This document shows positions 1 through 64,000 of a DNA stretch of 64,000 nt, one piece after another. This DNA is from Nocardioides pantholopis (GTDB lineage Bacteria; Actinomycetota; Actinomycetes; Propionibacteriales; Nocardioidaceae). The stretch spans positions 1,807,501-1,871,500 of the forward strand of contig NZ_CP033324.1 in the NCBI RefSeq assembly GCF_003710085.1. Reading direction: 5' to 3'. Position 1 is the stretch's first letter; every line of letters begins with the position of its first letter. The position numbers and the translations under genes were made by a program. Under the pieces are notes generated by a model. The model ran no database searches. It saw nothing but the letters and a program-made list of their open reading frames with translations, and was not told the DNA's origin.

Positions 1-1264
<1,264 letters not shown>

Positions 1265-1432
1265 ACTCACTTTACAAAAACGACAACGACCTACTGCGTA
1301 CTCGCGTCCACAATCCAACACACACCACGTGTACAACACATGTGAATAGTGGCTTGGACACCCCACCACCCCGACCCGGGTGCACACACCCCCGGGAATC
1401 GGTGAGCACCGCGGTGGATGGTGTCCGCAAGA

Positions 1433-1551
1433 GTTACGGCGGCCATAGCGAAAGGGAAACACCCGGTCCCATCCCGAACCCGGAAGTTAAGCCTTTCAGC
1501 GCCGATGGTACTGCAACCGAGAGGTTGTGGGAGAGTAGGACGCCGCCGGAC
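1433..1551 (+). rRNA. 5S ribosomal RNA
   Basis: About 119 nt beginning GTTACGGCGGCCATAGCG and ending CGCCGCCGGAC, which pair as the closing helix I. The internal CCCATCCCGAACCCGGAAG block is the conserved 5S loop B/C region. It follows the 23S gene by about 170 nt, the normal 16S-23S-5S order, and is followed directly by a terminator. Confidence 0.97.
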
Positions 1552-1565
1552 ATACTTTGAGCAGC

Positions 1566-1597
1566 AGGGCTGCCCCTTTGGGGCAGCCCTGTTTGCA
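1566..1597 (+). terminator. Rho-independent terminator of the rRNA operon
   Basis: A perfect 11-bp GC-rich stem (AGGGCTGCCCC / GGGGCAGCCCT, 3-nt loop TTT) lies 15 nt after the 5S gene and is followed by a short T-rich tract. Its position at the end of the rRNA operon fits intrinsic termination. Confidence 0.9.
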
Positions 1598-1727
1598 TTT
1601 CCCTTGCAGGCGTGTGCCACCGGCCGTCCACAGCCCGCCCACGCGCACCCCGTCTCCACAAGCTCCCGCGCCCTGGGGCCGGGTCGTCGGTGCGCCCCGG
1701 TGAAGTGGCGCCCGGAGGTGATGAGCG

Positions 1728-2105
1728 ATGGAATCACGCTCAACGAGGACGCGAAGCGATCAGGCCGCTGTCGGGGCCACGACGGCGGTGAACCTGGTGC
1801 GGCTGGTGGGACGGGTGTCCCAGCCCGAGGAACGGGCTCTGCCCAGCGGTGACACGGTGTGGACGTTCCGGGTGGTGATCGACCGTCCTGCGGGCGGCCG
1901 GAGCCGGCAGCGGGTCGACGCGATCGACTGCGCGGTCTGGTCGGGGCGGCTGCGGCGCTCGGTCCAGGGCTGGGCCGCGGGCGACCTGGTCGTGGTCACA
2001 GGCTCGCTGCGTCGCCGCTTCTTCCGCGCCGGCGGCGGTGCCGCGTCCCGAGTCGAGGTGGAGGCGACCGCCGGCCGGGTCATTCGTCGCGCAACGACCG
2101 CATGA
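1728..2105 (+). CDS. Single-stranded DNA-binding (OB-fold) protein, short SSB paralogue
   Basis: This 125-aa protein carries the SSB-type OB fold. It has the N-terminal strand NLVRLVGRVSQPEERALPSG, the typical WTFRVVIDRP and AIDCAVW strands, and a final VTGSLRRRFF strand. It is shorter than the main SSB (about 160-200 aa) and lacks the acidic DDDIPF-like C-terminal tail that recruits repair partners, so it is probably a paralogue with a specialised role rather than the replicative SSB. It stands alone between the rRNA operon and a convergent DUF1015 gene, whose 3' end overlaps it by 26 nt. Its specific function is unknown. Confidence 0.85.
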   Translation: MESRSTRTRSDQAAVGATTAVNLVRLVGRVSQPEERALPSGDTVWTFRVVIDRPAGGRSRQRVDAIDCAVWSGRLRRSVQGWAAGDLVVVTGSLRRRFFRAGGGAASRVEVEATAGRVIRRATTA

Positions 2106-3198
2106 GGATCCCGGGGGTTGGCTTCGGCTGGAAGGAGGTGGCCTTCTCCGGCAGCAGCCGGCCGGCCGTGGCGGCCGCGATGACCTGTCCGATCGCTGGC
2201 GCGGGGACGAGCACGGCGACGGCACGCTCCCCGCCGGTGCGGCCGAGGGCGTCCTCGACCGTGTGGTGGTAGCCGATGGTCGGCGCGGGCGACAGCAGTG
2301 GCAGCAGCTCGCCGTGCAGGACCTCGACGGCGGCCCGGGCGGGGGTCGGGAGCCTGAGGCTCGTCCAGTGATCGCCGTCGGTGACGACCAGGACCTCGGG
2401 GCCCAGCGCTGCGAGTGCCCGGGCCCGGTCCATCGTGGTGGCGACCGCGCCGCACGCGGTCGCCGCGGCGACCACCTCGCCGGCGCGGACTCCGCGCAGC
2501 GAGCGGTGGATGGCGCCCAGGAACAACGGGGTGTCGTCGTGGTCCACCACCATGGCCAGGGCGCGGTCGTGGGGGCCACCGGGTGACGTGCGCTGCAGGC
2601 GCAGGTAGGCGGCGTAGCGGTGGTGGCCGTCGGCGATCAGGGCCCGGCCGTCGGCTAGTCCGTGGTGCACGGCGTCCAGGGTGGTCGCGTCGCGCAGGGC
2701 CCAGATCCGGTGCTGCTGACCGGCGCGGTCCGCGAAGGCGGAGTCCGGCGTGCGCTCGCGCTCCTTCGCCAGCAGCGCACGCAGGCGGGCGGGGGCCCGG
2801 TGCACCAGCAGGATGGGCGTCTGGCTGATCTCCATCAGCTCCAGCCGGGCCGCGAGCTGCTCGACCTGGTGGCGGTGGACGCCTTCGTGCGGCAGCACCG
2901 CGCGGTCCTCCGGTCGCTCGGGGCGCCGGCTGATGTCGAGGGCGCCGACCAGCCCGCGCACAGTCATGCCCGCGGCGGTGTACTCGTGCAGGTAGACGGC
3001 CGGCCGCTCGTCGCGGACCAGGTCGCCGGTCGCCGTCCACCGGGCCACCCGAGCGGGCACCGCCCGGTAGGGGCGCCCGAGAGCGCGCGCCGACGCCGGG
3101 TCGCCAACCCGGCGGGCCGACAGGGTCAGCCCTCGGTAGCTGTGCAGGCACAGCGGCCCGGCGACGTCGGGAGCGCTGACCACGTCCCGGGAGTCCAT
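2080..3198 (-). CDS. DUF1015 family protein
   Basis: A 372-aa protein with the hallmarks of DUF1015: an N-terminal region containing GRPYRAVPARVARW, a central YLHEYTAAGMTVRGLVGAL strand, and the strongly conserved ADGHHRYAAYL motif. The biochemical role of this family is not established; in some bacteria it sits near serine or SMC genes. I chose the ATG at 3198 over one at 3249 because the longer form would run into the ribosome site of the divergent HAD gene. The gene is divergent from that HAD gene and tail-to-tail with the SSB paralogue. Confidence 0.85.
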   Translation of the reverse strand: MDSRDVVSAPDVAGPLCLHSYRGLTLSARRVGDPASARALGRPYRAVPARVARWTATGDLVRDERPAVYLHEYTAAGMTVRGLVGALDISRRPERPEDRAVLPHEGVHRHQVEQLAARLELMEISQTPILLVHRAPARLRALLAKERERTPDSAFADRAGQQHRIWALRDATTLDAVHHGLADGRALIADGHHRYAAYLRLQRTSPGGPHDRALAMVVDHDDTPLFLGAIHRSLRGVRAGEVVAAATACGAVATTMDRARALAALGPEVLVVTDGDHWTSLRLPTPARAAVEVLHGELLPLLSPAPTIGYHHTVEDALGRTGGERAVAVLVPAPAIGQVIAAATAGRLLPEKATSFQPKPTPGILMRSLRDE

Positions 3199-3247
3199 CG
3201 GAGCATCGTAGGGTGCCCCGACAACCGTGACACCGCGAGGAGGACGC

Positions 3248-4270
3248 ATGCTCGGATCGTCCGGCGCCCCGCTCCAGGAGAACTACGACCTGGCCATGCT
3301 CGACCTCGACGGCGTCGTGTACGTCGGCGGCGAGGCCGTGCCCGGTGCCCCTGCCCACCTGGCCGCGGCCCGCGCCGCGGGCATGCGGCTGGCCTACATC
3401 ACCAACAACGCCGCGCGGCCGCCGCGCACGGTCGCCGAGCACCTCCAGGAGCTCGGCGTGCCGGCCGAGCCGGACGACGTCGTGACCTCGGCCCAGGCTG
3501 CCGCCCGGGTGCTCGCGGACCGCCTGGCGCCCGGGGCGGCGGTGGTGCTGCTCGGCGCGGACGGGCTGCGGGAGGCGCTGCTCGAGGTGGGGCTGGTCCC
3601 GGTGGGCGTCGAGGACGAGGCGGCGGCGGTGGTCACCGGCTACGCGCCCGAGGCGCTGTGGCGCGACATCATGCGGGTCGCGGTGCGGATCCGCGACGGG
3701 CTGTTCTGGGTGGCCAGCAACACCGACCTGTCCTTCCCGACGCCGTTCGGGGTGGCCCCCGGCCACGGCGTGCTGGTCGAGACCCTGGAGCGGTTCTCCG
3801 GGGTGCGGGCGGTCGTCGCCGGCAAGCCGGCTCGGCCGCTGCTGGACGAGACGGTGCGGCGGGTCGGGGGGCGGCGACCGCTGATGGTGGGCGACCGGCT
3901 CGACACCGACATCGCCGGCGGCCGGGTCAGCGGCGTGGACACGCTGCTGGTTCTCACCGGCGTCACCGGCCTCGAGGAGCTCCTCGCCGCGCCACCGCAG
4001 TGGCGCCCGACGTACCTCGCCCCCGACCTCGGGGGACTGGCCACCGCTCACGCCGCACCGGAGCGCCTGCGCGACGGCCGGGTCCGCGCGGGTGGGTGGA
4101 CAGCCCGGGTCGAGGGCGGCGCGCTGGTCGTCACCGGCGACGGCCGGCCCGAGGAGTGGTGGCGTGCCGTCGCGGTCGCAGGGTGGGCCCACCTGGACGC
4201 CCACGGCATCGCCGCGGATGCGTCCGGTCTGGGGCAGCCGGTCCCGCCGGAGCCGGCGGCCGGGCGGTAG
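3248..4270 (+). CDS. HAD-superfamily class IIA hydrolase (NagD/phosphoglycolate phosphatase-like)
   Basis: A 340-aa HAD hydrolase. Motif I is LDLDGVVYVG near residue 18, giving the nucleophile and acid Asp pair. Motif II is in AYITNNAARPP (Asn/Thr-type), and motif IV is MVGDRLDTDIAGG, with Lys provided by VVAGKPARPL. The C2B-type cap between motifs II and III defines class IIA, whose members dephosphorylate small phosphometabolites. About 70 extra residues follow the catalytic core. The ATG at 3248 is preceded by a GAGGAGG ribosome site; a GTG at 3227 is less likely. It starts the run of co-directional genes leading to tlyA. The substrate cannot be predicted. Confidence 0.9.
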   Translation: MLGSSGAPLQENYDLAMLDLDGVVYVGGEAVPGAPAHLAAARAAGMRLAYITNNAARPPRTVAEHLQELGVPAEPDDVVTSAQAAARVLADRLAPGAAVVLLGADGLREALLEVGLVPVGVEDEAAAVVTGYAPEALWRDIMRVAVRIRDGLFWVASNTDLSFPTPFGVAPGHGVLVETLERFSGVRAVVAGKPARPLLDETVRRVGGRRPLMVGDRLDTDIAGGRVSGVDTLLVLTGVTGLEELLAAPPQWRPTYLAPDLGGLATAHAAPERLRDGRVRAGGWTARVEGGALVVTGDGRPEEWWRAVAVAGWAHLDAHGIAADASGLGQPVPPEPAAGR

Positions 4271-4280
4271 CCTCGGTGCC

Positions 4281-4487
4281 ATGACTGAGCCCGTCGACGA
4301 GCACGAGGAGCCGGTGCGCACCGGCGTCGAGAGCGTCGATGAGGTGATCCTCGCCGTGGAGAACCTGGAGGAGCGCCCGATCGAGGAGCACGTGGGCGTC
4401 TTCGAGACCGTCCACGAGCAGTTGCGCCGTGCCCTCGACCCCGATCCGCAGCCGGGCCCCGGGCCCGCCGCGGACCGGCCCGCCTGA
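4281..4487 (+). CDS. Small conserved acidic protein upstream of tlyA
   Basis: A 68-aa acidic, Pro-rich-tailed protein starting MTEPVDEHEEPVRTGVESVD. Only 10 nt separate it from the HAD gene and 14 nt from tlyA, so it is almost certainly co-transcribed. Short proteins of this type commonly precede tlyA in actinobacteria. No catalytic motif is visible; a helical segment (residues about 18-52) is predicted by eye. Function unknown. Confidence 0.75.
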   Translation: MTEPVDEHEEPVRTGVESVDEVILAVENLEERPIEEHVGVFETVHEQLRRALDPDPQPGPGPAADRPA

Positions 4488-4501
4488 GCGCGGGAGCGAC
4501 A

Positions 4502-5341
4502 GTGCCTCCGCGCCGCCTGCGCCTGGACGCCGAGCTGGTCCGTCGAGGACTCGCTCGCTCGCGTGAGCATGCCAGCGAGATGATCGCCGCCCGCCGGGTC
4601 CGGGTGCAGGGCGCCGTGGCCGGCAAGCCGGCCACCGGCGTCACCACCGACGTCGCGATCGTGGTCAGCGACGACCCCGAGCGCCCCGACTACGTGTCCC
4701 GGGGCGGTCACAAGCTCGCCGGCGCGCTGGCGGCGTTCGAGCCCGAGGGCCTCGTCGTCGCGGGCCGTCGCTGCCTGGACGCCGGGGCCTCGACGGGCGG
4801 CTTCACCGACGTGCTGCTGCGCCACGGCGCCGCGCAGGTGCTGGCCGTCGACGTCGGCTACGGCCAGCTCGCCTGGCGGCTGCGGCAGGACGAGCGCGTG
4901 GTCGTGCACGATCGCACCAACATCCGCCAGATCACCCCGGAGCTGCTGGGCGGCACCGTCGACCTCGTGGTCGGCGACCTGTCGTTCATCTCCCTCGAGC
5001 TGGTCCTCGACGCCCTGGTCGGAGTGACCGCCGACGACGGCGACCTGGCACTGATGGTCAAGCCGCAGTTCGAGGTCGGCAAGGACCGGGTCGGGAAGGG
5101 CGGCGTGGTTCGCGACCCGGAGCTGCGCGCCGAGGCGGTCACCGCGGTCGCCGCGGCCGCGGCCCGCCGGGGCTGGGGCGCCCGGATGGTGACGCCCAGC
5201 CCGCTGCCAGGCCCGTCGGGAAACGTCGAGTTCTTCCTGTGGCTGCGCCGCGGCCCGGCCACGATCGGCGCCGAGGAGATCTCCACCGTCGTGCGGGGCG
5301 CTGCCTCGCTGGGGGTGGCGGGTGAGAGGGTGGAGCAATGA
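4502..5341 (+). CDS. tlyA: TlyA, 16S/23S rRNA (cytidine-2'-O)-methyltransferase
   Basis: This 279-aa protein joins an N-terminal S4-like RNA-binding domain (residues 1-60, RLDAELVRRGLARSREHA) to an FtsJ/Rossmann methyltransferase domain. The SAM-binding motif I is CLDAGASTGGFTDVLL. Later motifs include VVGDLSFISLELV and MVKPQFEVGK, the latter carrying the catalytic Lys of the K-D-K-E tetrad. TlyA methylates the ribose of C1409 in 16S and C1920 in 23S rRNA and confers capreomycin sensitivity in mycobacteria. It starts with GTG and its TGA overlaps the ATG of nadK by four bases, so the two are translationally coupled. Confidence 0.96.
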   Translation: MPPRRLRLDAELVRRGLARSREHASEMIAARRVRVQGAVAGKPATGVTTDVAIVVSDDPERPDYVSRGGHKLAGALAAFEPEGLVVAGRRCLDAGASTGGFTDVLLRHGAAQVLAVDVGYGQLAWRLRQDERVVVHDRTNIRQITPELLGGTVDLVVGDLSFISLELVLDALVGVTADDGDLALMVKPQFEVGKDRVGKGGVVRDPELRAEAVTAVAAAAARRGWGARMVTPSPLPGPSGNVEFFLWLRRGPATIGAEEISTVVRGAASLGVAGERVEQ

Positions 5342-6306
5342 GCGCTCCGGACCCGACCTCCGACGGCGTTCGCCGCGTGCTGATGCTCACCCACACGGGT
5401 CGGGCGCAGGCCCGCGAGGTCGCCCAGGCCTGCTGCAAGGCGCTCACCGCGCAGGGCATCGTGCTGCGGCTGCCCGCCTCCGAGGCCGCCGACCTCGACC
5501 TGGACCCCGCTTCCTTCGACCCGCCGCTGGAGCTGACCGCGGCCGAGGCCGGTGCCGGCGCCGGCCGCGACTGCGAGCTCGCGCTGGTCATCGGCGGTGA
5601 CGGCACGATCCTGCGGGCCGCCGAGATCGTGCACGCCAGCGGCACCCCCGTCCTGGGCGTGAACCTCGGGCACGTCGGATTCCTCGCCGAGGCCGAGTAC
5701 GACGCCGTCGAGTCCACGATCGATGCGATCGTGCACCGCCGCTACACCGCCGAGGAGCGGCTCACCCTCGACGTGCGCGTCTACCGCGACGGCGAGCTGG
5801 TCTCCACCACCTTCGCCCTCAACGAGGCCAGCGTGGAGAAGGCCGCCCGCGAGCGGATGCTCGAGGTCGTCGTCGAGGTCGACGGCCGCCCGCTGTCGCG
5901 CTGGGGCTGCGACGGCGTCGTCTGCGCCACGCCGACCGGCTCCACTGCCTACAACTTCAGCGCCGGCGGACCGGTCGTGTGGCCGGCCGTCGAGGCGCTG
6001 CTGATGGTCCCGATCAGCGCGCACGCGCTGTTCGCCCGCCCGATGGTGGTCGCGCCGACGTCGGTGCTGGCGGTCGAGCTGATGGCCCGCGCCGACGGTG
6101 CCGGCGTGCTGTGGTGCGACGGCCGCCGAGCGGTCGACCTGCCGCCGGGCGCCCGGATCGAGGTACGCCGCGGCGAGCAGCCGATCCGGCTGGTGCGGCT
6201 GCACGACTCGCCGTTCACCGACCGCCTGGTCGCCAAGTTCGACCTCTCGGTCGAGGGCTGGCGCGGCCGCGCCGAGCGGCGCCGGCGCGGGGACGACGAT
6301 GCTTGA
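5338..6306 (+). CDS. nadK: NAD kinase
   Basis: A 322-aa ATP-NAD kinase that makes NADP from NAD in the cytosol. The diagnostic GGDGTILRAAE motif (GGDGT) is near residue 85. The NAD-binding NEASVEKA segment and the TPTGSTAYNFSAGGP motif follow, and the length is usual for the family. It overlaps tlyA upstream (ATGA) and recN downstream by 8 nt, the same order as Rv1694-Rv1696. The C terminus is basic (GRAERRRRGD). Confidence 0.97.
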   Translation: MSAPDPTSDGVRRVLMLTHTGRAQAREVAQACCKALTAQGIVLRLPASEAADLDLDPASFDPPLELTAAEAGAGAGRDCELALVIGGDGTILRAAEIVHASGTPVLGVNLGHVGFLAEAEYDAVESTIDAIVHRRYTAEERLTLDVRVYRDGELVSTTFALNEASVEKAARERMLEVVVEVDGRPLSRWGCDGVVCATPTGSTAYNFSAGGPVVWPAVEALLMVPISAHALFARPMVVAPTSVLAVELMARADGAGVLWCDGRRAVDLPPGARIEVRRGEQPIRLVRLHDSPFTDRLVAKFDLSVEGWRGRAERRRRGDDDA

Positions 6307-8056
6307 GGAGATCCGGATCACCTCGCTGGGGGTGATCGACTCCTCCACGATCGAGCTCGGCCCGGGACTGACAGTGATCACCGGTGAGACCGGCGCCGGC
6401 AAGACCATGATCGTCACCGCGCTCGGCCTGCTGCTTGGCGGCCGTGCCGACAGCGGCGCGGTCCGCTCGGGCGCCCGCGGCGCCCGGGTCGAGGGCGTCG
6501 TCGACACCCGGAGCCTGCCGGCGTTCGCCGCCGCCGTCGAGGACGCCGGGGGCCTGGCCGAGGACGACCGGGTGGTGCTGGCCCGCAACGTCTCCGCGGA
6601 GGGCCGCTCCCGGGCCTTCGCGGGCGGCGCGGCGGTGCCGGTCTCGACCCTCGCGAGCCTGGCCGAGCCCCTGGTCGCGGTGCACGGCCAGTCCGACCAG
6701 CACCGCCTCCTGCAGCCGCGCGCGCAGCGCGACGCGCTGGACCGGTTCGCCGGCGGCGACGTCGCCGCGCTGGCAGCGACGTACGCCACCGCCTTCGAAC
6801 GGCTCACCGCGACCGAGCGGGAGCTCGCCGAGGTGATCGCCACCGCCCGCGACCGAGCCCGCGAGGCCGACCTGCTGCGCTTCGGGCTCGGCGAGATCGA
6901 GGCGGTCAGCCCGGAGCCGGGGGAGGACGCCACCCTGGCCGCGGAGGAGTCCCGGCTCGGCTTCGCCGACACCCTGCGCACCGCCGCGGAGCAGGCGCGC
7001 GAGGCGCTCTCCAGCGAGCACGGCGACCCGGACGCGCTCGCGGCCACCTCGGCGGCCCGCACCGCGCTCGACGGGGTCCGCGACCACGACCCCGAGGCCG
7101 GGGAGCTGGCCGACCGGCTGGCCGAGGTGACCTACCTGCTCTCCGACGTCGCGGCCGACGTCGCGTCCTACGCCACCCGGATCGACACCGACCCCGCCCG
7201 GCTGGCCACGGTCTCCGAGCGCCGGGCCGCGCTGACCGCGCTGACCCGCAAGTACGGCGCCAGCGTCGACGAGGTGCTCGCCTGGGCGGAGACGTCCGCG
7301 CGCCGGCTGCTCGAGCTCGACGGCACCGACGAGCGCATCGACGCGCTGCGGGCGCAGCGGCAGGAGCTGCGCGCCGACCTGGCCCGGGCCGGGCTCGCCC
7401 TGTCCAAGGCCCGGTCCGCCGCTGCTCAGCGGCTGGCGGACGCCGTGACCGAGGAGCTGACCCTGCTGGCGATGCCGCACGCGCGGCTCTCGATCGAGGT
7501 GCGCCAGCTCGAGGTCGCAGCGCCCGCGGACCCGGACGCCCCGGGTGCCCCGCTGCAGGCCGGCCGTCGCTGGCTGCGGTTCGCGCCCTCGGGTCTCGAC
7601 GAGGTCGAGTTCCTGCTCGCCGCGAACACCGGCTCGGACCCCCGCCCGCTCGGCAAGGGCGCCTCCGGCGGTGAGCTGTCCCGGGTGATGCTCGCGGTCG
7701 AGGTAGCCCTCGCCGGCACCAGCCCGGTGCCGACGTTCGTCTTCGACGAGGTCGACGCGGGCGTCGGCGGCACGGCCGCCGTCGAGGTCGGCCGCCGGCT
7801 GGCCCGGCTCGCCCTCGGCGCCCAGGTCCTGGTCGTCACCCACCTGCCCCAGGTCGCGGCGTACGCCGACCGCCACGTCGTGGTGGAGAAGTCCAGCGAC
7901 GGGACCGTCACCAGCTCCGGGCTCAGCGTGCTGAGCGAGGAGCAGCGGGTCGCGGAGCTCTCCCGGATGCTCGCCGGCCTGACCGGGTCCGACACCGCCC
8001 TGGCCCACGCCCGCGAGCTCCTCGAGGTCGCCCAGCCCGCCCGCGCGCTCGGCTGA
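6299..8056 (+). CDS. recN: DNA repair protein RecN
   Basis: A 585-aa SMC-like ATPase. The Walker A motif is GETGAGKTMIV near residue 30, coiled-coil arms occupy roughly residues 150-360, and the C-terminal signature KGASGGELSRVMLA and Walker B FVFDEVDAGVGG complete the ATPase head. RecN binds broken DNA ends and promotes recombinational repair. The ATG at 6299 lies inside the nadK 3' end, and its LEEIRITSLGVIDSSTIELG start is the family-typical N terminus. Confidence 0.97.
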   Translation: MLEEIRITSLGVIDSSTIELGPGLTVITGETGAGKTMIVTALGLLLGGRADSGAVRSGARGARVEGVVDTRSLPAFAAAVEDAGGLAEDDRVVLARNVSAEGRSRAFAGGAAVPVSTLASLAEPLVAVHGQSDQHRLLQPRAQRDALDRFAGGDVAALAATYATAFERLTATERELAEVIATARDRAREADLLRFGLGEIEAVSPEPGEDATLAAEESRLGFADTLRTAAEQAREALSSEHGDPDALAATSAARTALDGVRDHDPEAGELADRLAEVTYLLSDVAADVASYATRIDTDPARLATVSERRAALTALTRKYGASVDEVLAWAETSARRLLELDGTDERIDALRAQRQELRADLARAGLALSKARSAAAQRLADAVTEELTLLAMPHARLSIEVRQLEVAAPADPDAPGAPLQAGRRWLRFAPSGLDEVEFLLAANTGSDPRPLGKGASGGELSRVMLAVEVALAGTSPVPTFVFDEVDAGVGGTAAVEVGRRLARLALGAQVLVVTHLPQVAAYADRHVVVEKSSDGTVTSSGLSVLSEEQRVAELSRMLAGLTGSDTALAHARELLEVAQPARALG

Positions 8057-8158
8057 GGCGGCCCGCGCGCGGGCGCCGGTGACCGGAGTCACGACCGACG
8101 CGCCCGGCCTCGAGGGTTGCCTCGAGGCGCCCGTTCGGTTTGTGAAGATGACCGGGTC

Positions 8159-11897
<3,739 letters not shown>

Positions 11898-11914
11898 GCG
11901 GGGCCGCCCGCCCT

Positions 11915-11984
11915 TGTAACGCGCTGTTACGTCCACTAGGCGCCCGTTGCAGCGGGCGCCTAGTCGATGTAACAGCGCGTTACA
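11915..11984. repeat. 70-bp composite inverted repeat between pyrG and the NUDIX gene
   Basis: Two nested perfect stems share one axis. The outer arms are TGTAACGCGCTGTTAC (11915-11930) and its exact complement (11969-11984). The inner arms are ACTAGGCGCCCG (11935-11946) and its complement (11953-11964) around a 6-nt loop. Only the 4-nt spacers GTCC/CGAT do not pair. Each outer arm is itself nearly palindromic (GTAAC...GTTAC). It may be the pyrG terminator, but there is no T-tract and the symmetry of the outer arms also suits a paired protein-binding site. Confidence 0.85.
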
Positions 11985-12062
11985 GCGGCGCCCGCCCTGA
12001 CAGCGGCGCTCCGGCCACGCCGGTGCGGCCCGGCCGGGGCCGCGGGCAGTAGCGTCGCAGCC

Positions 12063-12695
12063 ATGACCGGGATCCCGACTCCGCTCGCCGACCAGTCCGA
12101 GTCCTGGCCGGTGACGGCCACCGAGGACCTGCACCGCGACGGGTGGGTGATGGCGCTGCGCGCCGACCAGGTGCGCCCGCCGGACCAGCCGGACGCCTCG
12201 CCGTTCCGGCGGCTGGTGCTCGAGCACCCGGGCGCGGTCGTCGTGCTGGCGCTCGACGACGACGACCGGGCGCTGTGCCTGTGGCAGTACCGCCACCCGG
12301 CCCGGCGGCGGTTCGTGGAGCTCCCGGCCGGGCTGTGCGACGAGCCGGGGGAGGACCCCGAGGACGTCGCCCGGCGCGAGCTGCGCGAGGAGGCCGGGCT
12401 CGAGGCCAGCGAGTGGACCCACCTGACCTCGACGTACCCCTCCCCGGGGATCCTCGCCGAGGTCCAGCACCTCTACCTGGCCCGCGGGATCACCGAGGTG
12501 GGTCGCGGCGACTTCGTCGTCGAGCACGAGGAGGCCGACATGGGCGCGGGCTGGGTGCCGTTCGGGGAGCTGCTCGAGGCGGTCCTGGCCGGGCGGGTCA
12601 CCGACGGGCCGCTGGCGCTCGCGACCCTGGTCGCGCACGCCCGTGGTCTGGCAGGCTCGGCAGCACGAGGGTCGAGCGAGGGAGTGCGCGCATGA
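12063..12695 (+). CDS. NUDIX hydrolase (ADP-ribose pyrophosphatase type)
   Basis: A 210-aa NUDIX hydrolase with a complete Nudix box, in which [18 protein letters not shown] runs into REEAGL near residues 95-120. The preceding [10 protein letters not shown] strand is typical of ADP-ribose pyrophosphatases, and Rv1700 at the syntenic position is one. It probably hydrolyses ADP-ribose to AMP and ribose-5-phosphate. Its TGA overlaps the ATG of ald (ATGA). Confidence 0.9.
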
Positions 12696-13807
12696 GGGTC
12701 GGGATCCCGCGGGAGGTCAAGGACCACGAGTACCGCGTCGCGTGCACGCCGGTCGGCGTGCACGAGCTGGTCGCGCACGGCCACGAGGTGCTCGTCGAGC
12801 AGGGCGCCGGCCGGGGCTCGCTCATCGACGACGCCGAGTACGTCGCGGCCGGGGCACGGATCCTTCCCGACGCCGACGACGTCTGGGCCGGCGCCGAGCT
12901 GGTGCTCAAGGTCAAGGAGCCGGTCGCCGAGGAGTACCACCGGCTCCGGGAGGGCCTGACCCTCTTCACCTACCTCCACCTGGCCGCCGACAAGACGCTG
13001 ACCGAGCAGCTGCTGGAGCGCCGGGTCACCGCGATCGCCTACGAGACCGTCCAGCTGCCCTCCGGCTCGCTGCCGCTGCTCTACCCGATGTCGGAGGTCG
13101 CGGGCTGCCTCGCGCCCCAGGTCGGCGCGCACGCGCTGCTGCGGGCCGAGGGCGGCCGCGGCGTGTTGCTCGGCGGGGTCGGCGGCGTGGCCAACGCCAA
13201 GGTCGTGGTCCTCGGTGCCGGCGTCGCCGGCCAGAACGCCGCCAACATCGCGCTGGGGATGGGGGCCGACGTCACGCTCCTCGACACCGACCTGGACAAG
13301 CTGCGGATGTCGTTCTGGCGCTACAGCAACCGGGTGCACGGTCTGGCGTCCTCCCAGCTCGCGGTCCAGCAGCAGGTGCTCGCCGCCGACCTGGTCATCG
13401 GTGCGGTGCTGGTCCCGGGCGCCCGGGCGCCGAAGCTGGTCAGCAACGACCTGGTCGCCGCGATGAAGCCCGGGTCGGTGCTCGTCGACATCGCCGTCGA
13501 CCAGGGCGGCTGCTTCGAGGACACCCGGCCCACCACGCACTCGGACCCGACGTACGCCGTGCACGAGTCGATCTTCTACTGTGTGGCGAACATGCCCGGC
13601 GCCGTCCCGAACACCTCGACCTACGCGTTGACCAACGCGACCCTGCCCTATGCCGTGGCCCTGGCCACCAAGGGCTGGCAGCGCGCCTGCACCGAGGACC
13701 GCTCGCTGGCGCTCGGTGTGAACACCCACGCCGGCCGGCTGGCCAACGCGCCCGTCGGCGAGGCCGTCGGCATCGCTGCCGTCTCCCTCGACGAGGTGCT
13801 CGCCTGA
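12692..13807 (+). CDS. ald: Alanine dehydrogenase
   Basis: A 371-aa NAD-dependent L-alanine dehydrogenase that interconverts pyruvate plus ammonia and alanine. It opens [17 protein letters not shown], the family signature with Arg15. The catalytic Lys is in LVLKVKEPV and the catalytic His in TYLHLAAD. The Rossmann motif is [18 protein letters not shown] near residue 172. GQNAAN and the C-terminal [20 protein letters not shown] are diagnostic. Translationally coupled to the NUDIX gene by an ATGA overlap. M. tuberculosis has no ald at this syntenic position, so this is a lineage-specific insertion. Confidence 0.96.
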
Positions 13808-13845
13808 GCACCGTCACGGCGCCCGCGGACGGCCTGTCCCGCGCG

Positions 13846-14790
13846 GTGCGCACCTACCTCGACCACCTCTCGGTGGAGCGCGGCCTGGCCGCCAACACCC
13901 TGTCGTCCTACCGGCGCGACCTGCGCCGCTACGTCGACCACCTCGCGGCCCAGGGCATCGGGGAGCTCTCGGAGGTCACCGAGGCGACCGTCTCCGGCTT
14001 CCTGGTCCGGCTGCGCGAGGGCGACGGCGAGCACCCCCCGCTCGGCTCCAGCTCCGCGGCCCGCACGGTCGTGGCGGTGCGCGGCTTCCACCGGTTCGCG
14101 GTCGCCGACGGGCTGGCCGAGACCGACCCGGCGGCCACCGTGAAGCCGCCGACCCCGGCCAAGAGGCTGCCCAAGGCGCTGCCGCTCTCCGACGTCGAGG
14201 CCATCCTCGAGGCCGCCGGCGCGCCCGGCACCACGCTCGCGCTGCGGGACTGGGCCCTGCTGGAGGTGCTCTACGGCACCGGCGCGCGGATCTCCGAGGC
14301 CGTCGGGCTCGATGTCGACGACCTCGACTGGGGCCCCGCCGGTCCCGACGGGGCCGAGGGCGCCGGGGACGGGACCGTGCTCCTGCGCGGCAAGGGCGGC
14401 AAGGAGCGCCTGGTCCCGGTCGGCTCCTACGCGCGGGAGGCCGTGCAGGCCTACCTGGTCCGGTCCCGGCCCGAGCTCGCGACCGCCGCGACCGGCACCG
14501 GCAGCGGCGGGGCGCTGTTCCTGAACGCCCGTGGCGGCCGGCTGTCGCGCCAGTCCGCCTGGGCGGTGCTGGTCAAGGCCGCCGACCGAGCCGGCGTCAC
14601 CCGCGACGTGTCGCCGCACACGCTGCGGCACTCCTTCGCCACCCACCTCATCGACGGCGGCGCCGACGTCCGCGTGGTCCAGGAGCTGCTGGGGCACGCC
14701 TCGGTGACGACCACGCAGGTCTACACGCTGGTCACTGTCGACAACCTGCGCGAGGTCTTCGCCGCCGCCCACCCGCGGGCGCGCGACTGA
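13846..14790 (+). CDS. xerD: Tyrosine recombinase XerD
   Basis: A site-specific recombinase (about 314 aa) for chromosome dimer resolution at dif. It has the N-terminal SAM-like domain ([20 protein letters not shown]). The catalytic residues are in [11 protein letters not shown] (Arg I), [13 protein letters not shown] (His-x-x-Arg), [13 protein letters not shown] (His and Tyr nucleophile). The start is uncertain. The first standard codon is GTG at 13846, leaving only three residues before the conserved first helix. A CTG at 13804 overlapping the ald stop as CTGA would add 14 residues and match the family length better. Its final A begins the helicase ATG (TGATG). Confidence 0.92.
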
Positions 14791-17414
14791 TGGCCGACGT
14801 CCCCCGGCTCGACGTCCCCACCGGCGCCGACGCCGACGAGGTCTACGACCGCCTCGTCGACTGGGCCGACCGCCAGGGGCTGGCCCTCTACCCGCACCAG
14901 GACGAGGCAGTCATCGAGCTGCTCGGCGGCGCGAACGTCGTGCTGGCCACGCCCACCGGCTCGGGTAAGTCGATGGTCGCGACCGCGGCCCACGCCGCGG
15001 CCCTGGCCACCGACCGGGTGAGCTTCTACACCGCGCCCATCAAGGCGCTGGTCAGCGAGAAGTTCTTCGCGCTCTGCGAGGTCTTCGGCGCCGACAACGT
15101 CGGCATGCTCACCGGCGACGCGGCGGTGAACGCCGACGCGCCGATCATCTGCTGCACCGCCGAGGTGCTCGCCAACATCGCGCTGCGCGAGGGCGAGCGC
15201 GCCGACGTCGGCCTCGTCGTCATGGACGAGTTCCACTTCTACGCCGAGCCCGACCGGGGCTGGGCCTGGCAGGTGCCGCTGCTGGAGCTGCCGCAGGCGC
15301 AGTTCCTGTTGATGTCGGCCACGCTGGGCGACGTCACCGACCTGGCGGCCGACCTGACCCGTCGCAACGGGCGCGCCACTGCGGTCGTCGCCGACGCCGA
15401 GCGCCCGGTGCCGCTGACCTTCAGCTACGCGCTGACCCCGCTGGCCGAGACGCTCGAGGAGCTGGTCACGACCGGTCAGGCGCCGGTCTACGTCGTGCAC
15501 TTCACCCAGGCCGCCGCGGTCGAGCACGCCACCTCGCTGCTGAACGCCGGCTGGATCCCCAAGCCCGGCCCGGAGCTGGCCGAGCGGCTGGGTGGGTTCC
15601 GGTTCGGCGCCGGCTTCGGCAAGACCCTCTCCAAGCTGCTGCGCCGCGGGATCGGCGTGCACCACGCCGGGATGCTGCCGCGCTACCGGCGGCTGGTCGA
15701 GCAGCTCGCCCAGGCGGGGCTGCTCCAGGTCATCTGCGGCACCGACACCCTCGGGGTCGGGATCAACGTGCCGATCCGCACGGTGCTGTTCACCGGCCTG
15801 GCGAAGTTCGACGGCACCCGCCAGCGGGTGCTGCGCAGCCGGGAGTTCCTCCAGATCGCCGGCCGCGCGGGGCGCGCCGGCTACGACACGGCCGGGTACG
15901 TCGTGGTGCAGGCGCCCGAGCACGTCATCGAGAACGAGCGCGCCAAGGCCAAGGCCGCCGCCAAGAACGCCGCGATGAGCGTCGAGAAGCAGGCCAAGCG
16001 GAAGTCCAAGGCCCAGCTGAAGAAGGCCCCGGACGGCGTCGTGGTCTGGTCCGAGCAGACCTTCGACAAGCTCGTCGCCGGCACCCCCGAGCCGCTGGTG
16101 TCCCGGATGCGCGTGGACAACGCGATGCTGATCAACGTCGTGGCCCGTGAGGAGGACGGGTTCGCGGTGCTGCGCCGGCTGCTGACCGACAACCACGAGG
16201 ACCGCCGCCAGCAGCTGCGCCTGGTCCGGCGCGCGCTGCGGCTGGCCCGCTCGCTGGTCCGCTCCGGGATCCTGACCCGGCTCGAGGAGCCCGACGAGTT
16301 CGGCCGGCGCTACGTGCTCACCGTCGATCTGCCCGTGGACTTCGCGCTCAACCAGCCGCTCGCGCACTTCGCGCTGGCCGCCCTCGACGTGCTCGACCCC
16401 GACTCGCCCGACCACGCCGCCGACGTGGTCTCGGTGGTCGAGGCGGTGCTGGAGGCGCCCCGCCAGGTGCTGATGGCCCAGCAGTTCGCAGCCCGCGGGG
16501 AGGCCGTGGCCGAGCTGAAGGCCGACGGCGTCGAGTACGAGGAGCGGATGGCGCTGCTGGAGCAGATCACCTGGCCCCAGCCGCTCGCCGAGCTGCTCGG
16601 CGCGACGTACGAGATCTATCGCCAGACCCACCCCTGGCTGCCCGAGGACGCGCTCTCGCCGAAGTCGGTGGTGCGCGAGATGTACGAGCAGGGCATGAGC
16701 TTCACCGACTTCGTGGGCCGCTACCAGCTCGCGCGCTCCGAGGGGCTGGTGCTGCGCTACCTCACCGACGCCTACCGGACCCTGCGGCACACGGTCCCCG
16801 AGCAGCACCGCACCGCCGAGCTCGACGATCTCGAGGAGTGGCTGGGGGAGACCGTGCGCCAGACCGACTCCTCGCTGCTCGACGAGTGGGAGGCGCTCAC
16901 CGACCCCGCGGCCGTGGCCCGGAAGGCCGCCGAGCTGGCCCGGCACGAGCCGCCGCCGTCACCGCGGCCGATCTCGCGCCAGGAGCGCGCCTTCACCGTG
17001 ATGGTCCGCAACGCGATGTGGCGCCGCGTTGAGCTCGTCGCCCGCGACGACCTCGACGGACTGATGCGCCTGGAGCGGGCGGCCGCGGAGCGTACCGAGC
17101 CGGCCCGGTCCGTGCCGATGACCCGCTCGCGGTGGGACGAGGCGATCGAGGCCTACTACGACGAGCACGACTCGGTCGGCACCGACGCCGCGGCCCGGGC
17201 CCCGAAGCTGCTCGCGATCGAGCACGCCACCGGGGTCCCGGCGGGCGTCGACGAGGACGAGCATCCGGGCACCGCACGGCTGTGGCGGCTCACCCAGACC
17301 CTCGACGACCCGGCAGGCGACCACGACTGGGTGATCGAGGCCGTGGCCGACCTGGACGCCTCCGACGAGGCCGGCGAGCTGGTCCTGGCCACGACCGCGA
17401 TGCGGCGGCTCTGA
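14790..17414 (+). CDS. DEAD/DEAH-box helicase with DUF3516 domain
   Basis: An 874-aa superfamily 2 helicase. Motif I is ATPTGSGKSMVA near residue 53. Motif II is MDEFHFY, a DEFH form of the DExH box. SAT motif III is LLMSATLGD, and motif VI is QIAGRAGRAGYD. The C-terminal 350 residues are the DUF3516 domain found in Ski2/Dob1-like actinobacterial helicases. Likely an RNA helicase, but its substrate is unknown. A lysine-rich insertion near residues 385-415 (KAKAAAKNAAMSVEKQAKRK) may bind nucleic acid. Coupled to xerD by a TGATG overlap. Confidence 0.92.
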   Translation: MADVPRLDVPTGADADEVYDRLVDWADRQGLALYPHQDEAVIELLGGANVVLATPTGSGKSMVATAAHAAALATDRVSFYTAPIKALVSEKFFALCEVFGADNVGMLTGDAAVNADAPIICCTAEVLANIALREGERADVGLVVMDEFHFYAEPDRGWAWQVPLLELPQAQFLLMSATLGDVTDLAADLTRRNGRATAVVADAERPVPLTFSYALTPLAETLEELVTTGQAPVYVVHFTQAAAVEHATSLLNAGWIPKPGPELAERLGGFRFGAGFGKTLSKLLRRGIGVHHAGMLPRYRRLVEQLAQAGLLQVICGTDTLGVGINVPIRTVLFTGLAKFDGTRQRVLRSREFLQIAGRAGRAGYDTAGYVVVQAPEHVIENERAKAKAAAKNAAMSVEKQAKRKSKAQLKKAPDGVVVWSEQTFDKLVAGTPEPLVSRMRVDNAMLINVVAREEDGFAVLRRLLTDNHEDRRQQLRLVRRALRLARSLVRSGILTRLEEPDEFGRRYVLTVDLPVDFALNQPLAHFALAALDVLDPDSPDHAADVVSVVEAVLEAPRQVLMAQQFAARGEAVAELKADGVEYEERMALLEQITWPQPLAELLGATYEIYRQTHPWLPEDALSPKSVVREMYEQGMSFTDFVGRYQLARSEGLVLRYLTDAYRTLRHTVPEQHRTAELDDLEEWLGETVRQTDSSLLDEWEALTDPAAVARKAAELARHEPPPSPRPISRQERAFTVMVRNAMWRRVELVARDDLDGLMRLERAAAERTEPARSVPMTRSRWDEAIEAYYDEHDSVGTDAAARAPKLLAIEHATGVPAGVDEDEHPGTARLWRLTQTLDDPAGDHDWVIEAVADLDASDEAGELVLATTAMRRL

Positions 17415-17498
17415 GGCTCGAGGCTCTGGACGCCCCCGCGTGGGATCGTGGGGTGAGCCACGACGTCGCCGGACGGTGGATGTGGTGCAGGAGGAGCG

Positions 17499-17933
17499 AT
17501 GAGGGTGACCCGCCTGGGCGCTGGACCGCTGGTGGTGGTGGTCGCCGCCGGCTGCGGCAGCGCGTCGACCGAGGAGCGGGCGGCGCCCCCGAGCGGCCCG
17601 CTGCTCGTCTCCGGTGCCGGCAGCGGCAGCGGCGACGACGCCCTGGTGGCCGGTGAGGTCAGGTTCGAGGACGGATGTCTCACGCTGGACGGCCTGCCGG
17701 TGGTCTGGCCCCGGGGCACCACCTGGGACGCGGACGCCCGCGAGGTCGTCCTGGCTCATGGGGATCGCGTCGCCATGGGGGACGCCGTGTCCGGTGGTGG
17801 TGGCTACCACGACGCCGACGGGCTGGCCGTCATTCTCGGCGAGCGCGATGCGGCGATGGCAGCCGCGTGCGCGGGCCCCACGAACGAGGTAGCACTCTTC
17901 AACGCCGGGGACGAGGTCACCCGCGTCGGCTGA
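17499..17933 (+). CDS. Small predicted lipoprotein
   Basis: A 144-aa protein with a short signal peptide ending in a lipobox (VVVVAAGCG, modified Cys at residue 19) followed by a Ser/Gly-rich linker. It is therefore predicted to be anchored in the outer face of the membrane. The rest is a compact beta-rich domain resembling the small actinobacterial lipoproteins of unknown function (VWPRGTTWDADAREVVLAHG). ATG with GAGGAG ribosome site 85 nt after the helicase gene. No function can be given. Confidence 0.75.
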   Translation: MRVTRLGAGPLVVVVAAGCGSASTEERAAPPSGPLLVSGAGSGSGDDALVAGEVRFEDGCLTLDGLPVVWPRGTTWDADAREVVLAHGDRVAMGDAVSGGGGYHDADGLAVILGERDAAMAAACAGPTNEVALFNAGDEVTRVG

Positions 17934-18006
17934 GCCGTGGCGTCGTCGCGCGGACCGGCGACGGGGGGTGACGGCGCCCGATCCGGCGCCACGTAGGGTC
18001 TGGGCC

Positions 18007-18300
18007 ATGAGTCAGGTCGACGTCGCCAACGCACCGGAGAACAGCCGCTACGAGGCCCGGATCGGCGGGGAGCTCGCCGGGTTCGCCGACTACGTGCTGC
18101 GCGAGGGCCGCATCGTGTTCACCCACACCGAGGTCGACGACGCCTTCGAGGGCCAGGGCGTCGGCTCCGCGCTCGCGCAGGGCGCGCTCGACGACGTACG
18201 CCGCAGCGGGAACCGCGACGTGGTGCCGATGTGCTCGTTCATCAAGGTCTGGATCGACAAGCACCCCGACTACGCCGACCTGGTCGCCGACCCGGTCTGA
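18007..18300 (+). CDS. GNAT-like N-acetyltransferase (NATD1/YjdJ type)
   Basis: A 97-aa minimal acetyltransferase fold. The acetyl-CoA binding loop is EGQGVGSALAQGAL (Q/RxxGxG/A) near residue 52. The C-terminal VVPMCSFIKVWIDKHPDYADLV is the hallmark of the NATD1/YjdJ group of very small GNATs. Acceptor substrate unknown. Monocistronic, followed by a perfect palindrome and the parA promoter region. Confidence 0.88.
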   Translation: MSQVDVANAPENSRYEARIGGELAGFADYVLREGRIVFTHTEVDDAFEGQGVGSALAQGALDDVRRSGNRDVVPMCSFIKVWIDKHPDYADLVADPV

Positions 18301-18346
18301 GCGCCCGGCCGGCCCCGCCGCCGGCCGCCCGTCCTCCACAGGTCTG

Positions 18347-18372
18347 TGCACAGGGGGCGCGCCCCCTGTGCA
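18347..18372. repeat. 26-bp perfect palindrome upstream of parA
   Basis: TGCACAGGGGGCG followed by its exact complement, with no spacer, lies 47 nt after the GNAT gene and about 140 nt before the parA start. As RNA it would form a strong hairpin without a T-tract, so it may terminate the GNAT transcript. As DNA it could be a dimer-binding site for parA control. Confidence 0.8.
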
Positions 18373-18513
18373 TGCCAGGCGGGGCCTCTGCACAGATGTC
18401 CGCACCGGTGCCCCGGTTCCGCCCACCCGCTTGTTCGGCGTCGGCGGGCGGACCTAGGCTCCCACCCGTCGGTCACAAGTCGTCGTGTCGACATAATGGG
18501 ACGGGAGCAGCAG

Positions 18514-19533
18514 ATGAGCGATGGCGGTTTCCACTCCGGGACCGGCGCCCCGCAGCTGCCCCCGCTGGTGCGCACCCCGCGCCCGACCCCGCCGGCACCA
18601 CCGACCACGTCCGGAGATGACCACGTGTCCGACCCCCTGCCGTTCGAGCAGCCCCTCCTGCGCGAGCGCCCCGCCGCCCCGACCTCCGAGGTGGCGCTCG
18701 GCCCCACCGGGCGCCCGATGCCGGTGTTCCCCGAGCCGGCGCCGGTGACCGAGCACGGCAACGCCCGGGTCATCTCGATGTGCAACCAGAAGGGCGGGGT
18801 CGGCAAGACGACCACGACCATCAACCTCGGCGCGGCGCTGGCCGAGTACGGCCGCAAGGTGCTCCTCGTCGACTTCGACCCGCAGGGCTCGCTGTCGGTG
18901 GGTCTGGGGCTCAACCCCCACGAGATGGACCTGACGGTCTACAACCTGCTGATGGAGCGCGACGTCAAGGTCGAGGACGTCATCGTCCCCTCCGGCGTGC
19001 CCGGCATGGACCTGCTGCCGTCCAACATCGACCTCTCGGCCGCCGAGGTGCAGCTGGTGCACGAGGTGGCCCGCGAGCAGACCCTGGCCCGGGTGCTGGC
19101 GCCGGCGGTCAAGGACTACGACGTCATCCTCATCGACTGCCAGCCCTCGCTCGGGCTGCTGACCGTCAACGCGCTCACCGCCTCCGACGGCGTCATCGTG
19201 CCCCTGGAGTGCGAGTACTTCGCGCTGCGCGGGGTCGCGCTGCTGAAGACCACCATCGACAAGGTCACCGAGCGGCTGAACCCGCGCCTGGTCATCGACG
19301 GCGTGCTCGGCACCATGTACGACGGCCGCACCCTGCACGCGCGCGAGGTCATGGAGCGGCTGGTCGACGCCTGGGGCGAGCGGGTCTTCCACACAGTGAT
19401 CCGCCGCACCATCAAGTTCTCCGACTCCACCGTCGCCGGCGAGCCGATCACCTCCTACGCCTCGTCCTCCGCCGGCGCCGACTCCTACCGCCAGCTGGCC
19501 CGGGAGGTGCTCGCTCGATGCCTCGACGGGTGA
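18514..19533 (+). CDS. ParA/Soj family ATPase (chromosome-organisation locus)
   Basis: A 339-aa ParA-family ATPase. A disordered Pro-rich N terminus (about 85 residues) precedes the deviant Walker A NQKGGVGKTTTTINLG. Walker A' is LLVDFDPQGSLSVG and Walker B VILIDCQPSLGLL. It corresponds to Rv1708, the ParA paralogue next to scpA/scpB rather than the oriC-proximal ParA. It probably acts on the nucleoid together with SMC-ScpAB. Start chosen at 18514 because GGGAG lies at the right distance; an ATG at 18496 would add six residues. Its last 16 bases overlap the next gene. Confidence 0.92.
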   Translation: MSDGGFHSGTGAPQLPPLVRTPRPTPPAPPTTSGDDHVSDPLPFEQPLLRERPAAPTSEVALGPTGRPMPVFPEPAPVTEHGNARVISMCNQKGGVGKTTTTINLGAALAEYGRKVLLVDFDPQGSLSVGLGLNPHEMDLTVYNLLMERDVKVEDVIVPSGVPGMDLLPSNIDLSAAEVQLVHEVAREQTLARVLAPAVKDYDVILIDCQPSLGLLTVNALTASDGVIVPLECEYFALRGVALLKTTIDKVTERLNPRLVIDGVLGTMYDGRTLHAREVMERLVDAWGERVFHTVIRRTIKFSDSTVAGEPITSYASSSAGADSYRQLAREVLARCLDG

Positions 19534-19871
19534 GCCTGCCCTCCGCCGACGACCTCTTCCGGCCCACCGCCCCGGCGCCGGAGAAGCAGTCCGCGGTCCG
19601 GGCCGTGCCCGACGCCCCGGCGGAGGAGGCCCCGGCCCCGGAGCAGCCGCGCCGGCCCAGCGGCCGGGTCCGCCACGACGAGAAGATGACCGTCTACATC
19701 ACCTCCGAGGAGCTGCTCGAGATCGAGCACGCCCGCCTCGCGCTGCGGCGCGGCCACGGGCTCGCGGTGGACCGCGGCCGGCTGGTGCGTGAGGCGGTCG
19801 CGCTGGCGCTGGCCGACCTCGACGCGAACGGCGAGGACAGCGCGCTGGTGCGACGGCTGAGCGAGGGATGA
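19518..19871 (+). CDS. Small conserved protein between parA and scpA (possible ribbon-helix-helix)
   Basis: A 117-aa protein with a disordered Pro/Ala N-terminal half. The C-terminal half contains KMTVYITSEELLEIEHARLA, then VDRGRLVREAVALALADL. A beta strand with T-V-Y-I-T followed by two helices resembles a ribbon-helix-helix DNA-binding domain, but I cannot confirm it. The gene overlaps both parA (16 nt) and scpA (4 nt), so its product probably works with the ParA-ScpAB set. A protein at this position is conserved in other actinobacteria. Confidence 0.8.
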   Translation: MPRRVSLPSADDLFRPTAPAPEKQSAVRAVPDAPAEEAPAPEQPRRPSGRVRHDEKMTVYITSEELLEIEHARLALRRGHGLAVDRGRLVREAVALALADLDANGEDSALVRRLSEG

Positions 19872-20794
19872 CCTCGGCGCCCGAGAGCACGACCAGCGGC
19901 CCCCGGTCCGGGGCCGCCCAGCCCGGTGATCAGCCGAGGGAGCAGCCCGGGGACGAGCCCGGCGGGTTCGCGGTGCGCCTGGAGAACTTCGAGGGCCCCT
20001 TCGACCTGCTGCTCAGCCTGATCGCCAAGCACAAGCTCGACATCACCGAGGTCGCGCTCTCCCAGGTCACCGACGAGTTCATCGCCCACGTCAAGGCCGG
20101 CGGCCCGGTCTGGGACCTGGAGCAGACCACGTCCTTCCTGCTGGTCGCCTCCACGCTGCTGGACCTCAAGGCCGCCCGGCTGCTCCCGCAGGGCGACGTC
20201 GAGGACGAGGAGGACCTCGCCCTGCTCGAGGCCCGCGACCTGCTCTTCGCGCGGCTGCTGCAGTACCGCGCCTTCAAGCTCGTCGCCGGCGTGCTCGAGA
20301 CCCGGCTGGGCGCCGAGGCCCGCCGGCACCCGCGGGCCGTGGGGCTGGAGGACCGCTTCGCGAACCTGCTGCCCGAGGTGCTGATCGGGATCGGCCTGGA
20401 GCAGTTCGCCGCCCTCGCCGCGAAGGCGATGGAGCCCAAGCCGGTGGTCGAGGTGAGCCTGCAGCACATCCACGCCAACACCGTCAGCGTCCGCGAGCAG
20501 GCCGGCATCGTCGTGGACCGGCTGCGCCGCAGCGGCACCATGACCTTCCGGGCCCTGTGCGGCGACTCGCCGGACCGGCTCACGACAGTGGCCCGCTTCC
20601 TGGCCCTGCTGGAGCTGTTCCGCGAGGGCGTGGTCTCCTTCGACCAGGTGACCCCGCTGGGCGAGTTGAGCGTGCGCTGGACCGGCGAGGACGACGCGGA
20701 CGTCGACGAGCTGGTCCGCGACGAGTTCGACGGCGCCCCCACCGAGCCCGCCGCCCCCGACGTACGCGGGACCCCCGAAGGAGAGGACACATGA
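19868..20794 (+). CDS. scpA: Segregation and condensation protein A
   Basis: A 308-aa kleisin subunit of the SMC-ScpA-ScpB condensin. It has the signature FAVRLENFEGPFDLLLSLIAKHKLDI at residues 36-61, then a helical N-terminal domain that binds the SMC neck and a C-terminal winged helix (VTPLGELSVRWTG). A 35-residue disordered leader precedes the domain. GTGA-type overlaps on both sides link it to the preceding small gene and to scpB. Confidence 0.95.
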   Translation: MTSAPESTTSGPRSGAAQPGDQPREQPGDEPGGFAVRLENFEGPFDLLLSLIAKHKLDITEVALSQVTDEFIAHVKAGGPVWDLEQTTSFLLVASTLLDLKAARLLPQGDVEDEEDLALLEARDLLFARLLQYRAFKLVAGVLETRLGAEARRHPRAVGLEDRFANLLPEVLIGIGLEQFAALAAKAMEPKPVVEVSLQHIHANTVSVREQAGIVVDRLRRSGTMTFRALCGDSPDRLTTVARFLALLELFREGVVSFDQVTPLGELSVRWTGEDDADVDELVRDEFDGAPTEPAAPDVRGTPEGEDT

Positions 20795-21432
20795 GCGACG
20801 AGGTCTCGACCCCCGCCGAGCTGCGGCCCGCGCTGGAGGCCGTGCTGATGGTGGCCGACCAGCCGCTGGACGCGCTCACGCTGGCCAGCGCCGTGGGGCA
20901 CTCCGTCGACGAGGTGCAGGCCGCGCTGGCAGCCTTGGCCGCCGAGTACGCCGAGCAGGGCCGCGGCTTCGAGCTGCGCAACGTCGCCGGCGGCTGGCGC
21001 TACTACACCCGCGAGGAGTACGCCGGGGTCGTCGAGGCCTTCGTGCTCGAGGGCCAGCAGGCCCGGCTCACCCAGGCCGCGCTGGAGACGCTGGCAGTGG
21101 TCGCCTACAAGCAACCGGTCTCCCGCGCCCGGGTCTCGGCGATCCGCGGCGTGAACGTCGACGGGGTGATGCGCACGCTCCTCGCCCGCGGGCTGGTCGA
21201 GGAGGCCGGCCAGGACACCGAGACCGGCGCCAACCAGTACCGCACCACCAGCTACTTCCTGGAGCGGATCGGGGTGACCTCCCTGGAGGACCTGCCCGAG
21301 CTGGCGCCGTACCTGCCCGACATGGACGACCTCGAGGACGAGCTGACCGCGATGGCCCAGCCCTCCGAGCCTCCCGTGAGCCCCCAGACCCCCACCCACA
21401 CCCCCGCACCCGACCAGGAGCACCAGGCATGA
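20791..21432 (+). CDS. scpB: Segregation and condensation protein B
   Basis: A 213-aa ScpB with two winged-helix domains. The family motifs FELRNVAGGWRYYTREEYAG and TLAVVAYKQPVSRARVSAIRG are intact, and VDGVMRTLLARGLVEEAG completes the second domain. It dimerises and binds ScpA in the condensin complex. A 40-residue acidic and Pro-rich tail extends the core. Preceded by GGAGAGG and overlapping scpA and rluB by four bases each. Confidence 0.96.
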   Translation: MSDEVSTPAELRPALEAVLMVADQPLDALTLASAVGHSVDEVQAALAALAAEYAEQGRGFELRNVAGGWRYYTREEYAGVVEAFVLEGQQARLTQAALETLAVVAYKQPVSRARVSAIRGVNVDGVMRTLLARGLVEEAGQDTETGANQYRTTSYFLERIGVTSLEDLPELAPYLPDMDDLEDELTAMAQPSEPPVSPQTPTHTPAPDQEHQA

Positions 21433-22196
21433 GCGGCCCCGAGATCGAGACCGACGACGAGGGCCTGGTCCGCCTGCAGAAGCTGCTGGCCCAGTCGGGC
21501 GTGGCCTCGCGGCGCAAGTGCGAGGAGCTGATGCTCGGCGGGCTGGTCGAGGTCGACGGCGAGGTCGTCACCCGGCTCGGCACCAAGGTCGACCCGCGCA
21601 CCGCCGTGATCCGCGTCGAGGGCAAGCGGCTGCCGCCGGTCTCCGAGCAGGTCTACCTGGTGCTCAACAAGCCGCGCGGCGTGGTGTCGACGATGTCGGA
21701 CCCCGAGGGCCGCCGGACCCTCTCGGACCTGGTGGCGGACCGCCCCGAGCGGCTCTTCCACGTGGGCCGGCTGGACACCGACACCTCCGGGCTGCTGCTG
21801 CTGACCAACGACGGCGACTTCGCCCACCGGATGGCGCACCCCTCCTACGAGGTCGACAAGACCTACGTGGCCGAGGTCGAGGGCGAGGTCACCCGCGCCA
21901 CGATCAAGAAGCTGCTCGCCGGGGTGACCCTGGAGGACGGCCCGGTCGCGGTGTCGCGCGCGAAGGTGGTGCCCTCCGGGCCGCAGTACGGCAAGGACCG
22001 GTCCATCGTCGAGCTGGTGATCCACGAGGGCCGCAACCGGATCGTGCGCCGGCTCCTGGACTCGGTGGGCCATCCGGTCCGCCGCCTGACCCGGACCGCG
22101 TTCGGGCCGGTCCGGCTGACCGGCCTCAAGCCCGGCGAGCTGCGCGACCTGACCCGCGAGGAGCTCGGCGAGCTCCTGGACACCGCCCAGCTCTGA
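21429..22196 (+). CDS. rluB: rRNA pseudouridine synthase, RluB/RsuA family
   Basis: A 255-aa pseudouridine synthase with an N-terminal S4 domain (LQKLLAQSGVASRRKCEELM) and the catalytic loop GRLDTDTSGLLLLTNDGD, whose Asp attacks the uridine. EGRNRIVRRLLDSVGHPVRRL is the conserved C-terminal element. Gene order downstream of scpB is conserved in actinobacteria (Rv1711). Likely modifies 23S rRNA; RsuA-type activity on 16S cannot be excluded. Confidence 0.93.
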   Translation: MSGPEIETDDEGLVRLQKLLAQSGVASRRKCEELMLGGLVEVDGEVVTRLGTKVDPRTAVIRVEGKRLPPVSEQVYLVLNKPRGVVSTMSDPEGRRTLSDLVADRPERLFHVGRLDTDTSGLLLLTNDGDFAHRMAHPSYEVDKTYVAEVEGEVTRATIKKLLAGVTLEDGPVAVSRAKVVPSGPQYGKDRSIVELVIHEGRNRIVRRLLDSVGHPVRRLTRTAFGPVRLTGLKPGELRDLTREELGELLDTAQL

Positions 22197-22232
22197 CTCC
22201 CGCGCCGGCTCCGGCGGTGGCAGGGTGGGGGC

Positions 22233-23033
22233 GTGGCAGCGGTGCCGGCGCCCCTCGCGCCGTACGTCACCTCGGTGGTGGCCTACGACGTGCGCTCGGG
22301 TGCGCCCGGGACCCACCGCGGGCTGCCCTCGGGCTCGCTGACCCTGGTGCTGCCGGTGGGCGACCCGCTCGACGTCGGCTGGAGCGGGGCGCCGCAGAGC
22401 CGGGCGCGGCACTGGTCGACGCTGGCCGGGCTGAGCAGCCGCGCGGCGCAGATCCACCACGGCGGCACCCAGGTCGGCGTGCAACTGGCGCTGAGCCCGG
22501 CGGGCGCGCGAGCGCTGCTCGGGGTCCCGGCCGCCGCGCTGGCGGGGGAGATCGTCGAGCTGCCCGACGTCGTCCCGGCGCTCGCGCACCTGCCGGAGCA
22601 GCTCGCGGAGACCCCCGCGGCCCGGCGCGCCGGCGTGGTCCTGCGCGCCCTGGCCCGGGTGGGCCGCAGCGAGCTCCGGCCCCGCGCCGACGTGGGCCTG
22701 GCCCTGGCCCAGCTCACCCGCGGCGTCCCGGTCGGGGCGGTCGCCGAGGAGGTCGGCCTCAGCCGACGCCACCTCACGACGCTGGTGCGTGCGGAGTGCG
22801 GGCTGGCGCCCAAGGAGCTGCAGCGGGTCAGCCGGCTCGAGGCCTCGCGAGACGCGCTGCGCGCCGGCCGGCGGCTGGCCGACGTCGCCGCGGCGTGCGG
22901 GTACGCCGACCAGGCGCACCTGACGCGGGACTGGACGGCCCTGGCCGGCTGCACCCCGACCACCTGGCTGCGCGAGGAGTTCCCATTCGTCCAAGACCTC
23001 GGCGGGGGAGTCGGGGCAGAGTCGGGGCCATGA
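22233..23033 (+). CDS. AraC family transcriptional regulator
   Basis: A 266-aa regulator. The C-terminal double helix-turn-helix is visible as GAVAEEVGLSRRHLTTLVRAE and then RLADVAAACGYADQAHLTRD, with the AraC-type ending WTALAGCTPTTWL. The N-terminal domain resembles those of DUF6597-type sensors (LPSGSLTLVLPVGDPLDV). It overlaps the VOC gene by four bases, so it most likely controls that gene and itself. GTG start. Inserted between rluB and tyrA, interrupting the ancestral order. Confidence 0.88.
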   Translation: MAAVPAPLAPYVTSVVAYDVRSGAPGTHRGLPSGSLTLVLPVGDPLDVGWSGAPQSRARHWSTLAGLSSRAAQIHHGGTQVGVQLALSPAGARALLGVPAAALAGEIVELPDVVPALAHLPEQLAETPAARRAGVVLRALARVGRSELRPRADVGLALAQLTRGVPVGAVAEEVGLSRRHLTTLVRAECGLAPKELQRVSRLEASRDALRAGRRLADVAAACGYADQAHLTRDWTALAGCTPTTWLREEFPFVQDLGGGVGAESGP

Positions 23034-23431
23034 CTCAGACGAGCACGGCAGCGAACGTGAGAATGTGGCACACCATGTCCGTCCGGGACGCCGATGCGAT
23101 GATCGCGTGGCTCTCCGCGGTGGGGTTCGTGGAGCACGCGACGTACCGCGACCAGGCCGACCCGTCGGTCGTCGTGCACGCCGAGTGGCTGTGGCCGGGT
23201 GGTGGCGGACTGATGTTCGGGTCCCAGCGGCCGGACGCGGCTGTCGACAACGTCGGCGGCTCGGCGGCGTACCTGGTCGCGGACGACCCGGACGCCGTCT
23301 TCGAGGCGGCGCTCGCCGCCGGCGGCACGGTGCAGCGGGCGATGGAGGACCAGGACTACGGCGGACGCGGCGGCAGCGTCGCCGACCCCGAGGGCAACCA
23401 CTGGTCGTTCGGCAGCTACCAGCCCTCCTGA
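23030..23431 (+). CDS. VOC family (glyoxalase/bleomycin-resistance fold) protein
   Basis: A 133-aa single-subunit VOC protein of the YajC/PhnB-like type. Paired beta-alpha-beta units can be seen (MWHTMSVRDADAMIAWLSAV, then AAYLVADDPDAVFEAAL and VADPEGNHWSFGSY). The DPEGN-WSFG ending holds the usual C-terminal metal-ligand or substrate region. ATGA overlap with the AraC regulator indicates a two-gene operon. Substrate unknown. Confidence 0.88.
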   Translation: MTQTSTAANVRMWHTMSVRDADAMIAWLSAVGFVEHATYRDQADPSVVVHAEWLWPGGGGLMFGSQRPDAAVDNVGGSAAYLVADDPDAVFEAALAAGGTVQRAMEDQDYGGRGGSVADPEGNHWSFGSYQPS

Positions 23432-23501
23432 GCCACGCCGCGGCCCGGCGCCCGGGCCCGGTAGCCTTGGCCGGTCCAGCAGGTGCGAGGCAGGGAGTGA
23501 C

Positions 23502-24593
23502 GTGGCGCAACCAGCGAGCGGGGCCGTGCAGCTCACCGGTCCCGTCGAGGTCGTCGGCGCCGGGCTGTTGGGTGCCTCCATCGGCCTGGCCTGCCGGCGG
23601 GCCGGCATCGACGTGGTCCTCAGCGACATCTCCTCCGAGCACCTGCGCACCGCCTCCGGGCTCGGCGCCGGGCGCGCCCGGACCGAGGCCGACCGCCCCC
23701 AGCTGGTCGTCGTCGCCGTGCCGCCCGACCACCTCGGCGAGGTCATCGCGGCGGCCCTGGACGCCAGCGCCGACACCGGCGCGGTGGTCACCGACGTCGG
23801 CTCGGTGAAGGCCGGCCCCCTCGCCGCCCTCGCCGACCACCCCGAGGCGGCCCGGTACGTCGGCAGCCACCCGATGGCCGGCAGCGAGCAGTCCGGCCCG
23901 CTGACCGCGACCGCGGCGCTCTTCGACGGCCGCCCCTGGGCGATCACCCCGCACCCGGACTCGGCGGTGGACGCCGTCGAGCTGGTCGAGGAGCTGGTCC
24001 GGCTGTGTGGCGGGGTGCCGGTGTGGCTGACCCCTGGCGAGCACGACCGCGCCGTCGCGCGCACCTCCCACGTGCCGCACCTGCTGGCGTCCCTGGTCGC
24101 GGCCCGGCTGGCCGACGCCCCGGAGAACCACCTCGCGCTGTCCGGGCAGGGGGTCCGGGACGTCACCCGGGTCGCCGCCGGCGACCCGGGGCTCTACGGC
24201 CAGATCGTCTCGGCGAACGCCGAGGCGGTGCTGGACCTGCTCGGCGAGGTCCGCGACGAGCTGGAGCGGGTCATCGACGCCGTCGGCCGGCGCGACCGCG
24301 GCAGCCTGGAGACCCTGCTGGCCCGCGGCGCGGCCGGGACCCGGGCGATCCCCGGCAAGCACGGCGGGCCGCCGCGGCCGATGCGCTCGGTGTGGGTCTC
24401 GGTCCCCGACCACGCCGGCGAGCTGGCCCGGCTGCTGGCCGACGCGGTCGCCAGCGAGGTCAACATCGAGGACATCCGCATCGACCACGACCCGGCCCGG
24501 CCGGTCGGGCTCGTGGAGCTCGTCGTCGAGGAGTCGCGCGCCGAGCACCTGCTCGGGTCCCTGGAATCTCGCGGCTGGGCCACGCAACGGTAG
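23502..24593 (+). CDS. tyrA: Prephenate dehydrogenase
   Basis: A 363-aa TyrA that makes 4-hydroxyphenylpyruvate for tyrosine synthesis. The NAD-binding site is EVVGAGLLGASIGLACRRAG near residue 16. The catalytic signature is GSHPMAGSEQSGP with the active-site His, followed by the conserved TPHPD and HDRAVARTSHVPHLLA. A C-terminal ACT-like domain (MRSVWVSVPDHAGELARLLA) suggests feedback regulation by an aromatic amino acid. GTG start. It ends 11 nt before cmk. Confidence 0.94.
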   Translation: MAQPASGAVQLTGPVEVVGAGLLGASIGLACRRAGIDVVLSDISSEHLRTASGLGAGRARTEADRPQLVVVAVPPDHLGEVIAAALDASADTGAVVTDVGSVKAGPLAALADHPEAARYVGSHPMAGSEQSGPLTATAALFDGRPWAITPHPDSAVDAVELVEELVRLCGGVPVWLTPGEHDRAVARTSHVPHLLASLVAARLADAPENHLALSGQGVRDVTRVAAGDPGLYGQIVSANAEAVLDLLGEVRDELERVIDAVGRRDRGSLETLLARGAAGTRAIPGKHGGPPRPMRSVWVSVPDHAGELARLLADAVASEVNIEDIRIDHDPARPVGLVELVVEESRAEHLLGSLESRGWATQR

Positions 24594-24604
24594 GCTGCCG
24601 CCCC

Positions 24605-25279
24605 GTGAGCAACGCGATCGTGGTGGCGGTGGACGGACCGTCGGGCTCGGGCAAGTCGAGCACGTCGCGCGGGGTGGCCGTGCGGCTGGGTCTGCGCTAC
24701 CTGGACACCGGCGCGATGTTCCGTGCGATGACCTGGGCGATGCTGGAGGCCGGCGTCCCGGTGGAGGACGCCGAGGCGGTCGCCGGCCGGGCCGTGGAGC
24801 CGACGATCGTGTCCGGCACCGACCCGCTGGCCCCGACGATCACCGTCGACGGCGTCGACGTGGCCGAGGCGATCCGGGGCGAGGCCGTGACCCGGGCCGT
24901 GTCGCCGGTCAGCGCCGTCCCCGACGTACGCGCGCGGCTGCTGGAACTGCAGCGCGAGGTCATCCGGCAGGCAGTCCTCGACGGGCCCGGCATCGTCGTC
25001 GAGGGCCGCGACATCGGCTCGGTCGTCGCCCCGGACGCCCCGGTGAAGGTGTACCTGACCGCCGACCCGGCTGCCCGGGCCGCGCGCCGCGCCGCCGAGG
25101 AGGGTGGCAGCGACCTCGCCGCGACCCAGCAGTCGCTGCTGGCCCGCGACCGGATCGACTCCGGACGGAAGACCGCCCCGCTGGTGCAGGCCGACGGCGC
25201 CGTCCACATCGACACCACGGGGTACACGCTCGACGAGGTGATCGACCAGGTCGTGGACCTGGTGAGAGCCGTCGAGTGA
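24605..25279 (+). CDS. cmk: Cytidylate kinase
   Basis: A 224-aa CMP/dCMP kinase. The P-loop is AVDGPSGSGKSSTSRG near residue 10 and the CMP-binding motif is YLDTGAMFRAMTW. IVVEGRDIGSVVAPDA and the LID region (RAARRAAEEGG) are typical. The GTG start is followed by the family-typical N terminus. GTGA overlap with the acyltransferase gene. Confidence 0.96.
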   Translation: MSNAIVVAVDGPSGSGKSSTSRGVAVRLGLRYLDTGAMFRAMTWAMLEAGVPVEDAEAVAGRAVEPTIVSGTDPLAPTITVDGVDVAEAIRGEAVTRAVSPVSAVPDVRARLLELQREVIRQAVLDGPGIVVEGRDIGSVVAPDAPVKVYLTADPAARAARRAAEEGGSDLAATQQSLLARDRIDSGRKTAPLVQADGAVHIDTTGYTLDEVIDQVVDLVRAVE

Positions 25280-26061
25280 GCCCCGGGAATGAGTTCCGGA
25301 TGAGCAGCGCGACCGACCACCGCGCGCTGCCGCGCAGTGACCGCACCCGGTTCCCGTGGCGGTTCCTCCTGCACGGGCTGCGGCCGGTGTCCAGGGGGTT
25401 GGTGGGGCGCCGCTACGAGGTGCACGTGCACGGCGCGGACCTGGTGCCGCCGACCGGGCCGGTGATCTTCGCGGCCAACCACGTCGGGGTGATGGACGGG
25501 CCGCTGCTCGCGATGTTCGCGCCCCGGCCCGTGCACGCGCTGACCAAGGTGGAGATGTTCCGCGGCCCCGTGGGGCGCTTCCTGCTGTTCTCCGGGCAGA
25601 TCCCGCTGGACCGCTTCCGCAGCGACCCGGGCGCGGTGAAGGCCTGCCTGCGGGTGCTGCGCGACGGCGCCACGATGGGCATCTTCCCCGAGGGCCAGCG
25701 CGGCACCGGCGAGCTCGAGCGGTTCCACCGCGGGGCGGCGTACTTCGCGCTCGTCTCCGGGGCGCCGGTCGTGCCGGTGGTCTTCTTCGGCACCCGCGAC
25801 CCGGGCGGCACCAGTGGCTCGCTGCCGCACCGGGGCGCCCGCATCGACATCGTCCTGGGCGCGCCGTACACGGTCCCGGCGGCGCCGTGGCCACGCACCA
25901 AGGAACAAGTGGAGCACACCTCGATGTTGCTCAGAGAGCATCTGCTGGTCCATCTCGACCACGCCAAGGCCCTCACCGGCCGCACCCTGCCCGGCCCGTT
26001 GCCGGCCGGGGACTCAGACCCGGATCCCGCGACCGGCGTCACCGACCAAGGAGCACCATGA
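25276..26061 (+). CDS. 1-acyl-sn-glycerol-3-phosphate acyltransferase (PlsC family)
   Basis: A 261-aa acyltransferase. The catalytic motif NHVGVMD (NHx4D form) is near residue 72. Motif II is [12 protein letters not shown] and the substrate-binding motif is [15 protein letters not shown], followed by motif [10 protein letters not shown]. It probably acylates lysophosphatidic acid at the inner membrane. The position between cmk and der is conserved in actinobacteria, where the gene is often fused to or coupled with cmk. Confidence 0.92.
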
Positions 26062-27437
26062 CCGACGACCTGCCCGACCACGACCCCACCGCCGGTACCG
26101 GCGAGGACGGGAGCGGGTCCGGACCGGTGCCGGTTCTCGCCGTCGTCGGTCGCCCCAACGTCGGGAAGTCGACGCTGGTGAACCGGATCATCGGGCGCCG
26201 CGAGGCCGTGGTGGAGGACATCCCCGGCGTCACCCGCGACCGGGTCTCCTACGACGCCCACTGGAACGGGCGTGCGTTCACGGTCGTCGACACCGGCGGC
26301 TGGGACCCGGACGCCCGGGGGCTCGCCCACGCGATCGCCGCCCAGGCCGAGATGGCCGTGAGCCTCGCGGACGCGGTGCTCTTCGTCGTGGACGCGACCG
26401 TCGGGATCACCGACTCCGACGAGGCGGTGGTCCGGATCCTGCGTCAGTCCGGGAAGCCGGTCGTGCTGGCCGCGAACAAGGTCGACGACCAGCGCACCGA
26501 GGCCGAGGCCTACGGCCTGTGGAACCTGGGCCTGGGGGAGCCGTTCCCGGTCTCGGCGCTGCACGGCCGCGGCTCTGGAGACATGCTCGACGCCGTGCTC
26601 GCCGCGCTGCCCGAGCCGCCGCCGGAGCAGGACCGCGTCTCCGGCGGGCCGCGCCGGATCGCGATCGTCGGCAAGCCGAACGTCGGCAAGTCCTCGCTGC
26701 TCAACCGGCTGGCGGGGGAGGAGCGGGTCGTCGTCGACAACGTCGCCGGCACCACCGTGGACCCTGTGGACGAGCTGATCGAGCTCGGCGGCCGCACCTG
26801 GCGGTTCATCGACACCGCGGGCATCCGCAAGCGCGTCAAGACCGCCTCGGGCCACGAGTACTACGCCTCGCTGCGCACCAACACCGCCATCGACCGGGCG
26901 GAGGTCGCGGTCCTGGTCCTCGACGGTGGGGAGCAGATCTCCGAGCAGGACATGCGGATCATCCAGACCATCCGCGACGCCGGCCGGGCCCTGGTCATCG
27001 CGTTCAACAAGTGGGATCTCGTCGATGAGGAGCGCCGCTACTACCTCGAGCGCGAGATCGAGCGTGACCTGGTGCAGGTGCAGTGGGCCCCGCGGATCAA
27101 CATCACCGCCCGCACCGGCTGGCACGTCGACCGGCTGGTGCCGGCCCTCGACAAGGCCCTGGCGGGCTGGGAGACCCGGATCGGCACCGGGGCGCTCAAC
27201 ACGTTCCTGGGCCGCCTGGTCGCCGAGCACCCGCACCCGGTCCGGGGCGGCAAGCAGGCCAAGATCCTGTTCGGCACCCAGGTCGGCGTCGCCCCGCCGA
27301 CGTTCGTGCTGTTCACCAGCGGCAAGCTCGAGGCGTCCTACGAGCGCTTCATCGAGCGCCGGCTGCGCGAGGAGTTCGGCTTCGTCGGCACCCCGATCAT
27401 CCTCCAGCAGCGGCCGCGGGAGAAGCGCAAGCGCTGA
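26058..27437 (+). CDS. der: Ribosome biogenesis GTPase Der (EngA)
   Basis: A 459-aa protein with two tandem Era-type GTPase domains and a KH-like C-terminal domain. G1 motifs are [14 protein letters not shown] near residue 30 and [14 protein letters not shown] near residue 205. G3 motifs are DTGGWD and DTAGIR. G4 motifs are AANKVDD and AFNKWDL. Der is required for 50S subunit assembly. ATGA overlap with the acyltransferase gene. It is the last gene of the conserved core before the dinB-like gene and the island. Confidence 0.97.
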
Positions 27438-27513
27438 GGTCCGGGGCGGGCTCGGTGCCGCTCCGGGTCCGGGCGAAAAACTGGTGGGGTCTGGCCGGCC
27501 CTGACGAACAACT

Positions 27514-27560
27514 GGTGGGGACGGGGCGATTCGGAGGCCGAGAATCGCCCCGTCCCCACC
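27514..27560. terminator. 19-bp hairpin between der and the DinB-like gene
   Basis: A perfect 19-bp inverted repeat (left arm 27514-27532, right arm 27542-27560, 9-nt loop) is followed by TGTTCTTTCG. The arms contain GGTGGGGACGGGGCGATTC. It is likely the terminator of the cmk-acyltransferase-der operon. An imperfect extra copy of the left-arm start (AACTGGTGGGG) lies 36 nt upstream at about 27479. Confidence 0.75.
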
Positions 27561-27642
27561 TGTTCTTTCGGGGGGCGGTCCGCCAGCGAACCAGGTCGCA
27601 TTGCGGACAGCCGCTGACCGCTGGCGGTCCTAGGGTCGAGGC

Positions 27643-28218
27643 ATGACCGACAGTGAGACCCAGACCCGTGGCACGCCCGACCCGGCCGTCAGCCTGAACG
27701 ACGAGCGCAGCGTCCTCCTGGAGGCGCTGCGCCAGCATCGGACCCTGTTCCGGGTCACCGTCCAGGGGCTCGATGACGACCAGGCGCGGCTGCGGCCGAC
27801 CGCCAGCGAGCTGTCCCTCGGCGGGCTCATCAAGCACGTGTGCGCCGTCGAGGCGGAGTGGGCGCGCTTCGTCGTCGAGGGGCCGGCGGACGGCCCGGGC
27901 GTCGACTGGGCGAACATCGACTGGAGCAACCCTCCGGCGGAGGTCGTCGCGCACCAGGACGGCTTCATCATGCGCGAGGACGAGACGCTGCCGGGCCTGC
28001 TGGCGGCGTACGACGAGGTGGCGGCGGCGACGGACGCCCTGGTCGCGTCCGTCGACCTCGACACCCGGTGGCCGCTGCCCGAGGCGCCGTGGTTCGAGTC
28101 CGGCAAGTCCTGGTCGGCCCGGCGGGCCTTCCTCCACATCGTCGCGGAGACCGCCCAGCACGCCGGCCACGCCGACATCCTGCGGGAGACGCTGGACGGG
28201 CAGAAGACGATGGGCTGA
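27643..28218 (+). CDS. DinB family protein (DUF664/metal-dependent transferase fold)
   Basis: A 191-aa four-helix-bundle protein of the DinB/YfiT superfamily. The three metal-binding His positions are represented by LGGLIKHVCAVEAEW, and HIVAETAQHAGHADILRE in the last helix. Members include thiol-dependent S-transferases that use mycothiol or bacillithiol; the exact reaction is unknown here. It is a single gene between the der terminator and the tRNA. No promoter could be assigned with certainty. Confidence 0.88.
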   Translation: MTDSETQTRGTPDPAVSLNDERSVLLEALRQHRTLFRVTVQGLDDDQARLRPTASELSLGGLIKHVCAVEAEWARFVVEGPADGPGVDWANIDWSNPPAEVVAHQDGFIMREDETLPGLLAAYDEVAAATDALVASVDLDTRWPLPEAPWFESGKSWSARRAFLHIVAETAQHAGHADILRETLDGQKTMG

Positions 28219-28308
28219 CCGCCTGGCCGTGGCGCCACCCGATTCCGGGTCCCGGCGGAGTCTGCGGTAGTGTTCACGCGGTTCGCCGGGGAAGCTACCG
28301 GGAACCAT

Positions 28309-28412
<104 letters not shown>

Positions 28413-28571
28413 CCGCTCCGGCGGGAGACGGCTTCTGTGCTTGTGGAGGCGTGTGGCCACACTTCGCCACAGGTTTCTTCCCTCGGTCGGGCCGCGGGAA
28501 CCTCGCCCCGGGTGCTCGCCGAGCACCCTCCTCGGGCCATTCGTCTGGGCACAGACGAGAGGAACCCGAGC

Positions 28572-29762
28572 ATGAGTGAGCAACCCCCTGGCACCCGGCG
28601 CCGGCTGCCCGGCCCCGGTGACGTGCCGTCGGCCCCGGCCGTGTCGTCCCCGGCCGGGCGCCGGGCGCGGCCGGACCGGCGGGTGAAGGTGGCGATCACC
28701 GTCACCGACGAGGACGGCGGCACCCGGCGCGCGTACTTCCGGGGCCGGACCCGGCGGGAGGCGCGGGCGAAGGCCGAGGAGGCGCGGCGCCGGGTCGCGG
28801 CCGGGGCTCCGGTGCGCGACTCCGAGCGGACCCTGGCCGAGTGGCTGGGGGAGTGGCGGCGCATCTTTCTGCGCGCCAGCGACCGGGCCGCGTCCACCAA
28901 GGCCCTCTACGCCGGGCTGACGATCCGCCACGTCGAGCCGGTGATCGGACAGGTGCGGCTGAGCCAGCTCAGGCCCACCGACGTGACCCGGCTGTTGCTG
29001 GCGATGGAGCAGGCGGGCAAGGCGGCCAGCACCCGCCGCAACGCCTATGCCGCGCTGCGGGCCGCGTTGGACGACGCGGTCGCCAACGGGCTGCTGGCCA
29101 CCAACCCGGTGCTGCGGGTCAACCGGCCCCGCGGCATCCACCAGGAGGCCGCCAGCCTGACCTCCGAGGAGGTGGCGCGGCTGCTGGCCGGCGCCGCGGA
29201 CCTGCGCTACGGGCCGGTGCTGCGCTTCATCCTGGGCACCGGGCTGCGCCGCGGCGAGGCCCTCGCGGCCCGCTGGGCCGACGTCGACCTGGACCGCGGC
29301 GAGCTCAAGGTCACCGGCTCCCTGGTCCGCCAAGCCGGACGGCTGCAGGTGATCGAGCCCGAGACCGCCCGCTCGCGGCGCACCGTGTCGCTGAGCCCGG
29401 CGATGCTGGAGCTGCTGCGCACCCACCGCAGCCGACAGAACCAGGAACGCCTGCGGGCCGCGAACCTCTGGGAGCAGACCGGGTTCGTGTTCACCACCGA
29501 GTTCGGCCATTCGGTGGATCCGCGCAACCTGCTGCGCACGGTCCGGCTGGCGTGCGCCCAGGCCGACCTGGCGGAGATCAGCGTGCACACGCTGCGCCAC
29601 ACCTACGCTACCGCCGCGCTGCTGCACGGGGTGCCGGTGCACGTGGTGAGCCGCAACCTGGGGCACTCCTCGATCGTGATCACCGTGGATACCTACGGCC
29701 ACCTCACCGACGAGGCATCCCGGGCCGCGGCGGTCGCGGTCTCAGAGGCGCTGAACCTTTGA
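28572..29762 (+). CDS. Tyrosine recombinase/integrase of the tRNA-Pro element
   Basis: A 396-aa phage-type integrase. An N-terminal arm-binding domain (RRAYFRGRTRREARAKAEEA) precedes the core-binding domain (WLGEWRRIFLRASDRAASTK). The catalytic domain has Arg in GTGLRRGEALAARW, His-x-x-Arg in SVHTLRHTYATAAL, and the Tyr nucleophile in ITVDTYGHL. I chose ATG 28572 because upstream codons lie in the att flank. It is next to attL and reads away from the tRNA, as usual for elements using tRNA 3' ends. Likely catalysed the integration itself. Confidence 0.95.
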   Translation: MSEQPPGTRRRLPGPGDVPSAPAVSSPAGRRARPDRRVKVAITVTDEDGGTRRAYFRGRTRREARAKAEEARRRVAAGAPVRDSERTLAEWLGEWRRIFLRASDRAASTKALYAGLTIRHVEPVIGQVRLSQLRPTDVTRLLLAMEQAGKAASTRRNAYAALRAALDDAVANGLLATNPVLRVNRPRGIHQEAASLTSEEVARLLAGAADLRYGPVLRFILGTGLRRGEALAARWADVDLDRGELKVTGSLVRQAGRLQVIEPETARSRRTVSLSPAMLELLRTHRSRQNQERLRAANLWEQTGFVFTTEFGHSVDPRNLLRTVRLACAQADLAEISVHTLRHTYATAALLHGVPVHVVSRNLGHSSIVITVDTYGHLTDEASRAAAVAVSEALNL

Positions 29763-29832
29763 GGACACGTAGGCATCCAGGGAGGCCTGAAGTGCCCCGG
29801 TTCCCCGGACGGTCAGGGTTGGGTGGATGTGA

Positions 29833-30735
29833 TCATGCTGCGGTCTCGGCGTGGGGTCCAGTAGGGCCGGTCAGGGCGGCTTGAGCCTCGTAGTCGGCGG
29901 GGCTGAGGTAGCCGAGGGTCGAGTGGCGCCGGGTCGGGTTGTAGAAGCCCTCGACGAAGGCGAAGATCGCGTTCGCCAGGCCTTCGCGGGTCGGCCATGT
30001 CGAGCGGTCCAGCAGCTCGGTCTGCAAGGTGGCGAAGGAGCTCTCGGCCACGGAGTTGTCGAAGCAGTCGCCGATGGATCCCATCGACCCGAGCAGCCCG
30101 GCGTCGCGGAGCCGGTGGCCGAAGGCCCAACTGGTGTAGGTCGACCCGTGATCGCTGTGGTGGATCGCGCCGGGGGCGGGGCGTCGGTTCCAGATCGCCA
30201 TCTGCAGGGCGTCGACGACGAGCCCGGAGCGGATGTGGTCAGCGATCGACCAGCCCACGACGCGGCGGGAGAAGCAGTCGATGACGACCGCGAAGTAGAG
30301 CCACCCTTCGCTGGTGCGGTGCTGGGTGACGTCTGCGACGTAGAGGCGGTCCGGCGCATCAGGGGTGAAGTTGCGCTCCACCAGGTCCTGCGACGGCGTG
30401 GCCGCCTCGTCCCTGCGGGTGCACCCGCTCAGCCGGCGCCGGTGCACGCCCTGCACGCCGGTGTGGCGCATCAGCCGCTCCATCCGGCCGTGGCTGACGC
30501 ACACGCCGTGACCGAGGACGAGCTCGGCATGGACACGGCGGTGGCCGTAGGTGCCGTAGGAGGCGGCGTCGACCTGGCGGATGGCCTCCATCAGGTGCGC
30601 CTGCTCCCACGCCCGCGCGCTGGCCGGCCGCCGGCGCCATTCGTAGTAGCCCGACGTCGAGACGTTCAGGACCCGGCAGGTCACCGCGACGGGAACCCCG
30701 TCCGCGGCGAGCTCACAGACCACCGGGAAGATCAT
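29833..30735 (-). CDS. IS3-family transposase OrfB (DDE recombinase)
   Basis: A 300-aa rve-type integrase-fold transposase. The N terminus has the HTH_21 region (STSGYYEWRRRPAS), and the catalytic triad is in YVADVTQHRT (D), IHHSDHGSTYTS (D) and DNSVAESSFATLQTE (E). The C terminus ends with the usual YNPTRRHSTLGYLSPADYE. It appears intact. The ATG overlaps the orfA stop (ATGA). Expression as the functional OrfAB fusion is doubtful because orfA is frameshifted. Confidence 0.95.
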   Translation of the reverse strand: MIFPVVCELAADGVPVAVTCRVLNVSTSGYYEWRRRPASARAWEQAHLMEAIRQVDAASYGTYGHRRVHAELVLGHGVCVSHGRMERLMRHTGVQGVHRRRLSGCTRRDEAATPSQDLVERNFTPDAPDRLYVADVTQHRTSEGWLYFAVVIDCFSRRVVGWSIADHIRSGLVVDALQMAIWNRRPAPGAIHHSDHGSTYTSWAFGHRLRDAGLLGSMGSIGDCFDNSVAESSFATLQTELLDRSTWPTREGLANAIFAFVEGFYNPTRRHSTLGYLSPADYEAQAALTGPTGPHAETAA

Positions 30736-31018
30736 TTTGGGAGGACGTTCTCCCGAGCGAAGTAGGCGCTGGCGCGCTTGAGGATCTCCACTTCCATCTC
30801 GAGCACCCGCTTGTCGCGGCGCAGCTGGACCAGCTCGGCGTGCTCATCGCTGGTCAAGCCCTCTTGCTTGCCCTCGTCAACATCGGCCTGTTTCTCCAAC
30901 AGCGCAGACCGGACTCGGCGATGCCGAGATCCTTCGCGATCTGCGAGATCGGCTTCTCCCGCATCCGGGCCAGCTCGACTGCTCGGCGACGGAACTCAGG
31001 ACTCTTCGGTGCCGGCAT
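30732..31018 (-). pseudogene. IS3-family OrfA, frameshifted
   Basis: The frame opening at 31018 (MPAPKSPEFRRRAVELARMR) is a typical OrfA HTH and runs through DLGIAESGLRCW, then reaches an early stop. The downstream half (LEKQADVDEGKQEGL, then a leucine-zipper part ending YFARENVLPK) is in another frame, which points to a small deletion near 30900. The frames break inside OrfA, not at the OrfA/OrfB slippery site, so this is damage rather than programmed frameshifting. Confidence 0.8.
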
Positions 31019-31251
31019 ACGGACTCCTCTCGGGCGACCATCGTCGCCTCACTCAAGGTGTCCGGGCTACCGGGGGCACTCCAAATCACAGCTAGCGGTT
31101 TCGATTGATCGGGGCATCGGGCTCTGACGAACCCCGAGGCCAACAGGGGCTCCTGGCTCGCACGCCGCCGGATTGTGTCCTCCGCCACCCGTAGGGATGG
31201 GTTGTTGACGAAAGCCCACGGGCTCGCTGGGCGGTGGCTACCGTCACGGCC

Positions 31252-34200
31252 ATGTCGCCTTCACGCGTCCGGTCCGCGCTTCGTTCGGACGGTCGCCGCA
31301 GGCGGCTCCTGCCCCTTCTGCTCGGAGCCCTGATCGGGGTCGTCGGTCTGGTCGTCGTCCCGGCGCCGGCCTTCGCGGCACCTGCGAACGACAACTTCGC
31401 GGACGCCCAGGTCCTGACCGGTGCCCCCGTGACCGTCACCGGCAGCAACGCCGCCGCGACAAAGGAGTCGGGGGAGCCGGGCCACGCGGACAACGCCGGC
31501 GGCAAGTCGATCTGGTTCTCCTGGACGGCGCCGGACGACGGGAGCGTGGACGTCGACCTCGCCGGCAGCGCCTTCGACACGCTGCTGGCGGTCTACACCG
31601 GGGAGTCCGTCGGCAACCTCGTCCTCATCGGCTCGGTGGACGACGACTCCGCGACCGGCAGCCGACAGGGTCGGATGTCGTTCCCGGTCGTCGCTGGCAC
31701 GACGTACCGGATCGCCGTCGACGGGTACGACGGGGTCTCCGGCTCCGTCAAGATCGCGCTCGACTTCGGCATCGCCACCACCGGGGTCATCTCCGGCCAG
31801 GTCGTGGACGGACAGCATGTCGGCCTGGGCCTGGTCTGCGTCGTGGCATACGGGGAGGACGGAATGGGGGCCGGGTACGCCGTGACGGACGCCGCGGGCC
31901 ACTATCGCGTGAACGAGCTCGCGCCCGGGACCTACCGCGCGGGCTTCAACGACTGCGGCTCCGGCATCGTCGAGGAGTTCTACCCCGACGCGGAGATCTA
32001 CGAGCTGGCGCAGCCTGTCACGGTCGTCGTTGCCCAGGAGACGGTCGTCGACGCCGAGGTCGCCTTCGCCGACGAGCCCTCGACCGTCCAGCCTGTGGTC
32101 TCGGGCCGGGTCACCGACACCGCCGGCAACCCCCTCGCGGGCGTCTGCGTGAACGTGACCCTGGACCAGACCAACACCAGCTGGCAGGTGCGCACCGACG
32201 GTGACGGCCGCTACCGGGTCGACGTCGATCCCGGCCTGTTCGTCACGCAGTTCACCTCGTGTGGGGACCAGCCCTACGTCATGGACCAGTGGTACGACGG
32301 AGCGACGTTCGAGACCGCGGACGTCTTCATGGCGTCAATGGGCCGCGAGACCACCGGTATCGACGCCCGGATGGTCTTCGGTGGCAAGGTGCGCGGCACG
32401 GTCACCGATGACGACGGCGTCGGCTTGGAGCTGGTCTGCGTCGACCTGCTGGACGCCACCGGCGAGCGCGTGCTGGACCCGGTCGTCACCTACAGCGGCG
32501 GCAACTACGCGTTCGAGAACGTGTTGTCAGGGACGTACTTCGTGGGGTTCCGCAACTGCCGCGACATCGGCCCGTTCGCGGACGAGTACTACCAGGACGC
32601 GGACACCTTCGCCGAGGCGACGCCGGTCGTGGTCCCCTCCGGTGCCAGCGTCGTCGCGGACGGTGTGCTCGAGCGCATCGCGCCCCCCGACACGGTGATC
32701 CTCACCGGCCCGGCGGAAGGCGCCACGATCGCCAGCACGTCGACGACGTTCACCTTTGCCGGCGACCCGGCCGAGGCCGCGCTCTCGTTCGTGTGTCAGA
32801 TCGACTCCCGGGCCTGGTCGGTGTGCACCAACCCGAGGACATTCACCGGCCTGAGCCAGGGCCAGCACACCTTCCGCGTGTACGCCGTCGGGCGCGGCGG
32901 CGTCGAGGACGTGACCGAGGCGGAACGGACCTTCCGCGTCGACACGTCGGCGCCGAACACGTTCCTCGACTCCGGTCCTGCGGCCGACTCCACGATCACG
33001 ACCCGGACGGCGACCTTCGTGTTCCGGGGCACGGCGGGCGACACCGCGAAGCTGCAGTGCCAGCTCGACACCGCGGAGTGGGCGGACTGCGCGAGCCCGC
33101 TGAGCCTGACCGGCCTGGCCGAGGGGGCGCACACGATGCGCGTCCGGGCACAGGACGCGGTCGGCAACCAGGACCAGTCACCGGTGAGCCGTGCGTTCAC
33201 GGTCGACACCATGGCCCCGGACACGACCATCGGCTCGGGCCCGACCGGTGCCGTCGCCGTTGACGCGGCCACGTTCGAGTTCCACGGCACTGCCGCTGAC
33301 ACGGCCAAGATCCAATGCCAGGTCGACGGTGCCGCCTGGGCGGACTGCACGAGCCCGCTGGAGCTGACCGGTCTCGACGAGGGCGACCACACGGTCTCAT
33401 TCCGGGCACAGGACGCGGTCGGCAACCAGGACCAGACTCCGGCGACCGCTGAGTTCACGGTCGACACGATCGCTCCCGAGACCGTGGTGGACTCCGGCCC
33501 GACCGGGGTGATCGCGGCGGACGAGGCGACGTACGAGTTCCACGGGACCGAGGGCGACACCGCCACGCTGCAATGCCGCCTCGATGACGCTGCGTGGGCC
33601 GACTGCAGCAGTCCGCTGGAGCTGACCGACCTCGACGAGGGCGACCACACGGTGGAGTTCCGCGCCGAGGACGTGGTCGGCAACCAGGACCAGTCGCCGG
33701 CGACCGCTGAGATCACGGTCGACACGGTCGCGCCCGAGACCGTCGTGGACTCCGGCCCGACCGGGGTGATCGCCACGCACGAGGCGACGTACGAGTTCCA
33801 CGGGACCGAGGGCGACACCGCGACGCTGCAGTGCCGCGTCGACGACGCTGCGTGGGCCGACTGCGAGAGCCCGGCCACGTTCGAGGAGCTGGCCGAGGGT
33901 GACCACACGGTCGCGTTCCGCGCCGTGGACGCGGCGGGCAACCAGGACCAGACCCCGGCCAGCCGTTCCTTCACGGTCGACACCGTGGCCCCGGACACGA
34001 CCATCGGCTCGGGCCCGACCGGTGCCGTCGCCGTTGACGCGGCCACGTTCGAGTTCCACGGCACTGCCGCTGACACGGCCAAGATGCAATGCCAGGTCGA
34101 CGGTGCCGCCTGGGCGGACTGCACGAGCCCGCTGGAGCTGACCGGTCTCGACGAGGGCGACCACACGGTCTCATTCCGGGCACAGGACGCGGTCGGCAAC

Positions 34201-35589
34201 CAGGACCAGACTCCGGCCAGCCGTTCCTTCACGGTCGACACCGTGGCCCCGGACACGACCATCGGCTCCGGACCGACCGGGGCGATCGCGGCGGACACGG
34301 CGACGTACGAGTTCCACGGGACCGAGGGCGACACCGCCACGCTGCAATGCCGCCTCGATGACGCTGCGTGGGCCGACTGCGAGAGCCCGGCCACGTTCGA
34401 GGAGCTGGCCGAGGGCGACCACACCGTCGCGTTCCGCGCCGTGGACGCGGCGGGCAACCAGGACCAGACCCCGGCCAGCCGTTCCTTCACGGTCGACACC
34501 GACGCGCCGGACACCGTGGTGGACGCCGGCCCGACCGGGGTGATCGCGGCGGACGAGGCGACGTACGAGTTCCACGGGACCGAGGGCGACACCGCCACGC
34601 TGCAATGCCGCGTCGACGACGAGTCCTGGGCCGTCTGCAGCAGTCCGCTGGAGCTGACCGACCTCGACGAGGGCGATCACACGGTGGAGTTCCGCGCCGA
34701 GGACGTGGTCGGCAACCAGGACCAGTCGCCGGCGACCGCTGAGATCACGGTCGACACGGTCGCGCCCGAGACCGTCGTGGACTCCGGCCCGACCGGGGTG
34801 ATCGCCACGGACGCGGCGACGTACGGCTTCCACGGGACCGTCGACGACACGGACAAGATCCAGTGCCGGGTCGACGACGCAGCGTGGACGGAATGCATCA
34901 GCCCGGCCACGTTCGCCGACCTGGGCGAGGGGCCGCACACGGTCGCGTTCCGGGCCCAGGACGCGGCCGGCAACCAGGACCAGACGCCGGTGACCCGGTC
35001 GGTCACGGTCGACACGGTCGCGCCCGACACCACGATCGACTCTGGCCCGGCCGCGGGCGCGACGATCGCGACCCGGTCCACTGCGTTCGCGTTCCACGGG
35101 ACGGCCGGTGACACGGCGCGGCTCCAGTGCCGCACCGACGGCAGTGCCTGGGCCGACTGCACCAGCCCGATGACCCTCGCCGACCTGGCCGACGGCTCGC
35201 ACGCAGTGGAGTTCCGCGCGATCGACGCCGCGGGCAACATCGACGCCAGCCCGGCGGCCCGGACGTTCCTGGTCCAGGTGCCGGTGGTCGTCGTATCCGC
35301 GCAGCCCCTGGCCAGCACGGGGCTCGTCCTCGACACCCCGCGGAAGGTCCGGGCCGGCAAGAAGGCGAAGCTCCGCGTCCAGCTGAGAGGGGTCGGCGCC
35401 GGCACAGTCGTGATCCGCGACGGGCGGAAGGTTGTCCGGACGATCGCGGTGAAGGGGCGCGCAACGGTGAAGCTGCGTCTCAAGCCTGGCAAGCACCGGC
35501 TGTCCGCGTCGTACGCCGGCAGCGCGACCGCCAAGCCTGCGACTTCAGCGGTCCGGACCGTCGTCGTCAAACGGGCTAAGAAGGGCTGA
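31252..35589 (+). CDS. Large secreted Ig-like repeat protein
   Basis: A 1,445-aa exported protein. A signal peptide (LLPLLLGALIGVVGLVVVPA, cleavage predicted after AFA) is followed by four regions. First is a PPC-like beta domain (about 35-180, NDNFADAQVL, GKSIWFSWTAP). Next are three carboxypeptidase-regulatory or SdrD-like beta domains (180-475). Then come ten tandem Ig-like repeats of about 86 aa (480-1340), each with two Cys. Last is a Lys/Arg-rich final Ig-like domain. There is no LPXTG or C-terminal membrane anchor, so it is released or held by the basic tail. Likely an adhesin or surface-layer type protein. An in-frame GTG at 31234 is possible; ATG 31252 puts the signal peptide at a normal place. 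Confidence 0.9.
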   Translation: MSPSRVRSALRSDGRRRRLLPLLLGALIGVVGLVVVPAPAFAAPANDNFADAQVLTGAPVTVTGSNAAATKESGEPGHADNAGGKSIWFSWTAPDDGSVDVDLAGSAFDTLLAVYTGESVGNLVLIGSVDDDSATGSRQGRMSFPVVAGTTYRIAVDGYDGVSGSVKIALDFGIATTGVISGQVVDGQHVGLGLVCVVAYGEDGMGAGYAVTDAAGHYRVNELAPGTYRAGFNDCGSGIVEEFYPDAEIYELAQPVTVVVAQETVVDAEVAFADEPSTVQPVVSGRVTDTAGNPLAGVCVNVTLDQTNTSWQVRTDGDGRYRVDVDPGLFVTQFTSCGDQPYVMDQWYDGATFETADVFMASMGRETTGIDARMVFGGKVRGTVTDDDGVGLELVCVDLLDATGERVLDPVVTYSGGNYAFENVLSGTYFVGFRNCRDIGPFADEYYQDADTFAEATPVVVPSGASVVADGVLERIAPPDTVILTGPAEGATIASTSTTFTFAGDPAEAALSFVCQIDSRAWSVCTNPRTFTGLSQGQHTFRVYAVGRGGVEDVTEAERTFRVDTSAPNTFLDSGPAADSTITTRTATFVFRGTAGDTAKLQCQLDTAEWADCASPLSLTGLAEGAHTMRVRAQDAVGNQDQSPVSRAFTVDTMAPDTTIGSGPTGAVAVDAATFEFHGTAADTAKIQCQVDGAAWADCTSPLELTGLDEGDHTVSFRAQDAVGNQDQTPATAEFTVDTIAPETVVDSGPTGVIAADEATYEFHGTEGDTATLQCRLDDAAWADCSSPLELTDLDEGDHTVEFRAEDVVGNQDQSPATAEITVDTVAPETVVDSGPTGVIATHEATYEFHGTEGDTATLQCRVDDAAWADCESPATFEELAEGDHTVAFRAVDAAGNQDQTPASRSFTVDTVAPDTTIGSGPTGAVAVDAATFEFHGTAADTAKMQCQVDGAAWADCTSPLELTGLDEGDHTVSFRAQDAVGNQDQTPASRSFTVDTVAPDTTIGSGPTGAIAADTATYEFHGTEGDTATLQCRLDDAAWADCESPATFEELAEGDHTVAFRAVDAAGNQDQTPASRSFTVDTDAPDTVVDAGPTGVIAADEATYEFHGTEGDTATLQCRVDDESWAVCSSPLELTDLDEGDHTVEFRAEDVVGNQDQSPATAEITVDTVAPETVVDSGPTGVIATDAATYGFHGTVDDTDKIQCRVDDAAWTECISPATFADLGEGPHTVAFRAQDAAGNQDQTPVTRSVTVDTVAPDTTIDSGPAAGATIATRSTAFAFHGTAGDTARLQCRTDGSAWADCTSPMTLADLADGSHAVEFRAIDAAGNIDASPAARTFLVQVPVVVVSAQPLASTGLVLDTPRKVRAGKKAKLRVQLRGVGAGTVVIRDGRKVVRTIAVKGRATVKLRLKPGKHRLSASYAGSATAKPATSAVRTVVVKRAKKG
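32683..35280 (+). repeat. Ten tandem 258-bp coding repeats
   Basis: Each unit encodes roughly A-P-[DE]-T-x-x-x-x-G-P ... Q-C-x-x-D ... W-A-D-C ... EGDHTV-x-FRA-x-D-x-x-GNQDQ ... F-T-V-D-T. Units 3 and 6 are nearly identical at DNA level, as are 4 and 8, and 5 and 7 (later part). The first, second and tenth units are the most divergent. This pattern suggests growth by recombination between inner units, so copy number could vary between strains. Confidence 0.9.
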
Positions 35590-35898
35590 AATGGCGGGGA
35601 AGGGGCGCGGCTCCCGAGGACTCACATCGTGTGACGCCATGACCTTGTCATGTCGACACGGGGCGCGCTGCCGCAGTCGCTGCGGCAAACCGGATCGCTT
35701 CGCTCTGATCTGAGTCGGGGGGATAAAGGTGCGGTCCGACACGGACCTGCGTTGAGAACGACGAGACTCATGGTTCCGGCCTCGGGTCGAAGCGTGAGCG
35801 CCGAGGTGGTGGAGGAGGTGGCGGTGGCGGAGTTGGCTCGCGCCCCCGGATCCTGGCGAGTGCGATCTCTGGAATCTGCCCGTACCACTTAAGAGCGT
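35590..35898. other. Intergenic stretch, no gene seen
   Basis: About 310 bp between the Ig-repeat gene and the decayed minus-strand genes. Open frames on both strands have poor codon use and no recognisable motif. The base composition is slightly lower in GC than the core. I see no strong hairpin with a T-tract. Confidence 0.6.
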
Positions 35899-36021
35899 CT
35901 ACCGATCTGCCTTCGCGAGCCGATGCGATCGCGGGCAGCCAGAGGTAGCGCGGACAGGACCGGGAAGGTCGAGTTCGTCCCACAGATCGACGAGGAACGC
36001 GCCGTCGAGCCAGCGGATCAT
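35899..36021 (-). pseudogene. Remnant of the partner gene of the HTH protein
   Basis: A 40-aa frame starting MIRWLDGAFLVDLWDELDLP whose ATG overlaps the stop of the upstream HTH frame as ATGA, so the two once formed a coupled pair. HTH-plus-partner pairs of this design are common in actinobacteria, with partners about 100 aa or longer, so this copy seems truncated. The last 15 residues look unrelated. Function not assigned. Confidence 0.45.
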
Positions 36022-36430
36022 CTGCGGGGGACGCCCTCGGGGATCAGCACCTCGTAGGCATGCCGACGGTCGGTCCGGTCGGCCAGGTCCCACTCGCCCG
36101 GGGCTGTGTACTGCAGCAGGTCAGGCATCCCCAGGGTGTCGAAGCAGCCCGGTGTCGGCACCCGCCACAACAGGTTTGGCACCCAGAAGGCGGGGATCCC
36201 CGGCGGGTGATACTCCTCGAAGTCGATTGTCGACTGCAGCGTGAACTCCCAGCCCATCAAGCCCAGCAGACGTGCCGCGCCCTTCAGCGACGGTGACTTC
36301 AGCCCACGCTCGTATGCAATGACCGTCGCCTGGGACGTGCCACCCCGCCGAGCCACCTCAGCCTGATTCAGGCCGGCGGCCCGCGTTGCGACTTCGAGAA
36401 GGTGCGCGGGGTCTAAGGCCGACCGCGTTG
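36018..36430 (-). pseudogene. XRE-type helix-turn-helix gene lacking its start, fused to cobN remnant
   Basis: The frame contains a clear HTH_XRE domain (AAGLNQAEVARRGGTSQATVIAYERGLKSP split over residues about 10-40) followed by an 80-aa tail ending EVLIPEGVPRR. No in-frame ATG or GTG lies before the HTH. The sequence upstream belongs to cobN in another frame. The gene therefore lost its 5' end in a deletion that joined it to the cobN fragment. It ends in an ATGA overlap with the next remnant. Confidence 0.7.
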
Positions 36431-37495
36431 CCCATCCGCGCGTGCTTGGTCGGGTAGGGCGAGAGCACACCAGCGCGACCTTCTTCTCCGCGTTCGGCAC
36501 GTGCCGCAGCCGGGCGTGGTTGACCGCGATCTCGGCGACCCGGCGGCAGCGCTCGGGGTCGGCGACGTAGCGGGGCAGGCCGTCGGCGCCGATCTCCTTG
36601 AACGAGAACGGCGCGGTGATCCGGCCGTCGAACTCGGGGATCGCGATCTGGCTGGCCGAGTCCAGCGGGGTGACGCCGTCGTCGTTGGCCGCGCACTCCG
36701 CGCGGCTGCTGGTCAGGCACAGGCCCTGGAGCACCGGGAGGTCCAGGGCGGCGATGCGCTCGACGTCCCAGGCCTCGTCGTCGCCGCCGGCGCTGGCCGA
36801 CGCGGGCACGCTGCCGCCCGCGGCGAGCACGGTGAGGACGAGGGCGTCGAGGGTGCCGAGGGCCTCGAAGAGGTCGTCGGGGGCGCTGCGCAGCGAGCCG
36901 GCGAAGATCGGGACGCCGGTCGCCCGGCCGGTCGCGTCGACGGCATCGGCCAGCGCGTGGGCGAAGGCGGTGTGCCGCTGGCCTGGTGGGCCCGGTAGTA
37001 GAGGACCCCGATCCGCGGCAGGCTCTGGTGAAGGGGGTTGGCGCCGGTCGGTACGGCGCGCTCGGCGAGGCCCCACGCGGGGATCTCCTCCGGCGGCGCG
37101 AAGCCGGCACCGGTGAGCAGCACGGTGTCGGAGAGGAACGCGTGCAGCTGGGCCAGGTTGCCCGGACCTCCCTCGGCCAGGTAGCGGTGGGCCTGCGCCG
37201 CGGTCCCGATCGGGACGCTGGAGAGCTCCATCAGCTCGGCGCTGGGCTGCTGCTCCCCGCCGAGCACGCCCAGCGGCGTGCCGGCAGGGCGGAGCTGGGC
37301 GAGCCCGTCCCAGAGGTCGTGCGGAGAGCCGAGATGGCGCACCACCACGAGGTCGGCCTCCTCGGTGACGGCGTCGAGTTCGCCGCCGGTGCCGCGGGTG
37401 GGGTTGGCGAGCGCGTAGCTCGCGTCACTCGCCCGCGCCGAGAGCAGGTCGCTGTCGGACGTGGAGAGCAGGCAGATGTGGGCAGACGCGGCCAT
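36430..37495 (-). pseudogene. cobN: cobN (cobaltochelatase large subunit) pseudogene, N-terminal third only
   Basis: CobN inserts cobalt into hydrogenobyrinate diamide in aerobic B12 synthesis and is normally about 1,200 aa. Here only the first 350 residues remain. The N terminus MAASAHICLLSTSDSDLLSA and the family motif PRIGVLYYRAHQASG are in one frame. A one-base deletion near 36973 moves the continuation (TAFAHALADAVDATG, LQGLCLTSSRAECAANDDG, ITAPFSFKEIGADG) to the next frame. A two-base insertion near 36462 breaks YPTKHARMGNAVGL, after which HTH sequence starts. A GGGAGG ribosome site and a B12 riboswitch precede the start. Confidence 0.88.
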
Positions 37496-37539
37496 GGCCG
37501 GGTTCCTCCCTCGGGGTTCTCGCCCCGTGTTGCGGTCGG

Positions 37540-37660
37540 ATCGCCCTCGGCTCAGTGTCTGGCTGGCGGCCTCGAAAGGCCGGGTCACAGTGGCGGAACC
37601 GCCCCGGAGTCGCACCGGGTTCCTGCAGCGAGGGCGTGGGCCGCACCTACGGGAGGAGCC
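37540..37660 (-). promoter_or_regulatory. Cobalamin (B12) riboswitch upstream of the cobN remnant
   Basis: Reading the minus strand, the order GGAACCCGGTGCGACTCC, then CCGCCACTGTGACCCGG, then AGCCAGACACTG matches the conserved adenosylcobalamin aptamer core (GGUGCGAxUCC, CCGCxACUGU, AGCCAGxxACC-like). A GC-rich hairpin (CGGGGCGAGAACCCCG) lies between it and the cobN start, where it could serve as the expression platform. B12 would repress the downstream gene. The target gene is dead, so the riboswitch is probably a relic. Confidence 0.85.
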
Positions 37661-38057
37661 AGGGATTGGGGCAGCCGGCTGCCGGGCTGGTGGTCAACGC
37701 GGGTGGCGAAGAGGACGTTGCACATTAGGTGCTTGTCGAGCGGCGGCTTGTCGAGTAAGTCAGCGAGGCCTCGGTAGCAACCCGGCGGTACGGCGCGGCC
37801 GTGCGGGATCACACTGCTGAGCACCGCTGCCGGGTGCTTGCAAACCTCGTCGCGGGGTGCGGACGGACTAGCCCGGCTCTGGCTGGCTGGCTGGCTGGCC
37901 GGCGGTGGCCACACTTGTGGCCACACTTCGTGCGAGAAACCCGACCGTTGCCGCCTGTTGTGCTCGTTAGCGCCTTGTTGCAAAGACCGGGTCTGACCTG
38001 GGGAAACGTCCGCCACGGGGTACTCTTGGCAACACAGTGATAGGCGCCCCAGACGGC
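37661..38057. other. Right-end non-coding region of the element
   Basis: About 400 bp before attR. It holds no convincing gene. It contains a GGCT tandem run (37880-37897), the palindromic motif TGTGGCCACA at 37916-37925 followed by CTTCG, and a preceding second half-copy (GGTGGCCACACTT). The same TGTGGCCACACTTCG word lies just inside the left end, so these may be integrase arm sites. Confidence 0.5.
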
Positions 38058-38129
38058 CTGGGGGTCAAGGGGTCGCAGGTTCAAATCCTGTCAGCCCGAC
38101 CGAAGAAACTGCAGGTCAGAGGCCGTTTT
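38058..38129. repeat. Right attachment site (attR), 72-bp direct repeat
   Basis: Exact copy of 28341-28412, including the 3' part of tRNA-Pro from the anticodon loop. There is no 5' tRNA half here, so it does not encode a functional tRNA. Past the exact repeat, the similarity to the left copy continues at roughly 85-90% to about 38597, covering the flank and the start of an integrase gene. Confidence 0.92.
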
Positions 38130-38249
38130 TCGCTCCTGCGGGAGACGGCTTCTGTGCTTGTGGAGCCGTGTGGCCACACTTCGCCACAGGTTTCCTCCTC
38201 GGTCGGGCCGCGGGAACCTCGCCCTTGGTGCTCGCCCCGGGTGCTCGCC

Positions 38250-38600
38250 CCCTTGGCGGCTCCCGGCGCCGGGTGCCGGACCCCGGCGACGTGCCGTCTG
38301 CTCGGCCGTGTCGTCTCCGGCCGGACGCCGGGCGCGGCCGGATCGGCGGGTGATGGTGGCGATCACCATCACCGACGAGGACGGCAGCACCCGGCGCGCC
38401 TTCTTCCGGGGCCGGACCCGACGCGAGGCGCGGGCGAAGGCCGAGGAGGCGCGGCGCCGGGTCGCGGCCGGGGCTCCGGTGCGCGACTCCGAGCGGACCC
38501 TGGCCGAGTGGCTGGGGGAGTGGCGGCGCATCTTTCTGCGCGCCAGCGACCGGGCCGCGTCCACCAGGAGCCTCTCCGGGCTGACGATCCGCCACGCGTC
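38250..38600 (+). pseudogene. Truncated second integrase gene
   Basis: Residues VSSPAGRRARPDRRVMVAIT through ASDRAASTRSLSGLTIRH align closely with residues about 20-120 of the intact integrase at 28572-29762. The catalytic domain is missing; after 38600 the similarity stops. The start codon region is also altered. This is the residue of a related element inserted at the same tRNA. Confidence 0.88.
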
Positions 38601-38815
38601 GCTCGATGACTTGACCGGCCTGAAACAGACTCATGGCCGGGGACTCGAGGACGCACTCGTGAGGATCCGGAACCCGGCCCACGCTCATCGGCATGACCAC
38701 GCGCATCGCGGCGGATCCAGGCAGTTCAGCGGAGGCAGAGCGCAAAGCCGCCGGGAGCCAGCGATGCAGGCCGGCGGTCTGCTGCGTGCTCGGGCCGGGG
38801 GCGAGGCGGTCGTCG

Positions 38816-39139
38816 TCATTGACCGACGATGATGCCCAGCGCGCCGAACCCGGAGATGAGAACCAGGGCGATGGCCAGCGGGCCGAGCGCGCGCGGCGCC
38901 TCCATCTCCTCGTTCCCACGGATGGCGCGGTTGTTCTGCCGCCAGCGCAACCAGCCGGTGAGACTGACCCACGCCCCGACGGCCACCAGGAGTGCGCCGA
39001 GCCAGATCCGGACGAGTTGGGGGACGTCGCTGGGCAGCCCCAGAACGCCGAGCCCGGTCACGTCGAGGGCCAGCGCGGTGCGGGTGTAGGCCAGGAAGGT
39101 CCGCTCGTTGGCGAGGAGGAATCGGTAGTCGACGGTCAT
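38816..39139 (-). CDS. DUF202 family membrane protein
   Basis: A 107-aa protein with the DUF202 signature LLANERTFLAYTRTALALDV followed by three predicted membrane helices (about 19-40, 45-65 and 85-105). The family includes YidH. Its function is unknown. It is divergent from the arginase-family gene, with a 185-bp spacer between the two start codons. Confidence 0.85.
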   Translation of the reverse strand: MTVDYRFLLANERTFLAYTRTALALDVTGLGVLGLPSDVPQLVRIWLGALLVAVGAWVSLTGWLRWRQNNRAIRGNEEMEAPRALGPLAIALVLISGFGALGIIVGQ

Positions 39140-39324
39140 GGGAGCTCCGGGGCCGAGGAGGACGGGTACGACGGGGTGGGGCGACGCGGGGACGCCCGGA
39201 CCGAGGCGCCTCGAGGTGCCAGAATCCCGCAGAGCTGACGGGGGACAACTGCACCGGTTCGTCCCGGTTCGATCCGGGCGGCGGTGGGCACACTGTCGGC
39301 GTCATCTCTGAGAGAGGAGCCAGG

Positions 39325-40236
39325 ATGGCCACGGACGGCGACGGCCGGTTGGTGTTTCTCGGTGCGCCGACTGCTGCCGCGGCCTATGGGCCCGGGCAGG
39401 ACCTCACCCCGGCCCGGCTGCGCACGGCAGGTCTGATGGACGCGCTCGGTGCCGTCCACTCCGGCCTCGAGGACCTGGGAGACGTCCCTCGACGCGAACA
39501 TAGGCGGGATGCCGGGAACGAACGTGCGCGAAACCTCCAGGACGTAGTCGCCGCCTCCCGAGATGTGGCAGCACGGCTGCGCCAGCCGCTCGCAGCGGGA
39601 AGCAGAGCTCTGGTGCTGGGTGGTGACTGCACCGTGGAGATCGGCGTCGTAGCGGCGGCGGTTGCCGCGGTCGACCGGGTGGGCCTGGTCTACGTCGACT
39701 ACGACGCTGACCTGAACGTGCCGGACACCGCCGACGGCCGGCTGGACTGGATGGGTGTGGCGCACCTGCTCGACCTCGACGGAACCGAGTCGTCCCTGGC
39801 CGGCATGGGCCCCCGCCGGCCTCTCCTCGAGCCCGCGGACATCCGTCTCCTGGGTGCGACGAACGTGACCGACTTCGAGCGCGGGCAGATCCGGCGTGAC
39901 TCGCTCCACGTCGAGGGGGTCGAGCTGCTCAAAGCCGACGTGGCCACGGTCACCGAACGCACCCGCGCGTGGGCCAGCGAGTACGACGTAGTCCTCATCC
40001 ACGTGGATGCCGATGTCCTGGACTTCGACGACTTCGCCGTGGCAGAGAACACCCGTCGCGTCGACGGCCTGACGCTGGCGGAGCTGAGGCGCCTCGTGGA
40101 GCAACTGGCGGCCATCCCCCAGGCCCGAACGCTGACGTTGGCCGAGGTCAATCTGGATCACGCCGCGGACCGCGCCCGCGCGGACCGCGAGCTGATCCTG
40201 CTCATGGCCCAGGTCGCGGCGGCCTGGAACGGCTGA
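39325..40236 (+). CDS. Arginase/agmatinase/formiminoglutamase family hydrolase
   Basis: A 303-aa ureohydrolase-fold protein. The Mn-binding motifs are VLGGDCTVEIG (usual GGDHS, here with Cys in the His position), VYVDYDADLNVP (usual DAHxD, here DYDAD) and LIHVDADVLDFDDFA (SxDxDxxDP-like). Two of the metal-ligand His residues are replaced, so substrate or even metal content may differ from true arginases. ATG with AGAGAGGAGC ribosome site. It faces the AmCP operon tail-to-tail and may act on an amidine or guanidine linked to the product, but this is inference. Confidence 0.82.
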   Translation: MATDGDGRLVFLGAPTAAAAYGPGQDLTPARLRTAGLMDALGAVHSGLEDLGDVPRREHRRDAGNERARNLQDVVAASRDVAARLRQPLAAGSRALVLGGDCTVEIGVVAAAVAAVDRVGLVYVDYDADLNVPDTADGRLDWMGVAHLLDLDGTESSLAGMGPRRPLLEPADIRLLGATNVTDFERGQIRRDSLHVEGVELLKADVATVTERTRAWASEYDVVLIHVDADVLDFDDFAVAENTRRVDGLTLAELRRLVEQLAAIPQARTLTLAEVNLDHAADRARADRELILLMAQVAAAWNG

Positions 40237-40262
40237 ACCTCCACCTCGGTGGAGGTTCAGCC
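40231..40262. terminator. Bidirectional hairpin between the arginase-family gene and the sulfotransferase gene
   Basis: A 15-bp perfect stem (GGCTGAACCTCCACC paired to GGTGGAGGTTCAGCC) overlaps the stop codon of the arginase-family gene. It lies between convergent genes, so it can end both transcripts. There is no T-tract, which is common for actinobacterial terminators. Confidence 0.75.
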
Positions 40263-40334
40263 GCCGTTGCGGACACGGTGGACACGGTGGGCGCGTCGGG
40301 GGCGCCGGGGTCGGCGGGGTTGTCGCCACCGGAA

Positions 40335-41111
40335 TCAGGGCTTGCCTGCCGCTGTCCTCGGGTCAGACAACCCCCCGGGTGCTCCTTGCGAGCGGCCCTC
40401 CGCGCGAAGCCGCTCGTAGAAGGGCTGGTGATACCCGACGTAGGCATCGGCGATCGCCTGGAGCGAGGCAGGCAGCGGTACCGCCGCCGTGGCAGTGAAC
40501 CCGGTGCTCGACGCGACCTCGTCGTGCCATCCCTGCGAGGCATGCTGCCACTCGTCCAGCGGGCCGGCGGACCACCGGAGAGCCTCGGGGTCGAAGGCGA
40601 TGCCGACGTGGTCGCAGTAGCACCTGACGGTCTCGACGGGCCTGGCGACCAACTGGTCGCCGTCGAGGATGTTCGGGCGGGTGCCGGTGAGCCCCGTGAT
40701 GGTCTCGTGGAGCTCTACGAGGTGCTCGAAACCGACGGCCGCGAGACCTGCCCGTGGATCGACGCGGAGGTGGGATGCGACCACGTCACGCGGGTTGCGG
40801 ATCATCAGGGTGTGGGTGGCTGCCCGCAAGAACACCTCGTCCGTCAGGACGGCCGGGTATCGGAAGTCCATGGTGTCCTTGAAGAACAGCGGACGGTCCT
40901 GGGCGAGCTCGAGAAGGGCCGTCTTCACCTCGCCCGGAGAGTGGCATCGGGTCTCGCCGACGGAGACCTCGCCGAAGTCGGTGACCCGGGAGAACGGCTC
41001 GTGGACGACCGTGTAGTCGCGGCGTTCGGTCATCATGCGCAGGAACGCCGTGGATCGGGCGCGAGGGACGCTCCACAGCGCCAGGAGACGGGGGACGGAC
41101 GAGGAAGTCAT
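40335..41111 (-). CDS. Sulfotransferase family protein, last gene of the AmCP operon
   Basis: A 258-aa P-loop sulfotransferase. The 5'-phosphosulfate-binding motif is SVPRARSTAFLRMM near residue 12, in the RSRSTAF style of this subfamily. The 3'-phosphate-binding motif is MIRNPRDVVASHLR. It would transfer sulfate from PAPS to a hydroxyl or amine. The start at 41111 avoids an unlikely 44-residue leader. It is 16 nt after the hydrolase gene, so O-sulfation of the hydroxylated amino acid made by the operon is a reasonable inference. Some members of this family have no proven activity. Confidence 0.8.
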   Translation of the reverse strand: MTSSSVPRLLALWSVPRARSTAFLRMMTERRDYTVVHEPFSRVTDFGEVSVGETRCHSPGEVKTALLELAQDRPLFFKDTMDFRYPAVLTDEVFLRAATHTLMIRNPRDVVASHLRVDPRAGLAAVGFEHLVELHETITGLTGTRPNILDGDQLVARPVETVRCYCDHVGIAFDPEALRWSAGPLDEWQHASQGWHDEVASSTGFTATAAVPLPASLQAIADAYVGYHQPFYERLRAEGRSQGAPGGLSDPRTAAGKP

Positions 41112-41127
41112 CAGACACCTCCGGTGT

Positions 41128-42288
41128 TCATCGGGGCAATCGGGTCTCGAGGATGGTGAGGGCGTCGTGGAGCACCCGGGTGCTGGAGAGCAGCTCCCGG
41201 ACTTGCAACTGCTCCTCGTCGCTGTGGTCGAGGGCAGCGTCACCGGGGCCGTAGGTGGCCATCGGCACCTGCCACACCTCGGCGAGCGTGTTCATGTCGG
41301 AGGTCCCGGTCTTCACCTGGTGCCGGCTCCGACCGTCGGCACGTGCGATGGCCGCGCTCAGGGCGGAGACGACGGGGTCGTTGCGCCGCACGCGGACCGC
41401 GTCGACGGCATTGATGACCGACACCTCGCCGCCAGCGCTCTGGTCCTCGACCCACGAGACCAGGTCGGCCACTCCCAGCCCGGGAGGGGTTCGGAATGAC
41501 AGCGAGCACCGGGCCGCGTGGCAGTCGCCGTGGAGGGAGGTGACCGCGAGGCTGACCTTCTTGAAGCTGCTGTTGCCGGCAGTCCCGTAGAGGTCCAGGA
41601 CTCGAGCGCAGAACGTGAGCATGTCCTCGCTGGCCTGCGGCCCCGGGTGTGCCGGGTGGCGCGCGGGTGTCCTGACGGCGTACTCGAGATCGAGCTTGCC
41701 CTTGTAACCCAACGTGATCGCGTCCCAGCCGGACGGCTCGCCGATGACGACTGCGTCCGGCGGCGGCAGGTGCTCGCGAATCCACATCGCCCCCCGGGAA
41801 CAAGGCGTCTCCTCCTCCACAGCACCGACGACGCCTACGCGCAGACCGTCAGGTCGACGCTGTGCGGCGTAGCGGGCCGCCGCTGCGAGCATGGCCACGA
41901 GCGGCCCTTTCGCATCCACGCTGCCGCGACCGTGGAGCACGCCGTCGGCGAGCGACGCGGAGGGGCCGCCGGGCACCGTGTCGATGTGACCGAGCAGCAG
42001 GACGGTCGGGCTGCCTGTGGGGTCCGCGGCCGTCCACGCCTGAGCGTTGCCCGCGTCGTCGATAAAGGCCTCCAGCCCCCACTCGCGCGCGATCTCGACG
42101 AACAGGCACGCCGCGAGCGCCTCCTGGCGAGACGGCGAGGGAGTCCGCACCAGTGCGAGAGCGGCGTCGGTGACCGCGGCGTCGACGGGGGTGCGACCGG
42201 TCCCGCGCGGTTGCCCGTCCGAGGGCTCGGGTCGGGGCCGGCCGGGTCCGCCTGCGGTCCGCCGGCCCGCTCGCTCGCTGCTCGTCAT
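41128..42288 (-). CDS. lysK: LysK-like [AmCP]-amino acid hydrolase (M20 metallopeptidase)
   Basis: A 386-aa M20 di-zinc hydrolase. The metal and catalytic residues are in LLGHIDTVPGG (His, Asp), GRGSVDAKGPLVAM (bridging Asp) and VGAVEEETPCSRGA (catalytic Glu-Glu). GEPSGWDAITLGYKGKLDL and the late TSDMNTLAEVW are LysK-like features. In AmCP pathways it cleaves the isopeptide bond between the product and the carrier's terminal Glu. A 50-residue disordered N terminus is present. Its ATG overlaps the lysZ stop (ATGA). It is the release step of the proposed pathway. Confidence 0.9.
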   Translation of the reverse strand: MTSSERAGRRTAGGPGRPRPEPSDGQPRGTGRTPVDAAVTDAALALVRTPSPSRQEALAACLFVEIAREWGLEAFIDDAGNAQAWTAADPTGSPTVLLLGHIDTVPGGPSASLADGVLHGRGSVDAKGPLVAMLAAAARYAAQRRPDGLRVGVVGAVEEETPCSRGAMWIREHLPPPDAVVIGEPSGWDAITLGYKGKLDLEYAVRTPARHPAHPGPQASEDMLTFCARVLDLYGTAGNSSFKKVSLAVTSLHGDCHAARCSLSFRTPPGLGVADLVSWVEDQSAGGEVSVINAVDAVRVRRNDPVVSALSAAIARADGRSRHQVKTGTSDMNTLAEVWQVPMATYGPGDAALDHSDEEQLQVRELLSSTRVLHDALTILETRLPR

Positions 42289-43196
42289 GATGCCGACCTC
42301 GTCCCCGGGGCGCCTCGGGACGACCCGGCGACGCCCGGCAGGCCGTTCCGGATCCCGGGACCGGCGTACCCCTCCCGGCACTCGATGACGGTGCCCGCGC
42401 CTTGGAGAGCGGCTTGGACCGGTCGGGGCCGACGGCCGTCGCTGATGTGGACCCGCGGGACTCCTCCGGCGATCGCCTCGCCGGCGGCGATGAGCTTCAT
42501 GCGCATCCCGCCGCGGGCCAGGACCCCGTCGATCGCGCCACGTCCGTCGAGTGCCTCGGCGTCGAGCCGGCTCAGGCAACTGGACGGATCGGACGGGTCG
42601 GACAGCAGCCCTGGTGCGGAGGTGAGGAGGATGAGGCGGTCGGCGTCAGTGGCGCTCGCGACGTTGGCCGCCAGGCGGTCTGCGTCGACGTTGACGACCT
42701 CGCCCTCGACCGTGAGGGCGGGCGGCGAGAGCACCGGGACCAGCCCCAGGTCGTGGATGCCGGCCAGGACGTCGGCCTCCACCTGCTCGATGCGGCCGGC
42801 GAGGTTGTCACGGACGACGACGCGTCGACCGTCCACGACGGCGCGGACGGTGCCCTTGCGGCGCGCGCGGACCAGGCCGGCGTCCAGCGCGCTCATCGAC
42901 AGCGCCCGCACGTGGGCCTTGTGCAGGCTCACGACGAGCTGCGGCTTGACCTCTCCGAGGAGGGCCAGTCGGACGGACCGCAGGGTCTCTGCGTCCGTGT
43001 AGCGGGTCTCGGTGCCGTCGGGAGCGTGCAGACGACGACCCGGGATCCCGAGGCGAGCCCCGATGGCGTCGATGGCAGCGGATCCTCCGTGCACGAGCGT
43101 GACGGTGTCCCCTGCAGCGACGTGGGCAGCCACATCTAGGGCTACCTGGTCGAAGTCGACGTCTCCGTGGCCTCCGCACTTGATCACGAGCTTCAT
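42285..43196 (-). CDS. lysZ: LysZ-like [AmCP]-glutamate/aminoadipate kinase (ArgB family)
   Basis: A 303-aa amino-acid kinase. The start MKLVIKCGGHGDVD gives the ATP-binding K-x-G-G strand. TLVHGGSAAIDAIGARLG is the substrate-side loop and EVVNVDADRLAANVASA the acetylglutamate-kinase-type motif. It should phosphorylate the free side-chain carboxyl of the carrier-bound amino acid. The C terminus has a 35-residue extension rich in Gly/Ser. It is 37 nt after lysY and overlaps lysK. Confidence 0.9.
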   Translation of the reverse strand: MKLVIKCGGHGDVDFDQVALDVAAHVAAGDTVTLVHGGSAAIDAIGARLGIPGRRLHAPDGTETRYTDAETLRSVRLALLGEVKPQLVVSLHKAHVRALSMSALDAGLVRARRKGTVRAVVDGRRVVVRDNLAGRIEQVEADVLAGIHDLGLVPVLSPPALTVEGEVVNVDADRLAANVASATDADRLILLTSAPGLLSDPSDPSSCLSRLDAEALDGRGAIDGVLARGGMRMKLIAAGEAIAGGVPRVHISDGRRPRPVQAALQGAGTVIECREGYAGPGIRNGLPGVAGSSRGAPGTRSAS

Positions 43197-43233
43197 TCCG
43201 CGTCCTGCCTCTCGGTCCTTGGGGGTCGGGGGG

Positions 43234-44250
43234 TCACACCGGGTGAAGACCGGCGCCGTGGAGTCCTGTGGTCTCGGGCAGTCCGAGTCGCACGTTCATG
43301 CACTGCACGGCGTTTCCCGCGGCACCCTTGACGAGGTTGTCGAGCGCCGCGACGACCGCCACCGTGGTCCCGTCGGTCTCGAAGCCGACGTCGCAGTAGT
43401 TGGACCCCAGCAAGACCTTCGGGTCCGGGTAGCGGAAGGCTCCACTGCGCTGGGCCACGAGGCGGATGAACGGCTCGTTCTCGTACGTCCCGCGGTAGAT
43501 CCGCCACAGGTCCGCGACGTCGATCCCGATGTCTGCGCGAGCGACGACCTGGACCCCGCGCACCGCCGCGGTGCTGGTGACTGTCATGCGTGGATCCAGC
43601 CCCGTGCTCTGCTGGATCTCGGCCTGATGCCGGTGTCGGAGAGGAGCGAAGACCCGCATCGCTCCGGCACGCAGCGCGTGACCGTCCGCCGGTGTGCTGC
43701 CCGCGCCACTGCCACTGCTGCCGGTGCGGGCGTCCACGTTGATCGGGATGGTGTCGTCTGCCAACCCTGCGATGGCGAGCGGGCGCAGCGCGAGGATGGC
43801 TGCGGTCGCCATGCACCCCGCGACCGCGATCCGGTCGGCGCCGCGCAGTGCCGAGCGGTTGAGTTCCGGCAGTCCGTAGGTGAACGCCCCGCGGTGCTCG
43901 GTGTGGCGTCGCCACCCGTAGTGTCGCTCCATGAGCGCGCCGTCGGCCAACCGGAAGTCCCCGGCCAGGTCGATGAGGACGCCGCAGCGCGAGGCGTAGG
44001 TCTCCACCATCTCCTGGGAGTTGCCGTGCGGAAGCGCCGAGAACAGGACGTCGACCTCGGGGAGCTCGGCGGGGTCGATGAAGCGTTCGTCCACGATAGA
44101 GCGCAGGTGTGGGTGCGCGCTGCTCACCGCCTTGCCCGCTCGGCTCCCGGAGGCCACGGCTCGGACCGTCGCCGCGGGGTGGAGGTGCAGCAGACGGAGA
44201 AGCTCGCCTCCGACGAAGCCGGAGCCCCCCAGGATCCCGACGCTGTGCAT
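43234..44250 (-). CDS. lysY: LysY-like [AmCP]-aminoacyl phosphate reductase (ArgC family)
   Basis: A 338-aa semialdehyde dehydrogenase. The NADPH-binding site is VGILGGSGFVGGELLRLL at the N terminus and the catalytic Cys is in AVAGCMATAAILAL near residue 148. The C-terminal half carries NYCDVGFETDGTTVAVVAALDNLVKGAAGNAVQCMN, split here as the ArgC-type ending. It reduces the acyl phosphate made by LysZ to the aldehyde on the carrier. Starts ATG in a TGATG overlap with lysX. Confidence 0.92.
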   Translation of the reverse strand: MHSVGILGGSGFVGGELLRLLHLHPAATVRAVASGSRAGKAVSSAHPHLRSIVDERFIDPAELPEVDVLFSALPHGNSQEMVETYASRCGVLIDLAGDFRLADGALMERHYGWRRHTEHRGAFTYGLPELNRSALRGADRIAVAGCMATAAILALRPLAIAGLADDTIPINVDARTGSSGSGAGSTPADGHALRAGAMRVFAPLRHRHQAEIQQSTGLDPRMTVTSTAAVRGVQVVARADIGIDVADLWRIYRGTYENEPFIRLVAQRSGAFRYPDPKVLLGSNYCDVGFETDGTTVAVVAALDNLVKGAAGNAVQCMNVRLGLPETTGLHGAGLHPV

Positions 44251-45146
44251 CAGGCCGCACCGGTCATGCTGCCGCTCGCGGCAGTCCGGCACATCTCGAC
44301 GATCGCGGCGGCGATGTCGATCCCGGTGGCGCGCTGCAACCCGGCGAACTCGACGCCTGCGTTCACCTCGAGAACCAGCAGCTCGCCGCCGGGCCGCTCG
44401 AGCAGGTCGACGCCAGCGATGTCGGCGCCGGTCGCCCGAGCGGCGGCGACCGCGAGGTCGGCGACGTCGCGACGCTCTACGAGCGGGAAGTCCGCGACCT
44501 CGCCACCGCGAGCGACGTTGTGCCGCCACTCTCCTGGGCTGCTGCTGACGCGTCGCTCCGCGGCCACCGCTTGTCCGCCGACGACCAGCACGCGTAGGTC
44601 TCCGGCGGGAGCTGGCACGTACTCCTGCAGCAGGGGCAGTTTGGCCTGTGGCGACGGCAGCGCCTCGCAGTGCTCGAGGACGGCCCGCGCGGCGAACGCA
44701 TCGGTCAGGAGACTGACCCTACGGCCCCACGAGGACGCCTGGGGCTTGAGGACGACGGGGTAGCCGACGTCTCCGATCAGATCCATGGCCTCCTGTGTGT
44801 CCGTCACGGCCCAGGTGGCCGGGGTGGGCAGGACGTGGGCCTCCAGGGTCAGCGCGGTCGCCCACTTGTTGGCGCACACCTCGATCGCTTCCGCTGAGTT
44901 GATAACGGTTCGGCTCGGGTGAGCGAGTCCGTGGGCGACCACGGCCGCTCGGTGCTGAGCGATGTCGCGCATCAGGTAGACGCCCGGGGAATGACCCGTG
45001 CCGGAGGCAGACAGGCGCATCCGCCGCGGGTCGACGTGTTGCCACTCAAGGCCACTGGCCTCCAGGGCCGCGATGATCGACTTCTCCTCCGCCCGCAGCC
45101 GCGATGCGACGAGGGTGATGGGAGAGGGGGTACGGGGGACGTCCAC
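44250..45146 (-). CDS. lysX: LysX-like ATP-grasp ligase loading glutamate or aminoadipate on AmCP
   Basis: A 298-aa RimK/LysX ATP-grasp enzyme. ATP-binding segments are NKWATALTLEAHVLPTPATW, VVLKPQASSWGRRVSLL and QEYVPAPAGDLRVLVVGGQ. The catalytic ARGGEVADF loop and Mg-binding ending LLVLEVNAGVEFAGL are intact. It would join the alpha-amino group of the substrate amino acid to the side-chain carboxyl of the carrier's C-terminal Glu. GTG start only three bases after the lysW stop. Substrate choice (Glu or aminoadipate) cannot be settled by eye. Confidence 0.93.
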   Translation of the reverse strand: MDVPRTPSPITLVASRLRAEEKSIIAALEASGLEWQHVDPRRMRLSASGTGHSPGVYLMRDIAQHRAAVVAHGLAHPSRTVINSAEAIEVCANKWATALTLEAHVLPTPATWAVTDTQEAMDLIGDVGYPVVLKPQASSWGRRVSLLTDAFAARAVLEHCEALPSPQAKLPLLQEYVPAPAGDLRVLVVGGQAVAAERRVSSSPGEWRHNVARGGEVADFPLVERRDVADLAVAAARATGADIAGVDLLERPGGELLVLEVNAGVEFAGLQRATGIDIAAAIVEMCRTAASGSMTGAA

Positions 45147-45149
45147 GGC

Positions 45150-45323
45150 TCACTCGCCCCAGTCCTCTTCAGGCTCCGGGGCGAGGACCAACACCGGGGG
45201 GTCGGTGGAGAGGACCTCGAGCTCACTGAGGCAGTGCTTGCAGTCGATCACCTCCCCGACCATGGTGTTCGCGGGCAGGGCCAGCTCGTCTGAGCAGGTG
45301 ATGCAGGCGGTCGTGGTGGCCAT
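45150..45323 (-). CDS. lysW: Amino-group carrier protein (LysW-type AmCP)
   Basis: A 57-aa acidic zinc-ribbon protein, MATTTACITCSDELALPANT at the N terminus, with Cys pairs CITC (residues 7-10) and CKHC (residues 28-31) for zinc. It ends PEPEEDWGE, the EDWG(E) tail that defines LysW/AmCP proteins; Glu57 is the attachment point. A strong AGAAGGAGA ribosome site precedes the ATG, and a 96-nt gap separates it from the upstream gene. This fits a carrier made in excess over its enzymes. In amino acid biosynthesis it protects the alpha-amino group of glutamate or aminoadipate. Confidence 0.95.
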   Translation of the reverse strand: MATTTACITCSDELALPANTMVGEVIDCKHCLSELEVLSTDPPVLVLAPEPEEDWGE

Positions 45324-45419
45324 GGTGTTTCTCCTTCTCGGTGGGGTGCTGGTGTAGGTGGCTCAACTGGTGACCCGGTCGGTGCTGAGCGATCGCTCTG
45401 CGGATCCGGGGCCGGGGGG

Positions 45420-46484
45420 TTATGGCGCGTCGGCAAGACCTGCCCGGATACGTGCGGTGATGGACGACGCATCGAGGCCCGCGGCGTGCACCTGGAATGC
45501 GTGGTCGCCGGGCGTCGCGCAGAAGGTGTCCGGGACGGCCAGGCGCAGCATCCGGCGTGGTGAGTGGGCGGTGAGGATGTCAGCGATGGCGTCACCGAGG
45601 CCGCCGCTGCGCCAGTGTTCCTCGAGGGTGACCACCAGTCCCTGGGTGTTTCCGCTCGGCTCGGGCAGCAGGTCCACGACGGCGTCGGTGAACAACGGTT
45701 TGAGGGTGTGCACGTTCACGACGGTCACGCCGGTGCCGTCTCGTCCCAGTGCTTCGCTGGCGAGGTGTGCGGCAGCGAGCTGCTCGGGCCCGCAGGCGAA
45801 GACGGTGACCGAGCGGTCGACCCCCTCGGCCGGGGAAGCCACCACCTGCGGGACACCGAGGACGGACCGACTATCCCCAGGCAGGACGGGCGACGCTCTG
45901 CGGCCCAGCCGCAGGTAGGAAGGTCCGTCGGCCGCGAGCAGCTGCCGCAGCAGCTGGGCTGCCTGCAACGCGTCGCCCGGCGCGACGACCGCGACGTTGG
46001 GTAGCGCCCGCATGAGACCGAGGTCCTCGAGGCAATGGTGGGTCGCTCCCAGGAACCCGGCCGAGAGACCGGCGTGCGTCCCGATCAGGACGATCGGGAG
46101 GTTGGCGTAGGCGACGTTGAGCTTGATGGCGTCGGCGGCCCGGTTGACTGCGAAGGCGGCGAACATGAAGACCACCGGACGCATGCCTTCCCGGGCCAGG
46201 CCGGCAGCCACCGAGACCGCCGTGTGCTCTGCGATCCCGATGTTGAGGTACCGCTCGGGGCACTGCGCGAAGTCCGAGGCGGCGAACAGGCCGGTGTCGG
46301 TGTCGATGCACACCACCCGGTGGTCGAGTTGCATCTGCTCGATTACCACCGCCTTAGCCGCGGCGCGGGTCGCCGCCGTCGGGGATGCAGGAGCGTCCAT
46401 TGGGCGGGTCGGGGCACGCCCGTCGCTGGCCTTCCGCGGAGAGGGCGCCCCGGCGAGGTGGGGGTCGGCCGAGGCGCGCGTCAT
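45420..46484 (-). CDS. Transketolase, C-terminal subunit (split type)
   Basis: A 354-aa protein with the pyrimidine-binding and C-terminal domains of transketolase. The catalytic Glu that activates thiamine diphosphate is in NIGIAEHTAVSVAAGLA. THAGLSAGFLGATHHCLEDL matches the phosphate/sugar-binding loop of the family. A 45-residue low-complexity leader precedes the domain. ATGA overlap with the N-terminal subunit. In AmCP pathways such an enzyme adds a two-carbon ketol unit to the carrier-bound aldehyde. Confidence 0.92.
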   Translation of the reverse strand: MTRASADPHLAGAPSPRKASDGRAPTRPMDAPASPTAATRAAAKAVVIEQMQLDHRVVCIDTDTGLFAASDFAQCPERYLNIGIAEHTAVSVAAGLAREGMRPVVFMFAAFAVNRAADAIKLNVAYANLPIVLIGTHAGLSAGFLGATHHCLEDLGLMRALPNVAVVAPGDALQAAQLLRQLLAADGPSYLRLGRRASPVLPGDSRSVLGVPQVVASPAEGVDRSVTVFACGPEQLAAAHLASEALGRDGTGVTVVNVHTLKPLFTDAVVDLLPEPSGNTQGLVVTLEEHWRSGGLGDAIADILTAHSPRRMLRLAVPDTFCATPGDHAFQVHAAGLDASSITARIRAGLADAP

Positions 46485-47431
46485 GATCCGCCGGCCCCTG
46501 GTCCCGTGCTCGTGAGTGCTTGCAGGCTCCTGGCCAGCCGGGACTCGTCGAGGGTCACGAAGTGCGACCCCACCTTGCGCTCGAGGAATGCGATCCCGCG
46601 GGCCTTCACGGTCTCCGCCACCACCAGCAGGGGTGCGGAGGGCAACGAGCCCCCCGCGCCGGTGGGTGCGGCCAGGGTTGCGCCCAGGGCGCGGAGGTCG
46701 TGTCCGTCGACGTTCGCGATGGTCCATCCCAGAGCGCCGAGGCCTGCAGCGGGGTCGACGGAGCCCAGCACCGCGGCGGTGGAGGTCGACTGCTGCAGAC
46801 CGTTCTTGTCCACGACGGCGGTGAGGTTGCCCAGGCGGCGTGCCGCGGCGACCAGTGCGGCCTCCCACACCGCGCCTTCCTGCAGCTCACCGTCCCCGAG
46901 CACGACGACCACTCGACCGGGTCGTCCTTGCAACCGCCGGGCCAACGCGTAGCCGACGCCGATTCCGAGCCCGTGTCCCAGGGAGCCGGTGGCGACCTCG
47001 ATCCCAGGGACGTGAGGCGAGGGATGGCCCCCCAGGGGCGCGCCGGGCTGGCCGTACCGGTCGGTGTGCTCCGCAGGAAGGATGCCCCGCTCGACCAGGG
47101 TGGCGTAGAGGGCGGCCCCTGCGTGACCTTTGCTCAGGATCACGATGTCGCGGTCGGGGTGATCGACGTTCGCTGCGGTGATGTTCAGCGACGAGAAGTA
47201 GAGCGTGGTCAGCACCTCGACCAGCGACAGGGATCCGCCGAGGTGCCCGCCCTCGGGTCCAGCACACATCCGGGTCACCCGCTCACGGACACGCGCAGCG
47301 ATGCGGTCGAGCTCGCCGACGGAGTCACTCGCGTCATACCCCGGGCCCGGGTGGGTCTCAACTCCGGCGGCGGCCGGGCGGCCGGTGCCCAGCGGCCTCG
47401 CCGGGTCGCACGCCTCGGCTCTGGGCGTCAT
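46481..47431 (-). CDS. Transketolase, N-terminal subunit (split type)
   Basis: A 316-aa thiamine-diphosphate-binding subunit. The TPP/Mg motif is VVLGDGELQEGAVWEA ... LTAVVDKNGLQ. GGHLGGSLSLVEVLTTLYF and ILSKGHAGAALYATL are the usual conserved segments. The start at 47431 gives an ATGA overlap with the aminotransferase gene; an ATG at 47479 is less likely. It needs the adjacent C-terminal subunit for a complete active site. Split transketolases of this kind occur in secondary metabolism as well as in anaerobes. Confidence 0.92.
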   Translation of the reverse strand: MTPRAEACDPARPLGTGRPAAAGVETHPGPGYDASDSVGELDRIAARVRERVTRMCAGPEGGHLGGSLSLVEVLTTLYFSSLNITAANVDHPDRDIVILSKGHAGAALYATLVERGILPAEHTDRYGQPGAPLGGHPSPHVPGIEVATGSLGHGLGIGVGYALARRLQGRPGRVVVVLGDGELQEGAVWEAALVAAARRLGNLTAVVDKNGLQQSTSTAAVLGSVDPAAGLGALGWTIANVDGHDLRALGATLAAPTGAGGSLPSAPLLVVAETVKARGIAFLERKVGSHFVTLDESRLARSLQALTSTGPGAGGS

Positions 47432-48711
47432 CGTCGCCTCGATGCGGTCAGGGCGGGCACGAGGTTCACGTGCTGCCACGTCTTGTGGAACGCCTCGGCG
47501 TACTGACGAAGAAGCGGCGCAGCGGACGGGTCGAGGTGCCGGCGCTGGAGGACGAAGGAGTCTGCGAGCACGGCCCTGGTCACCGGGATCTCCTCGTTCG
47601 CGGTCGTCGGCGGGAGGTCGGAAAAGGCAGGCTGGTCCGACAGCGGAATCAGCTGGTATCGGGTGACGGGTACGCCCTCGGCGCGTAGGAGCCGTTGAAG
47701 TGCCTCACGGACGGGTCCGGCCTCGGAACGGTCCAGGCCGGCAACGCCGGGATCGATGCGGAATCGCAGGATGTGCCACACGTGACGCGCCCGAGGATCG
47801 GCCGCGCGGGGGACATGCAACCCGGCGAGCGGCTCGAGTGCGGTGAGGAACTCGCGGACGTTGCGGTCCTGGCATTCGGAGGTCGCCTCGAGGCGCCGCA
47901 GCTGGCTGGAGGTGAAGGCCGCCTGCACCGAGCTCAGCTTGGCGTTGTGGCCCACGATGTGGGAGAGGTATTTGCGTGGACGGCCGCGTTCAATGACCTC
48001 ACCGAACTGGCGGAGCTGGCGGAGCCGACTAGCCACGGCGTCGTCGTCGGTGACGAGGAGGCCGCCCTCGCCGCAGGTGGGAAGGTTCTTGGTGGCCTGC
48101 AGGCTGAAGCAGCCGATGCTGCCGAACGTGCCTACGTGGCGCTCTTCGATGGTGGCGCCGTGGGCCTGTGCGGCGTCCTCGATCACGGCCAGGCCGTGGG
48201 CCTGGCAGATCTCCATCACCTGGTCCATCGGGGCCGGCAGTCCGTGGAGGTGCACGGGCATGACGGCGACGGTGCGGGCAGTGATCGCGGCTCGCAACGA
48301 GTCCGGGTCGATGTTGTAGGTCACCGGGTCGATGTCGGCGAAGACTGGCCGGGCGCCCCGGTTGACCACCGCCATCGCGGTGGCGACGAAGCTGAGCGCG
48401 GGAACAACCACCTCGTCGCCCGGCCCGACCCCTATTGCCTCCAGAGCCAGTTCCAGCGCGATCGTCCCGTTGGCGACGCCGATGCAGTGACGTGCGCGGA
48501 CGTATTCGGCCCACTCGGTCTCCAACCGGTCGACGGCGGTCTCCTCGTTCCTGTCCGAGACCAGCGCGCCGTCGGAGAGCACGCCCAGGACTGCGTCGCG
48601 GTCGGCTGGTGTGATGACCGGCCAGGTGGTCGAGTCGGGCAGGGTCACGGCTCGCGACCCGCCGGAAAGGGCCGGCTGCGCGATCGACCGCGCTGCCGAC
48701 GCCAGCCCCAT
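47428..48711 (-). CDS. DegT/DnrJ/EryC1-type PLP aminotransferase
   Basis: A 427-aa aminotransferase of the sugar-aminotransferase group. The PLP Lys is K208 in SLQATKNLPTCGEGG. HCIGVANGTIALELALEAIG is the cofactor-phosphate region and AVIEDAAQAHGATIEERHVG the Asp that binds the pyridine N. Such enzymes aminate ketones next to hydroxymethyl groups. In this operon the likely substrate is the 6-keto group formed by the transketolase on the carrier. TGATG overlap upstream. Confidence 0.92.
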   Translation of the reverse strand: MGLASAARSIAQPALSGGSRAVTLPDSTTWPVITPADRDAVLGVLSDGALVSDRNEETAVDRLETEWAEYVRARHCIGVANGTIALELALEAIGVGPGDEVVVPALSFVATAMAVVNRGARPVFADIDPVTYNIDPDSLRAAITARTVAVMPVHLHGLPAPMDQVMEICQAHGLAVIEDAAQAHGATIEERHVGTFGSIGCFSLQATKNLPTCGEGGLLVTDDDAVASRLRQLRQFGEVIERGRPRKYLSHIVGHNAKLSSVQAAFTSSQLRRLEATSECQDRNVREFLTALEPLAGLHVPRAADPRARHVWHILRFRIDPGVAGLDRSEAGPVREALQRLLRAEGVPVTRYQLIPLSDQPAFSDLPPTTANEEIPVTRAVLADSFVLQRRHLDPSAAPLLRQYAEAFHKTWQHVNLVPALTASRRR

Positions 48712-49799
48712 CAGGCCGCTCCCTCGGCGCTGATCCAACATTCGTAGAGGTAGGCAGTGGTCTCGTAGGCCTGCCGCAGCTGCTGGGCCCGACGCCGCAG
48801 CTGGGAGTTCTGCTGCTGCGGTGTCTCGACCAGATGGGCGCCGAGCACCCGTAGGTTCGTCCAGGCCGAGGCGATGGCGTGGGACGAGCGACCGATCACC
48901 GCGAGCCTGGGGTCGGCCCACTCGGCGCTCGCCCAGGTCAGCAACCGACCGTGCATGAAGCCCTGCGCCTGGAGCGGCCATGCCATGGCGTACAGGTCCG
49001 AGAGCGCCTCTGCCTTGCCGTCGGCGGCCGCTGCCACGAGCTCATCGAGGTAGACGGCGAGACCCGGGATCCCGGTCAGCGCTCCGGCGGAGTCCGTGCT
49101 GGCGTCGGTGACGGCCAGGTCAGGGGCTCGCTGACCCTGTCCGCTGAGCCCGGCGAGATTGGTCTCGATGGTGAGCCGCAGTTCGTCGTGGGTCATCGGG
49201 TGGAAGTCGTCATCAATGGTGATTCGGAGGCACCGGTACTCGATGCCGCTCGAGCTGAAGAAGGCGTCTTGCTCGTCCGCCGGGTTGGCCGACCCCCACG
49301 CGGAGAGGAAGGGGGCGAGCTCGACATGTCCACGCCACACCGGTGGCTGAGCGTCGGAGATCGACAGGGTCTGCCGGCCTTCGTCGAGTCCGTCGATGAC
49401 CACGAGATGGGCCGCGTGGACGTCGTGGAAGGCGGGTCGGTAGGGAAGGTGGAAGTTGTCGACCGCAGCCACCAGCAGCTCATCCTGGACGAGTGCCTCG
49501 TAGAGCTGCCCGATGACGTCGTGGGAGTCCGGGCGCCACCAGCGAGAGTGGATCCCGTGGAACGGGGCGAGGTCTCCGAGCACACCGTTAGGGGACGTGG
49601 CCGGGTAGTAGAACTCCTCGCTGGTCACCTCGCCCGGGAGATGGACGAATCCGAGGTTGCGCCCCAGGACCTGGAGGGGGTCGGCGCCTCGCGCCATCAG
49701 GACCGTCGCGACGGTCGTGTGCAGGCAGTTGAGCGGGTCGTGATACCACTGCTCGAGCTTGCGGGCCTGGAAAGTGCGCAACTCGTTGGGTCTAGGCAT
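48711..49799 (-). CDS. BtrH-like (butirosin H N-terminal domain) transferase/peptidase-fold protein
   Basis: A 362-aa protein with the papain-like BtrH N-terminal domain. Candidate catalytic residues are C25 (DPLNCLHTT), H131 (HAAHLVVIDG) and D136. The C-terminal 150 residues are helical (YETTAYLYECW near the end). BtrH in butirosin synthesis moves a carrier-bound acyl chain to an aminoglycoside amine. Here a carrier-dependent transferase is attractive, but the AmCP bond is an isopeptide rather than a thioester. It overlaps the next upstream gene by 8 nt. Confidence 0.78.
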   Translation of the reverse strand: MPRPNELRTFQARKLEQWYHDPLNCLHTTVATVLMARGADPLQVLGRNLGFVHLPGEVTSEEFYYPATSPNGVLGDLAPFHGIHSRWWRPDSHDVIGQLYEALVQDELLVAAVDNFHLPYRPAFHDVHAAHLVVIDGLDEGRQTLSISDAQPPVWRGHVELAPFLSAWGSANPADEQDAFFSSSGIEYRCLRITIDDDFHPMTHDELRLTIETNLAGLSGQGQRAPDLAVTDASTDSAGALTGIPGLAVYLDELVAAAADGKAEALSDLYAMAWPLQAQGFMHGRLLTWASAEWADPRLAVIGRSSHAIASAWTNLRVLGAHLVETPQQQNSQLRRRAQQLRQAYETTAYLYECWISAEGAA

Positions 49800-50400
49800 C
49801 GAAGCTCTCCAAACGACTCGGGATGAGAGTCATGGCGTAGAGGTGGATGGCGACGTTGTCGGGGAGGGTTACACCCGATAGCGGCACCATTCGGGTGACG
49901 GGGACCCGTTGGAACCACACGTCCCCCCGCAGGTTCGGTTGCACGTGGAAGGGATAGTGCATCTGCGTGGTGCCGAAGGCGCGACGGTCGCCGAAAGCGG
50001 GTTCGGCGTGCCAGAAGTCCGAGACACGGAAACTCTCGAAATCGACAGACCCGTCAGCGAAGTGCAGCGAGAATTGGTCCTCGGACCTTCGTTCCGACGT
50101 GGCCAAGAGATAGATCCAGTCATACGAACCCGACGCGCAGGCGAGGTGCTGACCGGAGCAGACGACGTTGTCGGGGTTGATTCCGTCGAACCGGGGGAGC
50201 GAGAAGCCCACGCCGTGGATCTCGAGCAGGCCCGCCGTCGGCATCTCCACTTGGGGCAGCGAGTTGCGCCAGATATTCAACCGACCCTCCCGGAGTGAGT
50301 CGGTCGTCGTGCAGCTGAGGTTGTTTCGGTGTCCTGACAAGTCGACAAGCGTCCCGGCCGAGCCGCCGGCCGTGGTCACCCTCGTCGTCGTTTCGGTCAT
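49792..50400 (-). CDS. Conserved beta-rich hypothetical protein, first gene of the AmCP operon
   Basis: A 202-aa protein predicted to be a beta sandwich (ELPV-like opening, FSLPRFDG, GSYDWIYLLATSERRSEDQF, HFADGSVDFESFRVSDFW, NVAIHLYAMTLIP). The pattern of a sugar- or ligand-binding jelly roll with Trp-rich strands is like accessory domains of actinobacterial glycosidases. No catalytic residue stands out and there is no signal peptide. ATG at 50400 chosen; 19 upstream residues are unlikely. As the promoter-proximal gene it is probably needed for the pathway, possibly for binding the product. Confidence 0.7.
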   Translation of the reverse strand: MTETTTRVTTAGGSAGTLVDLSGHRNNLSCTTTDSLREGRLNIWRNSLPQVEMPTAGLLEIHGVGFSLPRFDGINPDNVVCSGQHLACASGSYDWIYLLATSERRSEDQFSLHFADGSVDFESFRVSDFWHAEPAFGDRRAFGTTQMHYPFHVQPNLRGDVWFQRVPVTRMVPLSGVTLPDNVAIHLYAMTLIPSRLESFDA

Positions 50401-50449
50401 CGCGGACTCCAGTTCCGGTGGTCGAGAGCAACGGCTGGCCAGCGGTCGC

Positions 50450-50508
50450 TGACTCACTCTTGACTCGGCTCGCCGCGTGAGTCAATAGTCAGTCATCATT
50501 TCTTGACT
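50450..50508. promoter_or_regulatory. Divergent promoter/operator region of the AmCP operon
   Basis: The 124 bp between the operon (ATG 50400, minus) and a small plus-strand gene (ATG 50525) holds TGACTCACTCTTGACT at 50450-50465, an inverted GTGAGTCA at 50477-50484 and a further TTGACT at 50503-50508. TTGACT at 50460 with AATAGT at 50484 (18-nt spacer) is a possible plus-strand promoter. TTGACT read on the minus strand (50485-50480) may be the -35 for the operon. The 16-bp word is repeated exactly at 52302-52317. Confidence 0.7.
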
Positions 50509-50524
50509 ATCGGGAGGACAGCTC

Positions 50525-50695
50525 ATGTCACGGAGATCTCGACTCGCTGGCGGCATTGCACTCTTCGCCTTGTCCCTGTCCGTGCTCGTGGTCAACCCGG
50601 CGGGGCCGGAGGGGTCGACGAGGCCAGGTGACTCGGCAGCTCCTGGGCCCGCCGGATCGAAGCCCGCGAAGAGCGGTCCCCCGACCTGCTGCTAG
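50525..50695 (+). CDS. Small exported or membrane peptide (56 aa)
   Basis: A 56-aa frame starting MSRRSRLAGGIALFALSLSV with positive charges then a 16-residue hydrophobic helix, followed by a Pro/Gly/Ser-rich tail ending PPTCC. A GGGAGG ribosome site sits 8 nt before the ATG. It shares the operator region with the AmCP operon. It could be a secreted peptide, a small membrane protein, or a signal sensed by the adjacent TPR regulator. No family is recognised. Confidence 0.55.
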   Translation: MSRRSRLAGGIALFALSLSVLVVNPAGPEGSTRPGDSAAPGPAGSKPAKSGPPTCC

Positions 50696-50746
50696 CAGGA
50701 GCGCCGAGGCATCGCGGGTCAGGAGCCTGCGCCGGGCGGTCTGGGC

Positions 50747-52186
50747 TCAGTGACGGCTCGAGTCGGCTTCCTGCTCCTCGTTGCTGGCATCGTGCCTGCG
50801 GAGCAGGGCGCGCACGGAGCGAGGCACGATGCCGAGGGCCGCGGCCGCCGCTTCCATCGCCTCGGTCGCGAGAGTGGTCTCCCCTGCGTGCGCGGCGAGC
50901 TCGGCGAGATCGCGCCAGACCCGGGCGGCTTCACGCCGTGCGGCCATGTCCTGCAGCTGGAACGCAGCGGCTCGCATCGCGGCTGCGCCGTGTCCGACGT
51001 CTCCGGAGAGGATTAGCCCCTGCCCCAGGATCGCGTGAGCCCGGGCGCCCTCGATGGTCGGCGCGTGACGGAGGAGGTCGATCGCGGACGTCGCGGTCCG
51101 GCGCGCGGCCTCGAAGTCGCCGATGAGGAGGTCGCAGCGGGCCAGCTCGGTCAAGCAGGCTGCCAGGTCGACGGCGGAGCCCTCCACCTGGAGATCGATT
51201 TGCGCATGGAGGAGCAGTCGCCGGGTCGCTTCGACATCGTCGCCACCCGTCTCGAGCTGCAGCCAGGCGTACGCAACCTTGAGACGAGCCAGGTTGCGGG
51301 TGTTGTCGCTCTCACCGAGTATCGCGAGAGCACGCTCGGCCAGCATCAGCGCCTCGTTGAGTCGGTTCTCGGCCGCGGCCACGAGGCTGCTGTTCCACAG
51401 GGCCCCGCCGCGGGCACGATGGGATCCGAGGCGCTCGGTCTGCTGGAGCACCCGACTCAGGACGTGAGCGGCGCGGGCCAGGTCTCCACGCTCGTAGTAG
51501 GCGCCGCCCAGGGTGGTCGCCAGCACTGCGGCGGAGTCCGTCAGCTCCTGGTCGCCGAGCCGGCGGTTGACGGCCTCGCCGACGTCGATGGCACGGTCGA
51601 GGTCTCCGATCTCCTTGTAGCAACGGCACAGCTGGGTCTGGGCCGCGGTCCAACGCTCGGCGTCCTCGGTGAGTCGGGGGCCCACCTGCTCCAGGAGGTC
51701 GACCGCCTCGAAGAGCTGTCCGTTGAGCTCATGCGCGGTCGCCAGGAGTAGCTGCGCTTCGCTGCGCTCGACCGGACCGAGCTCCTCGTTGTCCAGGAGT
51801 CGGCGCAAGGGGGCGAGTGCGTCGGTGGCATCGCCGTTGTAGAGGGCGATGCGGGCCCAACGCAGTTCCAGCTGGGTCTCCACAGAGGCCGGGGTGGCCA
51901 GCTCAGAGTTGCCGGTCAGTTCGGCCGGAGTCGTCTGGAGCCTGTCGGCGAGGATCCGCAGCACGTCGTCGGTGGGGTTGCGCTGACCTGACTCGAGCAG
52001 GGAGACGTAGCTGGGGGAGAGGTCGTCACCGGCCAGCACGCGCTGGGATAGGCCGCGCTCCTTGCGGAGCCTGCGGATGCGTGCGCCGAGCTGGAGCTGG
52101 GCGTTCGGCGCTTCCGCCGGGTCGCCGAGGGGCCGGGGATCCGGCGCGGGACCGGAGCCGCTGATGAACGAGTCGCTACCCACCAT
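50747..52186 (-). CDS. XRE-family regulator with TPR domain (cluster regulator)
   Basis: A 479-aa protein. An N-terminal HTH_XRE domain (residues about 32-85, RIRRLRKERGLSQRVLAGDD, then SPSYVSLLESGQRNPTDDVL) is followed by about 350 residues of TPR-like helical repeats (AAHVLSRVLQQTERLG, NEALMLAERALAILGE). This architecture is used by regulators that bind peptides or small molecules, such as the RRNPP and actinobacterial TPR regulators. ATG 52186 with GGAGG. It lies between the AmCP operon and the exporter and probably binds the repeated TGACTCACTCTTGACT motif. Confidence 0.88.
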   Translation of the reverse strand: MVGSDSFISGSGPAPDPRPLGDPAEAPNAQLQLGARIRRLRKERGLSQRVLAGDDLSPSYVSLLESGQRNPTDDVLRILADRLQTTPAELTGNSELATPASVETQLELRWARIALYNGDATDALAPLRRLLDNEELGPVERSEAQLLLATAHELNGQLFEAVDLLEQVGPRLTEDAERWTAAQTQLCRCYKEIGDLDRAIDVGEAVNRRLGDQELTDSAAVLATTLGGAYYERGDLARAAHVLSRVLQQTERLGSHRARGGALWNSSLVAAAENRLNEALMLAERALAILGESDNTRNLARLKVAYAWLQLETGGDDVEATRRLLLHAQIDLQVEGSAVDLAACLTELARCDLLIGDFEAARRTATSAIDLLRHAPTIEGARAHAILGQGLILSGDVGHGAAAMRAAAFQLQDMAARREAARVWRDLAELAAHAGETTLATEAMEAAAAALGIVPRSVRALLRRHDASNEEQEADSSRH

Positions 52187-52298
52187 GAACCTCCAGAACG
52201 CACTGCATGGGTGACCGGGCCTGCCCCGTCGCAATCACCTCGGGTGAGTTCGGCGCGGACACAGCCCCGCCCCAGCGTACTCGCCCATAGTCGCGTCT

Positions 52299-52340
52299 GA
52301 GTGACTCACTCTTGACTACGGGAGTCGTTGCAGTCATGGT
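52299..52340. promoter_or_regulatory. Operator/promoter of the exporter and regulator genes
   Basis: GAGTGA-C-TCACTC (52299-52311) is a perfect odd palindrome and is part of TGACTCACTCTTGACT (52302-52317), identical to the copy at the AmCP operon. TTGACT (52312-52317) with CATGGT 17 nt later (52335-52340) forms a plausible promoter toward the exporter. A repressor bound to the palindrome would cover the -35 box. Confidence 0.7.
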
Positions 52341-52372
52341 CAGTGAACATTCTGCGGTGTCCGGGAGGATCG

Positions 52373-53002
52373 ATGATCGACTTCAATGTCCTGCCGGCGT
52401 TCTTCGCGGCGGCTGTCGCGATCTGCCTGGCGCCCGGTCCAGATCAGGCCTTCATCGTTGCCGCAGCCGGTACCGGGGGGCGCCGAGCTGGAATCTTCGC
52501 CTCCGCCGGGATGGCCGTCGGTATCGCAGTCCATACGACCTTGGCTGCCCTGGGTCTCGCAGCCGTCCTGGGTGCGAGCCCGACAGCCCTCCAGGTGGTC
52601 CGCGTCGTGGGAGCCGGATACCTGGCGTACCTGGCGTGGGCGACCTTCCGATCGCTGAGGTCGGGCACTGGGTCGGACGGGAACGGTCCGCCATCGGTCG
52701 AGCAATTCTCAGCATTCCGGCGCGGCCTGCTGGTCAATCTGACGAATCCGAAGATCATCTTGTTCTTCGCGTCGTTCCTGCCGCAGTTCGTCGGGTCTGC
52801 TGATGCGTACGCGCCGCAGTTCCTGATGCTCGGCGCGGTTTTCCTGATCGTGGGATTCGTGATCGACGCCGGGATCGGGATAGCCGCGGGACAACTCCGA
52901 GAGTCCTCGTCCTCGAACGGGCGCGCCCGTGCCGGGCTGACGCTGCTCGCGGGCACGACCTACTCGGTGCTCGCCGCGTTGCTCGTCGCCCAGTCGATCT
53001 GA
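52373..53002 (+). CDS. LysE/RhtB family amino acid exporter
   Basis: A 209-aa permease with six predicted membrane helices. The family motif APGPDQAFIVAAAGTGGRRAG is in the first loop and LVNLTNPKIILFFASFLPQF in the middle. LysE-type transporters export amino acids and analogues. The start ATG 52373 follows GGGAGG. Its promoter carries the same operator as the AmCP operon, so it is the probable exporter of the pathway product. Confidence 0.93.
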   Translation: MIDFNVLPAFFAAAVAICLAPGPDQAFIVAAAGTGGRRAGIFASAGMAVGIAVHTTLAALGLAAVLGASPTALQVVRVVGAGYLAYLAWATFRSLRSGTGSDGNGPPSVEQFSAFRRGLLVNLTNPKIILFFASFLPQFVGSADAYAPQFLMLGAVFLIVGFVIDAGIGIAAGQLRESSSSNGRARAGLTLLAGTTYSVLAALLVAQSI

Positions 53003-53119
53003 GGCGCCGCGCGGCCAGTGCCTCTGCGCACGGGGAGAAACCGGATCCACCAGCAGGGCGATCTGCGCGACCCACGGATCGCGTTGTCTGAGGCCCTGAC
53101 CACACGCCACGCCACCGCC

Positions 53120-53375
53120 CAGCCAATGACTACGGCGAGGTGCAACCAGCCCTCACTGGTGCGGTGCTGGGTGACGTCCGCGACGTAGAGTCGGTCCGGC
53201 GCGTCGGGGTTGAACCTGCGCTCGACTAGGTCATTGGACGGTGTCGCTGCCCGATCGCGGCGGGTGCAGTCGCTGAGCCGACGCCGGTGCACGCCCATGC
53301 AGGTCGGTGTGGCGCATCACTCGTTCGACCCGGCCGTGGCTGACGCGCACGCCGTGGCGGGGGAGCCCGAGGACG
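53120..53375 (-). pseudogene. Remnant of an IS3-family transposase OrfB
   Basis: Two short frames correspond to the middle of an IS3 OrfB: HGVRVSHGRVERVMRHTDL in one frame and VHRRRLSDCTRRDRAATPSN through DRLYVADVTQHRTSEGWL in another. They match residues about 80-175 of the intact OrfB at 29833-30735 but differ in many positions, so this is from a different IS copy. Both ends and the DDE residues D2 and E are gone. Confidence 0.85.
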
Positions 53376-53430
53376 CGCTTCTCTTGCCGGCGACGCCTCG
53401 CGCTGAGCGTGTCCGCGCGATCACGCTCTC

Positions 53431-53877
53431 TCATGGCCTCCGGGACGAGGGAACCTCAGGATCCGACGCCGACTGCAGGAGGCGATGAAGCTCCATGAGA
53501 TCCGCTCGACTCAGGGTGCGCAGCGGTGAGCCGCTCAGCATGACGTCGACGACTGCGCTCCGGGCAGCGCGTCCCGCATCGGTGAGCTTGACGACTCGTT
53601 GACGCCGATCTGAGGCGGGCACGGCTCGGAGGATGAGTCCACGAGCTTCCAGCTGGTCGCAGAGGAAGGTCAGGTTCGGTGGTGAGCATCGAGTACGTTC
53701 CGCAAGGACGCCCATGGACGGCGGTGGCTCGTCCGGGTCGACGGCCCACAACGTGTAAGCGGTGTTGAGCGTCAGGCCGTGCTCGTCCAGCGTCGGGGAC
53801 ACCGCCTCGGTGGTCCGCGAGGTCAGGTCGTAGAGGGACAGGAGGGCGGCCGCCAACACGTCTTCCTCGGGCGTCAT
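53431..53877 (-). CDS. MarR family transcriptional regulator
   Basis: A 148-aa winged-helix regulator. The recognition helix region is MGVLAERTRCSPPNLTFLCD and the wing is RAVPASDRRQRVVKLTDAG, the classic MarR DxRxxxVxLT. Divergent from an SDR gene, with two palindromes between them, so autoregulation and control of the SDR are likely. Start ATG 53877 chosen over upstream codons inside the operator. Confidence 0.9.
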   Translation of the reverse strand: MTPEEDVLAAALLSLYDLTSRTTEAVSPTLDEHGLTLNTAYTLWAVDPDEPPPSMGVLAERTRCSPPNLTFLCDQLEARGLILRAVPASDRRQRVVKLTDAGRAARSAVVDVMLSGSPLRTLSRADLMELHRLLQSASDPEVPSSRRP

Positions 53878-53900
53878 CCGCCGATCGTACGGCGATCTGC

Positions 53901-53944
53901 TTCCAGTCTGGAAATGATTGGCTACCATTCCTTCCAGACTTGAA
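53901..53944. promoter_or_regulatory. Paired MarR operator palindromes
   Basis: TTCCAG-T-CTGGAA (53901-53913) is a perfect 13-bp palindrome and TTCCAG-A-CTTGAA (53932-53944) a near-perfect one. They are 31 bp apart (three helical turns) in the divergent marR/SDR promoter. The spacing suits cooperative binding of two MarR dimers on one face. Confidence 0.8.
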
Positions 53945-53988
53945 AGGTTGCCTGAGCGTCAAGGCGCCGCCGAACCGGAGGCAGACAC

Positions 53989-55011
53989 ATGGAAACGCGA
54001 CGTCTTGATGGCGCGACGATCGTCGTGACCGGTGCCACTTCCGGCATCGGGTTCTTCGTCGCGGAGGGACTCGCCCACCTGGGCGCGAACGTCGTGATAG
54101 CCGGCCGGTCCGCGACCCGCGGAAGTACGGCGCTATCGCAGCTGCCACGCGGTGGAGCCCATCGGTTCCTCAGGATCGACCTCTCCGACATCGACTCGGT
54201 CCGCCAGGTCGGGCGCCACCTCGGCACGCTCGACCGCCTGGACGGCCTGATCATGAACGCCGGCGTGATCGCTGCCCCCCGCACCTACCAGGAAGGCCCG
54301 TTCGGCGTCGAGTCCACCGTCGCCGTCAACGTCCTGGCGCACCTGGAGCTCTTACGGCTCACGCTCCCGGCCCTCGCCGCCTCGCCACATGCCCGCGTCG
54401 TGAGCGTCGGCAGCATGCTCACCCGTCGCCTCCCGTTCGACCCCGACAACTGGCTTGCTCAACAGTCCTACCGTCCTCGCGTCGCGTACGCGATGTCTCG
54501 CCATGCTGCCGAGATCCTCGGCTTCGAGCTCGACCGACGGTTGCGGGCCTCGCGCTCCACCGTCGAATCCATCGTCACTCACCCAGGTGGGGCAATCGAC
54601 GCGCTCACGCCCGACCGCGCCGGCATCCACCGGCGCCCCTTGATCGTTCGGGCGGCCGCCCGGGGACTGGGACCGGCCTTCCGTTTCTGGGTCCAAGGCA
54701 AGGAGGCCGCCGCGGAGCCAGCCGTGACCGCCCTGTCAGCGAGATCGCTGCCCGCCATGGCCTATATCGGGCCTCGCCATGTGGCCGCAGGGCGACCCGT
54801 CCTCACCGACCCGGTCGACTCCAGTCGTGACCCGGCACTAGGGGCCTGGCTCTGGGAGCGGGCCGAAGCACTGCTGCACGCGCCCCTCCTCGAGCCTGGG
54901 TGGGTCGTGCCGCACGTGCACGCTGCACCCGACCTCCCCGGCCACGGTGCAATCGGGACCCCCACCACCCGGTGGGCCCTGACCGAGTGCTGCGCTGGCT
55001 CGATGAGCTGA
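53989..55011 (+). CDS. Short-chain dehydrogenase/reductase
   Basis: A 340-aa SDR of the retinol-dehydrogenase-like group. The cofactor motif is VVTGATSGIGFFVAEGL and the structural NAG motif is LIMNAGVIAA. The active-site segment reads RVAYAMSRHAAEIL, so the usual Y-x-x-x-K has Arg instead of Lys. Residues beyond about 300 lack SDR similarity and run into the island-end repeat sequence, so the C terminus may be altered. Divergent from and probably controlled by the MarR gene. Confidence 0.87.
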   Translation: METRRLDGATIVVTGATSGIGFFVAEGLAHLGANVVIAGRSATRGSTALSQLPRGGAHRFLRIDLSDIDSVRQVGRHLGTLDRLDGLIMNAGVIAAPRTYQEGPFGVESTVAVNVLAHLELLRLTLPALAASPHARVVSVGSMLTRRLPFDPDNWLAQQSYRPRVAYAMSRHAAEILGFELDRRLRASRSTVESIVTHPGGAIDALTPDRAGIHRRPLIVRAAARGLGPAFRFWVQGKEAAAEPAVTALSARSLPAMAYIGPRHVAAGRPVLTDPVDSSRDPALGAWLWERAEALLHAPLLEPGWVVPHVHAAPDLPGHGAIGTPTTRWALTECCAGSMS

Positions 55012-55033
55012 TCGAGGCGACCTGCCCGACGTC

Positions 55034-55110
55034 GCCGTTTCCGCTGCGGCGGGAGGCGGCTTCTGTGCCTGCGAAGTCGTGTGGCCACGCTTCTGGCCGC
55101 ACTTCGTGCG
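55034..55110. repeat. Third, diverged copy of the attachment-site flank
   Basis: CCGTTTCCGCTGCGGCGGGA followed by GGCGGCTTCTGTGCCTG and CGTGTGGCCACGCTTC closely matches the sequence just downstream of tRNA-Pro (28406-28466) and of attR (38123-38183). The next bases (GGCCGCACTTCGTGCGAG) resemble the 37911-37936 region at the right end of the first element. The tRNA half is absent. It probably marks the far end of an older insertion. Confidence 0.7.
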
Positions 55111-55293
55111 AGGAATGGCACGGCGGGGGCGCCGTACGCCTGCGGTGGGGATTCCCGGGTGGTCCCCCCGGGGCTAGCCTGCAAAGGACAACCACCGAGG
55201 CCTGATCGGGCCGAGGCGCACCGGACGAGCGAGGCCGGCGGCGACTGTCACGCGAGGCCGTCGCAGCTTTGCCGATAGCGCAGGGGTGACGAC

Positions 55294-56241
55294 ATGTGCA
55301 CGAGCATCAGGTTCTCCGACGCAAGCAACAACCTCTTTCTCGCCCGCAACCTCGACTGGACGATCGGGTACGGCGAGCGGGTGGTGCTGACACCCACCGC
55401 GTACGACACGAACTCACCGTTCGGCGCAGTGCCGCGCATCCAGTACGCCGTCATCGGCATGGGGATCGTGGAGGAGGACACGCCGCTGTACTTCGACTGC
55501 GGCAACGACGCGGGCCTGGCCGTGGCGGGCCTCAACTTCCCGGGCTACGCAAGCTACGCGCAGGAGCCGGTCGAAGGCGCGACGAACGTCGCCGCCTTCG
55601 AGTTCCCGCTCTGGGTGGCCTCCCAGTTCGCCAGCGTCGACGAGGTCCAGGCCGCCCTCGGTGACGTCGTCATCGTCGACAAGCCCATCAACGAGAAGTA
55701 CCCGAGCTCCTTGCTGCACTGGATCATCGGCGACTCGACGCGCGCCATCGTGGTGGAGTCCACGAGCGAGGGCCTCCAGGTCTTCGACGACGACGTCGAC
55801 GTCCTTGCCAACCAGCCGGGCTTCGGGTGGCACCGTGAGAACCTGCGCAACTACCTCAACGTGACGCCCGACTTTCCCGAGGAGACCGTGCTCGGGCGGG
55901 CGCACCTGGGCCCGTTCGGCTCGGGGGCGCACATGCGAGGGATCCCCGGTGACTACTACTCGCCGTCCCGGTTCGTGCGCGCGGCGTACGTCAACGCGCA
56001 CTACCCGGGCAAGGCGAGCGAGGAGGAGAACGTCAGCAGGGCCTTCCACACGCTCCAGCAGGTCGCGATGGTGGACGGCAGCGCAGCCATGGGCTCCGGC
56101 GAGTTCGAGAGGACCATCTACACCGGGCTCTACTCGGCGCGGACCAGGACGTACTACTGGAACACCTACGACGACCCCGCGATCCAGCGGGTCGCGATGG
56201 CCGACCACGCGACAGACGGGAGCAAGCTCGTCGTCGTCTGA
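55294..56241 (+). CDS. Choloylglycine hydrolase/penicillin V acylase family amidase
   Basis: A 315-aa Ntn hydrolase starting MCTSIRFSD; removal of Met exposes Cys2 as nucleophile. LARNLDWTIGYG provides the Arg and Asp of the active site, and GLAVAGLNFPGYA and the later HWIIGD and SRFVRAAYV segments match the family. Members cleave linear amides such as conjugated bile salts, penicillin V or acyl-homoserine lactones. A bile-salt role is improbable in a soil-type actinobacterium, so quorum-signal or lipoamide hydrolysis is more likely. No signal peptide. Confidence 0.93.
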   Translation: MCTSIRFSDASNNLFLARNLDWTIGYGERVVLTPTAYDTNSPFGAVPRIQYAVIGMGIVEEDTPLYFDCGNDAGLAVAGLNFPGYASYAQEPVEGATNVAAFEFPLWVASQFASVDEVQAALGDVVIVDKPINEKYPSSLLHWIIGDSTRAIVVESTSEGLQVFDDDVDVLANQPGFGWHRENLRNYLNVTPDFPEETVLGRAHLGPFGSGAHMRGIPGDYYSPSRFVRAAYVNAHYPGKASEEENVSRAFHTLQQVAMVDGSAAMGSGEFERTIYTGLYSARTRTYYWNTYDDPAIQRVAMADHATDGSKLVVV

Positions 56242-56392
56242 CGGAAGCCTTCCGACTGGACGTGTCAGCAGAGCAAAGCCTGGTCGGCGCCATGCGCCAC
56301 CTGAAGGCCTGCGCCGCCCGCATCGCCCTGCCCGAGGTGCGGATCCGGGGCGACGCGACGGGGAGCAGGTCACCTGTCGAGGGGGTCCGCGA

Positions 56393-56869
56393 TCACGGCC
56401 GGTGGCGGAAGCTGATGCGCATCAGCCGGCTCTCGGCCCAGTCCTCGAGCCGGGTCGGACGGATGGTGCCGGGGTCGTGGGGCTGATTGAGATCCGCGAC
56501 GATCTCCGCCAGCACGGCCTGCCGTTCGGCTGGGTCGGTGACCGGCGTGGCCCGTGCCGGCAGATCTGCACGGATCCCGTTCTTGAGGTGGAAGGTGAAG
56601 TCGGGATTGGCGAGCAGGTTCGCATGCCAGTCGGTAGCGGCGCCGCCGGCGCCGCTGCACAGGTAGGTGTTGCCCGCAGCGCGGTAGAAGAAGATCTCGA
56701 GGCGGCGTGACCGGCCGGTGCGGCGCCCCAGCGTCGTGATGTCGATGATCCGTTCCCTGGTGCCTGCGGCGGGGGTGATCTCGATGGCTCGCCGGATGTC
56801 ATCGGGCAGGTGCGACAAGGACGCGTCCCGTGCCGAGTCGTTCGATCCGGTCGGGTCTGGGGTGCTCAT
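56393..56869 (-). CDS. Nitroreductase-family deazaflavin (F420)-dependent oxidoreductase
   Basis: A 158-aa Ddn/DUF385-type split-barrel protein. The features are ITTLGRRTGRSRRLEIFFYR, YLCSGAGGAATDWHANLLAN and PDFTFHLKNG, the standard F420-binding pattern. It likely reduces an unidentified substrate with F420H2. The ATG at 56869 overlaps the true stop of the SDR gene (ATGA), so it is the second gene of a TetR-linked operon. Confidence 0.9.
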   Translation of the reverse strand: MSTPDPTGSNDSARDASLSHLPDDIRRAIEITPAAGTRERIIDITTLGRRTGRSRRLEIFFYRAAGNTYLCSGAGGAATDWHANLLANPDFTFHLKNGIRADLPARATPVTDPAERQAVLAEIVADLNQPHDPGTIRPTRLEDWAESRLMRISFRHRP

Positions 56870-57646
56870 GCGGTCTCGGCCTGAAGGGCGGGCCCGAGGA
56901 GGAGGCCACCGTCGATGATGTACTCCGACCCCGTGATGAACGAGGCGTCGGGTGACGTGAGGAACAGGAGAAGTCGGGTGACGTCGGTCGGCTCCCCGAG
57001 CCCGGGGGATGGCGAACGGCTCGGGGGAGTAGAAGTCGGCGATGGCCGCGGTGGCTCCGGCTGCTGGTTCGTGGATGAAGGGGGTCGCGATCACTCCGGG
57101 GTGGATGGTGTTCACGCGGATGTGGTCACGGCCGAGCTCGAGCGCTGCCGTTCGGGTGAGGCCACGCACGGCCCACTTGCTGGCGACGTACGGCGCGTAG
57201 TGCGCCGTGCCGCCCAGGCCCATGGTCGAGGCGATGTTGACGATGGCTCCCTCTCCTGCGCGGCGCAGAGCGGGGGCGGCGACCTTGATGCCGAGGAAGG
57301 TCCCGGTGAGGTTGATGTCGAGGATGCGCGACCACGTGGCCTGGTCGGTGTTCTCGATCGGCGCCGGCGGGTTCTGGACGCCCGCGTTGTTGACGAGCGC
57401 GTTCAGGGCGCCGAAGGCGCTCTCGGCGGCCAGCACAGCGGCGGACCACGAGCTCTCGTCGGTGACGTCGAGGCGGGTGAAGCGGGCACGGGACCCGAGC
57501 TCGTCGGCGAGAGCGGCGCCGCGCTCGGTGTCGATGTCGCCGATCACCACGTTCGCTCCCTCCGCGTGAAAGGCGCGCACATGGCTCGATCCCTGGCCAC
57601 CGGTCCCACCGGTCACGAGCACTGTCTGGTTCTCGAAGCGGTTCAT
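56866..57646 (-). pseudogene. Short-chain dehydrogenase, single-base frameshift
   Basis: A glucose/ribitol-type SDR. The cofactor site is VLVTGGTGGQGSSHVRAF (GGxGGxG), NNAG is in ALVNNAGVQN, and the active site is YAPYVASKWAVRGL with Y-x-x-x-K. After FAIPR near 57010 the frame breaks in a C/G run (extra base). In the shifted frame the normal ending TSPDASFITGSEYIIDGGLLL follows and stops at 56866 with an ATGA overlap. The length 781 nt is one more than a multiple of three. It may be real damage or a sequencing error. Confidence 0.85.
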
Positions 57647-57667
57647 CAGATGTTCCTTCGGTACGTG

Positions 57668-57737
57668 GGTGGCGAGTCGAGTGACTCACCACGCCCTGAC
57701 AGTAGGTCGGCGTCAATGGCGAGTCGAGCCACTTACC
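57668..57737. promoter_or_regulatory. Repeated TetR operator candidates
   Basis: The 95-bp divergent spacer between the SDR and TetR genes contains GGTGGCGAGTCGAGTGACTC at 57668-57687 and a second copy beginning ATGGCGAGTCGAGCCACTTA at 57716, 48 bp apart. The second copy ends just before the TetR ATG. Duplicate operators covering both promoters fit repression of both genes by TetR. Confidence 0.75.
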
Positions 57738-57741
57738 TCGT

Positions 57742-58398
57742 ATGCTCACCCCCATGAGCAGGGACGTACCGACGTACCACCAGCGCGTCGCCCAGGAGAA
57801 GCGCGCGCTGATCGTGACGGCCGCGACCGCACTGTTCCTCGAGCTGGGCTACGACCGGACGTCGCTGGCGCGGATCGCAGAGCGCTCGGGTGTCTCGCGG
57901 GCCACCTTGTTCAAGCAGTTTCCGAGCAAGGCTGCCCTGTTCGACGCCATCGTCACCGAGTCCTGGTCAACCGCTGACGAGGAGGACCCTCCGCCGGCAG
58001 GCAACGTCGTCGACGGGCTCAGCGCGCTCGGTCGCCGGTACGCCGACCTGTTGAGCCGGCCCCAGATGACCGACCTGTTCCGGATCGTCATCGCCGAGCT
58101 GCCGCGGTTCCCGGAGCTGGCCCATGCGCAGTTCTCGCAGGGGAAGTTGCCCTACTTCGAGTCCGTACGCAGCTACCTGCTCGCCGAGCACGACGCCGGA
58201 ACGGTGCGGGTCGACGATGTCGACCTCGCAGCCACCCAGTTCCTGGGCATGATCTCCAACTACGTGTTCTGGCCGACACTCCTCGTGCCGGGCTGGGAGG
58301 TGAGCGCCGAGCGCGTCGCCCAGGTGGTCGACGAGGCCGTCCGCACCATCGCTGCCCGGTACGCCACGACGGGACCAGGGTCGTCGGCCAAGGACTGA
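57742..58398 (+). CDS. TetR family transcriptional regulator
   Basis: A 218-aa TetR regulator. The DNA-binding domain is ALFLELGYDRTSLARIAERS then GVSRATLFKQFPSKAALFDA, near residues 30-68. The C-terminal half resembles TetR_C proteins of the AefR-like group (LLSRPQMTDLFRIVIAELPR). Start 57742 or 57754; no ribosome site is visible, so it may be leaderless. Divergent from the SDR-F420 enzyme operon, its likely target. Confidence 0.92.
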   Translation: MLTPMSRDVPTYHQRVAQEKRALIVTAATALFLELGYDRTSLARIAERSGVSRATLFKQFPSKAALFDAIVTESWSTADEEDPPPAGNVVDGLSALGRRYADLLSRPQMTDLFRIVIAELPRFPELAHAQFSQGKLPYFESVRSYLLAEHDAGTVRVDDVDLAATQFLGMISNYVFWPTLLVPGWEVSAERVAQVVDEAVRTIAARYATTGPGSSAKD

Positions 58399-58628
58399 GT
58401 TCCACCGACCGCGAACGAGTCCCACCGTCGCGCCGATGCTCGCGACCGCAGCCACCAGGACCATTCCGCCATCGGTTCCCGACGCGACCTCGCCCGCTGC
58501 CGCAGGCCCCGGAACCGCACGATGCGTGCTCTACTGGGTGAACGGCCTGCGGGCGCGGCCCTCCGGGCGGCGACCAAAGAGCAAGTGAGCGTCAACGCAC
58601 CGAGGGGCGTGGTGTCACGAACTACTGG

Positions 58629-59681
58629 GTGAGCGTCATCTTCCGGGCCATCCCGCTGGCGATGATGGGGGTGTGCGTCGGGTTCGGCGTCTACGTGTGG
58701 AACGCCGGCGATGCGCCAGGCAACTTCGTCGCCGGGCGGGTCGTCACGTTCCTCGGCGCGATCTGCCTGTGCCTGTTCTGCACCGCTGCCACGATCATCC
58801 GCCAGCTGATCGGCCGCTTCAACGCCGTCGACCGGGTCCTCTACCCCGCGCTCGGGTACCTAGCGGCGGTCGGCACCGCGGCGTACGGGGTCTACCTCTT
58901 CGCCGGCGCCTCCGGCAGCGGCCAGAACCCCGAGTACGTCGCCGGCCACGTGGTCTTCGGGCTCGGCCTGATCTGCGGCTGCGTGTCCACCGTCGCCACC
59001 GCATCCACGAAGTTCTCGCTCATCCCCGCCAACTCCGCGAAGCCGGCCGGCGACCGGACGCCGCCACCCGGGGCGTTCTCCAGGGGTGCGGTCGTCGCGC
59101 TGGCGGTGCTTCCGGTGCTGCTCGCGGCGGTCGCCTGGACCTTCGGGATCGGCAACCTGCTGCTCACCACCTCGCCGAGCAGGTTCACCGTCGGCCACGT
59201 GGTCAGCGGCCTCGCGATGATCTGCACGAGCCTGATCGGGCTGGTGTGGAGCATCCTGCGCCAGGTCCAGAACTCCTACGGTCCGCGGGACCGCGTCCGG
59301 TGGCCCTGGCTCGTGATCGTGATGGGCACTGCGAGCATGTCCTGGGGGGTGGTGCTGCTGATCCTGGACAGCGAGCCGTACTACCGGACCCCAGGGTTCG
59401 TGATGATCGGCCTCGGGCTGGTCTGCTTCAGCATCCTCAGCAAGGTCGGGCTCCTCGCGCTGGTGTGGCGGCGTACCTTCGGCCTCGCCAACCGGGTCCC
59501 GCTGATCCCGATCGTGACCGCCCTCAGCTGCTTGTTCCTGGCGGCGTTCGTCTTCCAGGCGGCGTTCAGCGACACCAACGTCTTCATCGCCGCGCACGTC
59601 CTCGTGGGGCTGGGCGCGATCTGCTTCACGCTGTACTCGATCGTCTCCATCCTGGAGAGCGGTACGTCCTCCTCGGAGTAG
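58629..59681 (+). CDS. Multi-spanning membrane protein (DUF2776-like)
   Basis: A 350-aa integral membrane protein with about ten hydrophobic helices arranged as repeated pairs; the phrase GHVV or GRVV followed by G-L-x-x-I-C recurs (AGRVVTFLGAICLCLF, AGHVVFGLGLICGC, VGHVVSGLAMICTS, AAHVLVGLGAICFT). This internal repetition and the N terminus FRAIPLAMMGVCVGFGVYVW suggest the DUF2776 family, though I am not certain. Function unknown. GTG start; the frame is open upstream (NYW), so the start could be further 5' with an unusual codon. Confidence 0.8.
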   Translation: MSVIFRAIPLAMMGVCVGFGVYVWNAGDAPGNFVAGRVVTFLGAICLCLFCTAATIIRQLIGRFNAVDRVLYPALGYLAAVGTAAYGVYLFAGASGSGQNPEYVAGHVVFGLGLICGCVSTVATASTKFSLIPANSAKPAGDRTPPPGAFSRGAVVALAVLPVLLAAVAWTFGIGNLLLTTSPSRFTVGHVVSGLAMICTSLIGLVWSILRQVQNSYGPRDRVRWPWLVIVMGTASMSWGVVLLILDSEPYYRTPGFVMIGLGLVCFSILSKVGLLALVWRRTFGLANRVPLIPIVTALSCLFLAAFVFQAAFSDTNVFIAAHVLVGLGAICFTLYSIVSILESGTSSSE

Positions 59682-59810
59682 GCAACCGTCCAACGCCATT
59701 CGGGTGCGGATGGGACCGGACCGGCTGACACATATTCGTCGCTGGCCTCGTCGTAGGGGTAGAGACACCGACACCCAGGGGACGTGGTCCTCGACGGCGC
59801 AGGAGGACAT

Positions 59811-60320
59811 GTGCAGCGCACCGATCGGGCCGACTTCGAGCAGTTCGCGCGGGCTCGCTCCCACGAGCTGTTACGAGCTGGGTGGCTGCTCACCGGGGAC
59901 CGACACAGCGGTGAGGATCTGGCCCAGGAGACGCTGGCCCGGGTCTTCTCGCGGTGGTCGCGGGTCAAGGCGGCCGACAACCCCACTGCTTACGCTCGCA
60001 CGATCCTGACCCGGATCTATCTGGACTCGGTACGGCGCCGCAGCTCGACCGAGGTTTCGGTCGCCGACCCGCCGCACGGCCAGGTGGCCACGCCCGACAG
60101 TGACCTGCGGCAGGTGCTGGTGGCCGCGCTGCGCGAGCTGACGCCGCTGGATCGTGCGGTGGTGGTGCACCGGTACCTGCTCGACGCCGATGTGGCCACT
60201 GTGGCTCGCGAGCTCTCGCTCACCGAGAACGCGGTCCGTGCCAGGGCCTCACGCTCTCTCGCCCGGATCCGAGCGCACCTCGGAGCCGATTTCATTGATC
60301 TACACGAGAACAGCCGGTGA
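59811..60320 (+). CDS. SigE-type (ECF) RNA polymerase sigma factor
   Basis: A 169-aa sigma-70 family factor of the actinobacterial SigE/SigM-like group. Region 2 is HSGEDLAQETLARVFSRWSR and region 4 is REL-SLTENAVRARASRSLAR with helix-turn-helix. GTG 59811 has AGGAGG nine bases upstream; an earlier GTG at 59784 is less likely. The stop overlaps the region of the next gene's start, so the pair is co-transcribed. The partner is probably a membrane-bound regulator. Confidence 0.92.
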   Translation: MQRTDRADFEQFARARSHELLRAGWLLTGDRHSGEDLAQETLARVFSRWSRVKAADNPTAYARTILTRIYLDSVRRRSSTEVSVADPPHGQVATPDSDLRQVLVAALRELTPLDRAVVVHRYLLDADVATVARELSLTENAVRARASRSLARIRAHLGADFIDLHENSR

Positions 60321-60331
60321 AAGGCGATGAC

Positions 60332-61111
60332 ATGACTCACGACAAGCCCCTGCACGACGATCAGATGACCCGCCTGATGGAGCACGCCATGCGCTCGGTG
60401 ACCGCGAGCGAGGAGCTCGTCGCCGGTGGCCTCAGCCGAGGCCGGCGTGCCACCCGTCGCCGGCGCACGGCTCAGGCGGTCGGGATCGGCGCGACCGCGG
60501 CGCTGGCGACGGTGGCGGCCGTGGCGACAGTCGCGGCGCCGTCATTCCTCGGTGGCCAGGACGATCAGCGATCCTCGGTGGCGAGCAACCCGGCCGATGT
60601 CGACCCCAGCACCGCTGCGGAGCGGACCCAAGGGCCGGCGTCACAGCCGCCAGACGCGCTCCCGCCCCACCTGCAGCGGGCACAGGAGCTGCTGCTCGGC
60701 GCGCTCCCGGACGACATCCGGGACCCCGGGTACATCGCCACCGTCGACTACAACCCCGACGGACGCGGGCTCGGCGAGATCCTGGCGATGATCAGCTCCG
60801 GCGATTCCGGGACTGTCAGTGGAAAAGACGCCAAGTGTGACCGAGTCGCCGCCTCGCCGGGCCCCGACGACTGTGTCGACACCGGCGCCGGCTGGGTGTT
60901 CACGGGCCCGTCGCTGCCCGACGTCTCGGGCAAGCATCCAGAGCTGGCGGGTGTGGGGGCGATCTACATCCTTCGCGACGGCAAGATCGTCAATCTCATC
61001 GCCTACAACGCCATGAAGGCCGCCCTCGGGGGCGAGCCGACCCGTGCCGACCCGGTGCTCGACGCCGACGAGCTGGTCGAGCTGGTCACCAAGACCGAGT
61101 GGTTCGACTGA
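60332..61111 (+). CDS. Membrane-anchored partner of the sigma factor (possible anti-sigma)
   Basis: A 259-aa protein with a short cytosolic N terminus, a basic stretch (GLSRGRRATRRRRT), one membrane helix (residues about 50-72, VGIGATAALATVAAVATVAA) and a 180-residue external domain with a Cys pair (KDAKCDRV ... DDCVDTG). This topology is usual for genes following actinobacterial SigE-type sigma factors. A classical zinc anti-sigma motif is not present. A GTG at 60317 overlapping the sigma stop is an alternative start. Confidence 0.78.
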   Translation: MTHDKPLHDDQMTRLMEHAMRSVTASEELVAGGLSRGRRATRRRRTAQAVGIGATAALATVAAVATVAAPSFLGGQDDQRSSVASNPADVDPSTAAERTQGPASQPPDALPPHLQRAQELLLGALPDDIRDPGYIATVDYNPDGRGLGEILAMISSGDSGTVSGKDAKCDRVAASPGPDDCVDTGAGWVFTGPSLPDVSGKHPELAGVGAIYILRDGKIVNLIAYNAMKAALGGEPTRADPVLDADELVELVTKTEWFD

Positions 61112-61112
61112 G

Positions 61113-61205
61113 TGTCGATGGTCAGGGGCACTCCGGTGACCCACTGCGCACGGTCCGACGCGAGGTAGGCGACGGCCTCGGCGATGTCGGACCCGTGACC
61201 GGGGC
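61113..61205 (-). pseudogene. C-terminal fragment of a short-chain dehydrogenase
   Basis: About 30 codons read GSDIAEAVAYLASDRAQWVT and GVPLTIDT, the usual C-terminal end of classical SDRs. No N-terminal SDR sequence is present on either side. It lies between the sigma-partner gene and the VOC gene and is a deletion remnant. Confidence 0.7.
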
Positions 61206-61220
61206 GGAGACAGTCCGACC

Positions 61221-61631
61221 TCAAGCGGTGGCGCTCGTCGGGGCCGCGCCGAGGAGGTCCCAGAGGTTGCCCCACGGGTCCCGGAAGACACAGACCCGCC
61301 CGTAAGCCTCGTTTCGGGCTGGACGCACCAGCTCACAGGACGCGGCCAACAGGCGATCGAGGGTGCCCTCGAAGTCGTCGACGCGAAGGAACAGCCCGAC
61401 CCGCCCGGCGAACTGGCGGCCGATCGCCGCAGTCTGCTCATCACCGTCCGCGCGAGCGAGCACCAGTCCGGAGCCCCCGTCTGCGGGCCGCACGACGACC
61501 CACCGCTTCGGACGTCCGTCTGTGGTCACGGATGGGGTGTCCTCCGACAAGACGAAGCCCAGGGTGCTCGTGAAGAAGCTGATCGCTGCGTCGTAGTCGT
61601 CGACGAGCAGCGAAACCAGTTCCATCGGCAT
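61221..61631 (-). CDS. VOC family protein
   Basis: A 136-aa glyoxalase-fold protein. The first beta-alpha unit is MELVSLLVDDYDAAISFFTS followed by LGFVLSEDTP. The second half contains VGLFLRVDDFEGTLDRLLAA and ends RVCVFRDPWGNLWDLLG. The typical metal-ligand pattern (His first, Glu last) is degenerate, so metal binding is doubtful. Function unknown; such proteins are often resistance or isomerase enzymes. Confidence 0.9.
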   Translation of the reverse strand: MPMELVSLLVDDYDAAISFFTSTLGFVLSEDTPSVTTDGRPKRWVVVRPADGGSGLVLARADGDEQTAAIGRQFAGRVGLFLRVDDFEGTLDRLLAASCELVRPARNEAYGRVCVFRDPWGNLWDLLGAAPTSATA

Positions 61632-61740
61632 GCGTCCACGCTACGGCCGCCCACGGCGAGGAACCCGCCCCGTCCGACGAGCGGCGACACCTTCAGGTCG
61701 GCGCGTCCCACGGGTGCGCAGACCGGCGGTGTGCGAGGGG

Positions 61741-63837
61741 TCACCGAGCAGGCGTTCGTACGCCCGGGGGATCGTCGGCGCGGACAGGACTCTCACGGAT
61801 GCCGATGCGCTCGTGGACCCGGCGCAGCCACGCGGGCGACCACCAGTTCCACGCGCCGAGCAGACCCATCAGCGACGGCACGAGCAGGGATCGGACGATG
61901 AAGGCGTCCACCAGCACGCCCACCGCGGTGGCGACACCGATCTGCTGGATGAACGAGATCGAGCTGGTGCTGAAGGCACCGATGGCGACCGCCAGCAGCA
62001 GCGCGGCGCTGGTCACGACGGCTCCCGTTCGTGCGAGGCCCGTCGCGACCGCCTCGTTCTCGGACTCGCTGCTCTCACGCTCCTCCTTGATCCGACCGAG
62101 CAGGAAGACCCCGTAGTCGGTCGAGAGGGCGAACACGAGCGCGGCGGCCACCAGGAAGTCGGTCGGCTCGACGCCGCCGTTGGGTGTGTAGCCGAGCAGG
62201 CCGGTCAGCCTGCCGTCCTGGTAGACGAAGGTGAGGGCGCCGAGGGCGACCCCGACGGTCAGCGTGTTCATCACCACGGCCTTGATGGGCAGGACCACCG
62301 AGCCTGTCATCAGCCACAGCACGATCAGGGTGAGCGCCACCATGAGGCCGATCGCGAGGGGGAGGTTGGCGCGAATGGCTGCCTGCTGGTCCACGAAGGC
62401 CGCGGCCGGCCCGGCGACCAAGGCGTCCACCCCGTCGACCCGGAGCTCGCGCAGGTCGCCCACCGCTTGCTGCGCGACGGGCCCCGCAGGTCGACCGCCG
62501 GCGGGGAGTGCCAGCTGCCAGGTGTCGTTCCCGAGCGCGAGGGGCTCGGTGCCGGTCTGCACGCCGGGGACCGCACTGGCCAGGGCCGCGTACTCGGCCA
62601 CCTTCTCGGGACTGTCGGCCCGCATCGCGACCGTGATCGGGGTGGTCCCGGTGCTGGCGTACTCCTCGGCCAGCCGGTCCGAGACGACTCGCGCGCTCTG
62701 GTCGGTCGGGACGACTGTCTCGTCGATCGGGGCCCACTCGGTCCGCAGGCTCGGGACGGACAGGACCAGCATCACCGCGGCGGTCGCCGCGGCGATGCGG
62801 CCCGGGCGGCGCAGGACTGCATGCGCGAAGCGGTACCAGCGCCCCTGCGCCCCGGTGTCACGCGAGCGGCGGGCGAGCCTGGCTCCCATCAGGGCGAAGA
62901 ACATCGGCGTGACGACCAAGGATGCGGCGGCAGCGACGACCGCGACGATGGCCCCGGCGATGCCCATCGACTTGAGGAAGTTCATCGGGAACACCGTCAG
63001 GGTCACGAGGGCAGTGGCGACGGTGGCCGCGGAGAAGGCGACGGTTCGCCCGGCGGCCCGCATCGTGGCCAGGATCGCGCCGGGTGTCGTCCCCTGCCGT
63101 TGCAGCTCCTCGCGGTAGCGGGCGAGGAGGAACAGCGTGTAGTCGATCGCGAGGCCGAGCCCGAGGCCGATCACGAGGTTGAGCGCGAAGACGCTCAGTC
63201 CGTAGAGCTGGTTGACGCCGGTGAGCGCCAGGAACGTGCCGAGCACCGTGGTGATCCCGACGACCACCGGAAGCAGTGCTGCTCGCCCGCCGAACAGGAT
63301 CAGGGAGAGGACCAGGAGGAGGGGTGCGGCGAGCAGCTCGGCCCGCGCCAGGTCCTTGCCGACGGTCTCGGTGATCTGCAGGGACGCCACGGCCTGGCCG
63401 CCGACGAGAACGTCGTCGTCGTCGTCGGCGAACTCGTCGAGGGCCGCCCTGGCGACGTCGTCGCTCTCGGCCCCGGCCGCGAGGGTGCCGAGGACCAACC
63501 TGCTGCTGTCGTCCTGCGAGGAGCCGCCCGGCGCCACCCCGGCGACCCCGTCGAGGTCAGCCAGCCGGGTGCTGATGTCGTCGAGCCGGGACTCGCCGGG
63601 GTCCTCGACCAGGATGGCGAGGCCGGGGGAGGGGGCCCGACCCGTGGCCGACTCGAGGCGCTCGGTCGCGCGTACGGAGTCGGCGTCCTCGGGCACGAAG
63701 CCTCCGGAGGAGTTGAGCGCGCCGGCCACGGGCCCTCCGAGGACGCCGGCGACGACCAGGAACAAGGCGAGCACCAGCAGGGTCCGGCGGGGGTGATCGA
63801 TGACGTGACGGGCCGCAGCACCCGGTGCGCGGGTCAC
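61741..63837 (-). CDS. MMPL family transporter
   Basis: A 698-aa RND-type lipid or drug exporter with about twelve membrane helices in two groups of six and two external loops (about residues 45-165 and 380-500). The typical MMPL segment GLGLAIDYTLFLLARYREEL in the first half and its counterpart STDYGVFLLGRIKEERE in the second provide the proton-relay Asp-Tyr pairs. Substrate unknown. GTG start overlapping the stop of the upstream gene by four bases. Confidence 0.94.
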   Translation of the reverse strand: MTRAPGAAARHVIDHPRRTLLVLALFLVVAGVLGGPVAGALNSSGGFVPEDADSVRATERLESATGRAPSPGLAILVEDPGESRLDDISTRLADLDGVAGVAPGGSSQDDSSRLVLGTLAAGAESDDVARAALDEFADDDDDVLVGGQAVASLQITETVGKDLARAELLAAPLLLVLSLILFGGRAALLPVVVGITTVLGTFLALTGVNQLYGLSVFALNLVIGLGLGLAIDYTLFLLARYREELQRQGTTPGAILATMRAAGRTVAFSAATVATALVTLTVFPMNFLKSMGIAGAIVAVVAAAASLVVTPMFFALMGARLARRSRDTGAQGRWYRFAHAVLRRPGRIAAATAAVMLVLSVPSLRTEWAPIDETVVPTDQSARVVSDRLAEEYASTGTTPITVAMRADSPEKVAEYAALASAVPGVQTGTEPLALGNDTWQLALPAGGRPAGPVAQQAVGDLRELRVDGVDALVAGPAAAFVDQQAAIRANLPLAIGLMVALTLIVLWLMTGSVVLPIKAVVMNTLTVGVALGALTFVYQDGRLTGLLGYTPNGGVEPTDFLVAAALVFALSTDYGVFLLGRIKEERESSESENEAVATGLARTGAVVTSAALLLAVAIGAFSTSSISFIQQIGVATAVGVLVDAFIVRSLLVPSLMGLLGAWNWWSPAWLRRVHERIGIRESPVRADDPPGVRTPAR

Positions 63838-64000
63838 GGCGCACCGTCGATCTTGCGGGTGAGCTGCAGCCGCGCGTCCCGCTCGGGCTCGCCAAGCTCG
63901 ACGTCACCCGGGCGCCGCGCACGTCCCAGGTTGCGGATCAGCTCGTCGCGGCTCTGTCCATCGACGTGGTGGCGCCACATCGGCGTTCCGGGGGCACTGC
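63834..64000 (-). CDS. C-terminal part of a gene running off the window
   Basis: The open frame continues from the window edge to 63834 and overlaps the MMPL start. The visible residues include MWRHHVDGQSRDELIRNLG, GDVELGEPERDARLQL and end KIDGAP. It is charged and probably helical. An ATG at 63980 could be its own start, giving a 48-aa protein, or this may be the end of a longer one. No family recognised. Confidence 0.5.
   Translation of the reverse strand, partial: SAPGTPMWRHHVDGQSRDELIRNLGRARRPGDVELGEPERDARLQLTRKIDGAP

What the first reader, a model, noticed from the sequence alone, without database searches (positions are those of the whole stretch)
40335..53002. Amino-group carrier protein (AmCP) secondary-metabolite cluster on a genomic island
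An eleven-gene operon with mostly overlapping reading frames contains the full carrier module (LysW, LysX, LysZ, LysY, LysK) but none of the other lysine genes (no homocitrate synthase, no homoaconitase, no LysJ). AmCP modules without the lysine genes are known for secondary metabolism in Streptomyces (vazabitide A, Hasebe and co-workers). Here the same logic appears in a Nocardioides-like genome with added BtrH-like, beta-sandwich, sulfotransferase, LysE-type and XRE-TPR genes and no NRPS. I know of no described product for this combination.
Basis: partly seen in the sequence, partly recalled or inferred. Interest (0 to 1): 0.93.

Follow-up and report, generated by a model that had tools for sequence, protein, structure and literature searches.

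The report
Stand-alone aziridine amino-acid operon
Eleven adjacent genes, in a bacterium whose genome shows no NRPS condensation domain, match enzymes that make the reactive aziridine part of antibiotics such as azinomycin; they are predicted to make that part as a free small amino acid, likely exported, rather than build it into a larger peptide.

The parts
40335..41111 (-). sulfotransferase (PF19798), predicted to sulfate O7 of DADH
   Evidence: Pfam E 4.9e-14 on a frame 12 bases longer; present in 52 of 68 loci; no PDB sequence match
41128..42288 (-). LysK-type M20 hydrolase, predicted to release the product from LysW
   Evidence: 317 bits; cut-off of [LysW]-lysine hydrolase 363
42285..43196 (-). 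LysZ, [LysW]-amino-acid kinase
   Evidence: NCBIfam NF010659 over cut-off
43234..44250 (-). LysY/ArgC-type reductase
   Evidence: TIGR01850 over cut-off
44250..45146 (-). LysX/RimK-type ligase
45150..45323 (-). LysW amino-group carrier protein, ends EDWGE
45420..46484 (-). transketolase C-terminal half
46481..47431 (-). transketolase N-terminal half
47428..48711 (-). DegT-type aminotransferase, predicted C6 amination
   Evidence: PDB 8gyh E 5.4e-128
48711..49799 (-). AziU3 homologue, aziridine synthase subunit
49792..50400 (-). AziU2 homologue, aziridine synthase subunit
50450..50495 (.). 16-bp sequence AGTCAAGAGTGAGTCA and an inverted near-copy before AziU2 (putative operator)
50747..52186 (-). 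XRE-TPR protein, putative regulator
52302..52317 (.). second exact copy of the 16-bp sequence, between the XRE-TPR and lysE starts
52373..53002 (+). LysE/RhtB-type exporter (longer frame starts at 52328)
   Evidence: PF01810 E 4.2e-33; 209-aa form
39325..40236 (+). arginase-fold protein with changed metal-ligand motifs, possible pathway member
   Evidence: relatives near AziU2/U3 in 3 of 68 loci
38058..38578 (+). second tRNA-Pro 3' end plus integrase remnant (left border of the element)
28309..29762 (+). tRNA-Pro and open-frame integrase of the first element
53120..53364 (.). remnant like the IS3-type transposase gene at 29833-30735
   Evidence: 80-83% repeats, rve domain

Best explanation
This is an eleven-gene set whose proteins match the carrier-bound DADH route and both subunits of the azinomycin aziridine synthase AziU3/AziU2, and it is predicted to make an aziridine-bearing amino acid that is likely released free and likely exported by the neighbouring LysE protein. 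Predicted steps: (1) LysX joins glutamate by its amino group to the C-terminal Glu of LysW. (2) LysZ and LysY turn its side-chain carboxylate into an aldehyde. (3) The split transketolase adds a two-carbon ketol unit, giving a C7 chain. (4) The DegT enzyme aminates C6, giving the DADH skeleton. (5) The sulfotransferase, with PAPS from the genome's own APS kinase, sulfates O7. (6) AziU3/AziU2 lets the C6 amine displace the sulfate and close the aziridine. (7) The LysK-type hydrolase cuts the molecule off LysW, before or after steps 5 and 6. With no condensation domain found in the genome and no oxidase in the operon, the product would be a free 2-amino-5-hydroxy-5-(aziridin-2-yl)pentanoic acid, C7H14N2O3. 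Shown: gene identities, folds, kept key residues, gene order, absence of condensation-domain matches, the shared promoter sequence. Inferred: every chemical step in this organism, release as a free amino acid, export, regulation by the XRE-TPR protein.
For: AziU3 and AziU2 by sequence and model. 7WUX holds (5S,6S)-O7-sulfo-DADH in AziU3/U2 (PMC11168924, figure-legend passage); a review calls AziU3/U2 'functionally an aziridine synthase' (PMC12559475, passage). AmCP-to-DADH chemistry: PMC9303977 (passages). Transketolase, aminotransferase, sulfation, aziridine order: PMC9570651 (passages). All 11 genes in 32 of 68 loci, co-linear in L036, L041, L042, L046 and plasmid locus L133, which form the sister clade of the window's group, joined at 100/98. 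Key residues kept. 0 condensation domains in the genome; two PP-binding domains, neither in the window. APS kinase present. The 16-bp sequence lies only before AziU2 and lysE.
Against: Most AziU2/U3 loci have NRPS-like sequence within the fetched flanks (55 of 68, two of them weak), so the usual fate of this building block is a peptide; an unlinked ligase of another kind could use it here. The co-linear sister loci all have NRPS genes near, so the window could be a stripped remnant. LysW, LysX and LysK score below NCBIfam's cut-offs for the lysine-pathway carrier, ligase and hydrolase. LysE was matched in 1 of 68 loci (L023), and none of the 120 listed LysE relatives (of 979) lay on a contig of the lengths that carry the closest AziU2/U3 relatives. 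No self-resistance gene was recognised on the island; AlkZ-like genes lie elsewhere. No substrate was tested.
Confidence: 0.6

Rival explanations
1. The aziridine amino acid is made but is then joined to another unit by an unlinked, non-NRPS ligase, so the final product is a dipeptide or amide.
For: Known relatives are peptides or peptide hybrids; 55 of 68 related loci have NRPS-like sequence near.
Against: No condensation domain in the genome; no further ligase among the window genes scanned next to the operon.
Confidence: 0.18
2. The operon is a decaying remnant of a larger NRPS cluster and makes nothing useful.
For: NRPS genes flank the co-linear relatives; the element carries an integrase remnant and an IS remnant.
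Against: All eleven frames are open and the key residues checked are kept; the promoter sequence is shared with an exporter gene.
Confidence: 0.1
3. The pathway stops at DADH or its sulfate, or AziU3/U2 here closes a different ring.
For: About 40% identity to AziU3/AziU2 leaves room for a new substrate.
Against: AziU2 E103, R104, R105, D128 and AziU3 C25, H128, H131 are invariant in 70 or 71 homologues; the sulfotransferase, which supplies the leaving group, is in the same operon.
Confidence: 0.09
4. The genes serve ornithine/arginine or lysine synthesis.
For: LysW, LysX, LysY, LysZ and LysK are those of the AmCP route.
Against: A separate arginine operon lies before the window; no homocitrate synthase over the cut-off; AziU2/U3, DegT, transketolase and sulfotransferase have no place in that route.
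Confidence: 0.02

Closest known systems
Azinomycin azabicycle pathway (AziU2/AziU3, Streptomyces sahachiroi)
   Same: AziU3 and AziU2 homologues at about 40% identity; route over DADH, sulfate and aziridine as reviewed in PMC9570651
   Different: The review gives an N-acetyl-glutamate route with the carrier route as an alternative; here the carrier genes are in the operon. No PKS, NRPS or oxidase in the operon; the window's AziU3 lies in another clade
Ficellomycin producer's clade (Streptomyces ficellus AziU3 homologue P0185)
   Same: AziU2/U3, DegT, transketolase halves and sulfotransferase in most of the clade's loci; the DegT protein's best PDB match is 8gyh, which I recall as a ficellomycin enzyme (not checked)
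   Different: Another AziU3 clade and gene order; NRPS-like sequence near in 17 of that clade's 20 loci
Vazabitide A pathway (AmCP Vzb22)
   Same: LysW-type carrier and DADH by an AmCP route (PMC9303977); I recall Vzb10/11 as its aziridine synthase
   Different: Its product is a nonribosomal peptide; Vzb sequences were not compared here
Streptomyces sp. NBC_00525 plasmid cluster (L133) and L036, L041, L042, L046
   Same: Identical 11-gene order on one strand; sister clade of the window's group
   Different: NRPS genes near in all five; in L133 also P450, GNAT, cysC and cysD; no LysE match in these loci

Membership tests
AziU3/AziU2 aziridine synthase | Homologues of both subunits, encoded side by side | tested here: met
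   genes overlap at 49792-49799
AziU3/AziU2 aziridine synthase | Converts O7-sulfo-DADH into the aziridine | not testable with these tools
   only the ligand of 7WUX is documented; no assay
AmCP-mediated DADH pathway | LysW-type carrier with C-terminal Glu, plus LysX, LysY, LysZ and a hydrolase | tested here: met
   (some below NCBIfam's lysine-pathway cut-offs)
AmCP-mediated DADH pathway | Transketolase and sugar-type aminotransferase | tested here: met
AmCP-mediated DADH pathway | Makes DADH on the carrier | not testable with these tools
   no assay
Azinomycin/ficellomycin/vazabitide-type peptide clusters | NRPS that builds the unit into a peptide | tested here: not met
   0 condensation domains in 4.04 Mb; NRPS queries reach 38 bits over 54 aa in the window
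Azinomycin/ficellomycin/vazabitide-type peptide clusters | Sulfotransferase together with DADH genes and AziU2/U3 | tested here: met
AmCP lysine or arginine pathway | Class-III (LysJ-type) aminotransferase with the carrier genes | tested here: not met
   the operon holds DegT instead; a class-III aminotransferase lies in the separate arginine operon
LysE/RhtB exporters | Family profile match | tested here: met
   PF01810 E 4.2e-33
LysE/RhtB exporters | Transports the operon's product | not testable with these tools
   only the shared promoter sequence points to it

The most novel reading that the evidence does not exclude
A mobile, NRPS-independent operon makes the bare aziridine warhead of the azinomycin family as a free amino acid, exports it through a dedicated LysE carrier and ties synthesis and export to one operator sequence: a self-standing reactive antimetabolite in a bacterium that has no NRPS.
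Probability: 0.45. Interest if true: 0.75.

Novelty: new variant of a known kind. Interest (0 to 1): 0.62.

Why it matters
Aziridine natural products are rare alkylating agents, and the AziU3/U2-type examples that I met in the passages read belong to peptides or peptide hybrids. An NRPS-free operon would be a compact source of the warhead, would make the order of sulfation, ring closure and release from the carrier directly testable, and would show that the warhead pathway moves between bacteria as a module. It also gives a mining signature: 'BtrH-like plus small beta-sandwich protein' next to amino-group carrier genes points to aziridine formation.

Tried and rejected
Arginine or lysine role: rejected. 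AziU2 elsewhere in the family: 27 of 341 genomes besides G000 gave matches of 49-103 bits against 287 for G000. I scanned seven of the proteins concerned; six hold recognised GH31, GH92, PKD/3-keto-disaccharide-hydrolase or NPCBM-associated domains outside the match, so do their kin in L100 and L103, and I did not count these as aziridine synthases; the others were not scanned. AziU3 in the order: of 391 genomes sampled, G000 and two others match in full; three more score 21-27 bits and were not counted. SDR and choloylglycine-hydrolase genes at 54-56 kb: no match in the 68 loci at 1e-5, so left out. No solved structure matched the sulfotransferase by sequence. Right island border: no further tRNA-Pro end downstream; the only other copy in the genome is at 255713 on the other strand. 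NRPS scan of the 68 loci: 18 of the 20 fetched condensation loci served as queries (two failed the motif filter); 13 loci gave no hit, six of them on loci shorter than 17 kb; the L014 and L016 hits are weak (154-158 bits). In one search one LysW position was mis-set (it read residue 8, not a cysteine) and is not used. Vzb and AziC sequences were not at hand to compare.

Literature: I recall Hasebe 2016 and Kurosawa 2022 as the key primary papers; they did not appear in the held library's listings and I read neither. For the papers cited I saw the passages returned by 'find' only. Searches for a prior NRPS-free case. I saw none in their listings, which covers open-licence papers only and does not show that none exists.
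Full report
What is there. Between 40335 and 50400 eleven minus-strand genes follow each other, six of ten junctions overlapping. In reading order: AziU2, AziU3, DegT aminotransferase, transketolase N half, transketolase C half, LysW, LysX, LysY, LysZ, LysK and sulfotransferase. An XRE-TPR gene lies upstream and a divergent LysE gene beyond it.

The rest of the pathway. AmCP-bound synthesis of DADH and its use in vazabitide A and s56-p1 are described in PMC9303977 (passages). PMC9570651 (passages) describes the azinomycin order: kinase, reductase, two-carbon extension by a transketolase, aminotransferase to DADH, sulfation, aziridine; it draws this with N-acetyl-glutamate and names the carrier route as an alternative. 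Each of these functions has a gene here. The DegT protein's best solved relative is 8gyh/8gyi/8gyj (E 5.4e-128), which I recall as a ficellomycin enzyme. Residues that I take from recall to be catalytic or cofactor-binding are kept across homologues: DegT Lys208 in 56 of 56, transketolase H103/D180/N210 in 51 of 51 and E86 of the C half in 49 of 49, LysW terminal Glu in 41 of 42 (one not covered), sulfotransferase R17 and S20 in 53 of 53, LysK H101 in 50 of 51 but E158 in only 42 of 51, AziU2 E103-R104-R105 in 70 of 70, AziU3 Cys25 and His131 in 71 of 71. PAPS supply is possible: one strong APS kinase match at 3566028 and a marginal second one.

How common it is. A scan of the genome collection (84,980 species by its description) with an AziU3 alignment gave 68 loci, all from records with actinobacterial titles. 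All eleven genes are found in 32 of 68 (best tblastn match anywhere in the locus), DegT plus both transketolase halves in 48 of 68, a sulfotransferase in 52 of 68; AziU2 lies beside AziU3 in 70 of 71 loci, three extra ones included. Exactly the window's order on one strand occurs in L036, L041, L042 and L046 and in the plasmid locus L133. In a maximum-likelihood tree of 78 AziU3 sequences these five form the sister clade of the window plus four metagenome proteins (joined at 100/98), apart from the S. sahachiroi and S. ficellus sequences. So the core is a module shared with other clusters, and the window belongs to a branch of its own.

What is unusual. First, no NRPS. The genome (4.04 Mb, one contig) has 0 condensation-domain matches and only two PP-binding matches, both outside the window, whereas all 27 comparison genomes that I searched (27 of the 68) have condensation domains, and 55 of 68 loci have NRPS-like sequence within the fetched flanks (two weak, and six of the 13 misses on short loci). 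In L133 the same eleven genes are embedded among NRPS, P450, GNAT, cysC and cysD genes. Second, rarity near home. Of 341 family genomes only this one has a full-scoring AziU2 (287 bits); 27 others have matches of 49-103 bits, and those scanned are parts of other proteins. Of 391 genomes sampled from the order, only this one and two others have a full-scoring AziU3. One of these two has the same AziU3 as the Kribbella soli locus L022 on a contig of the same length, which places the window in Propionibacteriales but in another family; 'Nocardioides-like' fits but was not proven. Third, AGTCAAGAGTGAGTCA occurs once before AziU2 and once between the XRE-TPR and lysE starts, with an inverted near-copy (2 mismatches) before AziU2. 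These three are the only genome matches with up to 2 mismatches, and the control pattern gave 0; in the window, with up to 3 mismatches, 3 were seen against 0.21 expected. This ties the exporter region to the operon. That the XRE-TPR protein binds it is inference.

Mobility. The tRNA-Pro gene at 28309-28384 is followed by an open integrase frame (28437-29762). The tRNA 3' end and the start of the integrase are repeated at 38058-38578, 95-97% identical, with the rest of the second integrase missing. The sulfotransferase end of the operon lies 1.8 kb beyond this copy, so the operon likely sits in a second element stacked behind the first. A remnant like the IS3-type transposase lies at 53120-53364. 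The right border is not resolved. G+C is 67.2-72.3% in 40-54 kb against 70.7-77.2% in 2-26 kb.

Mechanism and limits. The best reading is a pathway that loads glutamate on LysW, builds DADH, sulfates O7, closes the aziridine and releases a free aziridinyl amino acid, C7H14N2O3, exported by LysE. Whether sulfation and ring closure happen on LysW or after release is open; the 7WUX ligand is written as sulfo-DADH without the carrier. The bicyclic ring of azinomycin would, as I understand the chemistry, need further oxidation, for which the operon has no gene. An arginase-fold protein at 39325-40236 with changed metal-ligand motifs (GGDCT, D-x-D-L) has relatives close to AziU2/U3 in 3 of 68 loci; it may belong to the pathway, and its role is unknown.

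Verdict. It is an NRPS-free variant of a known kind of pathway, with a specific product and mass to look for.

Noticed in passing
[not shown]
   Followed up: partly
window:48711-49799: AziU3 shares its fold with CtaG and CcbD; Cys25, His131 and Asp149 are kept in 71, 71 and 70 of 71 homologues. Titles of CtaG variants name C11, H128 and D144; whether these superpose was not checked.
   Followed up: partly
L022, L141, L142; also L030, L033, L059: AziU2/U3 without any match to the carrier, transketolase or DegT genes in the fetched stretch (L030 and L033 are cut short on one side); NRPS-like sequence near L022, L030, L033 and L059. The DADH genes lie elsewhere or the substrate differs.
   Followed up: no
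L034 and L040: AziU2/U3 clusters without NRPS-like sequence in the fetched 20 kb; in L034 a PLP-dependent decarboxylase and an arabinofuranosidase-C-terminal-domain gene lie directly before AziU2, and L040 has frames of the same length and similar starts there.
   Followed up: partly
window:39325-40236: Arginase-fold protein whose metal-ligand motifs are changed in a similar way in the three cluster-linked homologues.
   Followed up: partly
window:31234-35589: 1451-aa protein of bacterial Ig-like domains with 258-nt repeats, behind the first integrase.
   Followed up: no
window:36018-37076: Frame that joins a CobN/Mg-chelatase piece to a helix-turn-helix, possibly remnants.
   Followed up: no
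own genome 309850, 1022493, 2440006, 3052034, 3295789: Five matches to the AlkZ-like glycosylase family, four strong and one marginal, none in the window.
   Followed up: no
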